From assembly GCF_000284335.1 (NCBI RefSeq), contig NC_017096.1, positions 372,001 through 436,000 on the forward strand: 64,000 bases of DNA. The letters are read 5' to 3'. Source of the stretch: Caldisericum exile AZM16c01. GTDB lineage: Bacteria > Caldisericota > Caldisericia > Caldisericales > Caldisericaceae. Below are positions 1 to 64,000 of this stretch, piece after piece. Within the stretch, counting starts at the first letter, position 1. Each line of letters begins with the position of its first letter. The notes under the pieces were generated by a model. It saw nothing but the letters and a program-made list of their open reading frames with translations, was not told the origin of the DNA and searched no databases. The translations under genes were made by a program, and so were the position numbers.

Positions 1-413
1 TTGAAAATCCCCCAATTTTAACGGAGCAATCAGTCCCTAAGGTGCTCATGAGATTAAGTAAAAAGTATACACTTGTCCTTATTTCTAATACGGGAAGAAC
101 ACCCGGAAACGTCCTTTTAAATATCCTTGAGATGTATGGCATAAGAGATTATTTTGCTCACTTTATTTTCTCAGATGAGATTGGTGTTAGAAAGCCTGAT
201 CCAAGAGTTTTTGACTATGCAAAGAATCTGTTGAATCTTGAAAAAGAGGCGGTAGTGCACATTGGAGATTCGGTAAATCTGGACTTTATGGGTGCAAAAT
301 CTTATGGTTTTAATGCAATTCTTTATGCAAAAGGAAAAGATAATCCTCAAGTCGAGCCTTATGTAAAATCTTTTGAAGAACTAGAAAGAGTGCTTAATGA
401 AAAATTCAATTAG
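1..413 (+). CDS. HAD-superfamily hydrolase, C-terminal part (cut by window edge)
   Basis: The reading frame is open from the left edge (first full codon at base 3), so the true start lies outside the window; GTG at 42 is only an internal candidate. HAD motif II is seen as ISNTG, motif III as the lysine of RKPDP, and motif IV as HIGDS followed later by GAK. The motif I aspartate nucleophile must lie upstream. Members of this family are Mg-dependent phosphatases, often acting on sugar or nucleotide phosphates; the substrate cannot be told. The gene overlaps hutH by 17 bases, so the two are probably co-transcribed and translationally coupled. Confidence 0.85.
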   Translation, partial: ENPPILTEQSVPKVLMRLSKKYTLVLISNTGRTPGNVLLNILEMYGIRDYFAHFIFSDEIGVRKPDPRVFDYAKNLLNLEKEAVVHIGDSVNLDFMGAKSYGFNAILYAKGKDNPQVEPYVKSFEELERVLNEKFN

Positions 414-1899
414 TATTGATGGTCATAGTCTTACGATCGATGATGTAGTTCTTGTTGCAGATAAGTATTCTAATGTTTCAATTGATGATAACGCATTAGT
501 TAAAGTTGAACACTCCTCTGAAATCGTGAAAAAAATTGTCCAAGAAAATCACCCCGTTTACGGCATAAATACAGGATTTGGAAAACTTGCAGATGTTGTA
601 ATTGGTAGAGATGAACTTTCAAAACTTCAGCAAAACTTAATTTTAAGTCATTCATCGGGTGTTGGCGAGTCATTTACGGAGAGAGAAGTTCGTGCCGCAA
701 TTTTAGTGAGAGTGAATTCACTTGCAAAAGGTAATTCAGGTATACGGAAGGAAACTTTAGAAAAACTTGTTGAAATTCTTAATAAGAAAATTTATCCCTA
801 TGTGCCTCTTTATGGCTCGGTTGGTGCATCAGGTGATCTTGCCCCACTTGCGCACATTGCCTTGCTTTTATTAGGTAAGGGACGAGTTTTCAAAGATGAC
901 AAAATTGTTGAGTTCGAAGAAGTGGCACCATTATACGAATTTAAATCTCTAAGTGAGTTTGCTCCGAAAGAAGGACTTGCCCTCATTAATGGTACTTCCT
1001 TCGAAGCAGGTGTTTCTTCGCTTCTTGTAAGTGAAGCAGAATACCTTCTCGATATTGCTATAAAATCATTTGCTTTATCCTTTGAGGCACTACGTGGATT
1101 AACTGCGCCTTTTGATGATAGAATTCATGTAGCAAGAAATTCAGACTCACAAAAAATCATAAGCGAAAAATTTCTCAGAATCATTAAGAATAGCAAACTC
1201 GTTAACACCTCTTACCGAGTTCAGGATGCATACACTTTACGCTGTATGCCACAGGTATATGGTGCAGTTTTTGAAAATATCAATTACATTAAAAGTTTTC
1301 TTGAGAAAGAAATTAATTCATCAACTGATAACCCATTGATCTTCGAGGATGGTAGCATTATCTCAGGAGGCAATTTTCATGCACAACCTCTCTCATTTTT
1401 AATGGATTTGTATTCAATTGTTTTGACAAGTATGTCCTCTATGATAGAAAGACGTATAAATAGGCTTTTAAATCCTGTTTTAAGCGGGCTTAAGCCATTT
1501 TTAGCGAACAATCCTGGTGTTGAATCAGGAATGATGATCTTGCAGTATACGGCAGCATCTCTTGTTTCTGAGAATAAAACGCTCTCACACCCTGCAAGCG
1601 TTGATTCAATTCCAGTTTCTGCTGATCAGGAAGACTTTGTAAGTATGGGAATGAATGCTGTTTTAAAGGCAAGGAAAGTGCTTGATAATGTGCGGAAAGT
1701 TCTTGCAATAGAGTTAATTATTGGTGCACAAGCGCTTGAGATGGTGTTGCAAGAAATTGAAGATTACGATTCGGTTGGCATTGGCACAAAAGAGATTTTC
1801 ACTAAGGTTCGCTCTATAGTTCCATTTGCAAATAAGGATAGGATATTTTCTTACGACATTGAGTTGGTCGAAAGAGCATTGAAGGCGCATTTATTTTGA
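397..1899 (+). CDS. hutH: Histidine ammonia-lyase
   Basis: Predicted to deaminate L-histidine to urocanate and ammonia without added cofactor. The 500-residue length is normal for the family. The Ala-Ser-Gly triad that cyclises into the MIO electrophile is at residues 144-146 within GSVGASGDLAPL, and the active-site tyrosine loop YGINTGFG is at 55-62. A Ser-His pair at 84-85 occupies the position that separates histidine lyases from phenylalanine/tyrosine lyases, which favours HAL. ATG at 397 lies inside the end of the HAD gene. No hutU, hutI or formiminotransferase is nearby, so the rest of histidine breakdown must be elsewhere or absent. Confidence 0.93.
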   Translation: MKNSISIDGHSLTIDDVVLVADKYSNVSIDDNALVKVEHSSEIVKKIVQENHPVYGINTGFGKLADVVIGRDELSKLQQNLILSHSSGVGESFTEREVRAAILVRVNSLAKGNSGIRKETLEKLVEILNKKIYPYVPLYGSVGASGDLAPLAHIALLLLGKGRVFKDDKIVEFEEVAPLYEFKSLSEFAPKEGLALINGTSFEAGVSSLLVSEAEYLLDIAIKSFALSFEALRGLTAPFDDRIHVARNSDSQKIISEKFLRIIKNSKLVNTSYRVQDAYTLRCMPQVYGAVFENINYIKSFLEKEINSSTDNPLIFEDGSIISGGNFHAQPLSFLMDLYSIVLTSMSSMIERRINRLLNPVLSGLKPFLANNPGVESGMMILQYTAASLVSENKTLSHPASVDSIPVSADQEDFVSMGMNAVLKARKVLDNVRKVLAIELIIGAQALEMVLQEIEDYDSVGIGTKEIFTKVRSIVPFANKDRIFSYDIELVERALKAHLF

Positions 1900-1901
1900 A
1901 T

Positions 1902-1950
1902 AAAAAAAGCAAAAGCCTGCGAAAAGGAGGAGGGAAACGCAGGCCTTTGC
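1902..1950 (-). terminator. Intrinsic terminator of the candidate small RNA
   Basis: Stem GCAAAGGCCTGCG with CGCAGGCTTTTGC (minus-strand reading) carries one mismatch in 13 pairs, has a 16-nt loop and is followed directly by TTTTTTT. On the plus strand the same hairpin follows hutH but has no T-run after it, so it is built for minus-strand transcription, though it may also stop hutH messages. Confidence 0.75.
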
Positions 1951-1990
1951 TGACCAATTTGATTGATAGACTTTGATTGATCTATCGTCG
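1902..1990 (-). ncRNA. Candidate small RNA with an anti-Shine-Dalgarno terminator loop
   Basis: On the minus strand an extended promoter (1997-2026) should start RNA near 1990. The transcript would hold a perfect 6-bp hairpin (1965-1970 with 1981-1986) and then a 13-bp terminator stem (1909-1921 with 1938-1950, one mismatch) followed by seven U. Length would be about 89 nt with no ORF worth naming. The terminator loop reads CCCUCCUCC in the RNA (complement of 1926-1934), which can pair with GGAGG ribosome sites. It ends 3 bases from the hutH stop, tail to tail. No known RNA family was recognised. Promoter and terminator are seen directly; function is inference. Confidence 0.6.
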
Positions 1991-1996
1991 CTATAT

Positions 1997-2026
1997 ATTA
2001 TAGCAAAATTGTGATAAAAATGTGAA
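1997..2026 (-). promoter_or_regulatory. Extended -10 promoter for the candidate small RNA
   Basis: Minus strand: -35 TTCACA (2021-2026), 18-bp spacer, perfect -10 TATAAT (1997-2002) preceded by TGC, the extended -10 signature. It has no protein gene downstream on this strand, only the hairpin and terminator. Confidence 0.65.
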
Positions 2027-2270
2027 GAAAGAAACCCTTAAAATGACCACTTTTTTGCCAAATAACATTTTTAGTATCTATATTATTTTGATAAATATTA
2101 AATTTTGTTAATGTTAAAAATTTATGGTTATAACTAAAAATCGTTATTCAATATACATTTATAAGCACTGTAGCAAAATTATCTTAATGGTTTTTAAGAA
2201 TATTAACCTTTCGTTTTTACTTTAAGTTGGTAGATCCCGAAAAAGGCTTCTCTTGGTGACCATTAAAAGT

Positions 2271-2727
2271 CATTCCGAAGCCGAAGGCGAGGAATACCTA
2301 CCTTAGAGGGGGATTAACAAAGCTCCCCCTCTAACTCCCCCCCTGAAAAGGCGGAGATCCCTCACTTCGTTCGGGATGACTGTTTTGGGGGAGTATTAAG
2401 GGTTGTTTCCCCCTCAGATTGAGAGAAGGAGATGCCTTAGAAAGTCATTTCGGCATGAATACAAGGTAATTGTGTTACTGGGGGAGTATTGAGGGGTAGT
2501 TTCCCCCTCAGATTGAAATGAGGAGATTTCACACTACGTTCGAAATGACCGTCGTTTGTCGTTCCGAAGTGGAGAAGCTACGAGGAATCCCCTCCTTTAA
2601 TAGAGGGGGATTTACAAGACTCCCTCTAACTTTCCTTAAAGGAGGAGACTCCTCGTCATTTCATTCCTCGGAGTGACTTAGTGATTTTTTTGGGGGATGT
2701 TGAGGGGGTCTTTCCCCCTCAAATTGA
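2271..2727. repeat. Degenerate tandem repeat block of about 290-bp units
   Basis: Two copies of a segment starting GTCRTTCCGAAG, running through CGAGGAAT, AGAGGGGGATT and CCCTCTAACT begin at 2271 and near 2559. A second segment with GGGGGA, AGGGG and TTTCCCCCTCA occurs three times (about 2386-2420, 2479-2516, 2691-2727); each copy can fold by pairing its G-run with its C-run. Between them lie variants of CGTTCGGGATGAC. The order suggests one complete unit, one partial unit and one further complete unit, all diverged. No transposase or clean terminal repeats are visible. Confidence 0.65.
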
Positions 2728-2962
2728 GGAAATTTCTCACTGTGTTCCAAATGACAGTCGTTGAAAGAGAAGTATTTCATTGAAAGAGAAGGGTTGAAAG
2801 ATGTAGTTTGCCATTTTATTTTTGGGAATCCATTGCGTTTGTTCTATATGACTTCCCAAAAGAGTTGCGCTATTTGGCTAGTGCCTATTTTCGCTTAGGC
2901 GAGGAATATTGAGAGGAAAGCAAATCTTTTTGTATTTTTTAAAATATAACGCATTTTCCATG

Positions 2963-2990
2963 TTGACTTGATTTAAAAGTTGCATATAAT
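2963..2990 (+). promoter_or_regulatory. Promoter of the sugar ABC importer
   Basis: -35 TTGACT (2963-2968), 16-bp spacer, perfect -10 TATAAT (2985-2990). Transcription should start near 2997, giving a leader of about 45 nt with a strong GAAGGAGGTAGG ribosome site before ATG 3043. Confidence 0.75.
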
Positions 2991-3042
2991 AATGTTAAGA
3001 ATTTTTTATTTAGTGTAAAAATTAAAAAAGAAGGAGGTAGGT

Positions 3043-4251
3043 ATGAAGAAAGTATTAGTTGCAGTATTGATGATTGCTCTCGTTTCATCCGTTTTTGCGG
3101 GATGCAAACCAAAAGCGCAACCAGTAACACTTACGATCTGGCACTCATGGAGTGGTGCAGAACTTGATGTACTGAATGATGCAATTGCAAAGTACAACCA
3201 AAAACATCCAGAGGTCACAATTAACCAACTTCAAGTTCCATTTGATCAGTTGCAAAACAAATATCAAACAGAGGCAGCAGCGGGTGGTGGACCAGATATT
3301 CTTGTTGGCCCTGCAGACTGGATTGGTGCATTCACAAATGCAAATCTTATTGCTCCACTTGATTCATACTTTGATTCAACGTTCCTTGCAGATTACGTTC
3401 AAGGAGCATTAGATCAGGTAAAGTTTAAAGGGCACATGATGGCATTCCCTGAATCAACTGAGTGTGTTGCACTTATTTACAACAAATCCCTTGTTCCAAA
3501 TGTTCCAAAGGATACAAATGAGTTAATAACACTTGTTGATTCACTTTCAAAAGGCGATACTTATGGTTTTGTGTATAACTCTGGCTTCTATTTCACAGCA
3601 GGATACTTTTTTGCAGCGGGTATGAAACTTTTTGATGATAATTACAATGCAGTTGTCAATCAAGGTGATGGCGGCGTTATTGCACTTAACTTCCTTAAGA
3701 AATTAGCGTCTGATCCTCATTTCATTGTTGCAAATGACTATGGTAAGGCTGATTCAATGTTTAAAGAAGGTAAAGCAGCAATGATAATTAATGGCCCTTG
3801 GGCAGTTGGTGACTACACAAAGGCACTTGGTGATAAAGTTGGTGTTGCACCAATGCCCGTTCTTGCTGATACTGGTAAGCCTTTTGCTCCATTTGTAAAC
3901 ACAAAAGATTTCTTTGTTAACGCAAACATAAGCGAAACTCAGAAAAAGGCAGCAATTGATTTCATTAAATTCATGGTAAGCCCAGAAATAGAGCAAGAGT
4001 TTTTCCAAAAAGCAAAGCATATTCCTTCTAATGTAAAAGTGGATACTTCATCTGACCCAATTATCTCAGGCTTCCTTACTCAGATGAAGACTGGTGTTTC
4101 CATGCCAATTGCACCGGAAATGGGCGCAGTTTGGGATCCAATGCAAACCGCCATTGATTCAGTCCTTGCAGGAAAAGCTTCACCACAGGATGCAATTAAC
4201 ACAGCGCAGAAGACAATTCAGGACAAGATCAATGCAATGAGAGGACAGTAG
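3043..4251 (+). CDS. Sugar ABC transporter substrate-binding lipoprotein (MalE-like)
   Basis: Extracellular receptor of a carbohydrate importer. The N-terminus has a lipoprotein signal: basic MKK, hydrophobic core, lipobox VFAGC with the lipidated cysteine at residue 20. The mature protein begins with a TLTIWHSWSG strand typical of family-1 sugar-binding proteins and has GPADWIGAF, INGPWAVGDY and a C-terminal region with APEMGAVWDP. Length 402 is typical. The sugar is not certain; maltose, trehalose or other alpha-glucosides are the usual ligands of this group. It heads an operon with two permeases and is followed by a hairpin that should keep its expression above theirs. Confidence 0.88.
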   Translation: MKKVLVAVLMIALVSSVFAGCKPKAQPVTLTIWHSWSGAELDVLNDAIAKYNQKHPEVTINQLQVPFDQLQNKYQTEAAAGGGPDILVGPADWIGAFTNANLIAPLDSYFDSTFLADYVQGALDQVKFKGHMMAFPESTECVALIYNKSLVPNVPKDTNELITLVDSLSKGDTYGFVYNSGFYFTAGYFFAAGMKLFDDNYNAVVNQGDGGVIALNFLKKLASDPHFIVANDYGKADSMFKEGKAAMIINGPWAVGDYTKALGDKVGVAPMPVLADTGKPFAPFVNTKDFFVNANISETQKKAAIDFIKFMVSPEIEQEFFQKAKHIPSNVKVDTSSDPIISGFLTQMKTGVSMPIAPEMGAVWDPMQTAIDSVLAGKASPQDAINTAQKTIQDKINAMRGQ

Positions 4252-4266
4252 GTAAATTGATATAAT

Positions 4267-4293
4267 AAGGGGGCGAAAGCCCCCTTTTGTTTT
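4267..4293 (+). terminator. Hairpin attenuating readthrough from binding protein to permeases
   Basis: Perfect 8-bp stem AAGGGGGC (4267-4274) with GCCCCCTT (4279-4286), GAAA tetraloop, then TTTTGTTTT. It lies between the binding protein and the first permease of the same operon, so partial termination would give more receptor than channel. Confidence 0.85.
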
Positions 4294-4305
4294 AAGAGGT
4301 AGAAA

Positions 4306-5274
4306 ATGGCTGATAAATCAGATGTTTCTCTTTGGGAACAAATAAGAAGACATAAACTTGCATACTATTACATATTACCGTCTGCAATTGTAATGGCTTT
4401 GATAACTGCGTTTCCGATTCTATATCAGATGTGGATGGCTTTCACAAACTTTAATATAACACACTTAAGAAACCCTCATCCTCAATTTGTAGGCATTGCA
4501 AATTTCATAAAAATTTTTAAAAATCAGGTGCCTCTCGAGAACTTTAATTTTTGGAGAACTTTTGGTTTTAATGTTGTTTGGACTTTTGCAAACGTTTTTT
4601 TGCACGTAACCATTGGAATAAGCCTTGCGGTTGCATTGAATACACCCCGTCTTGCACTGAAAAAGATATATAGGACCCTTCTTGTTATCCCATGGGCAGT
4701 TCCCTCATATATTAGTGCTCTTATATGGAAAAATATGTTTGATGTAGATTTTGGTGCTGTAAATCAAATTTTAGGTTCTATCCTTGGTCATGTTGTAAAA
4801 ATTCCATGGCTTACAAATCCTAATGCTCCGATAAAAATTCTTCCATTTTTATCTTATGCTTTTTATGCAGATCTCATTACGAATGTATGGCTTGGGTTTC
4901 CTTTTATGATGGTTGTTGCAACCGGTGCGCTTCAAAGCATTCCACACGAAATTTACGAGGCAGCAGAAATCGACGGGGTTAATGAACGTGGAAAATTCTT
5001 CAAAATTACGCTTCCGCTAATTAGATCGGCAATGCTTCCTGCAATAATGCTTGGAATTGTTTGGACTTTTAATCAATTTAATGTTATCTATCTTGTTTCA
5101 GGGGGAGGTCCACTTGGCACAACTGAAATTCTCGTAACACAAGCATATAAGATTGTTAACCCTGGTGGACTTTATGGAATTGCAAGCGCATTTGGACTTG
5201 TTGTATTCTTTATTTTGCTTGGTATCACCCTATTTACAAACAGGGTTACAAAGGCGACGGAGAGTCAAATATGA
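4306..5274 (+). CDS. Sugar ABC transporter permease (MalF-like)
   Basis: Inner-membrane half of the importer channel. The 322 residues show about six membrane segments; the cytoplasmic EAA loop, which docks on the ATPase, reads EAAEIDGVNERGKFFKITLP around residue 225. The short N-terminal cytoplasmic stretch ending in HKLAYYYILPS is typical of MalF/UgpA-type permeases, without the large extra loop of enterobacterial MalF. It follows the attenuator hairpin and overlaps the next permease by 4 bases (ATGA), implying coupled translation. Confidence 0.9.
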   Translation: MADKSDVSLWEQIRRHKLAYYYILPSAIVMALITAFPILYQMWMAFTNFNITHLRNPHPQFVGIANFIKIFKNQVPLENFNFWRTFGFNVVWTFANVFLHVTIGISLAVALNTPRLALKKIYRTLLVIPWAVPSYISALIWKNMFDVDFGAVNQILGSILGHVVKIPWLTNPNAPIKILPFLSYAFYADLITNVWLGFPFMMVVATGALQSIPHEIYEAAEIDGVNERGKFFKITLPLIRSAMLPAIMLGIVWTFNQFNVIYLVSGGGPLGTTEILVTQAYKIVNPGGLYGIASAFGLVVFFILLGITLFTNRVTKATESQI

Positions 5275-6128
5275 AAAGACAATTAATTGAAAGACTAAAA
5301 CACCTCTACATCCATGCTTACATAATTTTCTGGATTGCTACTGCTGTATTTCCCATGTTATGGATTGTGTCAATGTCGTTGAACCCAATTAATGTGCTTC
5401 ATCCTACGACTCTTCAAATTATTCCAAAAAACGCAACACTTGATGCATATATAAAAGTCTTGACTCGACCGTATGAAGCATACCCAGTATCGTTTGGGAA
5501 ACTTCTTTTTAATAGTTTGTTTGTTGCTGCAGGCACTGCACTTCTATCAGTTGCACTTGCATCGACTGCAGCTTACGCATTCTCAAGGTTTAAGTTCCCT
5601 GGGAGAGAAGTTGGTTTGCTTTCTTTTATTGTAACGCAAATGCTTCCTGCTACAGCAACGCTTGCTCCACTTTTTGTAATTTTAACGCTTCTTCATATAA
5701 GAAATACCCTTTACGGACTCATTGTTGCATATGCATCAGGATCAGTTCCTTTTGCAATCTGGAATCTTAAAGGCTACTTTGATACGGTCCCAAGAGAGCT
5801 TGAGGAGGCTGCACTTGTCGACGGTTGTGATAGAAATCAAGCATTTGTAAAAATAATTTTACCTCTATCTTTTCCAGCAATTGCGGTTACATTCTTGTTT
5901 GGCTTTATGAATGGCTGGATGGAATGGATGCTTGCATGGACTTTCTTAACGAAGCCAGAGAATTTTACGCTTGCAATGACTCTTTACAATATGCAAGGGC
6001 AATGGAATACACCCTGGTCTCAATTTGCTGCGTTCTCTATAATTATTTCTCTACCCGTCATGATTGTTTGGTATCTTCTCCAAAGGTATATTGTTTCAGG
6101 TCTTACGCTTGGTGCAGTTAAAGGGTAG
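5271..6128 (+). CDS. Sugar ABC transporter permease (MalG-like)
   Basis: Second channel subunit, 285 residues with about six membrane segments. The EAA loop is EEAALVDGCDRNQAFVKIIL near residue 175, and the C-terminus ends in YIVSGLTLGAVKG, the usual MalG-type tail that contacts the ATPase. No ATPase gene follows: the next gene is on the other strand only 4 bases away. The importer must use a MsmK/MalK-like ATPase encoded elsewhere, which is common for this family. Confidence 0.9.
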   Translation: MKRQLIERLKHLYIHAYIIFWIATAVFPMLWIVSMSLNPINVLHPTTLQIIPKNATLDAYIKVLTRPYEAYPVSFGKLLFNSLFVAAGTALLSVALASTAAYAFSRFKFPGREVGLLSFIVTQMLPATATLAPLFVILTLLHIRNTLYGLIVAYASGSVPFAIWNLKGYFDTVPRELEEAALVDGCDRNQAFVKIILPLSFPAIAVTFLFGFMNGWMEWMLAWTFLTKPENFTLAMTLYNMQGQWNTPWSQFAAFSIIISLPVMIVWYLLQRYIVSGLTLGAVKG

Positions 6129-6132
6129 TTAA

Positions 6133-9100
6133 TTATGGTATTTCAATATGAGAGCCGTAGTCGTCTTTTACAACCCTTATTTGATTGGAGAAGTTCTCTT
6201 TTATTTCGTTTAGGTGGCTTATTATAAGAATTTTTTTGAAGTCACTCTTTATGTTGTTTATTTCTTCAAGGATATTTGTCCTTCCTTTTAAATCTTGGCT
6301 TCCAAAACCCTCGTCTATTACAAGCGTTTCCAAAGTTGCATTTCTAATATTTGCAAGGAACTTAGCGATTCCTAAACGCAAAGAAAAGTCAATTCTAAAT
6401 TTCTCTCCACCTGAAAATAGTTCGTAACGCCTTTCAATGCCTCTATCGTAGATAATAATATCAAGAGTTGGCTTTTCAGAATTTTTGTCGCCGCGCACAG
6501 TTAAAAACTTAAGATACATTTTACCATCTGTAAGTCTCTGGAGAAACCTGTTTGCCTCGTTTTCGAGGTGCGGAAGATAGTCGCTTATTATGGAAAGCTG
6601 AACCCCGTTTCTTCCAAGAATTTCTTCGAGCGCCTCTAATGCTTCAAGTCTTTTGCGGTTATTTTCAATAAGGTCTCTTTTATCGTTGATTTCTCTTTTT
6701 ATATTTTCAATTTCTTTCAAGTTTTCCTCTAACCTTGTCTTTTTAACAAGAAGTTCATTTAATGCTTCTTGCAATGCACTTAGATCAGATAAAGCTTTTT
6801 CAAACTCTTTTTCGACATAACCTAAATTACTCAAATTGTAAAAAGTTTCCTGAATTTCCGATTGTATGTTTTTAATTCCTTCTTTTTCTTTATGTATTTC
6901 CTCTTCGTTTTTCTCGTTTTGTTTTTTTAATTCCTCAATCTTTGCATCTGCAATAGCAAGTTTTGTAAACTTATCTTCGTAAATTTTGAGAGCATTCTCT
7001 TTTTCTTTGAGATCGTTATATGTTTGCTCATCAAAGTTTAGAAGCCTTATTCTTTCTTCAAGCACCTTTAATTCTTTGATTTCATTTTCAATAAAAGTTT
7101 TTTCGTCGATTTCTTTTCTTAAGTTCGATAAAATTTCTTGTTCTAATGCCTCTTTTTCTTGAAGTTTTGAAAGAATAGCAGTTTCGTTTTTCAAATTTGT
7201 TGAAATTTCAACAAGTTGATTTTGAGTTTTTCGGATAAGGTCATCAATTTTGCTTAATTCTTCTTGCTTTTTGTTTAATATATTTTGGATTGTGTCCTTG
7301 TCCTTAATTTCTTCTTTTAGGTGCAACAGTTCTTTCTTTGAATTTTCTAAATTCGTATTCTCGTTTAAGTTTTTAAGTTCTTTTTCTATTTCTTCGAGAC
7401 TTAATGTTTTTTCCTTTATTTCCTCCTCTAAATTTTTTTTCTTTTCCTCAAAATTCTTAAGTGATTCTTCAACTTTTGCAATTGAAATATCTGTTTCTAA
7501 GAGTTTTTGAGAAAGATCTTCCAATTCTTTCAGGTTGTTTTCTAAAATTTCTTTTTTGCTTTTTAACTCCTTAATTTGGCTTGAAAGTATGATAGTGTTA
7601 TTCTTGAAATCTTCTAAGAGGTTTTTCTTGTGCTCTTCTGTAAGCGGGCTTCCACACAAAGGACATTTTGCAGTTGTTGTCTCAGAAATTAGATTTATTT
7701 TTTCGTTTTCCAATTCAAGATTTTTCTCAAGCCCTGAAATTTCTCTTAAAAGTTCTTCAATTTCTTTTTGAATTGTTTCTCTTTTTGAAATTTTTTCCTG
7801 AAGTTTATTTTTCTTCTCCAAAAGTGCTCTTAATTTTCCCTCGTTTTCTTTAATAGAGCTATTGAAAAGATTTAAATTTTTTGAGTCTTGTGAAATTTTA
7901 TTTTCGAGATCCTTTTTTTCTTTTTCGTATCTTTTTATGGAATCATTTAAGCTCTTTTCTAAATTTCTGATGTTATTTTCTTCGTTTTTTAATCGTTCTT
8001 CTTTTATTAAAATATTGTTTAGTTTTGTCGTCAATTCTTCAATTTCTTTTTGAATTATTTCTTTTTTTTGCAAAAGGCTTTCATATTTCTTGCTAAGTAA
8101 AACGTTTTCTTCTTCGAATTTCTTTATCTTTTCTTTACTTAAAGCGATTTCTTTTTGAGCCTCATTTAAGGCGTTTTTGTGCATCTCAAACTCTTTGTTT
8201 TTTGCTTCTACTTTTGACTTTATTTCCTTCTCTTTTGTTATTTTCTCGTTTTTCAGTTGAATAAATTCTCTTTCTTTTTCGCTTTCTTTCTCTTTTTTTG
8301 AGCGGATTTCTTTAAGCAGTTCAAAATTATTTGTAATTTCTTCTCTTTCGTTTATCAATTCTCTAAATTCCGAAAGGCTTTTTTGAATACTTTCTTTCTC
8401 TTTAAGTAGATTGTTCAAACGCTTTTCGATTTCCTCTTTAAGTCTCTTGAAACTTTCAAAGCGCTCTTTCAATTTCAACAATTCCTCTTTTTTCCTACCA
8501 AGATCGTCAAGATGTGTTTTTAAAGTCTCTATTTTTGAGTTATAAGACAAGATTTCATTATCCAACTTCTCTTTTGCAAGTTCTATATCTTTTTCCATTG
8601 AAACTAACTCACTTTTTGCTTTTATCTCGTTTTCAAGAATGTCTATGGTGGTGAGCGTCTCCTTTTTTCTTACTTTTGCGATTTCTTTTGCTTGCTCGTA
8701 AATATCGAGGCCAAGCATTTCCCGAAGTAATTCTGCCTTTTCTGAAGGGGTCTTTGTTGTGAAAAAGTCGGCTGCTCCTTGTAAAATGAAAGATGCACCA
8801 ATGAAAGTTTCATAATTGAAACCTAAGATTTTTCTTATTTTCTCTTCTGTATCTAAGATTTTTCCTTCGCTTATGTTTTTAAAATTACCCGTTTGTGTGT
8901 CGAATTCCTCTAAAATGAGTCCTGAAGTTTCTTTATCTTTTCTATAGGTTCTCTTAATTCTATATCGCTTACCTTTTTCTTTAAATATAAGTTCAACTGA
9001 AAGAGTATTTTCGTCAATATTCACAATATCTTGTTTGTTTCTTGAGATGCCACGAGCAATTCCAAAAAGCGCATAGACGATAGCGTCAATAATTGAAGAT

Positions 9101-9216
9101 TTACCGTGGCCATTATCCCCCGTGATGAGGATAACATCTCCGATTTGGTTAAAATCAATAGTCGTCTCTTTTCTATAACTTAAAAAACCTTTGATCTTCA
9201 ATACTTCTGGTATCAT
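6133..9216 (-). CDS. SbcC/Rad50-like DNA repair ATPase
   Basis: SMC-like ATPase that with an SbcD/Mre11 nuclease processes DNA ends. The N-terminus has Walker A GDNGHGKS (33-40); a coiled coil of about 800 residues, rich in Glu and Lys, is interrupted mid-protein by the zinc hook CPLC (near 515-518). The C-terminal lobe has the ABC signature FSGGEKFRID and Walker B LVIDEGFGSQD. Length 1027 is normal. No SbcD/Mre11 gene lies next to it in this window, which is unusual. ATG 9216 overlaps the end of the LOG-like gene by 4 bases, and the gene is last in a minus-strand operon. A RecN or SMC identity is unlikely because of the central CxxC hook. Confidence 0.88.
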   Translation of the reverse strand: MIPEVLKIKGFLSYRKETTIDFNQIGDVILITGDNGHGKSSIIDAIVYALFGIARGISRNKQDIVNIDENTLSVELIFKEKGKRYRIKRTYRKDKETSGLILEEFDTQTGNFKNISEGKILDTEEKIRKILGFNYETFIGASFILQGAADFFTTKTPSEKAELLREMLGLDIYEQAKEIAKVRKKETLTTIDILENEIKAKSELVSMEKDIELAKEKLDNEILSYNSKIETLKTHLDDLGRKKEELLKLKERFESFKRLKEEIEKRLNNLLKEKESIQKSLSEFRELINEREEITNNFELLKEIRSKKEKESEKEREFIQLKNEKITKEKEIKSKVEAKNKEFEMHKNALNEAQKEIALSKEKIKKFEEENVLLSKKYESLLQKKEIIQKEIEELTTKLNNILIKEERLKNEENNIRNLEKSLNDSIKRYEKEKKDLENKISQDSKNLNLFNSSIKENEGKLRALLEKKNKLQEKISKRETIQKEIEELLREISGLEKNLELENEKINLISETTTAKCPLCGSPLTEEHKKNLLEDFKNNTIILSSQIKELKSKKEILENNLKELEDLSQKLLETDISIAKVEESLKNFEEKKKNLEEEIKEKTLSLEEIEKELKNLNENTNLENSKKELLHLKEEIKDKDTIQNILNKKQEELSKIDDLIRKTQNQLVEISTNLKNETAILSKLQEKEALEQEILSNLRKEIDEKTFIENEIKELKVLEERIRLLNFDEQTYNDLKEKENALKIYEDKFTKLAIADAKIEELKKQNEKNEEEIHKEKEGIKNIQSEIQETFYNLSNLGYVEKEFEKALSDLSALQEALNELLVKKTRLEENLKEIENIKREINDKRDLIENNRKRLEALEALEEILGRNGVQLSIISDYLPHLENEANRFLQRLTDGKMYLKFLTVRGDKNSEKPTLDIIIYDRGIERRYELFSGGEKFRIDFSLRLGIAKFLANIRNATLETLVIDEGFGSQDLKGRTNILEEINNIKSDFKKILIISHLNEIKENFSNQIRVVKDDYGSHIEIP

Positions 9217-9758
9217 TTGATGTGAAAGATCTCTTTTATCTTTTCAATTGCTTCATCTGGAGATTCTACAAAAAATATTTCTGAGTTTCTTCGCGAATCA
9301 AAGTATTTTCCTTCAATGAGGATTCTCTCAATTGAGTCTGCAAAATCGCCTGTTCCTCTTATTATAATTGCAGGCTTTCCGTTTTGATATGTTGATACAA
9401 GTTCAAGAAGAGTGCCAATCTTACCACCGATCATGACTGTTATATCAACTGTATGGATCATAAGAATTGAACGAAAATCCATTCCCAAACCTGTTGTAAT
9501 TGGAATTGTTACATATGGATTTGCCTCAGTTACACTGTTTGACGGAAGAATGCCGACATTTATCCCATGTGCATCAAAGTTTCCTTTACATGCTGCTTCC
9601 ATTACACCATCACGGCCACCTGAAAAGAGAATAAATCCTTCAATACCTACAAGATACCCAAATCTGTAAGCAATCTTTTTAACATTTTCACTTACAGGTT
9701 CGTTTGGCCTTTCAGAAGTGCCTATAAGCCCTACTCTTAACTTATTCTTCTCCATCAA
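9213..9758 (-). CDS. LOG-family / TIGR00725-type Rossmann protein
   Basis: 181 residues with the nucleotide-binding pattern FSGGRDGVMEAACKG and later MIGGKIGTLLELV, matching the LOG/TIGR00725 fold with its GG-x-G-x-x-E motif. LOG enzymes hydrolyse nucleoside monophosphates (cytokinin riboside 5-prime-monophosphate phosphoribohydrolase), but this branch is mostly uncharacterised and the classic PGGxGTxxE motif is altered here (GGKIGTLLE). It overlaps the PSP1 gene upstream by 17 bases and sbcC downstream by 4. A nucleotide-related housekeeping role is plausible but not shown. Confidence 0.7.
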   Translation of the reverse strand: MMEKNKLRVGLIGTSERPNEPVSENVKKIAYRFGYLVGIEGFILFSGGRDGVMEAACKGNFDAHGINVGILPSNSVTEANPYVTIPITTGLGMDFRSILMIHTVDITVMIGGKIGTLLELVSTYQNGKPAIIIRGTGDFADSIERILIEGKYFDSRRNSEIFFVESPDEAIEKIKEIFHIK

Positions 9759-10485
9759 AATTTATATCCTCTAACTTTATTTGGTCTAACTTAATAGACT
9801 CTCCTTCTTTTAGTTCGTAACGTAAGCAGCAAACAAGCCTCCCACAGGCTCCTGTTATTTTAGATACATTCATTGGAAGGTTCTGCATTTTTGCGTATGT
9901 AAGTTCAACGCTTTCTATATCTTTAAGGAAATTAGTGCAGCACACTGGGTATCCGCATGGTCCTATGCCACCAAAGAATTTCATTGCATCTCTTGCTCCA
10001 ACTTGCCATAACTTAATTTTCGTGTTGAAAGTTGAAACAAGATCTTTTACAAGGGCTCTAAAATCAACACGCGAATCTGCCGTAAAATAAAACACATATT
10101 CCTTCTCACTTTCGTCCCAAATTGCTTCAATAAGGTGCATTGGAAGACTATGTGCTCTTATTTTTTCTTTGCATATTTTAAATGCGTTGTTTTCTTTTTT
10201 AGCAAGGTTTTCGAAGTATTTAAGGTCCTCTTCATTTGCCTTTCGCAGAATTCTTAATATTCCAAATCTCTCTTTCAATTTGTCGTACATTTTTACATCC
10301 ATCTTTACATAAGGTCGAACAACCTTCCCGAGTATAGTAGAACCATTTTTCTCAACTATCACAAGGTCCCTCATTTTGAGGGAGAGTTCTTCTCTCGGTA
10401 TAAAATACGTATGCATGTCTTTCCTTAACATTACACCTACTAATATCACACCATTTTGTATCGCTTCCATTCTTAATCCTTTCAC
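9742..10485 (-). CDS. PSP1 C-terminal domain protein (RicT/YaaT-like)
   Basis: 247 residues with the cysteine-rich signature of this family: GPCGYPVCCTNFL followed by ITGACGRLVCCLRYE. In Bacillus subtilis the homologue YaaT (RicT) forms a complex with RicA and RicF that carries iron-sulfur clusters and promotes RNA maturation by RNase Y. The gene sits directly after holB with a 4-base overlap, the same holB-yaaT neighbourhood as in many Firmicutes, which supports the call. The RicA and RicF partners are not in the window. Assignment to the family is firm; the function in this organism is inferred. Confidence 0.85.
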   Translation of the reverse strand: MKGLRMEAIQNGVILVGVMLRKDMHTYFIPREELSLKMRDLVIVEKNGSTILGKVVRPYVKMDVKMYDKLKERFGILRILRKANEEDLKYFENLAKKENNAFKICKEKIRAHSLPMHLIEAIWDESEKEYVFYFTADSRVDFRALVKDLVSTFNTKIKLWQVGARDAMKFFGGIGPCGYPVCCTNFLKDIESVELTYAKMQNLPMNVSKITGACGRLVCCLRYELKEGESIKLDQIKLEDINFDGEE

Positions 10486-11456
10486 ATGTTCTCAATTGTA
10501 AATATCACACTTAATATTATATGCATTGTATTTGCATTTGTCAAAAGGCCCTCTTTTGCTTTACCAAGAAGTTCATATATATCTTTTAACCTTTTTAAAT
10601 TGAATGCAAGAAATTCATCTGCAATAAAACCTAATAAGTCAATGTTTTTTACAATTTCCGTTTCTTTTTTAACTATGATAAATATAATGTCTCTAAGCAA
10701 GTCTATTGCTTCATCTATGAAATCGTTAACTGTGATGTAATTAAAATCTCCGTAGTAATCCTTGAATTTTACAATAAATTTCGTTCCCGTTTCTTTTTTC
10801 TTTATAAGGTTCAAAAATGATGTTAAAAGTTGCTTTCTTTTTTTATATACTTCATCCTTTGTCAATTGTGAAAGATTCTTTAGGGTTCCATTTAAAATAT
10901 GTGCGATGGTTGAGGCTTTTTCATCGTCTTCAACAAATTGTTTTACTATTTCTTTAATAACTTCAAAAGGTAGTTTTTCAAATTTTACGACAACTCCTCG
11001 TGAAACAATTGTTTCTGGAAGGTTTTCTAAATTTTCACAGGTTAGTATATTTAAGGTGTTTTTGGGTGGCTCCTCAAGGAATTTAAGCATACTATTGAAT
11101 GCTTGAATTGTTGCATTCTCTACATTAACAAAGATGTTTACTTTGATTCCCTCGTAAGGCACATATGAATTATCAATAGTTTCACGGATATCATCAATAC
11201 CAATGGTATCACTTTCAATGATTTTTAAGTTTGGGTGTACTCGGTTTTCAATAGCAATGCAAGATTTACAAGTATCGCAACCGTTAAGTGGGTCAACCTT
11301 GCAATTTAAAGCTTTTGCAAACTCAACTGCTGTAAGTTTTTTTCCAACACCCTCTGGTCCTACGAATATAAGTGTTGAAGGAAGGTTTCTTTTCTCTAAA
11401 AGTTTCCTCAAATAATTTATTGTTTTGTCCTGTCCCAAAACTCTTTTAAGCCCCAA
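10482..11456 (-). CDS. holB: DNA polymerase III subunit delta prime
   Basis: Clamp-loader subunit of the replisome. The AAA+ domain has a P-loop GPEGVGKK at 33-40, a four-cysteine zinc module at C52, C60, C63 and C66, the conserved FLEEPPKNT stretch and the SRG (SRC-like) sensor. 324 residues is typical. The chosen start is TTG at 11456, four bases after the stop of the unknown gene upstream; a GGGG stretch before it is the only ribosome-site candidate. The intact Walker A lysine, absent in E. coli delta prime, leaves DnaX as an alternative, but the short length and the yaaT neighbour favour HolB. Confidence 0.85.
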   Translation of the reverse strand: MGLKRVLGQDKTINYLRKLLEKRNLPSTLIFVGPEGVGKKLTAVEFAKALNCKVDPLNGCDTCKSCIAIENRVHPNLKIIESDTIGIDDIRETIDNSYVPYEGIKVNIFVNVENATIQAFNSMLKFLEEPPKNTLNILTCENLENLPETIVSRGVVVKFEKLPFEVIKEIVKQFVEDDEKASTIAHILNGTLKNLSQLTKDEVYKKRKQLLTSFLNLIKKKETGTKFIVKFKDYYGDFNYITVNDFIDEAIDLLRDIIFIIVKKETEIVKNIDLLGFIADEFLAFNLKRLKDIYELLGKAKEGLLTNANTMHIILSVIFTIENM

Positions 11457-11460
11457 TGCG

Positions 11461-12516
11461 CTACCCCAAAATCTTTTCTACATAGTTATACAAATCAGAA
11501 TTTAAAACTCTTTCATATGCAATCTTAAACTGAGGGTATGCTTCTCCTTCAAGATATCGTAAGTGCGACTCAAGTGTAGTGATTTGTGCGTCTTTATTTA
11601 TTTCAAGGAAATAGCGTTGCGAAGAATCAGGAATGTCTTCTTCCATGCCTTCAGGTATTGCAATAAGCCTTATAAAATTCAGGACATCATCTTTTGTAAG
11701 ATTTGAAAAATTCTTTTCAATTTCTTCTGCAAGGGCTACGTCCTGCTCGAAGAAGTGTAGCGAAAATTTATCTAAAGTATCAATTGCATCGGCAAGATAT
11801 GCGCCTAATGCAACACTTGTGTTGTAGAGTTTGCCTGCAACAAGTAGTGCAAGGTCATCCGAAACGCCAAGTCCTTTTTTATGTCTTATATACTGAAATC
11901 TTATGTAAGAGTGCTTAAGAAAATCGACATTTGAAGGATCAATAATTAGCCCAACTTTTCTATATTCATCAAGTTTATCTTCATGATCGCCATGTGCAAG
12001 TTGTTCGCCATCAAGTCCCAATTTTTCCATAACATGCATATCGACAAGGTATGGTTTTCCCCCGCCCATATTGAGGTTAAACTTTTGGTTTGCAAGTTTT
12101 CTTGTTTCAAAATCATCCATAAAACCACCAAGATATAGTCCCATCAAGACAGAGTCTGGGTCAACCTCAATTTCAAGGAATAGCGGACAGCGCATAAGGG
12201 GCTCGCCTTTTTTGTTAACAAGGTGGTTTCTTTTTTGGCCTTTCATTACTGCTCTTGCGTATTCGTAAATCTCGTCTATAAGGAGTTGTCTTGAACTTCT
12301 TACAATGAAAGAATCTCTTCCAAGTGCGATTACGATATCATCGATTGTTGTATCAACAAATTTTCTACCTTCGAAAGCGCCGTCTCCGTTGTGGGAATGT
12401 CCTTCAATTGTCTGCATGAAAAGCAAATCTTCAACTTCTGGAGATGTGTATAAATCGTGTTCCTTTTGCAACTTTCTGAAGTCTTTCCATATTAATTCTC
12501 TCGGTGCAATTTTCAT
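11461..12516 (-). CDS. Uncharacterised 351-residue protein
   Basis: I do not recognise this protein. It looks soluble: no signal peptide or membrane segment, many acidic and aromatic residues, predicted mixed alpha/beta. Notable stretches are EGHSHNGDGAFEG near residue 40, ALGRDSF near 65, a glycine-rich NMGGGKPYLVDMHV near 150 and HGDHEDKLDEYRK near 175; the paired His/Asp residues could bind metal, but that is a guess. It starts at ATG 12516 with a strong GGAGGT site and lies between mnmA and holB, all on the minus strand with small gaps, so it is probably co-transcribed with information-processing genes. Two frames tightly abut it, so it is surely a real gene. Confidence 0.75.
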   Translation of the reverse strand: MKIAPRELIWKDFRKLQKEHDLYTSPEVEDLLFMQTIEGHSHNGDGAFEGRKFVDTTIDDIVIALGRDSFIVRSSRQLLIDEIYEYARAVMKGQKRNHLVNKKGEPLMRCPLFLEIEVDPDSVLMGLYLGGFMDDFETRKLANQKFNLNMGGGKPYLVDMHVMEKLGLDGEQLAHGDHEDKLDEYRKVGLIIDPSNVDFLKHSYIRFQYIRHKKGLGVSDDLALLVAGKLYNTSVALGAYLADAIDTLDKFSLHFFEQDVALAEEIEKNFSNLTKDDVLNFIRLIAIPEGMEEDIPDSSQRYFLEINKDAQITTLESHLRYLEGEAYPQFKIAYERVLNSDLYNYVEKILG

Positions 12517-12539
12517 ATGTACCTCCTTGTAATATTTTA

Positions 12540-13556
12540 CTACTTTAGTGCTCTTTTGATTACACCACCTAAAACTACAATATCTTCATCATAAACAACG
12601 AGGCTCTGCCCTTTAGTGACTGCAAACTGCCTTTCTAAAAATTCTACCTCAATTTGTCCGTTTTTGTTTTTAACTATACACTCTTGTGGCTTTGACTGAT
12701 ACCTTATTTTTGCTTTATAAACTTTATTGGTTTCAATCTCTTCAAGGGTGTTTATTTCGGTTAATTCTGCTCCTTTAAAGAGACAATCTTCGTATGTTCC
12801 CAGGACTACTGTGTTATTGATGGGATCGGTATCTATTACATATAAAGGTTCCTTGTAAGAAACATGAAGTCCACTTCTCTGTCCTATGGTATAAAATTGT
12901 ACACCTCGGTGCTTACCTAAAATGTTTCCATGTTTATCAATAATGTCTCCTTCATTATCTTTAAGAATTTCTTTAATGGTGTCTTTTATATTACCTTTTA
13001 TGAAGCAGAGGTCTTCGCTTTCCTTAGATGGGGGCAACCCTAAGAATTCTGCAATGCTTTTAACTTCACTTTTAAGGTAGTTTCCTAATGGGAATATGAT
13101 GTGTTGTAAGTCCTCTTTTTTAAGGCGCCAAAGCATATACGATTGATCTTTTATTTGGTCGATTCCTTTTTTGAGATGTAAATCTTCAATACGGGCATAG
13201 TGTCCTGTTGCAAAAAGACCTTCTCCAAAAAGTGATCTTGTTTTTTCATAACCAATGCCAAACTTTATTTTTTCATTACAAACTGTACATGGATTTGGCG
13301 TAAAACCTCTCTTTAAACTTTCAAAGAAATATCCTTTAACAAGCTCTTTAAACTCTTCCGAAACATCAACTTCTATAAAAGGCACCTCAAACTTTCTTGC
13401 AACAATCTGTGCATTTGAAACATTACAGCATCTTGATAAATTTTCCTCTTTTTCTAATTTGAAGAATACTGCAATGACATCATATCCTTGCTCTTTTAAA
13501 AGGTATAATGCAACAGAACTATCAACGCCACCGCTTACGCCGACATAAACTTTCAT
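12540..13556 (-). CDS. mnmA: tRNA-specific 2-thiouridylase
   Basis: Adds sulfur to U34 of tRNA-Glu, -Gln and -Lys using ATP and a persulfide donor. The PP-loop SGGVDS is at residues 8-13; ATGHYARI is near 116. The two catalytic cysteines are visible: C93 in CTVCNEKIKF and C184 in EDLCFIKG. An extra cysteine at 90 (NPC) precedes the first. Length 338 is slightly short of the common 360. Its sulfur may come through TusA/DsrEFH-like relay proteins such as those at 17.2-19.5 kb; that link is inference. There is no ribosome site: the ATG sits 6 bases after a -10 element, so the message may be leaderless. Confidence 0.93.
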   Translation of the reverse strand: MKVYVGVSGGVDSSVALYLLKEQGYDVIAVFFKLEKEENLSRCCNVSNAQIVARKFEVPFIEVDVSEEFKELVKGYFFESLKRGFTPNPCTVCNEKIKFGIGYEKTRSLFGEGLFATGHYARIEDLHLKKGIDQIKDQSYMLWRLKKEDLQHIIFPLGNYLKSEVKSIAEFLGLPPSKESEDLCFIKGNIKDTIKEILKDNEGDIIDKHGNILGKHRGVQFYTIGQRSGLHVSYKEPLYVIDTDPINNTVVLGTYEDCLFKGAELTEINTLEEIETNKVYKAKIRYQSKPQECIVKNKNGQIEVEFLERQFAVTKGQSLVVYDEDIVVLGGVIKRALK

Positions 13557-13562
13557 GTTATG

Positions 13563-13590
13563 ATTTTATAACGTTTTCACAAAATTTCAA
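13563..13590 (-). promoter_or_regulatory. mnmA promoter giving a leaderless start
   Basis: Minus strand: -35 TTGAAA (13585-13590), 16-bp spacer, -10 TAAAAT (13563-13568), then six bases and the mnmA ATG (13556). The expected start of transcription coincides with the A of ATG. A TTTTGTGAAAA element, resembling a Rex half-site, lies in the spacer. Confidence 0.6.
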
Positions 13591-13596
13591 AACGCT

Positions 13597-13624
13597 TTGA
13601 CTTTTTTAAATCTTGATGTAAAAT
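13597..13624 (+). promoter_or_regulatory. rex-ackA promoter
   Basis: -35 TTGACT (13597-13602), 16-bp spacer, -10 TAAAAT (13619-13624). The leader of about 45 nt contains TTGTGAAAA (13645-13653), a single Rex-like half-site, before the strong AAGGAGGT ribosome site. A full inverted Rex operator is not present, so autoregulation is only a possibility. Confidence 0.65.
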
Positions 13625-13674
13625 AAACTGATTTTACATTGCAATTGTGAAAAAAATATTGTAAGGAGGTACAA

Positions 13675-14307
13675 ATGGATATACCGTTTGCAACAATTGA
13701 GAGACTTGCTATTTACGTAAGATGTTTACGACATTTAAAAGAGAAAGGAGTTAAAAAAATCTCTTCGTTTGAAATGGCAATTAACACTAGGACAACTCCA
13801 GAGCAGGTAAGAAAGGACCTCTCTTATTTCGGAAAGTTCGGCAAGACTGGTGAAGGTTATGATGTTGAAACACTTTTGAAGAAACTTGATAAAATCTTGA
13901 AGACAAAGAGAAAATGGAATGTTGCAATCATAGGAGCAGGTTCCTTAGGTACGGCACTCTCAAGGTATAAGGGATTTAAAGAAGTTGGATACGATGTGAA
14001 AGCATTGTTTGATATTGATCCAGAAAAAATAAATAAAAAAACAAACGGCATTCCTGTATATCACATTGAAAAATTTGGAGAAGTTGTAGATAAAGAAAAT
14101 ATAGAAATTGCTATTGTTGCCGTGCCGACTGAGGCGGTTTCAGATATAGAAGGAATTTTAGCAAAGAGTAAAATTAAGGGAATTTTAAATTTCGCTCCAG
14201 TCACTTTAAATCTTAAAACCCGAAGAAAAATTGTAATTCTGGATGTTGACCTAACACAGAAGTTGTATATAATTTCATATCTAATCAAAAATAAATGGGA
14301 GGAATAG
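13675..14307 (+). CDS. rex: Redox-sensing transcriptional repressor
   Basis: Rex senses the NADH/NAD ratio and represses fermentation and respiration genes when NAD is high. The N-terminal winged helix (about 15-60) contains TTPEQVRKDLSYFGKFGKTG, a strongly conserved Rex DNA-contact stretch. The Rossmann domain has GAGSLGTALS at 87-96 and an acidic residue after the second strand (FDID). 210 residues is the family norm. ATG 13675 has a near-perfect ribosome site. The stop codon directly abuts the ackA start, so acetate kinase is co-transcribed, a sensible target for redox control. Confidence 0.95.
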   Translation: MDIPFATIERLAIYVRCLRHLKEKGVKKISSFEMAINTRTTPEQVRKDLSYFGKFGKTGEGYDVETLLKKLDKILKTKRKWNVAIIGAGSLGTALSRYKGFKEVGYDVKALFDIDPEKINKKTNGIPVYHIEKFGEVVDKENIEIAIVAVPTEAVSDIEGILAKSKIKGILNFAPVTLNLKTRRKIVILDVDLTQKLYIISYLIKNKWEE

Positions 14308-15660
14308 ATGGATGTATTGACATTAAATTGTGGTAGCTCTTCGGTTAAATACCAACTTTATCGATGGAGCGAAAAAAGGATTTTAGCGAAAGGAATTGTG
14401 GAGCGTGTTACAATTGGTGGCTCCTTTATAAAGCATGAAGTACCGGGACGTGACTCTGTAAAAATTCAAAGTGAGTGTCCTACTCATAAAGAAGCGATTG
14501 AACTTATCTTAAAGACACTTACTGACCCTGAAATTGGTGTTATTAGCGATGTAAAAGAAGTAAAAGCAGTTGGGCACAGAGTTGTGCATGGTGGAGAAAA
14601 GTTTAATAAATCTGTTTTAGTTACTGATGAAGCGTTGAAAACTTTTGAAGAACTTCAGGATCTTGCTCCGCTTCACAACCCACCCAATATTATGGGAATA
14701 AGAGCCGCAATGAGTATCCTTCCAGATGTGCCGCACGTTGCAGTGATGGACACGGCATGGCACCAAACAATGCCAGAACATGCATTCATTTATGCACTTC
14801 CAAGGGAGTGGTATGAAAAATATCATATAAGAAGGTATGGCTTCCATGGCACATCATTCCTCTATGTTGCGAAAAGAACCGCCGTCCTATTAGGAAAAAA
14901 TCCTTTTGAGACAAATGTTGTTATTGCTCACCTTGGAAATGGTGCAAGTATCGATGCCGTTAAAAACGGTATTTCTGTTGATACAAGTATGGGCTTTACA
15001 CCTCTTGAAGGGCTTGTTATGGGCACACGCGCAGGCGACCATGATGCTGCAATTGATCTTTACATGATGGAGAGGTTAGGATTATCTACGAAGGAAATGA
15101 ACGACGTCTTGAATAAGAAGAGTGGCGTATTTGGTATTACAAATGGTAAATATACTGACCGAAGAGATGTTGAAGTTGCTGCAGATGAGGGCGATCATCT
15201 TGCACAACTTGCAATTGCTATTGAAACCTATAGACTTAAAAAATACATTTCTTCTTATATGGGTGTGTTAGGTCGTGTTGATGCTATTGTATTTACTGCA
15301 GGTGTTGGCGAAATGGGTCCGATTTTCCGTGAAAAGGCGCTTGATGGACTTGAAAACTTTGGTGTCGTTATTGACAAGAGGAAAAACAATATTTCCCTTA
15401 CAAGGAATGCAGAAACTGATATCACAGGCGATGGCTCTAAGATAAAAGTTTTTGTAATTCCCACAGATGAGGAACTGGTAATGACTGAAGATACGGTTGC
15501 AATAATGGAGGGGCGATACGATGTGCACACCAATTTTACGTATTCCTTCCAGAGTCCACATTACAAAAACTTGTTAAGAGAAGAGAATTTTGCAAAAGAA
15601 GTTGAGAAAAAGCCTGAACTTGCAGAGATTAAAGCAAAAATTCCAGGGGTTGATTTTTAG
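14308..15660 (+). CDS. ackA: Acetate kinase with C-terminal extension
   Basis: Makes ATP and acetate from acetyl phosphate. Family signatures: N7 in LNCGSSSVKY, R91 in GHRVVHGG, D148 in AVMDTAWHQTMP, H180 in YGFHGTSF, then HLGNGASI and GTRAGDHD. The core ends near residue 400, the usual length; about 50 further residues follow (from YDVHTNFTY to the end), rich in Lys and Glu, which I do not recognise. No phosphotransacetylase gene is in the window. Co-transcription with rex implies that acetate production is tied to the NADH/NAD ratio. Confidence 0.95.
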   Translation: MDVLTLNCGSSSVKYQLYRWSEKRILAKGIVERVTIGGSFIKHEVPGRDSVKIQSECPTHKEAIELILKTLTDPEIGVISDVKEVKAVGHRVVHGGEKFNKSVLVTDEALKTFEELQDLAPLHNPPNIMGIRAAMSILPDVPHVAVMDTAWHQTMPEHAFIYALPREWYEKYHIRRYGFHGTSFLYVAKRTAVLLGKNPFETNVVIAHLGNGASIDAVKNGISVDTSMGFTPLEGLVMGTRAGDHDAAIDLYMMERLGLSTKEMNDVLNKKSGVFGITNGKYTDRRDVEVAADEGDHLAQLAIAIETYRLKKYISSYMGVLGRVDAIVFTAGVGEMGPIFREKALDGLENFGVVIDKRKNNISLTRNAETDITGDGSKIKVFVIPTDEELVMTEDTVAIMEGRYDVHTNFTYSFQSPHYKNLLREENFAKEVEKKPELAEIKAKIPGVDF

Positions 15661-15683
15661 TATATATCGTAAGTATTAATTAG

Positions 15684-15716
15684 AAAAAGGGGGCAACTGA
15701 GCCCCCTAAATTTTTA
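15684..15716. terminator. Bidirectional terminator between ackA and lpdA
   Basis: GGGGGC (15689-15694) pairs with GCCCCC (15701-15706), flanked by an A-T pair, with a 6-nt loop. On the minus strand it is followed by TTTTT, on the plus strand by a looser TAAATTTTT. It separates two convergent genes. Confidence 0.8.
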
Positions 15717-17105
15717 TCTTCTTACAACTATGTGAACTGCTTCTCCTAACGGTACTTTTACTGCTTCCATTACTGCTTCTGGAAGTGTTGGATGCGTGTG
15801 AATGGTATCGCCCACGTCTTTGAGTGTTAATCTATTCTTTATTGCAAGAGCAAGTTCTGAAATCATCACTGATGCCTCAGGTCCTATGATTTGAGCACCA
15901 AGTATTTCTTTTGTATCGCTTCTTGCAACGACCTTAACAGTGCCATCTGTTGCATTCATTGAGACTGCTTTTCCATTTGCCGTAAACGGAAATTCTCCTG
16001 TTATAACGTCAATACCTTGATTTTTTGCTTCCTCTTCTGTCAAGCCTACAGAGGCAATTTCAGGTGTTGTAAATATTGCCCAAGGCACAACTCTATAGTC
16101 CATCTTTGTTTCATGTCCTGCAATGATTTCTGCAACAACTTCTCCCTCTTTCATTGCTTTGTGGGCAAGAAGAAGTCCTCCAACTACATCTCCAATTGCA
16201 TAGTGATGTTCAATGTTTGTTCTTAAAAACTCGTTAACAACAATTTTCCCTCTGTCAGTTTGGATTCCAACCTTTTCAAGGCCAATATTCTCTGAATTGA
16301 GTTTTCTTCCAATTGATACAAGCACCTTTTCTGTTTCGAGCACTTCGCCATTTCCTAAGGTAAGATTTACGCGATCGTCTTTTACATCGATACTTTCAAT
16401 TTTCTGTCCTAATTTAAATTCAATGCCTCTTTTTTGGTAAATCCTCTGGATAAGCGTTGTAAGTTTTCTGTCTTTAAGGGTTGGGACAACTGTTTCCATC
16501 ATTTCAATAACTGTCACTTTTGTGCCAAATGAATTAAAGAATGTTGCAAATTCCATACCAATTGCGCCAGCACCTACAATGATCATATTTTTAGGATATT
16601 CTGTAAGTTCAAGTGCATCGTCTGAGGTAAGCACGTTTATGTGATCGATTTTGAATGCAGGAATCATTGCAGGCTCTGAACCTGTTGCTATGACAATGTC
16701 CTTACCTTTGTAAATTTCTTTTCCTTGTGAAGTTTCAACCTCAACGGTATTTCCATCAATTAGGTACCCTCTCCCATATTTAATTTCTACTTTTCTTGCC
16801 TTTAGAAGAAATTCAACACCTGAAACGAGTTTTTTTACAACTGTTTCCTTCCAGGATTTTATACCATTTGGATCATATGATACATCATTTACTGTAATTC
16901 CAAAGATTTTGGATTCATGTGCCTCCCTATATACATCTGCTGCTTTTAAAATTGCTTTTGTTGGAATACAGCCTCTATTAAGACATGTACCACCAAGGAC
17001 TCTATTTTCAATAACTAAAACTTTCTTTCCCAAATCTCCCAATCTAATTGCTGATACGTATCCTGCAGAGCCTGATCCAATCACAATTACATCAAATTCT
17101 TCCAT
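15714..17105 (-). CDS. lpdA: Dihydrolipoyl dehydrogenase
   Basis: FAD enzyme that reoxidises dihydrolipoyl groups with NAD. The N-terminal FAD site is GSGSAGYVSAI, the redox-active disulfide is C41 and C46 in GGTCLNRGC, the NAD site is GAGAIGMEFATFF near 175, and the C-terminal catalytic HTHPTLPE is intact. 463 residues is typical. Glycine cleavage H and P proteins occur 25 kb away, so a GcvL role is likely. Yet the gene follows dsrH by 55 bases on the same strand, so it may be co-expressed with the sulfur-relay genes; a hairpin-like stretch near 17120-17150 could separate them. The link between lipoamide chemistry and sulfur transfer is open. Confidence 0.92.
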   Translation of the reverse strand: MEEFDVIVIGSGSAGYVSAIRLGDLGKKVLVIENRVLGGTCLNRGCIPTKAILKAADVYREAHESKIFGITVNDVSYDPNGIKSWKETVVKKLVSGVEFLLKARKVEIKYGRGYLIDGNTVEVETSQGKEIYKGKDIVIATGSEPAMIPAFKIDHINVLTSDDALELTEYPKNMIIVGAGAIGMEFATFFNSFGTKVTVIEMMETVVPTLKDRKLTTLIQRIYQKRGIEFKLGQKIESIDVKDDRVNLTLGNGEVLETEKVLVSIGRKLNSENIGLEKVGIQTDRGKIVVNEFLRTNIEHHYAIGDVVGGLLLAHKAMKEGEVVAEIIAGHETKMDYRVVPWAIFTTPEIASVGLTEEEAKNQGIDVITGEFPFTANGKAVSMNATDGTVKVVARSDTKEILGAQIIGPEASVMISELALAIKNRLTLKDVGDTIHTHPTLPEAVMEAVKVPLGEAVHIVVRR

Positions 17106-17160
17106 CGTTCACCTCCAATTAATTATAAAAGAAGGAGGGAAAAATCCATCCTTTAAGTTT

Positions 17161-17439
17161 TCATGAAATAATCTTTGGCTCTTTCTCAACAATTTCTGCA
17201 AATTCATCGTAAGATATAAGGGGTACCAAACTTTCTTTTTCATCGAATCCACGGGCTACAAAATCCTCTTTTAGCGCAAATAGTTCAACGCCATCTTTTA
17301 CAAGTGTTTTTACGTCTTTTTCAACAGCAAAAAGGACACCATCTTGAAGAAAAATTACCTTATCTTGAGGTAAGGCAATTTCCAATAAAAGATGAGCAAC
17401 TTGATAGTCTGGGGATTTCTTTATGATTATTAATGCCAT
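17161..17439 (-). CDS. DsrH/TusB-family sulfur relay protein
   Basis: 92 residues with the family features VIFLQDGVLFAVE and VELFALKEDFVARGF. In sulfur relay systems DsrH (TusB) joins DsrE (TusD) and DsrF (TusC) in a hexameric complex that accepts sulfur from TusA. This copy has no cysteine, so it cannot itself carry persulfide; DsrH of sulfur oxidisers usually has one. It is the last of three adjacent genes in the order dsrE, dsrF, dsrH with 9-10 base gaps. Expected to be a cytoplasmic structural partner of the complex. Confidence 0.75.
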   Translation of the reverse strand: MALIIIKKSPDYQVAHLLLEIALPQDKVIFLQDGVLFAVEKDVKTLVKDGVELFALKEDFVARGFDEKESLVPLISYDEFAEIVEKEPKIIS

Positions 17440-17448
17440 ATCTTCCTC

Positions 17449-17808
17449 CTAAAAGAAAATTACATTATCGAAAGAGTGGAGAAACTCGGGAAGGTCACTC
17501 TTAGAGAGTATTTGCAAATTCCAATGGGTATCAATTTCATTCTCTTTAATATCAAATCTTTCAAGATCTTCTTTCACTGCATATACCTTTGTACCATATT
17601 TTTCGATGTATCTAAATGTAATTGAAAGTGGCAATACGCCACACAGCTCTGGTTTGCAATTTGTGTGAACAGCAAGAACTGCTTCATTTAAGAGAAGGGC
17701 TACAGGCTCAATGTCTTGTCCATACATTCCAAAAATACTTCTAAAAGTTTCGTTTATCCAGATACTTCCTGCAGGTGAAGTATAAACTGCGAACAATATT
17801 TTTTTCAT
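17449..17808 (-). CDS. DsrF/TusC-like sulfur relay protein
   Basis: 119 residues of the DsrE/DsrF fold: an opening strand MKKILFAVYTSP, a helix, and a central loop with two cysteines, C51 and C56, in HTNCKPELCG. The gene lies between dsrE- and dsrH-like genes with tight spacing and its own GGAGGT site. The cysteine pair is in the region where members carry functional residues, but whether it binds sulfur is unknown. The order and sizes of the trio match the TusBCD/DsrEFH complex; individual sequence similarity is modest. Confidence 0.7.
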   Translation of the reverse strand: MKKILFAVYTSPAGSIWINETFRSIFGMYGQDIEPVALLLNEAVLAVHTNCKPELCGVLPLSITFRYIEKYGTKVYAVKEDLERFDIKENEIDTHWNLQILSKSDLPEFLHSFDNVIFF

Positions 17809-17818
17809 TTTCTACCTC

Positions 17819-18172
17819 CTACGGCATGAGATTAATGTATCTATCTGATTCAAAAATCAAGGCAGCCATCTCGGGTACACCTGAGAATTTTGCGCCTTCG
17901 ATTTTCATTTCTTCAGTTAATCCTCTATATTCGGCACAAAGACCACAGATGTGTACTTCAACTCCTTTTGATGCAAGTTCCTGTAATTTCATTGGGATAT
18001 TTCTATCTATTCTCATTGGCTTAACAAGTTTATTTGCAGCAAGTACAGAATCTGCAAACAAAAAAATGGAAACTTTATGGCCTCTATTTAAGAATATTTC
18101 TGCCATACGAATTGCTGTGTCTAAATCTTCGTTTGTATATGGCGATACGTTTGTTTGAATTGTTATGTGCAT
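17819..18172 (-). CDS. DsrE/TusD-like sulfurtransferase subunit
   Basis: 117 residues. The pattern NEDLDTAIRMAEIFLNRGHKVSIFLFADSV is the DsrE family signature, followed by GVEVHICGLCAEYRG with C76 and C79; the second aligns with the region holding the persulfide-carrying cysteine of TusD/DsrE. It would accept sulfur from TusA and pass it on. A GGGGGC/GCCCCC hairpin sits just upstream, between it and the transporter, perhaps tuning the ratio of the two parts of the operon. Confidence 0.8.
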   Translation of the reverse strand: MHITIQTNVSPYTNEDLDTAIRMAEIFLNRGHKVSIFLFADSVLAANKLVKPMRIDRNIPMKLQELASKGVEVHICGLCAEYRGLTEEMKIEGAKFSGVPEMAALIFESDRYINLMP

Positions 18173-18198
18173 ACATTTACCTCCTATTTAATTTAGTT

Positions 18199-18217
18199 GG
18201 GGGCAAATGTGCCCCCC
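18199..18217. terminator. GC hairpin between transporter and dsrE
   Basis: GGGGGC (18199-18204) pairs with GCCCCC (18211-18216), loop AAATGT. A T-run follows on the plus strand (ATTATTTTTTAT) but not on the minus strand, the direction of the operon. It could be a weak attenuator, an mRNA-stabilising hairpin, or a block to antisense transcription. Confidence 0.55.
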
Positions 18218-18233
18218 ATTATTTTTTATGTAT

Positions 18234-19250
18234 TTACTTTCTTTCAAAAAGATACCAAACCATCAACCAGTTACCTGCGACTGCGAATATCGTAAAGAGA
18301 ATGGAACTTATTGCAAGGTGTGGAAGACCTGAAAGAATGTGTCCTATATTACAGCCATACGCAACTCCTGCACCGAATCCCATTAAAATGCCGCCAAGTG
18401 CGACTTGTGCAAAGGTTTGCGGATTCTTTGGCATTCTTAGCTTGAATTCTTTGGTAGCAAGTGCTGCGATAAACGCACCAATGATTATTCCAAGAACTTC
18501 CATTCCAATCCAATTGTATGGAACACCTTTTGAAATATCAAGGTTTCCAGTTGTAGTCCTGAAGAGATTTACCCAGCCACCCGTAATTCCAAGTGCATAG
18601 GATTTTTGTGAAATGTATGCAACTATACCTGTAATTCCAACAAGGATTCCACCCCAAAGCCATGTAAGACCTGTGGTTTTCCTTTCTGTTGTTTTCCACA
18701 CGAGTATCACAACCAAGAGAATAATTGCAAAGATAATAGCTATAATCCATGGATTAATATTTAAAAGGTTTGCAATTGTTAGGTTGATTTTTCCGTCTGT
18801 TGCAGCATATACTCCTGTCGGGTTATTTGTTGTGGTAATTGGCTTTCCAAACCATTTATTTACGAATTGAAGTGGTCCACCTCTAACTGCTGCAGCAGTG
18901 ATGCCAAAGAAGACCGCCGCAACAAATGCTGTAATGTAACCTTCGCCTACTCTATAGGTAATTCCACTTGCGCATCCTCCTGCAAGTACCATTCCCATTC
19001 CAAAAAGGAACCCACCAATAATTTGTGCTAAAGGAACAAATGGAAGAGGATTAAGCTTAATCCATCCAAGTTGCGCTGCAAGTTGAAAGCCAATTGTTTC
19101 AACCATGATCGCAAGGAGTGCCATTTTCATAAGATAGTTGTCCTTTGTCAATTTAACATCTCTAATTGCAGAGTTAAAGCAAAGTCTTCCTCTCTGTAAT
19201 AGCACTCCGAAAATGATACCGACTAATAAGCCTTGTAATCTTGGATCCAT
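18234..19250 (-). CDS. YeeE/YedE-family thiosulfate/sulfur transporter (TsuA-like)
   Basis: 338-residue membrane protein with about nine or more hydrophobic segments. Three cysteine motifs define the family: RGRLCFNSAIRD with C24, AGGCASGITYRVGEGY with C93, and GYGCNIGHILSG with C300. In the characterised TsuA, conserved cysteines pass thiosulfate through the membrane by transient S-S-H-S interactions. The TusA gene directly upstream matches the tsuA-tsuB pairing. It would import thiosulfate, or another reduced sulfur species, for respiration or thiolation. The exact substrate is inferred from the family. Confidence 0.88.
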   Translation of the reverse strand: MDPRLQGLLVGIIFGVLLQRGRLCFNSAIRDVKLTKDNYLMKMALLAIMVETIGFQLAAQLGWIKLNPLPFVPLAQIIGGFLFGMGMVLAGGCASGITYRVGEGYITAFVAAVFFGITAAAVRGGPLQFVNKWFGKPITTTNNPTGVYAATDGKINLTIANLLNINPWIIAIIFAIILLVVILVWKTTERKTTGLTWLWGGILVGITGIVAYISQKSYALGITGGWVNLFRTTTGNLDISKGVPYNWIGMEVLGIIIGAFIAALATKEFKLRMPKNPQTFAQVALGGILMGFGAGVAYGCNIGHILSGLPHLAISSILFTIFAVAGNWLMVWYLFERK

Positions 19251-19276
19251 ATCCTACCTCCTTTATTGATTTGAGA

Positions 19277-19516
19277 TTATAGTTTTTTAATGAGGATACG
19301 CCATTCACTTGGTCCAATCTCTTCAATTGAAAGGACTTCTCCGCCAATTTCCTTAACACCTGCGGGAATTCTTTCTTTAGAAAGTGCATAATCGATTAGC
19401 ACTTCAAGAATTTCTCCAGATTTCATCTCTTTCAATTTTTTTCTTGTGTCAACATCTGGAATTGGACAAACCTCTCCCCTTTCGTCAAGGGTGTAATTTG
19501 GTTTTACTTCAGCCAT
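19277..19516 (-). CDS. TusA-family sulfur carrier (TsuB-like)
   Basis: 79 residues with the hallmark CPIP at C17 in RGEVCPIP; the cysteine carries a persulfide. The rest (EILEVLIDY, GEVLSIEEIGPSEWRILIKKL) fits the two-layer TusA fold. Beside a YeeE-type transporter, TusA proteins promote thiosulfate uptake (TsuB) and pass the sulfane sulfur on to DsrE/TusD-like proteins, which lie three genes downstream. A strong AGGAGGT ribosome site supports ATG 19516. Confidence 0.88.
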   Translation of the reverse strand: MAEVKPNYTLDERGEVCPIPDVDTRKKLKEMKSGEILEVLIDYALSKERIPAGVKEIGGEVLSIEEIGPSEWRILIKKL

Positions 19517-19589
19517 TTTTAATACCTCCTTTTAAAATTTTTGAATTTATCCAAGAGGGGCTATAATCCCCCCTTAATTACCCTTAAAA

Positions 19590-19928
19590 CTACTTTGCAC
19601 CGAATTGTTCAAGTGCGTCAAGCACGAGTCTAATATAGGCAATGGACGGGCCACCACCCATAAGGCCTGCAACTTCTGCTGCTTCAAGGATCTCTGCCCT
19701 TGTTGCTCCTGCATCAATTGCATTTTTAACGTGGAGTGCAATGCAGTAAGCACAGTGTGCTGCAATACCAAGTGCGATAGAAATAAGTTCCTTCTCCTTT
19801 GTTGAAAGTGCACCTGGTTTCTCTGCTTCCTTGATAAGTCCCATTACAGCATCAATGTAACCTTTGTCAAATTCGCCAAGTTGTTTAGCAGTCTGCATAA
19901 AATCATCAACCATTTGTTTTGCGTCCAT
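19590..19928 (-). CDS. AhpD-like carboxymuconolactone decarboxylase-family protein
   Basis: 112 residues with the redox motif CAYC at C59 and C62 and the conserved histidine H66 (CIALH). AhpD-type proteins are thiol peroxidases or disulfide reductases working through this CxxC pair. It is the first gene of the sulfur operon, about 150 nt after the predicted transcription start. ATG 19928 is preferred over TTG 19934 because GGGAGG lies 6 bases before the ATG and would overlap the TTG context. A role in handling persulfide or protecting against oxidised thiols is plausible from the position, not shown. Confidence 0.8.
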   Translation of the reverse strand: MDAKQMVDDFMQTAKQLGEFDKGYIDAVMGLIKEAEKPGALSTKEKELISIALGIAAHCAYCIALHVKNAIDAGATRAEILEAAEVAGLMGGGPSIAYIRLVLDALEQFGAK

Positions 19929-19963
19929 ACGCAACCTCCCTTTTAAAATTTTTATTTTTTATC

Positions 19964-19982
19964 TTCTTCCATTATGGAAGAA
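19964..19982. other. Palindromic hairpin in the sulfur-operon leader
   Basis: Perfect 8-bp inverted repeat TTCTTCCA / TGGAAGAA with a 3-nt loop lies within the predicted 5-prime leader of the AhpD-like gene. There is no strong T-run, so it is more likely a protein-binding site or mRNA-stability element than a terminator. Confidence 0.45.
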
Positions 19983-20086
19983 AACTTGTAAGAATGACTA
20001 ATAGAAATATTGTTTATAAATTTAACTGTGCTAAATATAACCAATCTGTAATATTTTGTATTCATAGTTTTCATTCACACACCTAT

Positions 20087-20114
20087 ATTATATACATATT
20101 TTAAAATTTTGCAA
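20087..20114 (-). promoter_or_regulatory. Promoter of the sulfur-handling operon
   Basis: Minus strand: -35 TTGCAA (20109-20114), 16-bp spacer, perfect -10 TATAAT (20087-20092). Transcription should start near 20080, leaving a leader of about 150 nt before ATG 19928, long enough for leader regulation. Confidence 0.6.
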
Positions 20115-20248
20115 TACTATTTGCGTAAAATTTCACTAATGTAATTATGAAATTATCAATTTAATGTTTAAGCCAATTGCTCTGTATGTGAAATGAAAAT
20201 ATTGACTAAAAAAAATACAATAATGCAAGAATTAATGTGCATTTTACT

Positions 20249-20268
20249 TTTTCACAATTTCACAAAAG
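20249..20268. promoter_or_regulatory. Tandem TTCACAA half-sites upstream of the MBX-like operon
   Basis: TTTCACAATTTCACAAAA contains two direct copies of TTTCACAA, each equal to a Rex half-site (consensus TTGTGAA with TTCACAA inverted), 14 bases upstream of the operon -35. As direct rather than inverted repeats they are not a standard Rex operator. The rest of the 420-bp gap between the divergent operons shows two promoters and nothing else I can support. Confidence 0.35.
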
Positions 20269-20281
20269 GTAATTCGTTTAC

Positions 20282-20309
20282 TTGACTAAGATAAAAAAAA
20301 TTTTAAAAT
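20282..20309 (+). promoter_or_regulatory. Promoter of the MBX-like operon
   Basis: -35 TTGACT (20282-20287), 16-bp spacer, -10 TAAAAT (20304-20309); start near 20316, leader about 35 nt with GGTGG-type ribosome sites before ATG 20350. No other promoter is evident through the 14 tightly overlapping genes downstream. Confidence 0.6.
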
Positions 20310-20349
20310 AGTTGAGGTAGGCGTAAAATTAGGTGAAAGGTGGTGAAAA

Positions 20350-20856
20350 ATGAAAAAGGCAAACTACGTAAGTAAGGTTGTCTTTGAAACGATTGTTCTA
20401 TTTCTTACATGGATCTTACTTACCGAAAGTTTTGCAACTTCGGAATTGATTTTTGGATTCCTTATTGCACTTGTAATTTCAATTGGTACAGCAGACCTTT
20501 TTACGGAACACGGTCTTGCTCATTTAAATCCAAAAAGGCTCTTTTATCTTATTATCTACATTCCTTACTATCTCTATCAAGTTATTAAGGCAAATATTCA
20601 AGTTGCAGTAATTGTTTTGAGTCCCTCACTTCCAATTAAGCCAGGAATTGTTAAAGTTAAAACAAATTTGAAATCGGATGTTGGAAAGCTTTCTCTTGCA
20701 AACTCGATTACTCTCACTCCGGGAACTATTACTATGGATGTCCAGGACGACGAACTCTTCGTTCACTGGATTAAAGTGGAAGATGAAAGTGTGGAAGGCG
20801 CAACAGAAAGTATTGTTTCGCCTTTTGAGAAATTTTTGAAGGAGATCTTCTCATGA
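20350..20856 (+). CDS. Mrp/MBX subunit, MnhE (MbxA) type
   Basis: First gene of the membrane-complex operon. 168 residues: two or three hydrophobic helices at the N-terminus, then a soluble C-terminal part with NSITLTPGTITMDVQDDELFVHWI, the signature of MnhE/MrpE subunits of Na+/H+ antiporters and of MbhA/MbxA in group 4 complexes. It would sit in the sodium-translocating end of the membrane arm. The last bases overlap the next gene (ATGA). Confidence 0.87.
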   Translation: MKKANYVSKVVFETIVLFLTWILLTESFATSELIFGFLIALVISIGTADLFTEHGLAHLNPKRLFYLIIYIPYYLYQVIKANIQVAVIVLSPSLPIKPGIVKVKTNLKSDVGKLSLANSITLTPGTITMDVQDDELFVHWIKVEDESVEGATESIVSPFEKFLKEIFS

Positions 20857-21110
20857 AAGTGGTAGATTTGATTTATCTTGGCTTACTTGCATTTGCAACA
20901 ATTCTTATGGTTGTAAGACTAACAAAAGGTCCCGATACGGCAAACAGGGCAATGGCACTGGATACCCTTACAACCCTCTTTGTTGCACTATTTGTATTCT
21001 TTGCATTTGTCTTTGGAAGGTCATTCTACATGGATGTTGCTGTGGTTTATGCGATCATTTCCTTTGTTGGCGTGCTTGTTGTTGCGCGCTTTATTGAAAG
21101 GGGGCTTTAA
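20853..21110 (+). CDS. Mrp/MBX subunit, MnhF (MbxB) type
   Basis: 85 residues with three hydrophobic helices; KGPDTANRAMALDTLTT is the conserved MnhF/MrpF loop. It overlaps mnhE by 4 bases and is followed after one base by mnhG. Part of the small-subunit cluster that, in Mrp antiporters and Mbh/MBX complexes, forms the sodium pathway. Confidence 0.9.
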   Translation: MKVVDLIYLGLLAFATILMVVRLTKGPDTANRAMALDTLTTLFVALFVFFAFVFGRSFYMDVAVVYAIISFVGVLVVARFIERGL

Positions 21111-21111
21111 G

Positions 21112-21441
21112 ATGGGGATTAACATTATCATCGGTTACATTCTCATGTTTATTGGTGCGTTTTTCTTCCTCCTTTCTGCAATAGGACTTTTAAGGCTTCC
21201 CGATCTATACACAAGAATGCAGGCTGCAACAAAATCAACTACGCTTGGTGCAATTTCCTCAATCATTGGGATTGGACTTATGAGAGAAGACATTCTCATA
21301 AAGTCAATTATCCTTGCTACGTTTATTCTTCTTACTGCACCTATTTCGGGTTCAGCACTCATTCGTGCAGGATACAAGGCTAAATCGCCAATGACTGACA
21401 AAACTGTCGTAGATAAGTTTAAAGAGAAAGAAGGTGAATGA
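21112..21441 (+). CDS. Mrp/MBX subunit, MnhG (MbxC) type
   Basis: ATG 21112, one base after the mnhF stop, gives 109 residues with three helices; LLRLPDLYTRMQAATKSTTLG is split here as LLRLPDLYTRM then QAATKSTTLG, the defining MnhG/MrpG stretch. A longer upstream frame exists but reads through mnhF and lacks a ribosome site. Completes the MnhE-F-G trio in the order found in Mrp operons and in archaeal mbh/mbx clusters. Confidence 0.9.
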   Translation: MGINIIIGYILMFIGAFFFLLSAIGLLRLPDLYTRMQAATKSTTLGAISSIIGIGLMREDILIKSIILATFILLTAPISGSALIRAGYKAKSPMTDKTVVDKFKEKEGE

Positions 21442-21701
21442 CGATGAATATGTATATTCTTGTCTTTTCTTATATTCTGCTTGCTCTTACAATTATCCTT
21501 TCTGTTCTTGCAATACATGTTAAGGACCTTCTTGCGGCAGTGATATTTATGGGTGGCGGAAGCCTTCTTGTATCTTTGGTATTTTTACTCCTGCAAGCGC
21601 CTGATGTTGCAATGTCTGAAGCCGCAATTGGTGCAGCGCTTACGATGGCAATTTACATTGTTGCCGTAAAGAAAACTGAGCGGGAGGATAAAGATGATTA
21701 G
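21438..21701 (+). CDS. MbhD/MbxD-type membrane subunit (DUF4040)
   Basis: 87 residues, three helices; QAPDVAMSEAAIGAALT is the conserved segment shared by MbhD/MbxD and the C-terminal part of MrpA. Start is either ATG 21438, overlapping the previous stop, or ATG 21444, which is better spaced from the AAGGTG site at about 21431. As a separate gene, rather than fused to a large MrpA, it follows the Mbh/MBX layout. Confidence 0.87.
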   Translation: MTMNMYILVFSYILLALTIILSVLAIHVKDLLAAVIFMGGGSLLVSLVFLLLQAPDVAMSEAAIGAALTMAIYIVAVKKTEREDKDD

Positions 21702-22404
21702 AAAAATTGTTTATGGCGTATTTATCCTCATAATTATTGCAGCAATTTCCCTTTTTATATCCAATTACAAGTTTGGTGTAGATAAGATGGATGTAGGGAA
21801 ATACTATCTTGATAATACAGTTCCTCAAACAGGTGCTGCAAATGTTGTTACTTCGGTTACACTTTTCTACAGAGGTTTTGATACCCTTGGTGAGGTAACA
21901 GTTCTTTTCACTGCTGCCTTGGGTGTTGCTGTGCTTTACTTTATGGGCGAAAAGAAAAGAAAACAAAAACTCCAAGAATCAAATTTTGTAACGAAGATTG
22001 GGACACGTGTTGTGTTTCCTTTTATTCTTTTAACAGGTGCTTATATTTTCATGCACGGACATTTGACACCAGGTGGAGGTTTCCAGGGTGGTGCCCTTAT
22101 TGCAACAGGATTTTTGTTACTCTATCTTGCATATGAAGAAACCTCAATCGACAGAAAAAAATTCTATCTTGTTGAAGGCCTTGGTGGACTTACATACGTC
22201 ATTATGGGACTTTTAGGATTCTTTATGAAGGATTCATTCCTTGCAAATGTGTTGCCAAATGGAAGTTTATTCAATCTTCTTTCGGGTGGAATTATTCTCC
22301 CAATTTATATTGGTGTTGGCTTAAAGGTGGGATCTGAGTTATCTAATATCATTGATGACCTTATGTGTGAAGTGAAGTGTGAAGAAGCCGGAGGTGAAGA
22401 ATGA
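21694..22404 (+). CDS. Fused MbhE-MbhF (MnhB) membrane subunit
   Basis: 236 residues in two parts. Residues 1 to about 90 resemble MbhE, with TLFYRGFDTLGEVTVLFTAA, which is also in the C-terminus of MrpA. From about 95 on it is MnhB/MbhF: FPFILLTGAYIFMHGHLTPGGGFQGGAL. In Pyrococcus Mbh these are separate subunits, so the fusion is a local variation. About six to seven helices in total. The C-terminus ends in a hydrophilic, cysteine-containing tail (CEVKCEEAGG). Overlaps both neighbours. Confidence 0.87.
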   Translation: MIRKIVYGVFILIIIAAISLFISNYKFGVDKMDVGKYYLDNTVPQTGAANVVTSVTLFYRGFDTLGEVTVLFTAALGVAVLYFMGEKKRKQKLQESNFVTKIGTRVVFPFILLTGAYIFMHGHLTPGGGFQGGALIATGFLLLYLAYEETSIDRKKFYLVEGLGGLTYVIMGLLGFFMKDSFLANVLPNGSLFNLLSGGIILPIYIGVGLKVGSELSNIIDDLMCEVKCEEAGGEE

Positions 22405-22742
22405 TTTTCTATATTTCTGCACTTCTCATAATTGGTATTGGTATTTATGCGCTTATTATTAAAAAGAATCTTATAAAAATTATTATCGGGCTTGACCTAA
22501 TTGAAACTGGAATTAACCTCCTCATCGTTTCGATTGGCTATGTGAATGGAAAGACAGCGCCAATATTCTCAAAGGGTGTAATGGATGCAAATCTAATGGT
22601 TGATCCAGTACCTCAGGCTCTTACGCTTACTTCTATTGTTATTGGTGCCTCTGAACTTGCACTTGCTGCGGCATTTGTCGTGCTTCTCTATAGGAAGTAC
22701 GGCACGTTGAATGTACGAAAGATAAGGAGTCTAAGATGGTAA
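22401..22742 (+). CDS. Mrp/MBX subunit, MnhC (MbhG, NuoK-like)
   Basis: 113 residues with three helices. IIIGLDLIETGINLLIV carries the conserved membrane glutamate of NuoK/MnhC, and DPVPQALTLTSIVIGAS is the family motif. It would form part of the ion pathway next to the large antiporter subunits. Overlaps the genes on both sides by 4 and 7 bases. Confidence 0.92.
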   Translation: MIFYISALLIIGIGIYALIIKKNLIKIIIGLDLIETGINLLIVSIGYVNGKTAPIFSKGVMDANLMVDPVPQALTLTSIVIGASELALAAAFVVLLYRKYGTLNVRKIRSLRW

Positions 22743-24217
22743 ACTTGGCTAATCCAACATTATTGGTAGTTATTCCGCTTTTCTTTGCTTTCCTTTCAAT
22801 TATTGTTTCTTCATTTTTAAAGAAACTCATAAAATTTGTTCCATTTATTGTAAGTGCAATTAACCTTGTTGTTATTTATTTTATTGGCGTAAAAGTTTTA
22901 GGTGGCTCGGTTGTTATAGGCACAACTGCAGGGCTAAATCCACCTTACATAATAAACCTTGCTGTCGACAAGTTGAATTTTATAATTGCTCTTATGGTAA
23001 ATGTCCTTGGGCTTCTTATATCTTTCTATAACATCTTTTATGTTAAGGAAGAGCCAACTGATAAATTTCACATTCTCTTTACGCTTCTTATCATGTCATC
23101 AAGTTGGATAAGTGTAACAGGAGACTTATTTAATATGTTTGTTGCTTTTGAAGTGCTTTCTCTTTCTTCCTTTGGGCTTGTTGGATATTTAAGAAGCAAA
23201 GATTCAATTGAAGCGGGATTTAAATATGTTGTTCTTGGTATCCTTGCAGGATCCCTAATCCTTCTCGGGGTTGTCCTTGTGTATGCACAAACAGGCACGC
23301 TTAACATGGCGCACATTGCTTCAAAACTCTATTACATTGGAAGCCTCGAAAAACTTATTCCTTATATATTAATATTCTTAGGACTTGCAGTTGAAGGAGC
23401 ACTTTTCCCTGTAAATTCTTGGCTTCCTGACGCACATCCTGCAGCACCGTCAGGCGTATCGGCAATGCTTTCGGGAATTGTAACAACTACTGCAATCTAT
23501 GCAATAATAAGAGTTACGGTAACAGTTTTTAACTATTCTGCTTTTATCCCATATCTTTTTATCATTGCACTTCTTACTCTTTTCTTTGGTGAAGTTGCAG
23601 CCTTCTTCCAGAAGGATTTGAAGAGGATGCTTGCGTATTCAACAATCGGACAAACGGGATTGTTTGTTCTTGCATTCTCTGTGGGAACACAATCATCAAT
23701 ATCTGCCTCAATTGCGCAGATGATTAATCATTCAGTTTCAAAAGCAGTATTGTTCCTTGTTGCAGGCATTATGATTGAAGTTGCAGCTTCAAGGAATATC
23801 GATGACCTTAAAGGTTTTGGGAGATCTCACATTTTGACATCAATTCTCTTTGTTTTTGCAGCGCTTTCTCTTATTGGAATCCCGCCATTCTTTGGATTTT
23901 TTACGAAACTTGCAATTCTTCAATCTCTACTTGATTTTCCGGGCTTTCTTGGATATTTCGCTTTCGCGCTTGTCCTTATCATGGCAATTGTAGAAGGTGT
24001 CTATTTCTATAAAGTATTTAAGATACTATTTGCAAAAGGTGAGAAAACATTTGGTGAAGAAAATCCATGGCTTGTTGCTGCACCTTTTATCCTTGTGCTT
24101 ATTCTTGTCTTTCTCAGTGCAAGGCCGATGAATATCATTAACTTCACATATGATACGGCAGGTCAATTAATACAAAGGACGACTTATCTAACCTCAGTAT
24201 TGGGAGGTTTAAAATGA
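22736..24217 (+). CDS. Antiporter-like ion-pumping subunit (MnhD/MbxH)
   Basis: 493 residues, about 14 helices, of the NuoL/M/N-MrpA/D superfamily. Key charged residues of the proton path are in place: the TM5 glutamate in FVAFEVLSLSSFG, the TM7-8 region NSWLPDAHPAAPSGVSAML, the lysine in HSVSKAVLFLVAG and the TM12 lysine in GFFTKLAIL. The YSTIGQTG motif is also present. First of two large pumping subunits in this operon; two such subunits distinguish MBX-type clusters from Mbh, which has one. Confidence 0.92.
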   Translation: MVNLANPTLLVVIPLFFAFLSIIVSSFLKKLIKFVPFIVSAINLVVIYFIGVKVLGGSVVIGTTAGLNPPYIINLAVDKLNFIIALMVNVLGLLISFYNIFYVKEEPTDKFHILFTLLIMSSSWISVTGDLFNMFVAFEVLSLSSFGLVGYLRSKDSIEAGFKYVVLGILAGSLILLGVVLVYAQTGTLNMAHIASKLYYIGSLEKLIPYILIFLGLAVEGALFPVNSWLPDAHPAAPSGVSAMLSGIVTTTAIYAIIRVTVTVFNYSAFIPYLFIIALLTLFFGEVAAFFQKDLKRMLAYSTIGQTGLFVLAFSVGTQSSISASIAQMINHSVSKAVLFLVAGIMIEVAASRNIDDLKGFGRSHILTSILFVFAALSLIGIPPFFGFFTKLAILQSLLDFPGFLGYFAFALVLIMAIVEGVYFYKVFKILFAKGEKTFGEENPWLVAAPFILVLILVFLSARPMNIINFTYDTAGQLIQRTTYLTSVLGGLK

Positions 24218-26094
24218 ACTTTTCACTTCTAATGATTTTGCTTACTCCATTTTTTGGAGGGCTTCTTGCTTATGCGGGTTCTGCGTTGCATAAAAGTGTG
24301 AGGAATATTTTCTTCTTAATTTTCCTTTTTCTCCCATTTGTTGAACTATATCAATATGCAAATAAAACTATCGATAATTTCTATTATCTTACTGTTTTAG
24401 GACAGAATCTTTCTCTGGGGATAAATTCTCTCTCATTTATGCTCTCTATACTGTTTGCTTTAATTTTCCTTCTCGCAGGAATTTTCCTCCTCTTCGAATT
24501 TGACAAGTCTGATGATGGCGATTTAGCAGTGCTTGAATTCTCTTTCCTTGAAGGTGCTGTCTTTGGTGTGCTTTTTGCAAGGGACATTTTATCTTTCTTT
24601 ATCTTCTTTGAACTTATTGCAGTTCTTGTATTCTTCCTCGTCGGGAAAGGTTATAAAGATGCACACATTGCACAACCAAAATACATTACTTGGGCTCTTA
24701 TTGGTGCAAATTCAATGCTTGCAGCAATTATGCTTTTATTCTTCAAGACAGGAAGTTTTGGTTATTCGGAAATTGCAGGATATCTTTCAACTGCACCCAC
24801 TTCAATTGTTTTAACGACATTTGTCCTTTTTGCGATTGGTTTCCTTGTTGAGGCCTCAACTATGCCTTTACATGTCTGGGCTCCGATTACATATACTGAA
24901 GCACCAGACTCGGTTTCGGTTGTTCTATCTTCGGTTGTTAAAAAAGTTGGGCTTTACTTATTTACGTTATTCACCTTTTCAATTTTTGGGCTTAATCTTT
25001 TCTCAAAAATTATGCCAAAAATCTTTGGAAGTCCTCTTATTTTGTATATTCTTCAATGGGTTGGAGCCTTTACGATTATAGTGGGTACTTTTGTTGCAAT
25101 AGTACAAGAGGATGCAAAGAAAATCCTTGCTTGGTCTTCTATTGCACAAAGTGGCTATATCCTTTTAGGGCTTTCTTTGGGGACATCTCTCGGAGTTGCA
25201 GGCGGGCTTTTACATATCATAAATCACTCCATTTTTAAGGGTATTCTTTTCTTTGTTGTTGGTGGCGTTATTTATAGAACAGGCACAAAAGACCTTTCAG
25301 AACTTGGCGGACTTATTAAGAAAATGCCTGTTTCGTTTATTGCAATGCTTTTTGCGATTATTGCAACCGCAGGTATCCCACCGCTCAATGGATTTGCTTC
25401 AAAATATCTTATTTACGAAGCGCTAATTCAAAATAAAGAACCCATTCTTTTAACGGTTGCCCTTCTTGGTGGAACAGGGTCATTTATGTATGTTTATAGG
25501 CTTATTCACTCAATTTTCCTTGGACAACTTCCAAAAAAATACGAAAGTGTTAAAGAAGTGCCAATCCTTATGCAAATTCCAATGCTTGTTTTGTCATTGC
25601 TTGCGCTTCTTTTTGGAATTCTCCCTGGAATTCCCATGTATTTTGTTTCAAAGGCTGAGGCATTTTTGGGTTTTGAACCTATAAAATACAACCTTACAGG
25701 ATTTCCAGAGCAATCAGGACTTCATGCTGTAAATATTTTAGCGATTTCACTTGCTCTTACAGGTGGTTTTGTTGTTGCAGCCCTCATCTTCTACTTACTT
25801 CCAAGGGCAAGAAAAGTCCACCAACTTGATAACTACTATGCAGGTGAAGTTCTAACTGAGGATGTAAAATATAATTACAGTTTTGGCTTCTATAGTTTCT
25901 TCGATGATATCATAAGACCATTCAATGAGTGGAGTGTTGATAAGATTTATGAAGACTTTACAGGGTTTGTAAAGACCATCGGAGACTACCTGAGGAGGGT
26001 ATACACTGGCAATCTTGAAACGTATGTGAGCCTTGGGATAATTGTTCTTACGATTTTCTCCCTTATTTACATATTAGGAGGCGTGTTATGGTAG
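24214..26094 (+). CDS. Second antiporter-like subunit with C-terminal extension (MbxH-prime/NuoL-like)
   Basis: 626 residues, some 15 helices. The glutamate FFIFFELIAVL, the lysine region TEAPDSVSVVLSSVVKKVG and the histidine/lysine motif INHSIFKGILFFVVGG are intact, so it should pump. After the last common helix it has about 120 extra residues with an amphipathic stretch (DDIIRPFNEWSVDKIYEDFTG split by turns) and a final helix, like the lateral arm of NuoL and of MbxH-prime. This duplicated, extended subunit is characteristic of archaeal MBX/MBS rather than Mbh. Confidence 0.9.
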   Translation: MNFSLLMILLTPFFGGLLAYAGSALHKSVRNIFFLIFLFLPFVELYQYANKTIDNFYYLTVLGQNLSLGINSLSFMLSILFALIFLLAGIFLLFEFDKSDDGDLAVLEFSFLEGAVFGVLFARDILSFFIFFELIAVLVFFLVGKGYKDAHIAQPKYITWALIGANSMLAAIMLLFFKTGSFGYSEIAGYLSTAPTSIVLTTFVLFAIGFLVEASTMPLHVWAPITYTEAPDSVSVVLSSVVKKVGLYLFTLFTFSIFGLNLFSKIMPKIFGSPLILYILQWVGAFTIIVGTFVAIVQEDAKKILAWSSIAQSGYILLGLSLGTSLGVAGGLLHIINHSIFKGILFFVVGGVIYRTGTKDLSELGGLIKKMPVSFIAMLFAIIATAGIPPLNGFASKYLIYEALIQNKEPILLTVALLGGTGSFMYVYRLIHSIFLGQLPKKYESVKEVPILMQIPMLVLSLLALLFGILPGIPMYFVSKAEAFLGFEPIKYNLTGFPEQSGLHAVNILAISLALTGGFVVAALIFYLLPRARKVHQLDNYYAGEVLTEDVKYNYSFGFYSFFDDIIRPFNEWSVDKIYEDFTGFVKTIGDYLRRVYTGNLETYVSLGIIVLTIFSLIYILGGVLW

Positions 26095-26975
26095 AAAAGC
26101 TTGTTTTAGTTTTGACGCCTGTTTTTGCATTCTTTGTCGGCATTTTCCTTGAAGGTTTCAAAAGGAAAATGGTTGCTCGAATCCACAGAAGATATGGTCC
26201 ACCACTGCATCAGCCACTGCTTGATATCATTAAACTTCTCTCAAAGAAGGAAAACATTTCTCATGGTGTCATGTTTGATCTTGGGCCAGTAATTTTAGTT
26301 GGTGCATCAATTTTAACAGTGTTATTTCTTCCGCTTCCAGGCTTTAAACAACTCACTCCTCATGGAGACCTTATAGCCTTCCTTTACATAATGGTAATTG
26401 GTTCTCTTGGCATGGCACTTGGTGCAGGCGAATCTGGGAACCCAAATGCGTCTATTGGAATTGCAAGAGCTTTAACACTTATGCTTGGATATGAACTTCC
26501 ACTTATTATTGCAGGAAATACCCTTGTGCTTAAATATGGGACAACTGATCTTACAAAATTTATGACTTTGCAATCAGGATTCCACTGGAATTTATTCTTT
26601 CTTCCATTAACTGCAATTGCTGGATTTATTGCAACATACGGTGCGATGGGGGAACACCCATTTGATATTTTTGTTGCTCCACAAGAAGTTGCAACAGGTC
26701 CTATGGTTGAATATGGTGGAAAGCATCTTGGATTACTTATGATTGGTCACGCAATTCAGGTTTATATTGAAACAGCATTTTTCACTGTCCTCTTCCTTGG
26801 AGGTGCTGCAAATATCCTTACATTCATCCTAAAGCAACTTGGTGTTATTATTGTTATGACCCTTTTTGATACTGTTTTACCAAGATTCAAAATCGAGAAT
26901 GCCGTAAGATATTTCTGGAGATGGCCTACCATAATTGCACTTTTAGGCCTCTTTATAGTCTATATTGGAGGTTAG
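26088..26975 (+). CDS. NuoH-like membrane anchor subunit (MbxM)
   Basis: 295 residues, about eight helices. The start FLEGFKRKMVARIHRRYGPP and the loop EHPFDIFVAPQEVATGPMVEYGG are the conserved NuoH/MbhM segments that bind the catalytic module and begin the ion path; the family glutamates are present. It links the sodium-type module encoded upstream to the hydrophilic module encoded downstream. The gene overlaps the antiporter gene by 7 bases. Confidence 0.93.
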   Translation: MVEKLVLVLTPVFAFFVGIFLEGFKRKMVARIHRRYGPPLHQPLLDIIKLLSKKENISHGVMFDLGPVILVGASILTVLFLPLPGFKQLTPHGDLIAFLYIMVIGSLGMALGAGESGNPNASIGIARALTLMLGYELPLIIAGNTLVLKYGTTDLTKFMTLQSGFHWNLFFLPLTAIAGFIATYGAMGEHPFDIFVAPQEVATGPMVEYGGKHLGLLMIGHAIQVYIETAFFTVLFLGGAANILTFILKQLGVIIVMTLFDTVLPRFKIENAVRYFWRWPTIIALLGLFIVYIGG

Positions 26976-26976
26976 T

Positions 26977-27498
26977 ATGGAATTACAAGAAACTTTGGAA
27001 GAAGGTTATGTTGAAATACTGGATCATTTAAGAAAGCGCTCTTTATGGATGCTTCATTACTGTACTGCATGTGGTGCGATAGAACTTCCTCCTACAATTA
27101 CCTCTCGTTTTGATGCTGAAAGGTTTGGTATTGCACCATTTGTTACCTCAAGACAATCAGATATTTTGCTTGTTACTGGATACATAAATATAAAAACTCT
27201 TAAAAGGCTTATAACTGTGTATGAACAGATGCTTCCACCTAAATATGTAATTGGTTTTGGCTCCTGCACGATAAATGGTGGTATTTACTGGGATTCTTAT
27301 GCAGTTTTAAAAAGACTCGATCTGTATTTGCCAGTTGATGTGTATATTGCAGGTTGCATGCCCTCACCTATGGCGGTGCTTGAAGGATTTAGAACTCTAA
27401 TGAAGCTCATTGATGAAGGAAAGGCTAATGGCTGGAAAAAGTACATCGAAAATTACGATTACTACAAGGCAAACCAAAGGAAGGTGCTCAAATGGTAG
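26977..27498 (+). CDS. NuoB-like [4Fe-4S] subunit (MbxJ)
   Basis: 173 residues from ATG 26977, one base after the previous stop; an earlier TTG at 26965 is less likely. Four cysteines fit the proximal [4Fe-4S] cluster: C29 and C32 in CTAC, C97 in GFGSCTINGG and C127 in AGCMPSP. This is the cluster that hands electrons to the catalytic site in the large subunit. The CxxC spacing is as in Mbh/MBX hydrogenase-like small subunits, not the adjacent cysteines of complex I NuoB. Confidence 0.93.
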   Translation: MELQETLEEGYVEILDHLRKRSLWMLHYCTACGAIELPPTITSRFDAERFGIAPFVTSRQSDILLVTGYINIKTLKRLITVYEQMLPPKYVIGFGSCTINGGIYWDSYAVLKRLDLYLPVDVYIAGCMPSPMAVLEGFRTLMKLIDEGKANGWKKYIENYDYYKANQRKVLKW

Positions 27499-27965
27499 AG
27501 GAAATTAAGAGTGTTGTAAAGGGTAAAATTTTTGAAAAACGACCACAAAGAATTATTATCGAGGTTAAAAAAGATGCTTTCTCATCTACGCTTAACGCCT
27601 TAAAAGGCCTATCCTTCAATAGATTAACTCTTTTTACGGCGGTAGATTTTATAAAAGAAAATCAGTTTGAGATTGTTGCACTTGTCTATTCCGATGAAAG
27701 AAAGGTTCTTGCAATAGTAAAGACAAGAATTCCAAGGGAAACCCCCGAAATTGAGACGATAACAAATATCTATCCGAATGCCTTCAAATACGAAGTTGAG
27801 ATGGGTGAGATGTTTGGAATTAGGGTTGTTGGGAATCCTGACTCAATGAAGCCGTTTGTCCTTGAGGGTTGGGGTGACCTTCCACCTCTTCGAAAGGATT
27901 TTGACTCCATTAAATATGCAACGGAGCACTATGAGTCAAGAAATGTGGAGGTAAAATATGATTAG
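27492..27965 (+). CDS. NuoC-like subunit (MbxK)
   Basis: 157 residues. The C-terminal part has the NuoC/MbhK motif: EVEMGEMFGIRVVGNPD then LEGWGDLPPLRKDFDS. It is a small structural subunit beside the catalytic large subunit. Overlaps the NuoB-like gene by 7 bases and the large-subunit gene by 8, the tight arrangement seen through the operon. Confidence 0.9.
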   Translation: MVEEIKSVVKGKIFEKRPQRIIIEVKKDAFSSTLNALKGLSFNRLTLFTAVDFIKENQFEIVALVYSDERKVLAIVKTRIPRETPEIETITNIYPNAFKYEVEMGEMFGIRVVGNPDSMKPFVLEGWGDLPPLRKDFDSIKYATEHYESRNVEVKYD

Positions 27966-29058
27966 GGAATACGAACTGAACATAGGTCCTAACCATCCTG
28001 GAATTCATGGAAACTTTTCTGTGCATTTAAAACTCGAAGGGGATACAATCATTGAAGCGAAAGGAAATTCTGGATATCTCCACAGGGCATTTGAAAAACT
28101 AATGGAACAAAGAACATATCTTCAAAACCTTGCCCTTATTCCAAGAATTTGTGTTCCGGAACCTGATATAAACGAAGCGGTTTATGCCATGGCAATTGAA
28201 GAGTTAATGGGTGTTGAAATTCCAGAGCGTGCAAAATTTTTAAGGACAATTGTACTGGAAGCGGCTCGTGTAATGGCGCTTCTGTTCCACTTTGGTGGCA
28301 CTGCGGCAATGCTTGGAAATTACACTGTAAATTATTGGGCCGTTGCAGATAGAGATCTTATGATTGACATATTTCTGAAACTCACTGGTGCAAGAGTTTA
28401 TCACATGTATATTTGGCCAGGCGGAGTAAGAAGGGATACTTATCCGGGATTTGAAGATGACATCTTAGGTTGGGTAAAATATGTTAAGGAACGACTTCCT
28501 GAATACGACAATCTCTTCCTGAAGAACCCAATGTTTGCGCATAGGGCAAAGGGACTTGCAAGGATTACAAAAGAGACTGCGCTTCAAATGGGTGTTACAG
28601 GTCCAAATCTCAAGGCAACCGGTGTAAAAGTTGATGTAAGGAAAGATGAGCCTTATGCAGCATACCCATACCTTGATTTTGATGTACCCGTCCTTGATGA
28701 GGGTGATGCCTGGGCAAGAGAAATACAGAGGCGTCTTGAACTTGAACTGTCTTTGAATCTTATTGAGCAAGCCGTAAAGAAAATGCCAAAAGGCGAAGTG
28801 TGGAAAAAGATGCCAAACCCATTTAAGTGGGTGATACCAGAAGGTGAGGCCTATGCAAGAGTTGAATCTTCAAGAGGAGAATACGGATTCTATTTTGTTT
28901 CAGATGGCACAGACAAACCTTACAGAGTTTCAGTAAGAGGTGTATCAATGCCTCATATGTATCCTCTTGCAGAAAAGTTGTTGGTTGGGCAAAAGTTGTC
29001 AGATGCTCCTTTTATTTTGGAGACACTTGATATTTGCCCTCCTGAAATTGATAGATAA
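27958..29058 (+). CDS. Catalytic large subunit lacking two [NiFe] ligands (MbxL/NuoD-like)
   Basis: 366 residues of the NuoD/[NiFe]-hydrogenase large-subunit family. In true hydrogenases four cysteines (two CxxC motifs) hold the NiFe centre. Here the first motif is C65-V-P-E68 (IPRICVPEPD) and the second is C360-P-P-E363 (LDICPPEIDR): the first cysteine of each pair remains and the second is glutamate. It is therefore neither a hydrogenase (four Cys) nor complex I NuoD. Archaeal MBX/MBS, which reduces sulfane sulfur, also keeps two of the four. I infer a polysulfide or related sulfur-reducing site. Confidence 0.88.
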   Translation: MIREYELNIGPNHPGIHGNFSVHLKLEGDTIIEAKGNSGYLHRAFEKLMEQRTYLQNLALIPRICVPEPDINEAVYAMAIEELMGVEIPERAKFLRTIVLEAARVMALLFHFGGTAAMLGNYTVNYWAVADRDLMIDIFLKLTGARVYHMYIWPGGVRRDTYPGFEDDILGWVKYVKERLPEYDNLFLKNPMFAHRAKGLARITKETALQMGVTGPNLKATGVKVDVRKDEPYAAYPYLDFDVPVLDEGDAWAREIQRRLELELSLNLIEQAVKKMPKGEVWKKMPNPFKWVIPEGEAYARVESSRGEYGFYFVSDGTDKPYRVSVRGVSMPHMYPLAEKLLVGQKLSDAPFILETLDICPPEIDR

Positions 29059-29069
29059 GAGGTGAAGCG

Positions 29070-30899
29070 ATGGAAAGCAAAGAATACTTTGAAAAAACAA
29101 GTTTTATAGGTGCTTTAACCTCAACCAAGTACATCTTTAAAAAACCTGTAACAGTACAGTATCCAAAAGAAAAACTTCAACTTCCAGAGCGGTATCGTGG
29201 CTTCCATGTTAATGATCTTGATAAATGTATCGGTTGTGGAAATTGCATGAGTATCTGTCCATGCCAAGCAATCACAATGGACGATCCCAAAGAATTTCAC
29301 CTTGTGAATCCTAAGGAAGGCTCTACACACCTTAGGCCACGGATTGATTATGGGAGATGTTCTTACTGTGGCTTATGCGTTGAAGTGTGTCCAACAGGGT
29401 CTCTTAAAATGGAGAGGAACCTCATATTTACATCCCAAGATGGTGATGCATTTGTTTGGTTCCCAGCGGAAGAGAGAAGAACTGCAGAAAATGGATTTAC
29501 CCAGTCAAATGAAATTACACCTCTGGAGCTTGAGAAAGTTGAGATGCCTGAACTTGAACCTGACGTAAGAAAGAAAACATTTGAGGAACTCATTCTCGGT
29601 TTCTCAGAAGAAGCTGCAATTAAAGAGGCAGAGCGTTGCCTTGGCTGTGGGATCTGCATGCAAGGTTGTCCTGCACACATGAAGATTCCTGAATATATCG
29701 ATGCAATTTTCAAAAAGGAATACGAAATTTCGGTTAAGTATATGCTTGAGGATAACGCATTGCCTGGAATTTGCGGAAGAATTTGCACTCACAAGTGTCA
29801 GGATGATTGTGTCTATAACTATAGAGGTGATGCCATACAGATTATGTGGCTTAAGAGATTTGCAACTGATATGGTGAAGGACTACAAAGCATCTGATCCA
29901 TATATGTTCCCAAAGACGGGAAATAAAGTTGCAGTGATTGGATCAGGTCCGTCAGGGCTTTCTGCTGCGTATTATTTGACACTTATGGGACATTCTGTAA
30001 CTGTTTTTGAAAAACGTTCAGTTCCAGGTGGTGCTTTGGGACTTGGTATCCCAATGTACAGGCTTCCCGTTTATGAAATTGACAAAGAAGTAGACCACCT
30101 TAAAGACCTTGGCGTTGAGTTTAAATTTAATACTGAAGTTGGAAAAGACGTCCTTTTTGAAGATCTATTGAAGAATTATGATGCAGTTTACATTGGCGTT
30201 GGTTTGTCATACGGAAGAGCAATTAATCTCAATGGCGAAGATACACCTTATATAATTCAGGCAATTGATTTCCTAAGACAGGTTAAGGTCGAAGGAAGAA
30301 GGGACATTCCAAAGAGAGTTATCGTTATCGGTGGTGGTAATGTTGCAATGGATGTTGCAAGAACAGTTGTAAGACTTCACGAGATTAATTACGGAGGAGT
30401 TGATACGAAAGTTCAAACTGTCTCTCTTGAGGACTGGGATATTATGCCTGCTTCCAAGGAAGAAATCGAGGGCGCTCTTGCAGAAGGCGTGATATTTAAT
30501 CCTGGATGGGGACCTAAAGAAGCAGTTTTTGAAGATGGCAAATTGAAAGGGCTCATTGTAAAGAAAGTTAAATCTGTCTTTGACGAGCAGGGAAGATTTA
30601 ACCCATCTTACTATGAAGAGCAAACGATGTTCCTTGAGGGAGATTATATTGTCGAAGCAGTAGGACAGGCGACAAACCTTTCGTTTATTCCTGAACACCT
30701 TATGCAGCAACTCAAATTTACACCACGCAGGCGTATTTGGGTTGATGAGTTTGGTGAGACCTCAATTTCAGGCGTGTTTGCAGGTGGAGACCTTGTTGAA
30801 ACTTCTCTTGGAAATGCAATTTCTGCAATTGCAAATGGTCATAGGGCAGCAATTGGTATTGATTTCTTCTTAAGAAATGTCAAAGGAGGAAAAAAATGA
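29070..30899 (+). CDS. Fusion of NuoI-like ferredoxin subunit with GltD/NfnB-like FAD-NAD(P) module
   Basis: 609 residues. Residues 50-110 are a two-cluster ferredoxin like MbxN/NuoI: CIGCGNCMSIC (53-63) and CSYCGLCVEVC (97-107). From about 185 it is a GltD/NfnB/DPD-type flavoprotein with CLGCGICMQGC (190-200) and CGRICTHKCQDDC (235-247) for two further [4Fe-4S] clusters, FAD site GSGPSG (291-296), NAD(P) site GGGNVAMDVART, and C-terminal FAD motif GVFAGGD. The usual arginine pair before MPA, which binds the NADPH phosphate, is replaced by SLEDWD, suggesting NADH. It would connect NAD(H), and perhaps ferredoxin, to the MBX-like core. Ten bases after the large subunit. Confidence 0.88.
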   Translation: MESKEYFEKTSFIGALTSTKYIFKKPVTVQYPKEKLQLPERYRGFHVNDLDKCIGCGNCMSICPCQAITMDDPKEFHLVNPKEGSTHLRPRIDYGRCSYCGLCVEVCPTGSLKMERNLIFTSQDGDAFVWFPAEERRTAENGFTQSNEITPLELEKVEMPELEPDVRKKTFEELILGFSEEAAIKEAERCLGCGICMQGCPAHMKIPEYIDAIFKKEYEISVKYMLEDNALPGICGRICTHKCQDDCVYNYRGDAIQIMWLKRFATDMVKDYKASDPYMFPKTGNKVAVIGSGPSGLSAAYYLTLMGHSVTVFEKRSVPGGALGLGIPMYRLPVYEIDKEVDHLKDLGVEFKFNTEVGKDVLFEDLLKNYDAVYIGVGLSYGRAINLNGEDTPYIIQAIDFLRQVKVEGRRDIPKRVIVIGGGNVAMDVARTVVRLHEINYGGVDTKVQTVSLEDWDIMPASKEEIEGALAEGVIFNPGWGPKEAVFEDGKLKGLIVKKVKSVFDEQGRFNPSYYEEQTMFLEGDYIVEAVGQATNLSFIPEHLMQQLKFTPRRRIWVDEFGETSISGVFAGGDLVETSLGNAISAIANGHRAAIGIDFFLRNVKGGKK

Positions 30900-31453
30900 T
30901 TGACCTTAAGGATAAAATCACTTTTGGTGAACCGGTTCTTGATAGATTTTTTAATGGTTATTCGCCACATGAATACCTCCTTGTGAGATTTGCAAATAAG
31001 GTTGGTTTCATAACTGTATCAGATCTCTTTTCTGTTGTTACCAAGACCTCTGTTCCAAAGGCAACGGAAAGGATGCTTTCAAAGGCAGAGGATATCTGGA
31101 TAAAAGACATTCAAGACGAAATGTTTGTCTACTCAATGAATGGATTTTCTAAGGTTGTAAAAATTGTAAGGCGTAGAATTTATGAGCCAATCTATAAAAT
31201 TGAAACTGAACACCACGAAACAATAATCTCAAAAAGCCATCGGTTTGTAAAGCTTATTAATGAAGAGGAAGTTTTGACCAAAGCCTTTGAACTTAAAGAA
31301 GGTGATAAAGTTTACACTTATTCTCCTAATAATCCTAAGATAGAAACTGTCCTTAAGGTGCAAGAGATTAAGCCAGATTTCCTACATGTTTACGGCGTTT
31401 TGACTGAAGATTTTGGCGCATTTGTTAACGGTATTTTTGGTAAATCTTACTAA
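30896..31453 (+). CDS. Stand-alone degenerate Hint (intein-like) domain protein
   Basis: 185 residues, no cysteine, no signal peptide. From about residue 68 it reads like an intein/Hint fold: IKDIQDEMFVYSMNG, then IYKIETEHHETIISKSHRFVKL (block B-like histidine; split at any gap), FELKEGDKVYTY, and finally VYGVLTEDFGAFVNGIFGKS, which parallels the intein C-terminal block (usually ending NG-I-x-x-HN). The usual first Cys/Ser nucleophile and terminal Asn are missing, so self-splicing is not expected. It overlaps the flavoprotein gene by 4 bases and is the last gene of the operon. Function unknown; it may be an assembly or regulatory factor. The Hint call rests on pattern alone. Confidence 0.6.
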   Translation: MIDLKDKITFGEPVLDRFFNGYSPHEYLLVRFANKVGFITVSDLFSVVTKTSVPKATERMLSKAEDIWIKDIQDEMFVYSMNGFSKVVKIVRRRIYEPIYKIETEHHETIISKSHRFVKLINEEEVLTKAFELKEGDKVYTYSPNNPKIETVLKVQEIKPDFLHVYGVLTEDFGAFVNGIFGKSY

Positions 31454-31481
31454 TAGGTGTTTAACTCCTAATAAGTTTTTT

Positions 31482-31502
31482 TTGGGGGCATAAAGCCCCC
31501 AA
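31482..31502. terminator. GC hairpin between the MBX-like operon and rlmH
   Basis: TTGGGGGC (31482-31489) pairs with GCCCCCAA (31495-31502), loop ATAAA. It separates convergent genes but has no T-run after it on either strand; the T-run (TTTTTTTT) lies before it on the plus strand. Same G5C/GC5 design as the hairpins at 4267, 15689 and 18199. Confidence 0.6.
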
Positions 31503-31504
31503 TT

Positions 31505-31924
31505 CTACTTATGATATTTTTCGTTATTTATTATTGTAAACGCACGATAAATTTGCTCGAGGAGTATAACTCGTGCAAGTTCGTGAGGAAGTGTAAGTTT
31601 TGAAAGGCTTAAAGTATAATCACCTTTTCCCTTCACCTCACTTGAAAATCCTTCTGCACCACCTATGAAAAATGCAATATCTTTACTTTGACTTGAAAGC
31701 AATTTTTGTATGAATTGCGAGAGTTCCACAGATGTAAGTTCATTCCCTTTTTCATCAAGAATAATATTGTAATTTTCTTTTGAAATGAATTTGGGCAATT
31801 TCTCTTCCGTTACTTCAATAACCTCGATTGAGATGTAGTATTTTATCCTTTCAAGATAATCCAATGCTGCCATTTTATTGTAATCCTTTTTCAATCTATC
31901 GACTGCAAATATTTTAATTTTCAT
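31505..31924 (-). CDS. rlmH: 23S rRNA (pseudouridine-1915-N3) methyltransferase
   Basis: 139 residues of the SPOUT fold. The SAM-binding trefoil knot is marked by FFIGGAEGFS, and the C-terminal signature LTLPHELARVILLEQIYRA ends in NEKYHK, as in nearly all RlmH proteins (YHK end). It methylates pseudouridine 1915 in helix 69 of 23S rRNA. There is no ribosome site: ATG 31924 follows a TATACT element by six bases, suggesting a leaderless message. Confidence 0.95.
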   Translation of the reverse strand: MKIKIFAVDRLKKDYNKMAALDYLERIKYYISIEVIEVTEEKLPKFISKENYNIILDEKGNELTSVELSQFIQKLLSSQSKDIAFFIGGAEGFSSEVKGKGDYTLSLSKLTLPHELARVILLEQIYRAFTIINNEKYHK

Positions 31925-31930
31925 ATTTTA

Positions 31931-31938
31931 AGTATAAT
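31931..31938. promoter_or_regulatory. Overlapping divergent -10 elements for rlmH and folP
   Basis: AGTATAAT contains TATAAT on the plus strand (31933-31938) and TATACT on the minus strand (31931-31936). The plus element would start folP RNA near 31945; the minus element would start rlmH RNA at or next to its ATG. No good -35 is visible on either side, so this symmetric -10 may serve both directions. Confidence 0.5.
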
Positions 31939-31968
31939 GGAATAGAAAAAATAAGGAAGGAGTGTTTT

Positions 31969-33159
31969 ATGATTGTAAGAAAGATTGATTTTTCGTATTT
32001 TGAATGCGAACTTGAAAAAGTAAAAGTTGATAGTTTAGTGCACAATCTTTTTAAAGAGAAAAGCGAACTTATCCTTTTTAAGATATACGACCTTGATGCA
32101 AGAGGAGCAAATATTCTCAAACAGGAATTTTTAAGTGCAGGTGGAGATGTTGCACTTTCAAGGGATGTTGCAAGTTTTAGAGTAGAAAAATCAGATGCTA
32201 TATTAATTGGCACTAAGAAGGTTTACAGAAAGGTTTTAGAAAAACTTGCCTTTATGCCATATTTTGGACTGAGGGATGTTAGGGTATCTTTAGAGAAATA
32301 TCTGGAAAGTACACCACTTCCCATTTTTGAAATTAGAGGAAGACAATTTGATTTTAACAGTGAAAAACTAATAATGGGAATTCTAAATGTAACACCTGAC
32401 TCTTTCTCCGATGGCGGAAAATTTCTTAATATTGACGATGCACTTAAACATGCAGAACAAATGGTTAAAGAAGGTGCAGATATCATTGATGTTGGCGGTG
32501 AGTCAACACGACCTTACTCCGAAAGTGTTCCACTTGATGAAGAGTTGAGGCGAGTTATCCCTGTAATTGTTGCAATAAGAAAAGAGTTTCAAACTATTCC
32601 TATTTCTATAGATACATATAAGTCTAAAGTTGCAGAAGAGGCCATAAACGCTGGTGCAGATATCATTAACGATATAAGCGGTTTAAGGTTTGATCCTTTA
32701 ATGATTGATGTTGCAAAAAGGTATAACGTGCCTGTTGTTATAATGCATATAAAAGGCACACCTAAAGATATGCAGAAAAACCCAGTTTATGAGGATCTTA
32801 TGAGAGAACTTCTTCAATACTTTGAGGAGAGAATTACTTTTTTAAATTCTGTTGGTATTGATAAGATTGTAATTGACCCTGGAATTGGTTTTGGAAAAAC
32901 AAGGGAACACAATCTTGAAATACTAAATAAACTTCAAGAATTTACCATTTTTGGAAAACCAGTGCTTGTAGGTCTTTCAAGAAAGTCTTTCATTGGTCTC
33001 ACTCTTGATAATAGACCCGTTGAAGAAAGACTATACGGCACACTTGCTTCAAATATGTTTGCACTTCTTAAAGGTGCATCAATTTTAAGAGTTCACGATG
33101 TTTTACCGCATAAAGACATGATACGTATGTATAAAGCAATAGTAAGTGAGGGAAGGTAA
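31969..33159 (+). CDS. folP: Dihydropteroate synthase with N-terminal extension
   Basis: Joins p-aminobenzoate to hydroxymethyl-dihydropterin diphosphate in folate synthesis. The TIM barrel begins near residue 120 with IMGILNVTPDSFSDGG; DVGGESTRP, IDTYKSKVAEEAI, NDISGL, VVIMHIKGTP, DPGIGFGKT and VGLSRKSFIG follow in order. The first 115 or so residues are an extra domain, also seen in some clostridial and other anaerobe FolP proteins. ATG 31969 has an AAGGAGT ribosome site. folK is two genes downstream, so the stretch is partly a folate locus. Confidence 0.93.
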   Translation: MIVRKIDFSYFECELEKVKVDSLVHNLFKEKSELILFKIYDLDARGANILKQEFLSAGGDVALSRDVASFRVEKSDAILIGTKKVYRKVLEKLAFMPYFGLRDVRVSLEKYLESTPLPIFEIRGRQFDFNSEKLIMGILNVTPDSFSDGGKFLNIDDALKHAEQMVKEGADIIDVGGESTRPYSESVPLDEELRRVIPVIVAIRKEFQTIPISIDTYKSKVAEEAINAGADIINDISGLRFDPLMIDVAKRYNVPVVIMHIKGTPKDMQKNPVYEDLMRELLQYFEERITFLNSVGIDKIVIDPGIGFGKTREHNLEILNKLQEFTIFGKPVLVGLSRKSFIGLTLDNRPVEERLYGTLASNMFALLKGASILRVHDVLPHKDMIRMYKAIVSEGR

Positions 33160-33175
33160 AAAAAGGGGGACTTAA

Positions 33176-34984
33176 ATGAAAAAAGTTCTATTTTTATTCT
33201 TAGTTTTGTTATTGGTTTTTTCTTTACAAGGAGTTGTCCTTGCAAAAGATTACTATTTCCCAAAAGTTGTAGTTACGGCGTATATAAGACCCGATGGAAG
33301 TTTTGACTTTGAGGAGGCACGTACGTATAAGTTTGATGGCTCCTTCCATTGGGCTACGTATATGTTACCCAAGGAAGGATTCGATCGTATTGAAAATTTT
33401 TCAATTGAAGATGAAAGTGGTCCCTATAAATTAACACCAAACGAAACAAACGCACCAGGAACATTTACTTTTCAAGAGCAAGGGAATTCGTATTATGCAA
33501 AATTCTTTTACGATGCAACAAACACAACGAAGACATTTGTCTTTAAATATAGAGTAATTGGGGGTATAAAGACTTATAAAGATGTTGCAGATTTTTACTG
33601 GAAATTAATAGGTTCAGGTTGGGATAAAAAGACTTCCAGTTTTGAGGGTTTTGTATATTTACCTTCAACAGTAAATGAAGGTGATCTCAAAGTTTTTGGG
33701 CATGGCCCATTAAATGGGACCGTTGAAAGAATTGATGGGCAAGGCGCACATTACATCGCAACGAATGTCCCACCCAATACATTTATCGAAGCACGAGTAT
33801 TGTTTCCTTCCTACATCCTTCCAAACGCAAATATAATCCCACAGGAAAAATTAAATGATATTATGGAAGAAGAACTTGCCTGGGCAAGGCAAACAGAGGC
33901 CGAAAAATCAAAAGTTCGAACCGGACTAACAATTTTCTTTGGATGGTGGGCACTTTTTCTTGCCATATACTTATATCTTTTCTTTACCTTCGGAAAGGAA
34001 CCTAAACCTCAAAAAGATATTATTTATATGCGTGATATTCCCGAGGATTTACCTCCTGCAATCGTTGGCTATCTTATGCGCTTTGAAAATATTCTTGCAC
34101 AGGATTTTACAGCAACAATTCTCTACCTTGTTAAAAAGGGTTACATCGCACTTGAAATAAAAGAAGAGGAGAAAAACTATATCCTCTTTAAGAAAAATGT
34201 TCCTGTTACATATTTCTATAAGACGGATTTGGATCCATCAACTTTAGGGGGGCATCTATCGTTTGCATACGACTTTCTTTTTAACGTGATTTCAGAGGGA
34301 AACAGATTTGTTTCAACAGATACAATTAAAAGATTTTCCCAAAATAGAAGTAGAGTTGCCTACGATATGTTTAAACGTTTCCAAAAAACCGTCCAAAAAG
34401 AAGGGAGAGCTTTGGGCTACTTTGAAAAAAGAACTATGATTATACTTATATATTCTCTTGCACTTGCATTGTTTTCAATTGTTTCATTTTTAATTCTTTC
34501 TTCTTATGGGTTGCTTTTCTTGGTGCTTTTTTGGTATATATTTATCTTTGTTTTTGCGCTTCTATCCCTTGCGCTCAAAAAACGTACCCAACTTGGTGCT
34601 GAGAAGTATGCAGAATGGAATGGTCTTAAAAAGTTTCTATCCGACTTTTCCAATTTAAAAGAATATGCGCCTAACTCTATCGTCATTTGGGAGAACTACC
34701 TTGTTTATGCAACAACCTTTGGAATTGCTGAGAAAGTTTTAAAATATATCGAAATGAACATTGATAAGATTCCTCAAGATGAATTTTCAAGAAGTTATAT
34801 CTTTGGGAAGGCTGTAACAACATCGGGAACATTTAATTTTGCTTCGATAAATGTATTTACGACGTCTTTAAATTCAGCTATGCAAGCTTTAAGTTCAACT
34901 GCACCTGCCTCAACTGGCTCTGGCGGTGGATTCTCAGGTGGAGGTGGCGGAGGAGGTGGTGGTTCAGGTGGCGGAGCAGGTTAA
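33176..34984 (+). CDS. DUF2207-type membrane protein with glycine-rich tail
   Basis: 602 residues. An N-terminal signal peptide (MKKVLFLFLVLLLVFSL, cut after VLA) precedes an extracytoplasmic beta-rich domain typical of DUF2207, including FDGSFHWATYMLP. A membrane helix near 260 is followed by a cytoplasmic part with further helices near 425-465. The C-terminus is a low-complexity run of Gly and Ser, typical of this family. Function is unknown; such proteins are common in thermophiles and Firmicutes. Its last codons contain the start of folK. Confidence 0.82.
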   Translation: MKKVLFLFLVLLLVFSLQGVVLAKDYYFPKVVVTAYIRPDGSFDFEEARTYKFDGSFHWATYMLPKEGFDRIENFSIEDESGPYKLTPNETNAPGTFTFQEQGNSYYAKFFYDATNTTKTFVFKYRVIGGIKTYKDVADFYWKLIGSGWDKKTSSFEGFVYLPSTVNEGDLKVFGHGPLNGTVERIDGQGAHYIATNVPPNTFIEARVLFPSYILPNANIIPQEKLNDIMEEELAWARQTEAEKSKVRTGLTIFFGWWALFLAIYLYLFFTFGKEPKPQKDIIYMRDIPEDLPPAIVGYLMRFENILAQDFTATILYLVKKGYIALEIKEEEKNYILFKKNVPVTYFYKTDLDPSTLGGHLSFAYDFLFNVISEGNRFVSTDTIKRFSQNRSRVAYDMFKRFQKTVQKEGRALGYFEKRTMIILIYSLALALFSIVSFLILSSYGLLFLVLFWYIFIFVFALLSLALKKRTQLGAEKYAEWNGLKKFLSDFSNLKEYAPNSIVIWENYLVYATTFGIAEKVLKYIEMNIDKIPQDEFSRSYIFGKAVTTSGTFNFASINVFTTSLNSAMQALSSTAPASTGSGGGFSGGGGGGGGGSGGGAG

Positions 34985-35447
34985 ACACAAAGTTTTTATT
35001 GCACTTGGCTCAAACTTAGGTGATAGAGAAAAAAATATTCTCGATGCAATAAATTACATGATTGAAGAAGGTATAGACATTATAGGAATTTCTTCAATAA
35101 TTGAAACCGCTCCCTATGGGTTAACCGAGCAACCTTCATTTCTTAATTGCGTTGTTGAAGGCATTACGAATTTTTCTCCAAGGGAACTACTTTTTATTCT
35201 CCTTGATATTGAAAGGCGTCTGTTGCGTGTGCGCACTATCCGATGGGGTCCAAGAACAATTGACCTTGATATAATATTCTATGACGATTTGATTATTGAC
35301 GAACCAGATTTAAAAATTCCCCATCCAGATATGCAGAATAGAATTTTTGTTTTGAAGCCATTGTCCGAAATTGCACCTAATTTTGTCCATCCAGTTTTAA
35401 GGAAAACTATTAAAGCACTTTTAGATGAATTGGAGGAAGGAAAATAA
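34968..35447 (+). CDS. folK: 2-amino-4-hydroxy-6-hydroxymethyldihydropteridine pyrophosphokinase
   Basis: Transfers pyrophosphate from ATP to hydroxymethyl-dihydropterin, just before FolP. FIALGSNLGDREKNI opens the fold, IIETAPYG and QPSFLNCVV follow, and RWGPRTIDLDIIFYDD holds the Mg-binding aspartates; PHPDMQNRIFVL ends the core. GTG 34968 is chosen: it gives 159 residues, the family norm, and is 8 bases after GGAGGAGGTGG. That ribosome site is made of the glycine codons of the preceding gene, which it overlaps by 17 bases. An earlier GTG at 34926 would add residues read from the glycine repeat. Confidence 0.88.
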   Translation: MAEQVKHKVFIALGSNLGDREKNILDAINYMIEEGIDIIGISSIIETAPYGLTEQPSFLNCVVEGITNFSPRELLFILLDIERRLLRVRTIRWGPRTIDLDIIFYDDLIIDEPDLKIPHPDMQNRIFVLKPLSEIAPNFVHPVLRKTIKALLDELEEGK

Positions 35448-36208
35448 TGAAAATTGCAACATGGAATGTAAATTCAATCAGAAGTAGGGTAGAGCACGTT
35501 TTAATGCTTTTGAAAGATAATGAGGTTGATATTTTGGGTATTCAAGAATTGAAAACGGAAGAAAAGAATTTTCCTTTTAAAGATTTCGAATCACTTGGGT
35601 ATTATGTGGAAGCCTTTGGTCAAAAGGCATATAACGGTGTTGCGCTTATTTCAAAATTTCCTTTTGAAAGTATCACAAAAAACGTTCTCAATGATACTGA
35701 AGCAAGGACAATTGTAGGTATTGTAAAAGGACTTCACATCCTTAATGTATATTTTCCTCACGGAGGAGAATACGGCTCTGAAAAATTTTTCTACAAACTT
35801 GAGTTTTACCAAAAGATTAAAAATTACATCCTTAAAAATAATCTTTTGGATGTTGATTTTATCCTTATGGGAGATTTTAATGTTGCAAAAGAGCCAATTG
35901 ACGTGTGGGATCCTGTGATGCTTGATGGCACTATTGGTTTTATGAAGGAAGAGCGTGAAGCAATTTCTGACCTTATGAGTATTGGGCTTGTTGATGCGTT
36001 CAGACATTTTAATCCTGATGTTCAGGAGTTTACTTGGTGGGATTATACGAGCGGAAGTTTTAGGAGAAATTGGGGTATGCGCATTGATTATATCCTTGTC
36101 TCAAAGAGTATGCTGCCAAAATTACAAAATTGCTATATTGAAAAAACATTTAGAAAATTAGAAAAGCCATCAGACCACGTGCCTGTGGTTTTAGAAATTT
36201 CCGTTTAG
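35447..36208 (+). CDS. xth: Exodeoxyribonuclease III / AP endonuclease
   Basis: Mg-dependent repair nuclease of the ExoIII/APE family. Motifs in order: MKIATWNVNSIRSR, DILGIQELKTEE (metal-binding glutamate), GDFNVAKEPIDVWDP (Asp/Asn catalytic pair), MRIDYILVS and SDHVPVVLEI (catalytic histidine). 253 residues is typical. Start shares one base with the folK stop (TAATG), so translation is coupled. Confidence 0.94.
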   Translation: MKIATWNVNSIRSRVEHVLMLLKDNEVDILGIQELKTEEKNFPFKDFESLGYYVEAFGQKAYNGVALISKFPFESITKNVLNDTEARTIVGIVKGLHILNVYFPHGGEYGSEKFFYKLEFYQKIKNYILKNNLLDVDFILMGDFNVAKEPIDVWDPVMLDGTIGFMKEEREAISDLMSIGLVDAFRHFNPDVQEFTWWDYTSGSFRRNWGMRIDYILVSKSMLPKLQNCYIEKTFRKLEKPSDHVPVVLEISV

Positions 36209-36222
36209 AAAGGAGAAAAGAT

Positions 36223-36987
36223 ATGTACGAAAAAGATTTTATTGTCGACCTTACAAAGAAAACAGGATTGATAATAAAGGAGAATTTTAGAAAGCACCTT
36301 GATGTGGAATTAAAAGGACCAAGGGACCTTGTTACAAATGTTGATAAATACATCGATAACTTTGTGCGCGAAAGTATCCTGAAGGCTTTCCCAGGGTATG
36401 GAGTTATTACGGAAGAAAACAAAGACTTAAATGAACTATCAAGCAGGAAGTTTATAATTGACCCTCTTGATGGGACAACGAATTTTGTGAAAGGTTATCC
36501 TCAGGTTGCAGTTTCTATTGCACTAATGGAAGATTCTGAAATAACTTTTGGTGTTGTGTATAATCCAATCCTCGAGGAATTGTTTATAGGAGAATTGGGG
36601 AAGGGTGCAACGCTGAACGGTGAAGCGATACATGTTTCAAAAACTTCCGATTTTAAAGATGCACTTATCGTAACTGGGTTTGTCTATAAAGAAAGAAATG
36701 AAAATACCTACAAGAGTTTTGAAAGAATCTTAAGTGAGGCACTTTCAGTTAGATGTGATGGAAGTGCTGCACTTGACCTTGCGCACGTTGCAATGGGTAT
36801 TTTTGATGGCTATTACCAAAAGGGCATCCATATTTGGGATATTGCGGCAGGTTCTTTAATTGTGAAAGAGGCAGGAGGGCTTGTTACGACATTTAAAGGC
36901 AATAGAGAATTCTCATTTTCTGGTGAAATTCTTGCAACAAATGGCCTTTTGCATGAAAAGATGGTCGAGTTTATAAAAAGTGTTTAA
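36223..36987 (+). CDS. Inositol monophosphatase-family phosphatase
   Basis: 254 residues of the IMPase/FBPase superfamily. Metal ligands are visible: E64-E65 in VITEEN, and D80, D83 in IDPLDGTTNFVKG; the third site is WDIAAGSLIVKEAGG. Could act on inositol-1-phosphate, NADP(H), fructose-1,6-bisphosphate or PAP; the sequence alone does not decide. It shares stop-codon bases with the convergent degV gene (overlap 36984-36987). Confidence 0.9.
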   Translation: MYEKDFIVDLTKKTGLIIKENFRKHLDVELKGPRDLVTNVDKYIDNFVRESILKAFPGYGVITEENKDLNELSSRKFIIDPLDGTTNFVKGYPQVAVSIALMEDSEITFGVVYNPILEELFIGELGKGATLNGEAIHVSKTSDFKDALIVTGFVYKERNENTYKSFERILSEALSVRCDGSAALDLAHVAMGIFDGYYQKGIHIWDIAAGSLIVKEAGGLVTTFKGNREFSFSGEILATNGLLHEKMVEFIKSV

Positions 36988-37817
36988 CTTTTTCCAAGGA
37001 TTCCTATGCCAATCCACTCAGGCCCACCATAGACGCCAATAACTGCACCGCAAAGCAATTTTTCAACCGGCACCTTTGAGATTTCTTTTACCTTCTCTTC
37101 AAACTCTTCTACATCTTTATTAATACCGTGAATTATTGCAAGTCTTTCGATGCCTTTTGTTTCATTGATTTCTTTTATGAATTTTAGAAGCACTTCTTTT
37201 GCCCTGTTTAACGATCTTGCAACGCTTTCAATTTTTACCTCCCCATTCGTAAAAGAAAGCACAGGTTTTATGTTTAAGATTTCTCCAAGTAGCCCTTCTG
37301 CTTTGTTGAGTCTTCCCCCTTCAACAAGATACCTTAGGTGATATAGCACAAATCTATTATATATTCTATTTGTTGCATTTAGAGTTTCTTTGTAAACTTC
37401 ATCAAAATGAAAACCTTTTTCTATGAGTGAAATTGCATATTCTGCCAAAAATCTAATCGAAAAAGTTGTACTCATCGAATCGACAATTTTTATTTTGTCA
37501 GTTTTAAGTGCTTCAATTGCAATTCTTGCAGAATTTATGGTTCCTGAAATTTTTTGTGAAAGGTGAATTGAAATAATTTCATGTCCTTCCTCAATAAGTG
37601 GCTTGTAAACTTCAATAAAATCTTGCGGTGATGGTTGCGAAGTCTTTGGGAGTTCATTTGTCGTTGTAAGTCTTCTGTAAAATTCATCTATGGATATATT
37701 TGTTTCTTTGAACTCTTCGCTTCCAAACCTTATTTTAAGTGGCACAACCTTTATATCGTACTTTTCTATAATATCTTTTGGGATATAACCCGTTGAATCT
37801 ACGACAATCTTAATCAT
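36984..37817 (-). CDS. DegV-family fatty-acid-binding protein
   Basis: 277 residues. MIKIVVDSTGYIP at the start, TSQPSPQDFIEVYKPLIEEGHEIISIHLS split by the usual turn, and IVDSMSTTFSIRFLAEYA are DegV landmarks; LRYLVEGGRLNKAEG is the conserved lid region. Family members bind a fatty acid (FakB in Staphylococcus hands it to FakA kinase). No fakA is nearby. ATG 37817 has a strong AAGGAGGT site. Confidence 0.9.
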   Translation of the reverse strand: MIKIVVDSTGYIPKDIIEKYDIKVVPLKIRFGSEEFKETNISIDEFYRRLTTTNELPKTSQPSPQDFIEVYKPLIEEGHEIISIHLSQKISGTINSARIAIEALKTDKIKIVDSMSTTFSIRFLAEYAISLIEKGFHFDEVYKETLNATNRIYNRFVLYHLRYLVEGGRLNKAEGLLGEILNIKPVLSFTNGEVKIESVARSLNRAKEVLLKFIKEINETKGIERLAIIHGINKDVEEFEEKVKEISKVPVEKLLCGAVIGVYGGPEWIGIGILGKS

Positions 37818-38445
37818 ATTAACCTCCTTAAGGCAAGTATATAAATCCTAAATTGAGCAATTTTATAGCTCTAACAAGTTTTATTACTTTTTAAAAATTT
37901 TGCAAGTTTTTAGGCATATATTTCTATTTGCATATTTTAACTGTGATTGTGGTATTTTAAGGAAGTTTTGTGATCTTTATGTATTTTAAACACGAATGTT
38001 TGTTAAAATTTGAGAAAACATATTTTGCTTCTGTTTATAGTCAGTGGTTTTATATATCTTTTCCGAAGTAAAGTTGGGTTTATCTTCTCCCAGTTATGAA
38101 AGGCTTCGAACATGATTTTTCTCTTTGTGTTGCATTGTAAATGAATATCTTCATAACTATTATGGAACATCTATTTATAAGTAATCTTATTTGGTATATT
38201 TCTTTTGACTGATTCATAGAGAAAGATTATTAAGACTATTGAATAGAGTTTGTATACTTCTTAAGTAAGTTGTATTTAAATAAGTTGTATTGTGAGCCTG
38301 TTGTTTAAGTAAAAAGTGATCAAGGCCCTGAGGTTGTTCAGATTGGAAAAATTCACACTAAATTCACAAAATTGAAATAATATAAAAGAATGGTAAAAAA
38401 GTGAAGAGCAAAAAAAGTATGATTTTGTAAAGCGTTCTTTTGAAC
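37818..38445. other. AT-rich gap with no supported gene
   Basis: About 630 bases between degV and the next gene. No RNA gene or repeat family was recognised. Seen in it: a 55-codon minus-strand frame (38003-38170) without a ribosome site, two copies of TAAGTTGTATT near 38260-38292, and TTCACA repeats near 38352-38368. A promoter follows at 38446. Confidence 0.6.
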
Positions 38446-38474
38446 TTGTGAATTTGCGAAAAATATGGTAAACT
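38446..38474 (+). promoter_or_regulatory. Promoter of the unknown gene-yabE-ksgA group
   Basis: -35 TTGTGA (38446-38451), 17-bp spacer, -10 TAAACT (38469-38474) with TGG just before it (extended -10). TSS near 38481; AGGAAGG ribosome site follows before ATG 38498. Confidence 0.55.
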
Positions 38475-38497
38475 AAAGAGTTTAGGAAGGTGAGAAA

Positions 38498-39160
38498 ATG
38501 AAAATAAAGACTTTAAATGGAGCCTTGATGTTTGCAAAAAATGTAATAAAAAAATATTTTGGGGAGATAGTTTTGAGGGTGGCTACAATTGAAAAAAGGG
38601 TAGCAATTTTAGAGACTAAATATTCATTATTTTTGCTCTACTTTGTTGAAGGTGTTGATAAGGGTTTTAAACAGGCATTTCCAGAAATTGCAAGGCAGAT
38701 CATGTGGGACGAGGGCATCAAGATAAGTAAAAAAATAATTCTTGAATTTTTAAACAGACCAAATCCTGAACACAAGAAACTTTCTGTTCTTATTGTTCTT
38801 CCAACAAAGGATATGTACCAAATTTCACCATCTTCGTTAGTAAACTTTTGCGAGCTTGCACGCCTTGAAGTTGAAGAGAATGGTGTGTACTATTTCTTTC
38901 CAACGATATTCTTAAAGAAAATTGAGGGTAACATTACGCAAAAAGAAACTCGCACCAGAGACAAACTATCTCTTATTTCCCAAATCAATTCTTTAGATGA
39001 TTTTGACTCTGAGGATCTGGAGCAAACTGCATCTTTCAAGGACTTTGATGTGGATTTCCTTGGAGAGATTGTAAGAAGTTTAAGGAGTATTGAAGAAAAA
39101 CTCGAATCAATTGAAAATTTAATTAAGAAAAGGAGTGATTATGGTGGAAAAGGTAATTAA
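38498..39160 (+). CDS. Uncharacterised 220-residue protein
   Basis: I do not recognise the family. It is soluble and rich in Lys and Glu. Residues 25-60 look helical (VLRVATIEKRVAILETKY), the middle is a mixed alpha/beta part with KKLSVLIVLPTKDMYQISPSSL, and the end (EIVRSLRSIEEKLESIENLIKK) is a predicted coiled coil. It starts with its own promoter and a good ribosome site, and its end overlaps the yabE-like gene by 20 bases, so it probably belongs with that cell-envelope gene and ksgA. A regulatory role is a guess only. Confidence 0.7.
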   Translation: MKIKTLNGALMFAKNVIKKYFGEIVLRVATIEKRVAILETKYSLFLLYFVEGVDKGFKQAFPEIARQIMWDEGIKISKKIILEFLNRPNPEHKKLSVLIVLPTKDMYQISPSSLVNFCELARLEVEENGVYYFFPTIFLKKIEGNITQKETRTRDKLSLISQINSLDDFDSEDLEQTASFKDFDVDFLGEIVRSLRSIEEKLESIENLIKKRSDYGGKGN

Positions 39161-40124
39161 AAGTTTGGTTATAACAATATTTCTTACCTTCACCTTCCTT
39201 ATTTCTTTTGGACACGTATATACAATAAGCGATACCGGGAATGATAAAATTTATCAGGTTCTTTCTTTTAAGGAACTTACCGTATCAGAGGTTTTGTCAA
39301 AGGCAAACTTAACAACGCGAAGCGAAGATATTGTTATACCAGATTTAAACGAATCTCTTGACTCCGGAAAAATAACTGTTATGCGCTCTCGTCCCATAAA
39401 AGTTACAATTGATAAGCAGACCAAAACTTACTACACAACAAAAGTAATTGTTTCAGATTTTCTCAATGAAATTGGGGTGAAGTTGGGGCCAAAGGATTAT
39501 ATAAATATTCCTTTGAATGGTGAATTAAATACAGGACAGGTTATTATTAAAAGATACCTCGAAAGGGAAAAGGTTGTAAAGGAGAGTATTCCGTATAAGA
39601 CCGTCTATGTAGAGGATCCAATGGTTGCAAGCGGAATGGTTTACCTAAGACAAGCAGGACAAGACGGTATAAAAGAACTTCACTATAAGGAAATCTATTT
39701 TGGTGGAGATAAAATAAGAGAAGATTTTGCCTTCGAAAAAATTACAAAGATGCCCACAACAGAAACCTATGTCAAAGGCACCGCAAAGCCCCCTAATAAC
39801 TATGTTAAGTCTTTTTATGTCATTGCAACTGCTTACTCTCCAACTGTAGCAGAAACCGATTCAAATCCGTGGATGACTGCATCAGGTTTAAGGAGTGGCT
39901 TTGGTGTTGTTGCGGTTGATCCTACAGTGATTCCAATGGGAACACTTCTCTATGTTGAAGGTTATGGTTATGCGGTTGCAGGAGATACAGGTGGTGCAAT
40001 AAAAGGCAATAAGATTGATGTTTTCTTTTATTACCCATATGAAGCAAGTAGATGGGGTATAAGAAAAGTAAAGGTCTACATTCTTGATGGCAAATGGAAA
40101 TTTCAAGGGAAGTTAAATTACTGA
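39141..40124 (+). CDS. YabE-like protein: DUF348 repeats, G5 and 3D domains
   Basis: 327 residues. An N-terminal hydrophobic segment (signal or anchor, residues about 5-25) is followed by two DUF348-type segments (TVSEVLSKANL..., KVIVSDFLNEIGV...), a G5-like domain (EKVVKESIPYKTVY) and a C-terminal 3D domain whose three aspartates are in AVDPTVIP, AGDTGG and NKIDVFF. Such Rpf-like proteins cut or bind peptidoglycan. ATG 39141 is preferred over GTG 39135 because of AGGAG at 39131. Overlaps ksgA by 31 bases; Bacillus has yabE-rnmV-ksgA, and rnmV is missing here. Confidence 0.85.
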   Translation: MVEKVIKSLVITIFLTFTFLISFGHVYTISDTGNDKIYQVLSFKELTVSEVLSKANLTTRSEDIVIPDLNESLDSGKITVMRSRPIKVTIDKQTKTYYTTKVIVSDFLNEIGVKLGPKDYINIPLNGELNTGQVIIKRYLEREKVVKESIPYKTVYVEDPMVASGMVYLRQAGQDGIKELHYKEIYFGGDKIREDFAFEKITKMPTTETYVKGTAKPPNNYVKSFYVIATAYSPTVAETDSNPWMTASGLRSGFGVVAVDPTVIPMGTLLYVEGYGYAVAGDTGGAIKGNKIDVFFYYPYEASRWGIRKVKVYILDGKWKFQGKLNY

Positions 40125-40903
40125 TTGATAAGTACAACTTCAAGGCGTCCAAAAGGTTAGGGCAGAACTTTCTTGTTTCTTCTTCTGCCCTAAATTTTAT
40201 TGTTGAAGCACTTACTCCGTCAAAAGATAAATCATATATAGAAGTAGGTCCTGGCTTTGCCTTTTTGACAAAAAGCGTTGCACAATTTTCAAGGCACATC
40301 TATGCAATAGAATTGGATAAGCGATTTGAACCGTTTTATAATGAAAATCCAATTCAAAATGTTACCTTTATTTTAGGCGATGCTCTTTCAATTGATTTCA
40401 ACCAGTTTGATGCAACAGAAATTTATGGAAACATTCCTTACTATATCACTTCCGATCTTATTATAAAAGTTGCAAAATCAAAACTAAAGCGTGCGGTATT
40501 CCTTGTTCAGGATGAATTTGCAAAAAGATTGATTTCAAATGTTTCAACAAAAGAATATGGTTCGATAACGGTATTTACAAAATTTTTCTTTGAGGTTAGT
40601 TTCCTTAAGCGTTTTCCGCCAAGTTTTTTTATCCCAAGGCCTGATGTCTACTCCTCACTTATTGAGTTAAAAAGAATAAGAGAGTTTAATCCTGTATACG
40701 AGGATTTCTTGCAGTTTGTTCACAGGGCATTTACCCAAAGAAGAAAGAAACTTTTAACAACTTTAAAGGCGTCTTACAATTTTGATTTTTCGAAAGTCTT
40801 TAGTGAAATTGGTTTAACTGAAAATGCGCGTGCAGAAGATGTTTCTGTAGATGAGTTTTTTACAATTTACATGGCGTTTGCGAAACAGAATACAAAATCA
40901 TAA
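40094..40903 (+). CDS. rsmA: 16S rRNA dimethyladenosine transferase
   Basis: RsmA (KsgA) dimethylates A1518 and A1519 of 16S rRNA. SKRLGQNFLV near residue 19 is the N-terminal signature, EVGPGFAFLTK the SAM site, and GNIPYYITS the catalytic NIPY motif. The C-terminal AFTQRRKKLLTTL is also conserved. 269 residues is typical. ATG 40094 lies inside the end of the yabE-like gene. Confidence 0.95.
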   Translation: MEISREVKLLIDKYNFKASKRLGQNFLVSSSALNFIVEALTPSKDKSYIEVGPGFAFLTKSVAQFSRHIYAIELDKRFEPFYNENPIQNVTFILGDALSIDFNQFDATEIYGNIPYYITSDLIIKVAKSKLKRAVFLVQDEFAKRLISNVSTKEYGSITVFTKFFFEVSFLKRFPPSFFIPRPDVYSSLIELKRIREFNPVYEDFLQFVHRAFTQRRKKLLTTLKASYNFDFSKVFSEIGLTENARAEDVSVDEFFTIYMAFAKQNTKS

Positions 40904-40912
40904 GTAAATACT

Positions 40913-40941
40913 TTTCAATTTTACGTAATTTGTATTATAAT
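40913..40941 (+). promoter_or_regulatory. Possible gcvH-gcvP promoter
   Basis: A perfect TATAAT at 40936-40941 lies 17 bases after TTTCAA, a poor -35. TSS near 40948 would leave a leader of about 40 nt, too short for a glycine riboswitch. Confidence 0.4.
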
Positions 40942-40989
40942 TTTTTGGCTAAGTAGCGTAAATTAAACTACACTTTAAGGAGGTAGAGA

Positions 40990-41376
40990 ATGGCGTATAA
41001 AGTTTTGGAAGGTCTTTATTACTCAAAAAATGACGAGTGGGTAAAGGTTGAAGGCGATGTTGCAACGGTTGGTATCACCGATTACGCACAAGACAAATTA
41101 GGCGATGTTGTCTATGTAGGTGAGGCAAATGTCGGAAAAAAAGTCAAAAAAGAAGATGCGGTTATTACTGTTGAATCAGTAAAAGCTGCTTCAGACATAT
41201 ACGCACCAGTTTCGGGGGAAATTGTTGAGGTAAATAAAGAAGTTATTTCGGATCCTTCACTTCTCAATAAAGATCCCTATGGTGTAGGGTGGCTTTTTAA
41301 AATTAAAATCGAAAATCCTGAAGAATTAAAAGATTTAATGGATGCAAAAGGATACGAAGAATATAGAAAAGAATAA
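40990..41376 (+). CDS. gcvH: Glycine cleavage system H protein
   Basis: Lipoyl carrier that moves the aminomethyl group between P, T and L proteins. The lipoylated lysine is K65 in ESVKAASDI, within the classic hairpin; GEIVEVNKEV and PYGVGWLFKIK follow. 128 residues is typical. Strong AAGGAGGT ribosome site. First of three adjacent gcv genes. A separate LbpA-type lipoate carrier of sulfur metabolism is an alternative, but the gcvP neighbours make GcvH far more likely. Confidence 0.95.
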   Translation: MAYKVLEGLYYSKNDEWVKVEGDVATVGITDYAQDKLGDVVYVGEANVGKKVKKEDAVITVESVKAASDIYAPVSGEIVEVNKEVISDPSLLNKDPYGVGWLFKIKIENPEELKDLMDAKGYEEYRKE

Positions 41377-41379
41377 CCT

Positions 41380-42714
41380 ATGAGATACATTTCCAACACA
41401 AAAGAACAACTGGAGGAAATGCTTAAAGAAATTGGTGTTTCCTCCTTTGAAGACCTAATAAGGGATATTCCCCAAGATTTACGATATAAAAGCAATCTAA
41501 AAGTAAAAGGGCCATTATCTGAGGAAGAATTGATCTCTTATATAAAGAGTATAGAGCAAGAAAACGCAGATTTTGCATTATTAAAGCCATTGGTTGGTGC
41601 AGGTGCATACAAGCACTTTGTGCCCTCAGTTATTAAAACAATCCTATCAAGAGAAGAGTTCTATACTGCATATACCCCTTATCAACCAGAACTTGCCCAG
41701 GGAACGCTTCAAACGATGTTTGAGGTGCAAACGCATTTATCAAGACTTACAGGATTTGATGCAATTGTGCCTTCAATCTACGATGGTGCATCTGCAACAG
41801 CGGAAGCAGTGTTAATGACAATGCGACTTTCAGGGAAAAATCGTATTGTTATTTCTAAGTTGCTTCACCCCCAATATATTGAGACAATTAAAACCTATGT
41901 TGCACCTCATAAAACCGAAATCGTTGAAATTCCATACAATGATAATCTCACAGATATAAATGCTGTTAAGGATCTAATGAATAACGATACAGCAGTTCTT
42001 GTGATTCAGAGCCCAAATTTCTTTGGCGGTATTGAGGATGTTGAGGCATTTTCCAAATTAGCACATGAGTATGGTGCTCTTTCCTTACAGGTTGTTGTCG
42101 AGAGTTTGAGCCTTGCTCTCCTTAAATCACCAAAAGATTTAGGTGTTGATATTGTATCAGGCGAAGCACAGTCGTTTGGTATTGATCTAAACTTTGGTGG
42201 CCCATATAACGGATATCTTGCTACAAAAATGGATTTTGTTCGTCAACTTCCTGGAAGAATTGCAGGCGAGACTGTTGATAGAAATGGCAAACGTGCCTTT
42301 GTCATGACGTTGCGTTCAAGAGAGCAAGATATAAAGAGAGAAAAGGCTACTTCAAACCTTTGCACAAGTCATAATCTCAACCTATATGCAATTGATGCTT
42401 ATCTATCTCTCTTTGGTAAAGAGGGGCTATACGACTTGGCAACTTATAATGTGAAAGCTTCTCACTATTTAAGATCAAGGCTTTTACAAACGGGACATTT
42501 CAAAGGTGTAGAATATCCTTTCTTTAACGAATTCGTCCTTGAAACAGATCTTGAAGAGAACGTCATGAGTGAAAGATTAAAGAGTATTAACGTGATACCT
42601 CCACTTAAATTAAGCACCTATTTTGAAGGACTTGTAAATTCGTATCTCTTTGCTGTAACCGAAGTCTTTAGTAAAGACGATCTTGATAGAATTGTTGAGG
42701 TTCTGGGAAGGTGA
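41380..42714 (+). CDS. gcvPA: Glycine dehydrogenase (decarboxylating) subunit 1
   Basis: Non-catalytic-lysine half of the split P protein, 444 residues. MRYISNTKEQLEEML opening, TAYTPYQPELAQGTLQTMFE, and DGASATAEAVLM are conserved landmarks; the glycine-rich FGGPYNGYLA and RIAGETVD follow. It pairs with GcvPB to decarboxylate glycine. Three bases after gcvH. Confidence 0.95.
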   Translation: MRYISNTKEQLEEMLKEIGVSSFEDLIRDIPQDLRYKSNLKVKGPLSEEELISYIKSIEQENADFALLKPLVGAGAYKHFVPSVIKTILSREEFYTAYTPYQPELAQGTLQTMFEVQTHLSRLTGFDAIVPSIYDGASATAEAVLMTMRLSGKNRIVISKLLHPQYIETIKTYVAPHKTEIVEIPYNDNLTDINAVKDLMNNDTAVLVIQSPNFFGGIEDVEAFSKLAHEYGALSLQVVVESLSLALLKSPKDLGVDIVSGEAQSFGIDLNFGGPYNGYLATKMDFVRQLPGRIAGETVDRNGKRAFVMTLRSREQDIKREKATSNLCTSHNLNLYAIDAYLSLFGKEGLYDLATYNVKASHYLRSRLLQTGHFKGVEYPFFNEFVLETDLEENVMSERLKSINVIPPLKLSTYFEGLVNSYLFAVTEVFSKDDLDRIVEVLGR

Positions 42715-42718
42715 TACA

Positions 42719-44164
42719 ATGAAACTCATATACGAAAAAAGTGTTAAAGGTCGTATTGGTTATTCGTTAAGGAAAGATGAATTTGAGGGTTCAATTGAAG
42801 ATTTTATACCAGAATATGCCCTATCAAAAACGAAAAAAGAACTTCCCGAGGTTTCAGAGGTTGATGTGGTAAGGCACTTTACGAGACTTTCCAAACTCAA
42901 TTACGGTGTTGATGATGGCTTTTATCCTCTTGGAAGTTGCACCATGAAATATAATCCAAAAGTTAACGAATACTTAGCGACACTTGATAATTTTACACAA
43001 GCTCATCCCTTTGCACATATTGAATTTGTACAGGGCAACTTGAGGCTCATGTTTGAACTTGAAGAGGCTCTCAAGGAGATAACGGGAATGGACAGATTTA
43101 CCCTGATGCCTTCAGCTGGTGCACATGGTGAACTTGTGGGTGTCCTTATCATGCGAAAATATTTCGAAGATCAAGGCAAACCCCGAAGCAAAATGCTTAT
43201 ACCTGATTCTGCTCACGGCACGAACCCTGCTTCCTCTGCAATGGCAGGATTTAAGGTTGTTGAAGTAAAATCCAATGCGGTTGGAAATGTAGACCTTGAT
43301 GACCTCAAGGCGAAGATGGATGAAGATACGGCAGGTATCATGCTTACAAATCCTAACACGGTTGGACTCTTTGAGCGTCAAATTCAGGAAATCGCAGAGG
43401 TTGTACATTCAAAAGGTGGCCTTCTTTACTATGATGGTGCAAACCTTAATGCGCTTTTGGGGATAGTACGTCCAGGTGATGCAGGTTTTGATGTAGTGCA
43501 TTTAAACCTTCATAAAACTTTCTCAACACCGCATGGCTCTGGAGGTCCAGGTGCAGGTGCAGTTGGAGTAAAGAAAAATCTTGTTGAATTTCTTCCATCA
43601 CCTTTGGTTTGTAACTGTGGAAAATATTTTGGTCTTGAGGAGCCTCGCAAATCTATTGGTAGGGTAAAGGCATTTTTTGGAAATTTCACAGTGCTTGTGA
43701 AAGCTTATGCGTGGATTCTTTCAATGGGACCACAAGGTTTGAAGGAAGTTTCAGAAACCTCTATAATTAATGCAAATTATGTTCTTGCGAAACTCAAAAA
43801 GTATTATAGACCTGCCTACGACAGATTTTGCATGCACGAGTGTGTATTAACGGGAAGAGATTACAAAGAATACGGGGTTAAAACACTTGATATAGCAAAG
43901 AGATTAATTGATTATGGTTTCCATCCACCAACGATATATTTCCCACACTTTGAACCGTATGCGCAAGAAACAATTATGGTTGAACCAACTGAATCTGAAG
44001 GAAAAGAAACAATTGATGAGTTTATTAATGTAATGATTAAGATTTCAGAAGAAGCTAAGACGAATCCGCAACTTCTAAAGGAAGCACCTCATATAACTTA
44101 TGTTTCAAGACCTGACGAGGTGAAGGCAAACAGAGAGCCAGTTTTAGTGTATAAGGAAAAATGA
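42719..44164 (+). CDS. gcvPB: Glycine dehydrogenase (decarboxylating) subunit 2
   Basis: PLP-binding half of the P protein, 481 residues from ATG 42719, which follows GGAAGGTGAT by a normal distance; an earlier in-frame ATG at 42683 lies within gcvPA. The PLP lysine is K266 in HLNLHKTFSTPHG, and the glycine-rich GSGGPGAGAVGV loop follows. PLGSCTMKYNPK near 70 is the family signature. No gcvT is in the window; the L protein may be LpdA at 15.7 kb. Overlaps argS by 4 bases. Confidence 0.95.
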   Translation: MKLIYEKSVKGRIGYSLRKDEFEGSIEDFIPEYALSKTKKELPEVSEVDVVRHFTRLSKLNYGVDDGFYPLGSCTMKYNPKVNEYLATLDNFTQAHPFAHIEFVQGNLRLMFELEEALKEITGMDRFTLMPSAGAHGELVGVLIMRKYFEDQGKPRSKMLIPDSAHGTNPASSAMAGFKVVEVKSNAVGNVDLDDLKAKMDEDTAGIMLTNPNTVGLFERQIQEIAEVVHSKGGLLYYDGANLNALLGIVRPGDAGFDVVHLNLHKTFSTPHGSGGPGAGAVGVKKNLVEFLPSPLVCNCGKYFGLEEPRKSIGRVKAFFGNFTVLVKAYAWILSMGPQGLKEVSETSIINANYVLAKLKKYYRPAYDRFCMHECVLTGRDYKEYGVKTLDIAKRLIDYGFHPPTIYFPHFEPYAQETIMVEPTESEGKETIDEFINVMIKISEEAKTNPQLLKEAPHITYVSRPDEVKANREPVLVYKEK

Positions 44165-45900
44165 ACATATACAAACTTCAAGGTGAAATTTTAGAGGCAC
44201 TTTCAACGCCTCTCAAAGATATAGAATTTGACGAAGATTTTAAGTTGCTTATTGCACCTTTTAATTTTGGCGACTTTTCGTTGAATATTGCTTTTAAACT
44301 TGCAAAGGTATTTAAGAAATCGCCAAAAGATATCTCAGATGAACTTATAAAATATCTCAATCTTCCGTATTTTGAATCTCTTTCAAATGATCAAGGTTAT
44401 ATTAACATAAGACTTGGGCATTTATTTTACAGGGATTTTCTTAAGGAGCTTCTGGATAAAAAAGACACATATTTCAAAAAAGAACCCAAGTATAAGAAAA
44501 TTCAGGTTGAATTTGTCTCCGCAAATCCGACAGGCCCGTTGCATGTTGGAAACGGCCGAGGTGGAGTAATAGGTGATGTTGTTTCAAATGTCTTGAAGAG
44601 TCGTGGTTTCGAAGTCGAAAAAGAATACTATGTAAATGATGCAGGAAATAAAATGGACCTTTTTGCCCAATCTATAAGATACTGGTATTTGAAAAATTTT
44701 TACATTGAAACGGATTTCCCCGAGGAAGGTTATGCAGGAGACTACATTAAGAGAATTGCAGATGTAATTACAGAAGTTTTTAAAAATAGATTTGTAAATT
44801 ATGATTATAAAAAGCAAATTGAAGTTTTTAAGGTTCTTGGCGAGTATATTCTTCTTGGTGATGCAAATTCTCACATTGAAGAACTCGAAATTCTTAAAAA
44901 AAACTTAAAGTTTGACTTTCCAAGCATTTTGGAATCCTTAAAACTTTTTGGGGTTTATTACGATAACATCTTTTTTGAATCGTCACTTTACGAAGGCAAA
45001 CTTGTAAAAGTTGAAGAGGGTTTAGAACTCCCAGAAAAACTTGCGGAAATTCTAATTCTATTGAAGGAGCGTAATCTATTGTATAAGAAAGATGGTGCTT
45101 GGTGGTTTAAGGCAACTGAGTTTAAAGATGACAAAGACAGAGTGCTTGTAAAGGCTTCAGGCGAGCCTACCTATACACTTACAGATATTGCATATCATGT
45201 AGATAAGTTTAGAAGAGGAAACATAAAGGCAATTGATGTTTGGGGTGCAGACCACTTTGGGCATGTTATAACGATGAAAGCTCTTCTTAATGGAGTTGGC
45301 ATTGGTGGGGATTTCCTTGATGTGATCTTATATCAAATAGTTCACTTCTTTGAAAATGGCTCTGAAGTAATGATGTCAAAACATACTGGGAAGTTTTATC
45401 CTTTAAGTGATCTGGTTCTAAAGATTGGAAAGGATGCGGCTCGTTTCTTTTTCCTTGTGAAGAGTGCAGACACCCATCTTAATTTTGATATTGACCTTGC
45501 ACTTAAACAATCGCTTGATAATCCCGTTTTCTACATTCAGTATACCTTTGCAAGACTTCATAACATAGTTGAAGAAGCAAAGAAAAGAGGCGTTGAATTT
45601 GTCGATTTTGATGCAGTACTTAATGAACCTCTTGAGCCAGTTGAAAGAAAAATTTTTAATAGTATTTTTTACATAAATTCAATTCTTGATGATATTGCGT
45701 TTGACTATTCTATCCATAGGATCCCCAATTTTACTTTGGACCTTGCAAGGGACATAAATTTCTTTTACCAAAATTATAGAGTCCTAAGCGAGGAAAACCC
45801 AAATCTGAGAACAAAGCGGTTCCTTTTGGTGCAGGCATCTTTGGTTGCTTTGGGCTTCATGTTTGACCTTATGGGGATTGAAAAGAAAGAACACATGTAA
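44161..45900 (+). CDS. argS: Arginyl-tRNA synthetase
   Basis: Class I synthetase, 579 residues. The N-terminal Add-1 domain is followed by VEFVSANPTGPLHVGN with the HIGH-equivalent HVGN at 128-131 and NGRGG after it. The KMSKS-equivalent is MMSKHTG near residue 400, and the C-terminal all-helical DALR anticodon domain ends the protein. ATGA overlap with gcvPB. The next gene begins directly after its stop codon. Confidence 0.95.
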   Translation: MNIYKLQGEILEALSTPLKDIEFDEDFKLLIAPFNFGDFSLNIAFKLAKVFKKSPKDISDELIKYLNLPYFESLSNDQGYINIRLGHLFYRDFLKELLDKKDTYFKKEPKYKKIQVEFVSANPTGPLHVGNGRGGVIGDVVSNVLKSRGFEVEKEYYVNDAGNKMDLFAQSIRYWYLKNFYIETDFPEEGYAGDYIKRIADVITEVFKNRFVNYDYKKQIEVFKVLGEYILLGDANSHIEELEILKKNLKFDFPSILESLKLFGVYYDNIFFESSLYEGKLVKVEEGLELPEKLAEILILLKERNLLYKKDGAWWFKATEFKDDKDRVLVKASGEPTYTLTDIAYHVDKFRRGNIKAIDVWGADHFGHVITMKALLNGVGIGGDFLDVILYQIVHFFENGSEVMMSKHTGKFYPLSDLVLKIGKDAARFFFLVKSADTHLNFDIDLALKQSLDNPVFYIQYTFARLHNIVEEAKKRGVEFVDFDAVLNEPLEPVERKIFNSIFYINSILDDIAFDYSIHRIPNFTLDLARDINFFYQNYRVLSEENPNLRTKRFLLVQASLVALGFMFDLMGIEKKEHM

Positions 45901-46815
45901 ATGAGAGTTGCAGCAATTGTTATAACTTACAATAGACATGAACTTTTAAAAGAATGTCTTGATTCAATATTAAGCGGCACTGTTGTTCCTGATGTTATTG
46001 TTGTTGATAATGCCTCAACTGATAACACCCCTGATTTGGTAAAGAATTACCCTGTGAAATATGTGAGGCTTGAGAATAATCTTGGTCCAGCAGGAGGTGC
46101 AGAGGCAGGACAAAGATATGCCTATGAAAATAAATATGATTTTGTGTGGATGCTTGATGATGATGTTGTTGTTTCAAAGGATGCACTTTATGAACTTCTT
46201 CACTATTATGATTTACTTGTAAGGCAGTTTAATAAAATTTTTTTGAGTTCCGTTACTTACGGAGATAAAGAATTTAAGAAGCCTTTCTATAATTTACTTC
46301 GATACGACTTTAGGACAGGCCTTACAAAGAAGATAAGAGATGAAGAATTTCACAGGGATTATTTTGAATATGATATTGCCCCAATGAATGGGCTTTTTAT
46401 TCCAAGAGAGGTATTTGATATAGTCGGCTTTTTCAATGGCAAACTTTGGGGTTGGTATGATGATACTGAATTTGTATTACGTTCTAAGAAAGTAGGTTTC
46501 AGAGGCTTTGCAATCACAAAAAGTAAAATTTATCATCCAATTGAGTATCGAAAACAGGTAAAAATCCTTGGCAAGACTTTTACTATCCTCTCTGGAAGGC
46601 CTTACAGAATGTATCTTGGAACAAGAAATAACATAACTGTCCAAAAAAAATTCCTTAAGCCGTGGAACTTTTATTTTATTTTTCTTCCTGCCTTTATATT
46701 TAAAAGATTTATCTCGATTGTATTCTTTTACGATAATAAGAAAGAATTTCTTAAAAACTTCTTCCGTGGTATAATTGACGGATTGAAAGAGAAATTGGAG
46801 GTGCAGAATGTATAA
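45901..46815 (+). CDS. Family 2 glycosyltransferase (rhamnosyl/galactofuranosyl type)
   Basis: 304 residues. GT-A fold with ITYNRHELLKECLDSIL, VIVVDNASTDNTPD and the metal-binding DDD in WMLDDDVVV; LGPAGGAEAG between them is typical of the GlfT/RfbN-like branch. A pair of basic/hydrophobic stretches at the C-terminus suggests membrane contact. It starts right at the argS stop and opens a six-gene envelope-glycan stretch. The sugar donor is unknown. Confidence 0.85.
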   Translation: MRVAAIVITYNRHELLKECLDSILSGTVVPDVIVVDNASTDNTPDLVKNYPVKYVRLENNLGPAGGAEAGQRYAYENKYDFVWMLDDDVVVSKDALYELLHYYDLLVRQFNKIFLSSVTYGDKEFKKPFYNLLRYDFRTGLTKKIRDEEFHRDYFEYDIAPMNGLFIPREVFDIVGFFNGKLWGWYDDTEFVLRSKKVGFRGFAITKSKIYHPIEYRKQVKILGKTFTILSGRPYRMYLGTRNNITVQKKFLKPWNFYFIFLPAFIFKRFISIVFFYDNKKEFLKNFFRGIIDGLKEKLEVQNV

Positions 46816-47269
46816 AAAAATTTTAATATCTGTTGTATTGGTTATTTTTGTGCTTGCAATTCTTTTAGGACTTTATAAAATCCTCAATCCTAAAAATAAG
46901 GAAGTTTTAGCAAAAGGAAACTATATTGAGGCAACCTTCCTTGCAGAAGCAATTAGACCTGAAACAGCAGACATGATTAAAATCGGAGATACTCTTTATG
47001 ACTCTCAAGGTAAAAAGTGCTTCACTGTAACAGATGTTAAAGTAGTGCCAAGTGAAGCAAAATACGTTTACTATGATCAAAATCTTCTCTATGTGGAGAA
47101 TACTTCTAAACTTAAAGATGTATATATAGTAGCAAAGTCCTTGGACAAAAAATATGCCTGGGCGTATCCGTATGGAAAAGATCTTATAATGGCGGGAGCA
47201 CATCTTGCTCTATATGGCGAAAACTGGAAGTTGTGGGTTACTGTTCTTACGGTTAAAGAAGTAAAGTAA
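46808..47269 (+). CDS. DUF4330-like membrane-anchored protein
   Basis: 153 residues: a short cytoplasmic tip, one membrane helix (about 5-27), then a beta-rich extracytoplasmic domain with ETADMIKIGDTLYDSQGK and a C-terminal LWVTVLTVKEV. This resembles DUF4330 proteins, which have no known function and often occur with polysaccharide genes. It overlaps the glycosyltransferase by 8 bases and is followed after one base by the ligase/polymerase gene, so a helper role in glycan export or assembly is plausible. Confidence 0.6.
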   Translation: MYKKILISVVLVIFVLAILLGLYKILNPKNKEVLAKGNYIEATFLAEAIRPETADMIKIGDTLYDSQGKKCFTVTDVKVVPSEAKYVYYDQNLLYVENTSKLKDVYIVAKSLDKKYAWAYPYGKDLIMAGAHLALYGENWKLWVTVLTVKEVK

Positions 47270-47270
47270 T

Positions 47271-48473
47271 ATGGGAAAAATTAATTCTGCTTTAAGGAGG
47301 ATTTTTTTCTTCCTTATTGCATTTTATCCTTGGATAAATTACATTTTAAGGAAAGTTCCTAAACTTGGAAGCGTTTGGGATGACCTTTTAATTTTAGTAT
47401 TCTTTCTCTTTTCGATTTTTGTAGGCTATAAAAGAATTAAGGATCTTATTGCTCTTCCAAGCGTTTTATTTGCAGTGCTTTTTGCAAGTGTTTCAATTTT
47501 AAGTTTTGTATTTAATAACTATCTTTTCCTTGCCTTTCAACACCAATTTAGACTTCTCCTTGAGCCTTTTTTGGTCTTTATTGCGGTATTTCTCGTTAAG
47601 CCAACAAAAGATGAGATACATTTCTACTTAAAGTCTTTTATTCTTTCTATAGTTATTTTGGGACTTCATGGCATATATCAGTATATTAAAAAGGTGCCTA
47701 CTCCAGCCCAGTGGGTAGATAAAGACCTTGAAAGAACCTCTATTTATACGAGGGCATTTTCAATTGTAGGTTCTCCAAATGTGCTTGCAGGATATCTTGA
47801 ATTGGGCCTTCCTGTTGTTTTCTATTATATTTTTGATAGCAAGAGTTATATTAGGAAAATTTTGTATTTATTTGGCTCCTTTTCAATTATTGGTGGGTTG
47901 CTTTTAACTTTTTCACGTGGTGGATGGCTTGGTGCTTTTGGCTCACTTTTCCTATCGTTTGCGGCAATCTCTCCATTGGTTGCAATAGGTCTTGTTGTCC
48001 TTGGAGTATTTGCCATTTATTCTGTTCCTGTTTTAAGGTTAAGAATTGTTTCCTTGATTGATCCAAGTTACATTCAAAAAAGCCTTGAATCAGGCGGAAG
48101 ACTATTCAGGTGGAAATACGGGGTTGTTAATGGTTTTGAACATCCACTTTTAGGTTCAGGTCTCGGTACTTTTGGAAGTTCTGCAGGGCAGAAGTATGGC
48201 TATTTCTCGTATACTTCGATGGACAGCGTTTATATAAATGTTTTTGCAGAAACAGGTTTCTTAGGTATTGTTTCATTTATCCTATTTGTTTCTTACGGTT
48301 TTGCAAATTTTGTATACAAGTTTTTCTCAAAAAGAAAACTTATTTATCTCTTCCTTGGTGCATCTCTTTTTGCTCTTTTGATACACATTTTTGTTGAAAA
48401 CCTATTTGATGTATGGGGCATAACTCTTAATTTTTGGGTGATTTCTGCTCTCTCTGAGGTTTTGGATGGATAG
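47271..48473 (+). CDS. O-antigen ligase / polymerase-family membrane protein
   Basis: 400 residues with about 11 to 12 hydrophobic helices. The large periplasmic loop has SGGRLFRWKYGVVNGFEHPLLGSGLGTFG, given here as two halves: GGRLFRWKYG and HPLLGSGLGTF, the Wzy_C (WaaL/RfaL/Wzy) signature. LTFSRGGWLGAFGSL is also typical. It joins or polymerises lipid-linked glycans outside the membrane. Which of ligase or polymerase cannot be settled from sequence. Confidence 0.85.
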   Translation: MGKINSALRRIFFFLIAFYPWINYILRKVPKLGSVWDDLLILVFFLFSIFVGYKRIKDLIALPSVLFAVLFASVSILSFVFNNYLFLAFQHQFRLLLEPFLVFIAVFLVKPTKDEIHFYLKSFILSIVILGLHGIYQYIKKVPTPAQWVDKDLERTSIYTRAFSIVGSPNVLAGYLELGLPVVFYYIFDSKSYIRKILYLFGSFSIIGGLLLTFSRGGWLGAFGSLFLSFAAISPLVAIGLVVLGVFAIYSVPVLRLRIVSLIDPSYIQKSLESGGRLFRWKYGVVNGFEHPLLGSGLGTFGSSAGQKYGYFSYTSMDSVYINVFAETGFLGIVSFILFVSYGFANFVYKFFSKRKLIYLFLGASLFALLIHIFVENLFDVWGITLNFWVISALSEVLDG

Positions 48474-49596
48474 AGATATTTTATTTTTATCCTCGAATAG
48501 ATATGGTGACTTTCCTTCACGCAAAACAAGATTTTCAAAATATTTAAGCGAAAATGGTTTTAGGGTAGTGTATGTTGATTCTCCTCACACATATCTTGCT
48601 TATCTTAAAAGTGGCTTTAAAGTGGAAAACAGAGGTAAAATTGAACAAATCTCTCACAATTTTTATGTTTTAAGAAGCTTTCCAATATTTCCATTTTTTA
48701 AAAAATACCGAGTATTTAATAAACTTGATGAAGAAATATATTTTAGAAGCATTGTTTCTTCTTTAAAAGAAATATCTTTTAAACCGTTATTAATTTTTTC
48801 TTATTTACCATTTTTTCCGGAGACAATTATGCACTTCAAAGCAAAGACTATCTATGACTGCGTTGATGACCATGCAAGTTTTGGTGGCCTCGTAAACCGT
48901 CAATTTGTAAATGAACTTGAAAAAAAGATGGTACAAGTTTCAGATATTGTGATTACAACAGGTAACAAATTTCTTAAAGATAAGTTGAGGAAATTTGGGA
49001 AAGACCCAATTCAAATTCCAAATGGCGTTGATTATCCGCTTTTTTCAAAGTGGCTTCAGATAAAGGATACGTTAAAAATCAAAAAACAAATTGTTTATGT
49101 TGGTGCAATTGCTTCATGGTTTGATATTGAGCTTGTCAAATTTCTTTTAGAGACTCTCCCTGATTTTGAGGTTTTATTGATTGGCTTCAATTCCGTTGAT
49201 ATTTCTCAACTTCTTAAAGAGCGTAATATAAAATTTCTTGGGAAATTACCTCAAGATCAATTTGCACCAATACTATGGGAATCCGCAGTTGGAATAATAC
49301 CTTTTAAAATAAATGACCTCACTAAGAATATAGATCCTTTGAAGATATACGAATACCTTGCAGCAGGTGTCCCTGTTGTTTCTACACCTGTAGGTAATGT
49401 AAGTAACCTTCCTGTTTACGTTGCAAGTACAAAAGAGGACTTTGTAGAAAAAATAAAAATTGCAGTTAATGAAGATTCGATTGAGAAGCGCATAAAGAGA
49501 ACTCTTGATGCAAAGGAATATTCATGGGAAAAGAGGTCTCTACAAATTTTAAGAATTGTTGAAGATTTACTTTCGGGGCATTCTCAAGATGGATAA
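48466..49596 (+). CDS. GT-B glycosyltransferase (group 1 type)
   Basis: 376 residues. N-terminal half FLSSNRYGDFPSRKTRFSKY with a Rossmann-like pattern and YDCVDDHASFG (common in sugar transferases with a conserved acidic pair). The C-terminal half has VYVGAIASWFD, ILWESAVGIIPFK and DPLKIYEYLAAGVPVVSTP, the donor-binding GT4-like signature with its EX7E-like region. It overlaps both neighbours. Substrate unknown. Confidence 0.85.
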   Translation: MDRDILFLSSNRYGDFPSRKTRFSKYLSENGFRVVYVDSPHTYLAYLKSGFKVENRGKIEQISHNFYVLRSFPIFPFFKKYRVFNKLDEEIYFRSIVSSLKEISFKPLLIFSYLPFFPETIMHFKAKTIYDCVDDHASFGGLVNRQFVNELEKKMVQVSDIVITTGNKFLKDKLRKFGKDPIQIPNGVDYPLFSKWLQIKDTLKIKKQIVYVGAIASWFDIELVKFLLETLPDFEVLLIGFNSVDISQLLKERNIKFLGKLPQDQFAPILWESAVGIIPFKINDLTKNIDPLKIYEYLAAGVPVVSTPVGNVSNLPVYVASTKEDFVEKIKIAVNEDSIEKRIKRTLDAKEYSWEKRSLQILRIVEDLLSGHSQDG

Positions 49597-51178
49597 GAGA
49601 AGAATTTTAAGAAGCCAAACTATAACTGAGGCGGCAATAATAACCTCAATTGTTGCGTTTCTAAGTAAGATTGTAGGCTATGTGAGGGACATGCTCACGG
49701 CAAAATACTTTGGCACGTCTCCACAGATGGATGCCTTCGAAGTTGCCCTTATTATTCCTAACATGATTTTGGGTCTTTTTGCAGCAGGTATGCAAACAAT
49801 CATAGTGCGTATGTATACAGAAAAAAGAGAACAAGGAGGAGAGCAGGGAAAAGTTTTTGTAAGCCAACTTTTCTTTATATATAGCATAATTCTTTTTCTT
49901 ATAACGCTTTTGCTTATAGTATTTAGTCCAATTTTTGTAAAAATCGTTGCCTCAGGTTTAACTTCCGATAGATTTAACTATGCCTCAACGTTTGTAAAGA
50001 TGCTTGCAGTTTTTGGATATCTCAATATTATGACAGGTTTTTTTACTGGTGTATTTCAGGCAGAAAAACAATTTCTCTATCCTGCAGTTGCAGGACTTGT
50101 TGCAAATATTGTAATCCCTGTAAGCCTTGTTATTCTTGCGCCTAAAATCGGTATCTATAGCAGAGTTGTTGGCCAAGATCTATTTGGTTTTGTATACTTT
50201 TTTCTTCTTTTCTCATTTTTATACTTGAGGTGGAAGTTTTTTAGACATTACGATATAAAAGAAATCGACTGGGCAGGCTTTAAAGAATTTACAAACCTTA
50301 TGATACCTGCAATGATTGTCTCAGGACTTAGCGTTTTGTATCAAATCATAGACAAGACTGTTGCATCATACTTGCCATATGGCGCAATTGCATCTCTCTC
50401 ATATGCACAGACTGTTTATCTAATTCCCTATTCTCTTATTGGTGCTTCTTTAACAACCGCAGTTTACCCTTCGCTTTCATCTCATGCGGTAAGCAATAAC
50501 GACGAAGAATATACACGTCTTTTTAAAAAGGCATTCTATGTCCTTGTTTTCATTATGGTGCCTTTTACGGTTTATTTTTCTGTTTGGGCACGTCCCATTG
50601 TGAGGGTGCTTTTTGAAAGAGGTGCTTTCACTCAATCCTCTGCGTTGTTGACAACTTCAAATGTTCTTATGTATTCCTTGGGTCTATTGGGCATTACACT
50701 TGCGGATCTTTTTAGGCGTGCTTTTTTCTCTTATAAGGATACAAAAACTCCGATGCTCATAAGTTGGGTAAGTGTTGGGCTTAACCTTGTGCTTGATATA
50801 GTGCTTGCAAAAATTATGGGAGCACCCGGGATTGCTCTTGCTACAACCATCGTAACTTATATCTCTCTTATACAATTTATCCTTTATAGTATCAACAGGC
50901 ATTATTTTGAATCAAAATACATTGGACACCTTGTCTTTGAACTCTTTAAAGGAATTCTTGTTGGTGTAATTATGGGAATTCTTGCATATCTTTCTTTAAG
51001 ATTTATTCCTATCAAGGCACACGCTTTAAACGTATTTTTGAGAAGTATTGGGTTCGGCTCAATCCTATTTATAATTTATGTTGGGATAGGTAAACTTATT
51101 AGAAGTGAGATATTTGATGTAGCAGTTTCATACGGTTTTAGTTTTTTAAATGGCACAATTAAAAGATTAAGGAGGTAA
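49589..51178 (+). CDS. MurJ/MviN-family lipid flippase
   Basis: About 529 residues and 14 helices of the MOP superfamily. TSIVAFLSKIVGYVRDMLTAKYFGTSPQMDAFEVA opens it (seen in parts: SKIVGYVRD, FGTSPQMDAF), the MurJ signature; LFERGAFTQSSA and DLFRRAFFSYKDTKTPM are conserved in the C-half. ATG 49589 overlaps the previous gene by 8 bases and is preferred over ATG 49556. It may flip lipid II, or, given the neighbours, another lipid-linked glycan. Confidence 0.9.
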   Translation: MDKRRILRSQTITEAAIITSIVAFLSKIVGYVRDMLTAKYFGTSPQMDAFEVALIIPNMILGLFAAGMQTIIVRMYTEKREQGGEQGKVFVSQLFFIYSIILFLITLLLIVFSPIFVKIVASGLTSDRFNYASTFVKMLAVFGYLNIMTGFFTGVFQAEKQFLYPAVAGLVANIVIPVSLVILAPKIGIYSRVVGQDLFGFVYFFLLFSFLYLRWKFFRHYDIKEIDWAGFKEFTNLMIPAMIVSGLSVLYQIIDKTVASYLPYGAIASLSYAQTVYLIPYSLIGASLTTAVYPSLSSHAVSNNDEEYTRLFKKAFYVLVFIMVPFTVYFSVWARPIVRVLFERGAFTQSSALLTTSNVLMYSLGLLGITLADLFRRAFFSYKDTKTPMLISWVSVGLNLVLDIVLAKIMGAPGIALATTIVTYISLIQFILYSINRHYFESKYIGHLVFELFKGILVGVIMGILAYLSLRFIPIKAHALNVFLRSIGFGSILFIIYVGIGKLIRSEIFDVAVSYGFSFLNGTIKRLRR

Positions 51179-51180
51179 AT

Positions 51181-51621
51181 ATGAAAATAGCAATTGGTTC
51201 GGACCATGCAGGCTTTAGGCTTAAAGAAATTATAAAAAACTTTTTAAAAACAAAGGGAATTTATGTTGAGGATTTCGGAACTTATACTGAAGAAAGTGTC
51301 GATTATCCTGACTATGCTTTTAAAGTGGGAGAGGCAGTTTCGAGAGGAGACTTTGATTTTGGCATTCTTATCTGTGGAACAGGGATTGGCATGAGTATTG
51401 CAGCAAATAAGGTAAAGGGAATAAGAGCATCACTTTGTAATGACCTTTACACAGCACATGCTTCACGCGAGCACAATAATGCAAATGTTCTATGCATGGG
51501 AGGCCGTGTCGTTGGGGACGAAGTTGCAAAGGAGATCGTTTCCGTTTGGCTTAATTCGAAGTTTGAGGGCGGAAGACACGAGCGAAGGATAAATAAGATT
51601 AGAGATTATGAAAACTCGTAA
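51181..51621 (+). CDS. rpiB: Ribose-5-phosphate isomerase B
   Basis: 146 residues. IAIGSDHAGFRLKE, the GTYTEESVDYPDYA stretch, and LICGTGIGMSIAANKVKGIRA (in parts: CGTGIGMS) mark RpiB; the catalytic cysteine is the one in ICGTG. It interconverts ribose-5-phosphate and ribulose-5-phosphate in the pentose phosphate pathway. Two bases after murJ with AAGGAGGT, and 14 bases of overlap with cmk. Confidence 0.95.
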   Translation: MKIAIGSDHAGFRLKEIIKNFLKTKGIYVEDFGTYTEESVDYPDYAFKVGEAVSRGDFDFGILICGTGIGMSIAANKVKGIRASLCNDLYTAHASREHNNANVLCMGGRVVGDEVAKEIVSVWLNSKFEGGRHERRINKIRDYENS

Positions 51622-52300
51622 AATTGCAATTGATGGTGTTGCTTCTTCTGGTAAATCAACCATAGGAAAAATCCTTGCAGAACGATTGAACTATGAATTT
51701 ATTGATAGTGGTTTTCTTTATAGGCTTGCAACTCTTATTGCCTTAGAGAAAGATCTTAAAAAAGGCGAGTATTCGTTAGCAGTGACCGATTTTAATGTTG
51801 ATATAAAAGATGGAAAAATTTTCCTTGACGGTGACGAAGTTCCTCTTACAAAATTAAGAGATAAAAATATAGATGCACTTGTTTCTCCTGTATCTGAGGA
51901 TTCAACTGTGCGTGAAGTGATAACAAAGGAGCTACAAAGAATTTCTGAGGAAAAAAATGTTGTAATGGTTGGTCGTGATATTGGAAGCGTTGTTTTGCCG
52001 GATGCATTTTTAAAGATATTTCTTACTGCAACCTTAGAAGAGCGTGCTTCAAGGCGCTTTAAAGAACTTATTCTTCAAGGTGTTAATACAACCTTTGAAG
52101 AGGTTTACGAAAACTTGAAGATGCGTGATATAATTGACTCCTCAAGAAGTGTTGCGCCTTTAACCATTCCTAAGGATGCCTATGTAATCGATACAACGAA
52201 TTTAAAAATCGATGAAGTAATTACTTTGATAATGGAATTTATCAGGGGAAAGGAATATGCTTTACGGAATTCTAAGAATTATAGCGATTCTCTATTTTAA
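51608..52300 (+). CDS. cmk: Cytidylate kinase
   Basis: 230 residues. P-loop DGVASSGKSTIGK, then FIDSGFLYRLAT (substrate site, tyrosine conserved), VMVGRDIGSVVLPDA and RASRRFKEL. It phosphorylates CMP and dCMP. Its usual downstream neighbours plsC and ispH follow here, the same cmk-plsC-ispH order as in many Firmicutes. The end overlaps plsC by 44 bases, an unusually long overlap, because the plsC start reads inside cmk. Confidence 0.93.
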   Translation: MKTRKIAIDGVASSGKSTIGKILAERLNYEFIDSGFLYRLATLIALEKDLKKGEYSLAVTDFNVDIKDGKIFLDGDEVPLTKLRDKNIDALVSPVSEDSTVREVITKELQRISEEKNVVMVGRDIGSVVLPDAFLKIFLTATLEERASRRFKELILQGVNTTFEEVYENLKMRDIIDSSRSVAPLTIPKDAYVIDTTNLKIDEVITLIMEFIRGKEYALRNSKNYSDSLF

Positions 52301-52865
52301 ACTTTTTTATAACTTCAAAATATTAGGAACGGAAAATCTGCCAAAGGATGGGGGATACATTGTTTCACCAAATCACACACATTGGCTTGACATACCGCTT
52401 ATTGGGGTTGCCTTACCTAAAAGGATGTATTCATTTGCAAAGAAAGAACTTTTTGAAAATAAAATTTTTGGGATAATTTTAAGGTCGCTTGGTGGGATTC
52501 CTGTAAATCGTGAAAAACCGGAACTAACCTCCATAAAACTTTCGGTAGAGGTACTTCAAAAAGGTTGCCCTTTACTTCTTTTTCCTGAAGGAACCCGTTC
52601 AAAAACAGGCGAACTTCTTAAAGGCAAGAGAGGCGCTGTTTATTTCTCAACTGTTTCAAAAGTCCCCATCGTACCTGCCGGTATTGTAGGGCTTGGAAGA
52701 AGGTTCATACATATAAAGAGAACAAAACTTGCTGTATATTTTGGAGAACCGATAGAACCTTACAAAATTTTCAATTCAAAAGACAAGGACTATTACGACA
52801 AGGCGACAGGGTATCTTATGGAGAAAATACAGGAATGCATAACAAAGGCAGAAGAACTATCATAG
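52257..52865 (+). CDS. plsC: 1-acyl-sn-glycerol-3-phosphate acyltransferase
   Basis: 202 residues. The catalytic NHx4D motif is SPNHTHWLDIP, and LLFPEGTRSKTG is the substrate-binding motif. An N-terminal hydrophobic segment (about 3-20) anchors it. Makes phosphatidate from lysophosphatidate. Start ATG 52257 lies within cmk in another frame; no alternative start leaves the hydrophobic N-terminus. Confidence 0.92.
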   Translation: MLYGILRIIAILYFKLFYNFKILGTENLPKDGGYIVSPNHTHWLDIPLIGVALPKRMYSFAKKELFENKIFGIILRSLGGIPVNREKPELTSIKLSVEVLQKGCPLLLFPEGTRSKTGELLKGKRGAVYFSTVSKVPIVPAGIVGLGRRFIHIKRTKLAVYFGEPIEPYKIFNSKDKDYYDKATGYLMEKIQECITKAEELS

Positions 52866-53689
52866 TCGCAAAATCTTTTGGTTTTTGCTCTGGTGTTGAA
52901 CGAGCGGTGAGTATTGTCGAAAATTTAGCAAGACAATCCAAAGGTGTGTTTACTGTTGACTCAATCCTCCATAACGAGAGAGAAATGGCACGCTTAGAAG
53001 CATTAGGTGTGAAAATTTTAAATCCAAACGACTCTGGCGAAATTGTAATTCTTCCTGCACATGGTGCAACTGACATTGAAGTGGAAAATCTAAAAAGTCG
53101 ATTCAAAAAAATTATCGATGTGACATGTCCCTTTGTTATAAGGACTGTAAATATTATTAAAAAACTTAAAAGCGAAGGTTACAAAATTGTTATTGTCGGA
53201 GAAAAAGGTCATAGAGAAACGAAAGTACTTAAGGAAACTGCAGGAGAAAGTCTTTTTGCTGTAATTTCAGATTTGGAAGAACTTGCACAATTTGAAAAAG
53301 AATACTTCTCTAAAATTGCTCTTGTATCTCAATCTACTGTTTCAAGAGGACTTTCAATTGATGTTTCCCAATTTTTCCTGAAGCACGCCTTTGAATTTAG
53401 GTTTTTTGATACAGTTTGCCCAGAGACAGTAAAGCGTCAAGAAGAAGCCGAGGTTTTAGCAAAATCTGTTGATTGTGTGGTTGTTGTTGGTGGTAAACAC
53501 TCTGCAAACACAAACAGGCTTTACGAAATTGCAAAAAGGATAAATGAAAATGCGTTATTTGTTGAGGACGTAGACGAACTAAGAAAGTTTGACATATCAC
53601 GGTGTCTAAAAATTGGCATTGTTTCGGGCACATCAACGCCTGAATATATTATCAAGGAAATAGTAGAATATCTTGAAAGCCTTCCTTAA
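52835..53689 (+). CDS. ispH: 4-hydroxy-3-methylbut-2-enyl diphosphate reductase
   Basis: Last step of the MEP isoprenoid pathway. The three cysteines of the [4Fe-4S] cluster are C18 (FGFCSGVERAV), C98 (DVTCPFV) and C195 (DTVCPETVKRQ). The catalytic glutamate region is HRETK... with HGATD and NTNRLYEIAK also conserved. 284 residues is typical. Overlaps plsC by 31 bases. Confidence 0.95.
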   Translation: MHNKGRRTIIVAKSFGFCSGVERAVSIVENLARQSKGVFTVDSILHNEREMARLEALGVKILNPNDSGEIVILPAHGATDIEVENLKSRFKKIIDVTCPFVIRTVNIIKKLKSEGYKIVIVGEKGHRETKVLKETAGESLFAVISDLEELAQFEKEYFSKIALVSQSTVSRGLSIDVSQFFLKHAFEFRFFDTVCPETVKRQEEAEVLAKSVDCVVVVGGKHSANTNRLYEIAKRINENALFVEDVDELRKFDISRCLKIGIVSGTSTPEYIIKEIVEYLESLP

Positions 53690-53697
53690 ATAGAGTC

Positions 53698-54153
53698 CTA
53701 AGTTTTTGACTCTTTAAGTTTTTTAAGAGTTTCTTCAATAATTGATATTGCGGTAAGCGGATCGGATACGTTTAATACAGCATTTTCAAAAGGGCATAAA
53801 CCTGTTTTATCCCGATTTATGATATAGTTTGTTAAGGTGTCAAATTCGAAGTCGATTTTATACCTTTCAAGAATTTCTTTTCCACTTTTGCTTAAAATGT
53901 GTGCATAAACATACTTGGGCTTTAAAAGCGAAATAAGCATTGCTCCTGCCTTGCCAACTATTCTATCCCCTATATATAGGTTTTTTAGATTTTTAAGATT
54001 ATTGAGGTTTTCTTTTACAAAATTAAATATGGGCGAAATTCCTGTCATTGTGTCCGAGTATATAAGTTCATTATCCATAAAAATTGCAAGATTAAGGTTT
54101 GCTTCAACAATGGATTTCTTGACGAGATTTTGAGGAGAGCAGTTTTTTATCAT
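53698..54153 (-). CDS. DUF1893 (TM1506-like) protein
   Basis: 151 residues. IGDRIVGKAGAMLI, ILSKSGKEILERY and INRDKTGLCPFENAV match DUF1893, whose structure in Thermotoga (TM1506) resembles the deaminase fold. Function is unknown; the conserved Cys and Glu of LCPFE may form an active site. It overlaps the aldo/keto reductase gene upstream by 4 bases and is convergent with ispH. Confidence 0.75.
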   Translation of the reverse strand: MIKNCSPQNLVKKSIVEANLNLAIFMDNELIYSDTMTGISPIFNFVKENLNNLKNLKNLYIGDRIVGKAGAMLISLLKPKYVYAHILSKSGKEILERYKIDFEFDTLTNYIINRDKTGLCPFENAVLNVSDPLTAISIIEETLKKLKESKT

Positions 54154-55283
54154 GTTTCTGCAAGTTCCCTATGCACTTTCTTAAGAAGTTCTATAATTGG
54201 AAGTCCTTGTGGGCACTGAGATTCACATTTACCACATGCTATACACTCCGTTACTTTAACTTTAGAAAAAGCATACTTTCTTTTTGCTCGTTCAATATTT
54301 CCAAAAAGATACCCTTTGTTGTATATATCAAAAATCTCAGGAATATTAATCCCCACAGTGCAAGGTTTACAATAGCCACACCCAGTGCAACCAATAGGAC
54401 GCAATTCATGAATCAAGTTAGAAGCCTTTGTGTAAGCTTTAAGTTCTGAATCTGAAAGCATTCCTATATATGCTCTTTTTGCAAATTCGATATTTTCTTT
54501 TACTTGTTCTATTGTGCTCATTCCACTTAGAACAAGTGAAACTTCTTTCATATTCCACAAAAAGTCAAATCCCCATTCAACAATTGGACGATTTGGATTT
54601 GCATTTTTGAATATTTCTTCAACTTGGGGTGGCATGTTTGCAAGTTCGCCACCTCTTAAAGGCTCCATTATGATTACTGCAAGCCCTTTTTCGTGTGCAT
54701 ATTTTAAGCCTTTTAATCCTGCCTGATATTCAGTATCAAGGTAATTTAACTGAATTTGTGCAAATGTCCATTTTGGATAGTAGTCAACAATGCTCTTAAA
54801 TACGGGAAACTCATCATGAAAAGAAAATCCAAGGTAACGAATATATCCTTCTTTTATTTTTTTCTCTGCCCATGATACTGCATCTACTTCAACCATTTTT
54901 TGGAATAGCCCTTTGTCGAGGGTGTGGAGTAAATAAAAATCTACATAATCTGTTTGAAGTTTCTTAAGCTGTTCAAAGAAATATTTATCAAGGTCACCCC
55001 TTTCGTTTATAAGCCATGTTGGAAGTTTTGTTGCAATATTTGTCCTTTTTCTGTATCCATCCTTTAAAGCAAGCCCAACCACAATTTCCGAATTGCCTCC
55101 ATGATATGGATACGCCGTATCAATGTAATTAATACCATTGTCAATTGCGTAGCGTATCATTTTTATTGCCTCATCTGTATTGATTTTTGAATTATCGCCA
55201 CCAATTACAGGCAATCTCATTGTGCCAAATCCAAGAGGAAATAGGTATTCATCAGTTTTTCCAAATTTTCGAAGATTCATCAT
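54150..55283 (-). CDS. Aldo/keto reductase with two [4Fe-4S] clusters
   Basis: 377 residues. The TIM barrel (residues 1-280) has FGTMRLPV, the catalytic tyrosine in DTAYPYHGGNSE and LLHTLDKG. The C-terminus adds a ferredoxin-like part: CTGCGYCKPC and CIACGKCESQCP. This architecture is common in anaerobes; the physiological substrate is unknown, electron transfer via ferredoxin is likely. Start ATG 55283 follows AGAGGTGAT. Divergent from the feo operon. Confidence 0.9.
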   Translation of the reverse strand: MMNLRKFGKTDEYLFPLGFGTMRLPVIGGDNSKINTDEAIKMIRYAIDNGINYIDTAYPYHGGNSEIVVGLALKDGYRKRTNIATKLPTWLINERGDLDKYFFEQLKKLQTDYVDFYLLHTLDKGLFQKMVEVDAVSWAEKKIKEGYIRYLGFSFHDEFPVFKSIVDYYPKWTFAQIQLNYLDTEYQAGLKGLKYAHEKGLAVIIMEPLRGGELANMPPQVEEIFKNANPNRPIVEWGFDFLWNMKEVSLVLSGMSTIEQVKENIEFAKRAYIGMLSDSELKAYTKASNLIHELRPIGCTGCGYCKPCTVGINIPEIFDIYNKGYLFGNIERAKRKYAFSKVKVTECIACGKCESQCPQGLPIIELLKKVHRELAET

Positions 55284-55335
55284 ATCACCTCTATTTATTT
55301 TATATTATACATGGAATTACTCAGAAATTTTGCTG

Positions 55336-55363
55336 TTGATTTTTTTCAATTTTTCTATATAAT
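55336..55363 (+). promoter_or_regulatory. feo operon promoter
   Basis: -35 TTGATT (55336-55341), 16-bp spacer, perfect -10 TATAAT (55358-55363). TSS near 55370. The -10 overlaps the start of the DtxR-type box. Confidence 0.7.
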
Positions 55364-55390
55364 TAGGTTAGCCTAATAAAATTAGGTAAG
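55362..55390 (+). promoter_or_regulatory. DtxR/IdeR-type iron box over the feo promoter
   Basis: TTAGGTTAGCCTAATAAAA (55363-55381) matches 16 of 19 bases of the DtxR consensus TTAGGTTAGSCTAACCTAA. It contains a perfect inverted ATTAGG/CCTAAT pair with 4 bases between. A third ATTAGG (55381-55386) repeats the first arm, within ATTAGGTAAG. It covers the -10 and start of transcription, so a metal-loaded repressor would block RNA polymerase. The DtxR-family gene lies in the same operon. Confidence 0.75.
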
Positions 55391-55407
55391 CATATTTGGA
55401 GGTAAGA

Positions 55408-55650
55408 GTGATTGAACTTATTTATTACCTTGTTTACAAAAAAAGAATTTTTAATTTAAGAGAACTTGAACTCCTAACTGGAGTTCAAGGAAGGGAGATT
55501 AAAAAGATTGTTGATAAATTATCTCGAGAAGGAAGGCTTAGTTTTTTGAATTTAGCAACTTTAAAACTCCATACTTGTAAAAACTGTCCATTAAGAGGAA
55601 ATTGCAGCTTCAATGCAAAAGGAGGAAATTATGGAATTTTCACTAAGTGA
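55408..55650 (+). CDS. FeoC-like small winged-helix protein
   Basis: 80 residues. GTG 55408 is the start, since GGAGG lies 5 bases before it. The first 55 residues fit a winged helix (LIYYLVYKKRIFNLRELELLTG, given as parts), then a cysteine group CKNCPLRGNC. FeoC proteins pair this kind of fold with a cysteine cluster that binds an Fe-S cluster. Only three cysteines are seen, in a CxxCx4C pattern. Overlaps the next gene by 20 bases. Confidence 0.6.
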   Translation: MIELIYYLVYKKRIFNLRELELLTGVQGREIKKIVDKLSREGRLSFLNLATLKLHTCKNCPLRGNCSFNAKGGNYGIFTK

Positions 55651-56266
55651 GAGTCTTGAAGATTATCTTGTGGATCTTTTAGAGTTATCGCAGAGGGATT
55701 GCATCGTAAGACTTGTTGATTTAGCCAGAAAAAGAAAAGTTACTCTACCTTCGGCACTTGAGGCGGTAAAAACACTTGCAGAAAAGAATTTTTTAGTACA
55801 TAAGGCTCGTGGTTATATTGTGCTTACCGATTATGGGTTGGAGCAAGCAAGAAAAATTTACGAGAAGAAAAAGATACTTCTTTCGTTTTTAGTAGATGTT
55901 CTTGGCGTTAAACCAGAGATTGCAATTAGAGATGCTCATAAAATTGAGCATGATATTTCCAACGAAACTTTCGATGCAATAGTTAAATTTGTTAAAACAA
56001 CCCATTTAAATAAAGAGGGAAAGGAGGAAAAAATGCCTTTAACGTTGGCTGATTTAAAGGTTGGAGAGAGTGGAAAGATAGTCTCAATTAAAGATGAAGC
56101 TGGTAAATTAAAAAGTAAATTACTTTCAATGGGCGCAACTTCAGGAACAGTTGTAAAGGTTAAGCGACTTGCACCATTGGGTGATCCTATTGAGGTGCTT
56201 ATCTTAGACTACCATCTTTCATTAAGAAAAAGTGAAGCAGAGCAAATTTTGGTTGAGAGGATATGA
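55631..56266 (+). CDS. DtxR-family metalloregulator with C-terminal FeoA/SH3 domain
   Basis: 211 residues from ATG 55631 with AAAGGAGG before it. Winged helix (residues about 5-65), DtxR dimer/metal domain (about 70-120, with EPEIAIRDAHKIEHDIS-like EHD stretch; His and Glu ligands present), a short linker KTTHLNKEGKEEK, then a FeoA-type SH3 domain with LADLKVGESGKIVSI and LLSMGATSGTVVKVKRLAPLG. Three-domain DtxR proteins have this layout, but the SH3 here looks like a normal FeoA. It probably represses this operon through the box at 55362. Confidence 0.83.
   Translation: MEFSLSESLEDYLVDLLELSQRDCIVRLVDLARKRKVTLPSALEAVKTLAEKNFLVHKARGYIVLTDYGLEQARKIYEKKKILLSFLVDVLGVKPEIAIRDAHKIEHDISNETFDAIVKFVKTTHLNKEGKEEKMPLTLADLKVGESGKIVSIKDEAGKLKSKLLSMGATSGTVVKVKRLAPLGDPIEVLILDYHLSLRKSEAEQILVERI
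56033..56266 (+). CDS. Free FeoA from an internal in-frame start (candidate)
   Basis: ATG 56033 is in frame within the DtxR-family gene, 5 bases after a perfect AAAGGAGG (56020-56027), the strongest type of site in this window. It gives 77 residues, the normal length of FeoA, and starts exactly at the domain border (MPLTLADLKVGE). Whether both products are made is unknown; the sequence strongly allows it. Confidence 0.55.
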   Translation: MPLTLADLKVGESGKIVSIKDEAGKLKSKLLSMGATSGTVVKVKRLAPLGDPIEVLILDYHLSLRKSEAEQILVERI

Positions 56267-56484
56267 TGTCGTTAATTTTCGGAAAACCACAAGATGAATT
56301 TATTGTTGAAAGGGTTTTAACTGGTTTAGACGCCACTTTAAGGCTGAAAGAGATGGGCATAATTCCCGGTGTAAAAATTAAGCTTATTTCCAATTCAGGA
56401 GGTCCTTTGGTTGTTGGGATTGGAAACATGAGGCTTGCTATCGGAAGAGGACTTGCCTCAAAGATAATCGTGAGGAAGATTTAA
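56263..56484 (+). CDS. feoA: FeoA-family protein
   Basis: 73 residues: SH3-like core with RLKEMGIIPGVKIKLI, GGPLVVGIGNMRLAIGRGLA and ends with IIVRKI. FeoA is a small cytoplasmic partner of FeoB, needed for ferrous iron uptake. ATGATG start at 56263 overlaps the previous stop (ATGA). It is the second FeoA-type domain in the operon. feoB follows 16 bases later. Confidence 0.85.
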   Translation: MMSLIFGKPQDEFIVERVLTGLDATLRLKEMGIIPGVKIKLISNSGGPLVVGIGNMRLAIGRGLASKIIVRKI

Positions 56485-56500
56485 AGAAGGGAGGAATGTA

Positions 56501-58519
56501 ATGAAAGAAGCCATAGCACAAGAAAGAAAGACAATAAGGGTTGCTCTTATGGGTAATCCAAATTCGGGTAAGTCAACGATTTTTAATGCACTTACAGGAG
56601 GACACGCTCACGTTGGAAATTGGCCTGGAGTAACTGTCGAAAAGAAAGAAGGGAAACTAAGATTTAAAGATTACGAAATTATTTGTACAGATCTACCTGG
56701 GACTTATAGTTTGACTTCATTTTCCATTGATGAGCGTATTGCAAGGGACTTTATTATAAAAGAAAAGCCTGACGTTGTTATTGTTATTGCTGATGCGACT
56801 AATCTTTTGAGAAGTTTATACTTGTTTGTCCTTGTTAGAGAACTTGGTGCTAACGTGGTCTTGGATATTAACATGGTTGATATGATTGAAGGAAAAATTG
56901 ACATAAATAATAAGCAAATGGAAAATCTTCTTAAAGTTCCCGTTGTGTTAACATCTGCTATTAAAAATGAAGGAATTGAGGATTTTAAAAATGCAATTTT
57001 AAAGGCAAGTACATTAGGTGAAACTCCTCTTAGAATAGACTATGGTGAAGATATTGAAGAATTAATCTTTGAAGTTGAAAATAAATTAAAATCATTAGCG
57101 ACACCTCTTAATAGGCGCTTTACCGCCCTGAGCCTCTTACAAGGCGATCCACAAGTTATCGAAGAGATAAAAAATAATGGCTTTGGTGATGTAATTGACT
57201 TTGTTGCTTATAAGTCATCAGAATTTGAAAGGAATTTTAAAGTTGACATTGAAGAAAAAATAATTGAATATCGTTATGGTTATATTGAAAGCATACTAAA
57301 GCAATCAACAAAAAAACTTGTATCAATAGATGAAAGATTAACACTATCAGATAAGATTGATAGAGTAGTGACTAATAAGTATCTTGGTATTCCTATTTTT
57401 GCACTTTTTATGTATCTAACATTTGAGTTAACTTTCAAAATTGGGGGGTTCTTTGCTGACTACTTAGATCAGTTTTTCTCACTGCTTTCAGGATTAATCG
57501 AAAAGATTTCTCTCCCTCCGTTACTTTCTTCGTTTATCTCAAATGGAGTAATAAGCGGTATTGGGTCGGTTCTTGTGTTTCTTCCGAACATTTTTCTTCT
57601 GTTTATGTTTTTGTCTTTCCTTGAGGATGTAGGATATATGGCAAGAGCAGCCTTTGTAATTGATAAATTAATGTATGTAATAGGTTTACCAGGAAGGTCT
57701 TTTATTTCCTTAATACTTGGTTTTGGATGTAATATACCTGCCATTATGTCCACAAGGACTATACCAGAAGAAAGAGACAGACTGCTTACCATTTTAATAA
57801 ATCCATTTATGTCTTGTAGTGCAAGGCTACCAGTTTATATTATGTTCACAAGCATTTTCTTTACTAAAAGCCAAGGGGTAGTTGTGTTTTCTCTTTATGC
57901 CTTGGGAATTATCGTTGCTATCATTTCAGCAAAATTTCTGAAATTTGCAATCCCCTCTCTTAGAGGACCGATTTCACCTCTTGTAATGGAACTTCCTCCG
58001 TATAGATTACCCTCCCTTAGGGGGATTTTAATTCACAGTTGGGAGAGGAGTAGAGAATTTCTTAGGAAGGCAGGCACAATTATTTTTGCAGGTGTAGTTG
58101 TTATTTGGTTACTTTCTACGTTTCCTCTTAATCATGGCGAAGGACTTGAGGGATCCTATCTTTGGAGAATAGGCTTATTCTTTGCTCCGATTCTTAAACC
58201 AGCGGGATTTGGTTTTTATCAGGCAAGCGTTGCTTTAATTTTTGGTATAATAGCAAAAGAACTTGTCGTTGGCACCTTTGGAACACTCTTTGGAGGAGAA
58301 GAAAATATTCCTTTAGTATTGCAGAAACTTTTTACTCCTCTTTCCTCCTTTTCTTTTATGGTTATGAGTTTACTCTATATTCCTTGTCTTGCAACAATTG
58401 GCGCAATTTATAGAGAAACAGGCTCCATAAAGTGGGCGGTATTTTCGATAATTTTTAGTTTGATTGTTGGCTACTCTGTTGCTGTCTTATTTTACCAAGT
58501 AGGATCTCTTATTTTCTAA
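56501..58519 (+). CDS. feoB: Ferrous iron transporter B
   Basis: 672 residues. N-terminal GTPase: G1 GNPNSGKST (18-26), GNWPGVTVEKKEG with G2, DLPGTYSL (G3) and NMVDM (G4-like). The helical spacer is followed by two membrane Gate repeats; ILGFGCNIPAIMSTRTIPEERDR (in parts: GFGCNIPAIM) and FMSCSARLPVYIM hold conserved cysteines. Moves ferrous iron into the cell. Co-transcribed with feoA and regulated by the box at 55362. Confidence 0.95.
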   Translation: MKEAIAQERKTIRVALMGNPNSGKSTIFNALTGGHAHVGNWPGVTVEKKEGKLRFKDYEIICTDLPGTYSLTSFSIDERIARDFIIKEKPDVVIVIADATNLLRSLYLFVLVRELGANVVLDINMVDMIEGKIDINNKQMENLLKVPVVLTSAIKNEGIEDFKNAILKASTLGETPLRIDYGEDIEELIFEVENKLKSLATPLNRRFTALSLLQGDPQVIEEIKNNGFGDVIDFVAYKSSEFERNFKVDIEEKIIEYRYGYIESILKQSTKKLVSIDERLTLSDKIDRVVTNKYLGIPIFALFMYLTFELTFKIGGFFADYLDQFFSLLSGLIEKISLPPLLSSFISNGVISGIGSVLVFLPNIFLLFMFLSFLEDVGYMARAAFVIDKLMYVIGLPGRSFISLILGFGCNIPAIMSTRTIPEERDRLLTILINPFMSCSARLPVYIMFTSIFFTKSQGVVVFSLYALGIIVAIISAKFLKFAIPSLRGPISPLVMELPPYRLPSLRGILIHSWERSREFLRKAGTIIFAGVVVIWLLSTFPLNHGEGLEGSYLWRIGLFFAPILKPAGFGFYQASVALIFGIIAKELVVGTFGTLFGGEENIPLVLQKLFTPLSSFSFMVMSLLYIPCLATIGAIYRETGSIKWAVFSIIFSLIVGYSVAVLFYQVGSLIF

Positions 58520-58534
58520 TATTTGATGTAAAAT

Positions 58535-58570
58535 ATCTTAACAGAGGCAATCAATTGCCTCTGTTAAGAT
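58535..58570 (+). terminator. Hairpin after feoB
   Basis: Perfect 16-bp stem (ATCTTAACAGAGGCAA with its complement) and a TCAA loop. T-run weak (TATTATAAAT). Probably ends the feo operon. Confidence 0.65.
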
Positions 58571-59131
58571 TATTATAAATTGCTCTGTATTGCTTCATTT
58601 AATTTTTTAATCCTTTGTAATCTGTAATCCGTTCAGCAAATTATATGAATTATTATCTGGTCGCCTCATCTAAATTTTAACCATTTATAATCGCTAATCT
58701 TTTTTAAGCAATTTTATAATCTCTCCTTATAGACAATAAGACATCTTTCATAGATATGCAAGGGCATTGAAGACTTCTTCACTGTATACTTTTTCCTTTT
58801 TTTATCTTAAGTCTTTTACCACTATACAGGTCATCTCCTATTAATACATTTCCCTTTTCCGTTTTCCAAATCAACAACAACTTTCTTTCCATACGATCTT
58901 AGCACATATGATGCATAACATCTTGAATATCCTGTGAGTTTTACAAATTCATCAAGCATCCTGCTTTCCCAATCTTTGTTTGCTTCATGTATATTGTTGT
59001 CTCTTTTCTTATCACAGCATTTCTCTCTTGATGGATTTACTCATAAAACCTCCAACTTTGCCTTTCTTTAGACTTCTTCACTAATTCTTTTTAACCTGTT
59101 CTCTTTTTGAGTAGGTCTCAATACAAAAATC
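58571..59131. other. Gap with decayed transposase
   Basis: About 560 bases before the mod operon promoter. A broken transposase fragment lies on the minus strand (58748-59000). The rest (58571-58747 and 59001-59131) shows no gene, RNA or repeat I can support. Confidence 0.6.
58748..59000 (-). pseudogene. Fragment of an IS transposase (decayed)
   Basis: Minus strand at about 58858-58986 reads EANKDWESRMLDEFVKLTGY then SRCYASYVLRSYGKKVVVDL, which resembles the N-terminal helix-turn-helix part of integrase-type IS transposases (LDEFCRVTGYHRKYAIRLL in many). A frameshift follows; at 58748-58791 another frame gives KVYSEEVFNALAYL, like the YDEEVFKALKKIW part just downstream in such proteins. Stops and shifts rule out function. 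No terminal repeats were found. Confidence 0.6.
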
Positions 59132-59159
59132 TTGACACCAACAAAAAAATGTATATAAT
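59132..59159 (+). promoter_or_regulatory. Promoter of the molybdate/tungstate operon
   Basis: Perfect -35 TTGACA (59132-59137), 16-bp spacer, perfect -10 TATAAT (59154-59159). TSS near 59166; AAGGAGGTAGT ribosome site before ATG 59196. The leader of about 30 nt is too short for a molybdenum-cofactor riboswitch. Confidence 0.8.
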
Positions 59160-59195
59160 TATAACCATAAAAATGCCATAGATTAAGGAGGTAGT

Positions 59196-59957
59196 ATGAA
59201 AAAAATAAGTTTAGTAGTTCTACTAATGCTTTTAAGTTTAGTCCTTGTTTCTTGTACAAAGACAAGCACAACTCATATCATGATTTACGCTGGTGTTGGT
59301 CTTAAAGGTCCTTTGGATGAAATTACAGAAATGTACACCAATAAAACTGGAGTAAAGTTTGACGTTATTTATGCAGGAAGTGGCACTTTACTTGCACAGA
59401 TACAGAGCACACAAAAAGGTGATATCTTTATACCCGGTGGGATGAGTCATTATCAAAAGGCAGTAGAGGAAGGTCTTATATTAAAAGGCGTAAAGTTTGC
59501 TTACCATGTGCCTACAATAATTGTTAAGAAAGGCAATCCTAAAAATATAATGGGATTACTTGATTTACGAAAAAGCGGCTTAAAACTTGCATTAGGGGAC
59601 GAATCATCTTTGCCAATAGGAATAGTGTCAAAGAAAATGCTCGAAAAGGCGAATATATACAATGAAGTTAAGAAAAATGTCGTTGTATGGGAAGGTTCTG
59701 TGAGTAAACTTGTTCTGGATGTAGACAAAACTGATATTGATGCATCAATAGTTTGGGAAACATTAGGTGCACAATTTGGTGAAAATATTCAAGAGATACC
59801 TATTGAGAAGCAATATCTTGTTATTGAGGCAGTTCCTATTTCGATATTAAAAACGACAGTAGATAAGAGTGCATCTGAAAAATTCATGAATTTTGTCTTG
59901 TCAGATGAAGGTTTAAAGGTCTTTGAAAAATATGGTTACAGAATAATAAAGCAATGA
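59196..59957 (+). CDS. modA: Molybdate/tungstate-binding lipoprotein
   Basis: 253 residues. Lipoprotein signal with lipobox LVSC (C20). HIMIYAGVGLKGPLDEI, YAGSGTLLAQIQ and DIFIPGGMSHYQKA are the ModA fold landmarks that bind oxyanions; the later DIDASIVWE region is conserved. Could serve molybdate, tungstate or both; thermophilic anaerobes often use tungsten. ATGA overlap with modB. Confidence 0.85.
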   Translation: MKKISLVVLLMLLSLVLVSCTKTSTTHIMIYAGVGLKGPLDEITEMYTNKTGVKFDVIYAGSGTLLAQIQSTQKGDIFIPGGMSHYQKAVEEGLILKGVKFAYHVPTIIVKKGNPKNIMGLLDLRKSGLKLALGDESSLPIGIVSKKMLEKANIYNEVKKNVVVWEGSVSKLVLDVDKTDIDASIVWETLGAQFGENIQEIPIEKQYLVIEAVPISILKTTVDKSASEKFMNFVLSDEGLKVFEKYGYRIIKQ

Positions 59958-60733
59958 AAATATTTGAGACTTTACAAAAATTTTTGTTGCTAATACTTTT
60001 AATAATAATTATTTCAGGTTTGATTGTTCTATTTATTGAAATTTCTCCATATCAGCTCTTGAAAACATTGCAGAGTCGCGAATTTATTTTTTCTATAAAA
60101 TTTTCTTTAATGACTTCCATCGTATCACTTTTTTTGTCATTCTTCTTTTCCCTACCAGTTGCATACTTTCTTGCAAGAAAAAACTTTTTCGGAAAGCCTT
60201 TTGTTCAAAATTTGCTCGATATACCTGTTTCGTTATCGCCCCTTGTAATAGGACTTATGTATTTAATTCTCTTTGGAGGTCCGTTTGGAAAATTACTTGA
60301 TAAGTTTAATATAAGTTTCGTATTCACTCCTCTTGGTGTTATCTTTGCGCAGTTTATTGTTATTACTCCTTTTGTCGAAAAAAACATTGAGGTTGCCTTT
60401 TCTAAAATAAGCGAAAGGTATGAGTTTATAGGTCAAACAATGGGACTAAATGATTTTGAGATTTTTGTGAAGATAATCTTCCCTATGGCACAAGAGGGGA
60501 TTGTTGCGGGTTTGATTTTGGGCTGGAGTAGGGCAATTTCTGAATTTGGAGCGACAGTCATGCTTGCAGGGGCTATAAGAATGAAAACAGAAACACTTCC
60601 AATTGCGGTCTTCTTGGGTGTTAACTCCTACGATATGAACCTTGCAATTAGTGCAGGAATTATCATGGTGCTCATTTCCTTTTTAATTCACATTTTAGTA
60701 AGGAGGGTTTTTAAAAATTATGCTATATATTGA
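59954..60733 (+). CDS. modB: Molybdate/tungstate ABC transporter permease
   Basis: 259 residues, about six helices. FSLMTSIVSLFLSFFFSLPVAYFLAR (in parts) opens the channel; the EAA-like cytoplasmic loop is FIGQTMGLNDFEIFVKIIFP and GWSRAISEFGATVMLAG is highly typical of ModB. It pairs with modC, which overlaps it by 14 bases. Confidence 0.9.
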   Translation: MKIFETLQKFLLLILLIIIISGLIVLFIEISPYQLLKTLQSREFIFSIKFSLMTSIVSLFLSFFFSLPVAYFLARKNFFGKPFVQNLLDIPVSLSPLVIGLMYLILFGGPFGKLLDKFNISFVFTPLGVIFAQFIVITPFVEKNIEVAFSKISERYEFIGQTMGLNDFEIFVKIIFPMAQEGIVAGLILGWSRAISEFGATVMLAGAIRMKTETLPIAVFLGVNSYDMNLAISAGIIMVLISFLIHILVRRVFKNYAIY

Positions 60734-61511
60734 GAACTTGAACGTGAAAATTGGGAACTTTTACCTTAAAAATATTAACCTTAAAATTTTTGACGAGGAG
60801 TATTTTATCATATTAGGAAATTCAGGTGCAGGTAAAACTGCTTTACTTGAAACAATGGCGGGGAGGTACTTTCCAAGTTCTGGTAAAATTATTTTTGGAA
60901 GCAGGGATATAACGAGAATGACGCCAAAGGATAGAGAAATTGGATTTGTGCCCCAAGATTATTTACTTTTTCCTCATCTTTCGGTTCTTGAAAATATTAC
61001 GCTTGGAAAGGTTCCACTCGATAAAAAAGTTATAGAATTTCTTAACATAGAAAAACTTCTGGAAAGACACCCGAGCACTCTTTCAGGAGGAGAAAAACAG
61101 AGAGTAGCCCTTGCGCGAGCATTAGTTAAAAAGCCAAAGCTACTTTTGCTTGATGAGCCCACATCGTCTTTGGATACGGAGATAAAGAAGTCAGTTTGGG
61201 ATCTTTTGCTTTTGGTGAAACAACAATTCAAAATAACCGTTTTACATGTTACTCATGATTTAAGTGAGGCTTATTATATGTCAGAAAGGATTGCCATAAT
61301 GAGGAATGGTGAGATAGAAACTGTTGGTGTTTTTTCAGAGATAATGAAATCGAAAAGCGAAAAGGTTGCGTTAGCAATACTGAAAAAGGGGGATATCTTT
61401 GAAGATTTCCAAATGATTAACAACTCTTTAAATAGAGATGCAAATCCTTTAAGTTATAGTTTATATATTCCTTATCTTCATAATGAAAGAAGATTTAGAG
61501 GTGGTGATTAA
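60720..61511 (+). CDS. modC: Molybdate/tungstate ABC transporter ATPase
   Basis: 263 residues. Walker A GNSGAGKT (33-40), Q-loop FVPQDYLLFPH, signature LSGGEKQRVALARAL, Walker B LLLLDEPTSSLD and the switch histidine in HVTHDL. Short compared with ModC proteins that have a C-terminal molybdate-binding domain; that regulatory domain is absent. Two bases before the next gene. Confidence 0.92.
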   Translation: MLYIENLNVKIGNFYLKNINLKIFDEEYFIILGNSGAGKTALLETMAGRYFPSSGKIIFGSRDITRMTPKDREIGFVPQDYLLFPHLSVLENITLGKVPLDKKVIEFLNIEKLLERHPSTLSGGEKQRVALARALVKKPKLLLLDEPTSSLDTEIKKSVWDLLLLVKQQFKITVLHVTHDLSEAYYMSERIAIMRNGEIETVGVFSEIMKSKSEKVALAILKKGDIFEDFQMINNSLNRDANPLSYSLYIPYLHNERRFRGGD

Positions 61512-61513
61512 TC

Positions 61514-62512
61514 ATGTTGAAAAGAGTTAAGGTAGAAAAAGCAGTTGGGCTAATGCTCGGTGCGGATATTACAAAAATCATACCAAATGAGTACAAAGGG
61601 CCTATTTTTAAAAAGGGTCACATAGTTGAAGAAAAAGATATTAACGAATTGAAAAAAGCCGGAAAGGAATACATCTGGGTTTATTTTGAAGATGAACGCC
61701 ACTTACACCAGGACCACGCATCTATTGAAATCGCTAATTCTATAATTTCAAATAATCTTTATGTTGATGGTCCTAGTGAAGGCTGGGCTTACATCAAGTC
61801 AAAAGAAAGCGGAATATTAATTGTTAATGAAAAAGCCATAACTAAACTTAATATGTATAGTGAAATTATATTAACGACTCGGGAAACTTATTCGCTTGTT
61901 TCTAAGGGAGAAATTATAGCGAAGTTTAAGATTACAAAACTTGAAATTAGGAAAGATTTGTATAAAAGAATTCTTCAAAATGTTTTAAAGACAAAGCAGT
62001 TGCACGGCTATATCTTGGACATTCTAAAGCCTCAATGTAAAAAAGCAGGAGTGATAGTTACGGGAAACGAGATATATTCAGGTCTTGTAAAGGATGCAGC
62101 ATCTTTTAAGGTGAAGGAAAAATTGGCAAATTTTGAGGTTGAAGTGATTTATAACACGATTGTTCCCGATTCCAAGGAGTACATTAAAAACGCAATTTTG
62201 TATTCAATAGAAGCAGGAGCAGAAATTGTCATTTTAACCGGAGGAATGGGTCCTGACCCTGATGATAACACGAGGGCAGGGATAAAAGCGGCAGGTGGCA
62301 AAATTATAAAATACGGTATCCCTGTGAATCCCGCAACAATGAGTATAATTAGCTGGATTGGGAATACACCTGTTTTAGGAATTTCTGCTGGGTTTATAAA
62401 TTATAAAAATTCCTTTTTGGATTTTATTCTACCTCGATTGCTTATAGGTGCCAAAGTAAAGAAAAGTGAGATTGCCGCATGGGGTATAGGCGGAATGTTA
62501 GATCAGAAATAA
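61514..62512 (+). CDS. Molybdopterin-binding-domain protein (MoaB/MoeA-like)
   Basis: 332 residues. From about 178 it has a MoCF-binding fold: GVIVTGNEIYSGLVKDA, and VILTGGMGPDPDDNTRAG, close to the TGG-x-G-x-x-x-D-D motif of MogA/MoeA. The first 170 residues hold a different domain with KKGHIVEEKDINELKKAG, also seen before MPT-binding domains in this family. It may insert Mo or W into pterin, or sense the cofactor. Directly follows modC. Confidence 0.8.
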   Translation: MLKRVKVEKAVGLMLGADITKIIPNEYKGPIFKKGHIVEEKDINELKKAGKEYIWVYFEDERHLHQDHASIEIANSIISNNLYVDGPSEGWAYIKSKESGILIVNEKAITKLNMYSEIILTTRETYSLVSKGEIIAKFKITKLEIRKDLYKRILQNVLKTKQLHGYILDILKPQCKKAGVIVTGNEIYSGLVKDAASFKVKEKLANFEVEVIYNTIVPDSKEYIKNAILYSIEAGAEIVILTGGMGPDPDDNTRAGIKAAGGKIIKYGIPVNPATMSIISWIGNTPVLGISAGFINYKNSFLDFILPRLLIGAKVKKSEIAAWGIGGMLDQK

Positions 62513-62530
62513 TATAAGGAGGAAAGAAGA

Positions 62531-63262
62531 ATGAGTAATATATACGAATTTTTGAAAGAATTTTTAGAAAAATTTGCAAAGGATCATAATATCATGGACG
62601 AAGATATCGATGTTGTAAGTATAAGACCACTCACTAAGGAAGAAGCAATTGGTAATCCTGAAAGGAATGATTTTCCAATACTGAAAGGGAAAGAAGTTAT
62701 GATTGAAGCAAGTTTTAAAGGAAGCAAAGGGCAAGCATTTACAGATGAACCAGGTAATTTTAAAGGAACAGTTAGAGATCTTTTGCGGTTTCCTCTTACA
62801 AATAATAAAAACAGAGCCTTTTTTATAGCGAGTCTTAATGCAATATTGCGACATTTTGGAATTGTCGAGGGAACAAAACACTGCAAAAATAACGAACCAG
62901 AATTATGTTCTTATAGTTTTGTGAGGTATATTTCTGAAAATTTTAGAAAACCCAAAATTGCATTTTTCGGTTTTCAGCCTGCAATGATAAGCGCATTTAA
63001 GGATAAATTTGAAATTAGAGTAATTGATCTTGACGAAGACAACATAGGGTCAAAAAAATATGGTCTTGAAATTTTTGGACAAGATAAGGAGGAAGAGATA
63101 ATTTCCTGGTGCGATTTGATTGTTGCAACTGGGTCAACGGTGGCAAATGGTACAATTGAAAAGTATATTAGTGCAGGTAAACCTGTGATATTCTACGGTG
63201 TAACTGGTGCATCTGTTTGCAAAATACTTAACCTCAGAAGGTTCTGTCCCTACTCCAAATAA
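62531..63262 (+). CDS. DUF4213/DUF364-like protein
   Basis: 243 residues. N-terminal part with NDFPILKGKEVMIEASFKGSKGQAFTDEP (in parts), C-terminal part with IAFFGFQPAMISAFKD, WCDLIVATGSTVANGTIEKYI and VIFYGVTGASVCKIL, which match the DUF364 putative heavy-metal-chelation domain. These often sit beside Mo/W or cobalt transport genes. Its own GGAGG site, 18 bases after the previous stop, supports membership in the operon. Exact role unknown. Confidence 0.7.
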   Translation: MSNIYEFLKEFLEKFAKDHNIMDEDIDVVSIRPLTKEEAIGNPERNDFPILKGKEVMIEASFKGSKGQAFTDEPGNFKGTVRDLLRFPLTNNKNRAFFIASLNAILRHFGIVEGTKHCKNNEPELCSYSFVRYISENFRKPKIAFFGFQPAMISAFKDKFEIRVIDLDEDNIGSKKYGLEIFGQDKEEEIISWCDLIVATGSTVANGTIEKYISAGKPVIFYGVTGASVCKILNLRRFCPYSK

Positions 63263-63385
63263 TTAACTATAAGTTTGTTTGACAGTAATTATTTCGATAA
63301 ATTGATTCATTCAATAAACAATTTTGTTTTAAATCGTTTTCTAATTATACAATAATATGGCGATTATCTAAATAAGGAGGCGAAG

Positions 63386-63742
63386 ATGGGAGAGTACAAA
63401 AGATTTGTTATGGAATTTGGATTTGGTGTTGATTCTCATGGACAGGATCCAACGAATGCTTGCATTAAAGCCGTTAAAGATGCAATTTCTCGTGTTTATA
63501 TCATTGGACTTCTTGAAATAAACATAAAGGACTTTAAAATAGATGCCTTATTGGGTGTGCCTTATCCAGAAAGTGTTGATATAAATCGGCTCACTGAGGC
63601 GTTTCCAATAAAGAAAAATCTTTCTATTAAGGTTGTAAAAGGTGGCTTAATTGATTATGGAGCAATCATGGAGGAATTTAACGATAAAAACACCGAAATT
63701 ATTATGGCAGTTGCGAGTATTACTGTAAGTGTTGAGGTTTAG
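63386..63742 (+). CDS. Lin0512-family conserved protein
   Basis: 118 residues. FVMEFGFGVDSHGQDPTNAC and AVKDAISRVYI, with later LLGVPYPESVD and EIIMAVASITV, match the Lin0512 family (TIGR02058), which has no known function. A small alpha/beta protein expected in the cytoplasm. Strong AAGGAGGC site. It is separated from the mod operon by 123 bases with an AT-rich, promoter-like stretch (TACAAT near 63350), so it may be expressed on its own. Ends in a stop-codon overlap with the last gene. Confidence 0.75.
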   Translation: MGEYKRFVMEFGFGVDSHGQDPTNACIKAVKDAISRVYIIGLLEINIKDFKIDALLGVPYPESVDINRLTEAFPIKKNLSIKVVKGGLIDYGAIMEEFNDKNTEIIMAVASITVSVEV

Positions 63743-64000
63743 ATTTTGATTTCTCTTGTAAGGTCGTAAATTACCGGAAATTCTATAAAACCACCTGTAA
63801 GAGCAACTAAAAATCCAACGACCGAAATTATAAGGCAAATTACAAGAATTACACCACCTAAAACTCTGCCATAAATTGGGAAATAGTAGATTATTGAACC
63901 TAATATTTCAAAAAGGAAAAGCACAAAGCCTTGTTTTGTATGCTCCTTAACAAATGGACTATCTTTTACAAGCAAAAGCGGGAGAATGAAGAGAATCGAA
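63739..64000 (-). CDS. DUF4870-like small membrane protein (cut by window edge)
   Basis: The frame remains open through base 64000, so the start is outside. Visible: SILFILPLLLVKDSPFVKEH, KQGFVLFLFEILGSII, then two further helices with GFLVALTGGF between and a short tail. KDSPFVKEHTKQG followed by helices resembles DUF4870 membrane proteins of unknown function. It is convergent with the Lin0512 gene and shares stop bases with it. Confidence 0.65.
   Translation of the reverse strand, partial: SILFILPLLLVKDSPFVKEHTKQGFVLFLFEILGSIIYYFPIYGRVLGGVILVICLIISVVGFLVALTGGFIEFPVIYDLTREIKI

Follow-up and report, generated by a model that had tools for sequence, protein, structure and literature searches.

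An MBX-type operon of Caldisericum exile with a NuoI–flavoprotein fusion subunit, a candidate NADH-linked sulfane-sulfur reductase

The window, a stretch of 64,000 nucleotides from the heat-loving bacterium Caldisericum exile AZM16c01 (NC_017096.1, positions 372,001 to 436,000), contains 13 genes of MBX/MBS type in a single tightly coupled operon at 20350–30899 (Table 1). Genes within the operon overlap by 2–11 bp, and there is only one gap, of 11 bp. The genes encode MnhE/F/G, MbhD, MbhE-F, MnhC, H, H′, M, J, K, L and N, which is the full 13-subunit MBX/MBS set; every part named by a first-pass annotation of this DNA was found at its place, with profile matches for all 13 subunits. A 14th gene, overlapping the last of these by 4 bp, lies inside the interval of that annotation but was not described there.

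Table 1. Features of the MBX operon and its surroundings, in window coordinates.
Feature	Position	Strand	Evidence
Dihydrolipoyl dehydrogenase	15714..17105	-	TIGR01350, 541 bits (cut-off 408.8)
DsrE-, DsrF- and DsrH-like sulfur relay proteins	17161..18172	-	PF02635, PF04077
Thiosulfate transporter TsuA/YeeE	18234..19250	-	NF052577, 450.6 bits (cut-off 400)
TusA sulfur carrier	19277..19516	-	PF01206, E 3.9e-20
Candidate sigma-70 promoter of operon	20282..20309	+	TTGACT-16-TAAAAT, consensus match only
MbxA, MnhE-like ion-module subunit	20350..20856	+	PF01899, E 1.9e-43
MbxB, MnhF-like	20853..21110	+	PF04066, E 2.8e-16
MbxC, MnhG-like	21112..21441	+	PF03334, E 2.6e-23; start is ATG at 21112, correcting the first-pass annotation
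MbxD, MbhD-like	21438..21701	+	PF13244, E 6.3e-19
MbxE-F, MbhE fused with MnhB-like domain	21694..22404	+	PF20501, E 5.9e-10; PF04039, E 1.1e-27
MbxG, MnhC/NuoK-like	22401..22742	+	PF00420, E 2.9e-26
MbxH, first antiporter-like pump subunit	22736..24217	+	PF00361, E 1.5e-62
MbxH′, second antiporter-like pump subunit	24214..26094	+	PF00361, E 1.2e-50; top PDB match 6u8y_X (MBS H′), E 1.1e-83
MbxM, NuoH-like membrane anchor	26088..26975	+	PF00146, E 2e-61
MbxJ, NuoB-like, MBS-type proximal [4Fe-4S] site	26965..27498	+	NuoB profile, E 5.9e-21; top PDB match 6u8y_J, E 4.6e-64
MbxK, NuoC-like	27492..27965	+	PF00329, E 8.9e-24
MbxL, NuoD-like, no NiFe site, both MBS cysteines kept	27958..29058	+	NuoD profile, E 1.7e-73; top PDB match 6u8y_L, E 8.5e-111
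MbxN-NfnL fusion, 609 aa, last core subunit	29070..30899	+	NuoI-type motifs, Fer4_20, Pyr_redox_2; full-length NF010590/PRK13984 match
Hint (intein-fold) protein without splicing residues, 14th gene	30896..31453	+	PF14890; predicted structure
Terminator-like hairpin 3′ of 14th gene	31482..31502	+	8-bp stem, 6 GC pairs

Genes for the handling of thiosulfate and sulfane sulfur adjoin the operon and are divergent from it. TsuA/YeeE is likely to be a functional partner of MBX that lies outside the complex. The genome encodes no Complex1_49kDa homologue other than MbxL. The sole molybdopterin oxidoreductase found adjoins NuoF-like genes, and for this reason no dedicated Phs or Psr enzyme was recognised in the genome. 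Separate Rnf and NfnSL are also encoded.

MBS enzymes are recognised by a motif in subunit J that is three residues shorter than in MBH, and by the cluster cysteines C28, C93 and C123 (PMC7684303). MbxJ aligns with 6u8y_J with no gaps across the short CxxC motif, and both the short motif and the equivalents of the three MbsJ cysteines are kept in all bona fide homologues. In MbxL, two of the four NiFe cysteines are lost and the equivalents of MbsL C85 and C385 are retained. The segments RICVPEPD and ICPPEIDR are conserved in the window protein and in clade I, and both are lost in clade II, whose members, lacking both MbxL cysteines, may use a different acceptor. In MbxH′, equivalents of the charged residues E128, K248, H336 and K399 are aligned, with Glu at the position of K217.

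The quinone tyrosine, Tyr87 of Nqo4, is absent from all MbxL homologues aligned. At the position of His38 of Nqo4, C. exile MbxL and its two closest relatives have histidine (GPNHPGIHG in C. exile); the remaining clade I proteins have proline, and Pyrococcus has no histidine at this quinone-His position of complex I. We asked whether this histidine points to a quinone as substrate, and rejected the idea because the residue is not conserved. In their aligned residues, the hydrogenase-like subunits carry the signatures of a sulfane reductase and neither those of a hydrogenase nor, the histidine of C. exile and its two closest relatives aside, those of a quinone site. A hydrogenase of the MBH/Ech type was rejected because L lacks two of the four NiFe cysteines, and complex I because the operon contains no NuoEFG and because J and L are closest to MBS; the MBX-type identity proposed by the first-pass annotation is thus upheld. 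C. exile has in common with P. furiosus MBS/MBX (6u8y; PMC7684303) the 13 subunits with two pump subunits, the short three-cysteine J motif, the lack of a NiFe site and the C85/C385 equivalents. It differs in the fusion of N to a predicted NAD(H)/FAD module, in the Glu that replaces MbsH′ K217, in the additional Hint-fold gene, and in being bacterial.

The fusion subunit is a single frame of 609 residues containing two NuoI-type 4Fe-4S motifs, Fer4_20 (1.4e-29) and Pyr_redox_2 (2.2e-24), so that the NuoI-like subunit is indeed joined to a GltD/NfnB-like flavoprotein as had been claimed. Its N-terminal half (residues ~1–145) is a 2×[4Fe-4S] ferredoxin domain, of which residues 7–144 match Pyrococcus MBS subunit N (6u8y_N). 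The NfnL/GltD-like half (residues ~155–605) has eight cysteines and predicted FAD and NAD(H) sites, with residues 148–603 matching NfnL-type proteins. A frameshift or assembly artefact was rejected, because the reading frame runs uninterrupted through the fusion in each of the 16 aligned homologues, which come from six phyla.

The same 16 sequences share an invariant SLEDWDIxPA (residues 452–461), where NfnL has YRRxRxEMPA. We used YRRxR, the NADPH 2′-phosphate motif of NfnL, as the criterion for the cofactor, and its replacement predicts that the fusion uses NAD(H) rather than NADP(H). The loss is not a quirk of the lineage, since the separate NfnL of this genome retains YRRSREEMPA; the assignment depends on this single motif, and we have counted that against the NADH reading. 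The eight cysteines (C190, C193, C196, C200, C235, C239, C243 and C247) are likewise invariant. In every fusion the NfnL motif CPQE-x-QC is two residues shorter (C-T/M-x-x-C), and N-terminal to it there is an insert of about seven residues relative to NfnL. We take the deleted stretch, which bears a carboxylate, to be tied to bifurcating Nfn enzymes, its Glu presumably being a non-cysteine cluster ligand; its deletion predicts a straight wire from NADH through FAD and [4Fe-4S] into the sulfur-reducing cluster. With a pLDDT of 61, the AlphaFold model obtained for the fusion is too poor for use, which also weighs against the NADH reading; the chain of clusters is thus predicted from sequence. 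The fusion thus shares with the NADPH enzymes NfnSL and GltD (5jca, 4ylf) the FAD and two-cluster GltD fold of its C-terminal half, and differs from them in its SLEDWD, its shorter cluster motif, its insert and the absence of NfnS.

The first-pass annotation had proposed a search for the same gene order in other genomes. At least six bacterial phyla share the gene set, its order and the fusion; the carriers are Caldisericota, Campylobacterota (Hippea/Desulfurellales), Aerophobetes, Zixibacteria, Sumerlaeota and one ‘Deltaproteobacteria’ MAG. In all of these phyla the fusion occupies the MbxN slot, and the operon has no second MbxN. In one Aerophobetes contig, a Rex-like gene lies immediately 3′ of the fusion, which we count in favour of the NADH reading. 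Two Caldisericota complexes that have no fusion (loci L052 and L053; L identity 38%) were considered as unfused MBX and rejected, being complex-I-like clusters.

The C. exile fusion matches NF010590 (PRK13984, ‘putative oxidoreductase’) over residues 7–604, on 6–609 of 611, with 692.7 bits. The curated cut-off is 946 bits; C. exile falls below it, as do all other lineages tested, and Thermotoga maritima lies above it. By this score, T. maritima carries the same NuoI-GltD fusion family. Its mbx operon is probably TM1205–TM1217, with a ‘glutamate synthase beta subunit’ as the last gene, and we know of no Hint-fold gene in this organism. The 13-subunit T. maritima MBX, bacterial like that of C. 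exile, is induced by sulfur (mbxA) and has been modelled as linked to ferredoxin only (PMC9431562). As regards the genes, the earlier statement that such a system is not described for bacteria therefore falls. The literature searched contained neither a test nor a proposal of a link between NADH and MBX. The fused MBX is a real and conserved variant of a known machine and not a new one; of the suggested new respiratory machine with an NAD(P)H module there survives the built-in pyridine-nucleotide module, with NADH and not NADPH as the predicted cofactor.

On this basis we lean, if only slightly, towards a bacterial MBX of the membrane-bound sulfane-sulfur reductase type that has its own NADH-input module. 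The sequence shows which parts are present, that they are conserved, that the active site bears the MBS signature and that the NADPH motif is lost; the donor, the acceptor, ion pumping and the direction we infer as follows. NADH would reduce the FAD of the NfnL/GltD-like half, from which single electrons would pass through the two [4Fe-4S] clusters of that half and the two of the NuoI-like half to the three-cysteine proximal cluster of MbxJ, where polysulfide or another sulfane-sulfur compound would be split. Sulfur reduction would drive the translocation of Na+ or H+ via MbxH/H′ and the Mrp-like module. Reduced ferredoxin might still enter at the NuoI-like half. NADH lies at about −320 mV and polysulfide at about −260 mV; this gap is small, which speaks against the NADH reading: it would cover about one ion per electron pair at the most, and ferredoxin would cover more. 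The fusion would serve MBX as the unrelated NuoEF module serves complex I, with which it would share a wire from NADH through [4Fe-4S] clusters to a chamber above an antiporter-type membrane arm. MBX differs from complex I in having an NADH module unrelated to NuoEFG, no quinone Tyr87, an MBS-type proximal cluster and Mrp-type small subunits.

Ferredoxin is also the starting point of a different reading, possible though doubtful, in which ferredoxin bound to the NuoI-like half drives the pump while the flavoprotein half exchanges electrons with NAD+/NADH, either to balance the pools or to make NADH from ferredoxin. The similarity of the NuoI-like half to MBS N, the presumed docking subunit for ferredoxin, is consistent with this, as are the energetic advantage of ferredoxin and the published ferredoxin-linked T. 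maritima model (PMC9431562). However, Rnf and NfnSL already provide for exchange between ferredoxin and NAD(P), and electrons passing from ferredoxin to NAD within the fusion would presumably bypass the pump-coupled cluster. For these reasons NAD reduction by ferredoxin, the alternative offered in the first-pass annotation, is less likely.

The wire described above could also end at another oxidant, such as a disulfide, a persulfide carrier derived from thiosulfate (for example TusA/DsrE) or some other acceptor in clade II, in which case the enzyme would be no polysulfide reductase. The adjacent TsuA/TusA/DsrEFH cluster, the missing MbxL cysteines of clade II and the C. exile histidine point in this direction; but the MbxJ site is MBS-like throughout, and the proline found in other clade I relatives argues against a conserved function for the histidine, which makes this unlikely. 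Unlikely, too, is flavin-based bifurcation or confurcation, in which the NfnL-like FAD would combine electrons from NADH and ferredoxin to reduce sulfur. It would fit the nearest structural relatives of this half, which include bifurcating NfnL (5jca, 4ylf) and multi-subunit transhydrogenases (9n5u, 8oh5), but every fusion lacks the two-residue stretch of CPQE-x-QC, the NADPH motif is lost, and the operon contains no NfnS-like partner, the NfnS-like gene of the genome adjoining the separate NfnL. It is very improbable that the fusion acts as a soluble oxidoreductase whose only tie to MBX is shared transcription: free GltD-like proteins do occur in many genomes, but here the NuoI-like half stands in for the obligatory MbxN, and does so across phyla.

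If the NADH-input reading is correct, then a single energy-conserving enzyme would carry NADH-dependent sulfur respiration in T. maritima, Caldisericum, sulfur reducers of the Hippea type and several uncultured phyla, and the ferredoxin-only model for T. maritima, together with its ATP accounting, would need revision. It would also mean that an NADH module had arisen on an ancestor of complex I a second time, independently, a proposition open to experiment in a cultivable organism. We tentatively extend this to a broader proposal, in which the module was acquired independently of complex I, giving single-enzyme respiration from NADH to sulfane sulfur in several bacterial phyla, and in which Caldisericota and Desulfurellales domesticated a non-splicing protein of intein fold, which now serves the complex as its own 14th subunit or assembly factor and may still be able to cleave off its N-terminal tail. 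The Hint-fold gene would then exemplify something rare, the domestication of an intein within a respiratory operon.

This gene accompanies the MBX operon in Caldisericota and Desulfurellales only. All 11 members of the family match PF14890 (best E 1.1e-9), and the AlphaFold2 model (pLDDT 71) gave only inteins as top Foldseek matches, so that profile and predicted structure agree on a Hint fold in common with inteins. In contrast to inteins, the protein has no terminal His-Asn splice junction (its C-terminus is GI[FL]-[QG]-K-[SA]-Y) and no homing endonuclease, and its gene stands alone and is inherited along with the operon, whereas inteins lie inside a host protein. No members of the family were found in viral contigs. 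Ser23 and an SxxH motif are conserved in the Hint proteins.

The window occupies positions 372001-436000 of a genome in a single contig of 1,558,103 bp. Within it, the genes of the MBX operon (for a complex of the archaeal membrane-bound sulfane-sulfur reductase type) overlap by 2-11 bp, apart from a single 11-bp gap. Pfam searches bore out, gene by gene, the subunit identities proposed in the first-pass annotation, including its fusion of a NuoI-like subunit to a GltD/NfnB-like flavoprotein. Residues 7-144 of the fusion are a NuoI-like two-cluster domain, whose best match in Pyrococcus furiosus MBS is 6u8y_N, and the NfnL/GltD-like domain lies C-terminal to it at residues 148-603. In close relatives labelled Caldisericum exile the fusion protein is 96% identical to that of the window.

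Features of the fused MBX operon and of its surroundings in this and other genomes
Feature	Position	Strand	Description
MBX operon	20350-30899	+	13 genes
MbxH'	24214-26094		second antiporter-like subunit
MbxN-NfnL fusion gene	29070-30899	+	last of 13; one frame, 609 aa
14th gene	30896-31453		4-bp overlap with fusion gene; then terminator-like hairpin
Divergent sulfur cluster	15714-19934	-	carboxymuconolactone decarboxylase-like, TusA, TsuA, DsrE/F/H-like proteins, dihydrolipoyl dehydrogenase
Second cluster, Zixibacteria	L029:3447-9586; L030:11931-17119		after fused MBX
Flavoprotein and thioredoxin genes, Deltaproteobacteria MAG	L027:12196-13548		directly after fused MBX
Rex-like / CsoR-FrmR-family regulator genes	L033:8556-9215; L028:18033-18683 and 533-802		Aerophobetes

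Judged by sequence, both membrane arm and active site group with those of sulfane reductases, since the best structural relatives of MbxJ and MbxL are the Pyrococcus MBS subunits (E = 4.6e-64 and 8.5e-111, respectively), with complex I and the hydrogenase MBH ranking below, and since the defining residues are kept. The MBS catalytic cluster is defined by a short MbxJ motif and three cysteines (PMC7684303), all of which MbxJ retains, while MbxL has C85 and C385 and lacks the other two NiFe cysteines. This active-site signature, the divergent sulfur genes (of which the thiosulfate importer TsuA scores over its curated cut-off) and the induction of Thermotoga maritima mbxA by sulfur (PMC9431562) lead us to predict that the complex acts as a sulfane reductase. 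The divergent cluster is a promising candidate for a thiosulfate-to-sulfane relay feeding MBX. MbxH' has Glu at the position of the Pyrococcus MbsH' pump lysine K217 and retains the remaining charged pump residues.

The flavoprotein half is predicted from its fold to use NAD(H). Across 16 aligned fusions, SLEDWDI-x-P-A stands invariant at the NAD(P) site, whereas NfnL has YRRxRxEMPA there, so that the arginines holding the NADPH 2'-phosphate are lost and an acidic residue is present instead. The separate NfnL of the same genome, encoded beside an NfnS-like gene, retains YRRSREEMPA. A plain electron wire is favoured over bifurcation, because the eight cysteines of the cluster domain are invariant in the 16 fusions and because every fusion lacks two residues of the segment that reads CPQE-x-QC in NfnL. 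The chief weakness of NADH as donor is the small energy yield of its oxidation by polysulfide, and for this reason ferredoxin may still be the main donor driving the pump. As for a pumping ferredoxin:NAD enzyme, the cell already has one in Rnf (genes C, D, E and A are present), making a second less needed. The genome yielded no dedicated molybdenum enzyme for reducing thiosulfate or polysulfide: its one molybdopterin oxidoreductase adjoins NuoF-like genes, and its single Complex1_49kDa gene is the MbxL of this operon.

The genes themselves are not new: the fusion has an NCBIfam entry, NF010590 (PRK13984, 'putative oxidoreductase'), and T. maritima MBX is published as a 13-subunit complex (PMC9431562). 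The window's fusion matches NF010590 end to end at 693 bits, below the cut-off of 946; among 14 control genomes the family is present only in T. maritima, which scores above the cut-off. In the open literature, subscription reviews aside, no paper was found that ties the flavoprotein half to MBX. The excerpted text of a study of Desulfurellaceae genomes (PMC5317093) calls their electron-transfer pathways incompletely understood and does not mention a complex of this kind. The fused MBX is thus a real, conserved variant of a known machine, with a predicted link to NADH.

The same gene order with the fusion, which the first-pass annotation had proposed seeking elsewhere, occurs in full in Caldisericota, Campylobacterota (Hippea/Desulfurellales), Aerophobetes, Zixibacteria, Sumerlaeota and a MAG catalogued under Deltaproteobacteria; additional MAGs hold partial pieces. 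All Caldisericota genomes with a close MbxL (at least 70% identity) carry the fusion, and two loci from one other family of the phylum (L052, L053) are more distant complex-I-like clusters without Mrp-type genes. Among 25 genomes of the Desulfurellales class, 5 carry fused MBX, as do 3 of the 17 from the Aerophobetes phylum. The MbxN and MbxL trees are concordant in showing two clades. Clade I unites Caldisericota and Desulfurellales, the latter branching within or next to the former, and clade II holds all others, a pattern that fits acquisition of the operon by Desulfurellales through lateral transfer. MbxL of clade II (L026-L034) lacks both MBS-specific cysteines, like complex I, which suggests that clade II uses a different acceptor or has evolved further in the direction of complex I.

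The 14th gene encodes a Hint-fold protein: the Pfam intein domain is matched by all 11 family members (best 1.1e-9), the family profile matches inteins in the PDB (4.7e-6), and the best matches of the predicted structure (pLDDT 71) are all inteins. The protein has no His-Asn junction, so normal splicing is impossible. Ser23 and an SxxH motif, conserved or nearly so, may be the equivalents of intein residue 1 and block B, and the C-terminal Lys is conserved. The gene lies directly 3' of the fusion gene in the nine fusion-bearing Caldisericota genomes, is represented by a 32-residue fragment in one half-complete genome, is present in Desulfurellales MBX operons and is missing from those of clade II. 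The protein may plausibly have an accessory function, help in assembly or act in regulation.

Other neighbours vary. The second cluster in Zixibacteria encodes an NAD-binding oxidoreductase, a Fer4_22 protein, a molybdopterin oxidoreductase and complex-I-like subunits. The flavoprotein in the Deltaproteobacteria MAG is CoA-disulfide-reductase/NSR-like, and a similar flavoprotein and thioredoxin recur at a further locus (L036). In Aerophobetes, Rex-like genes (NADH-sensing type) are close to the fused MBX, and a CsoR/FrmR-family repressor gene lies upstream.
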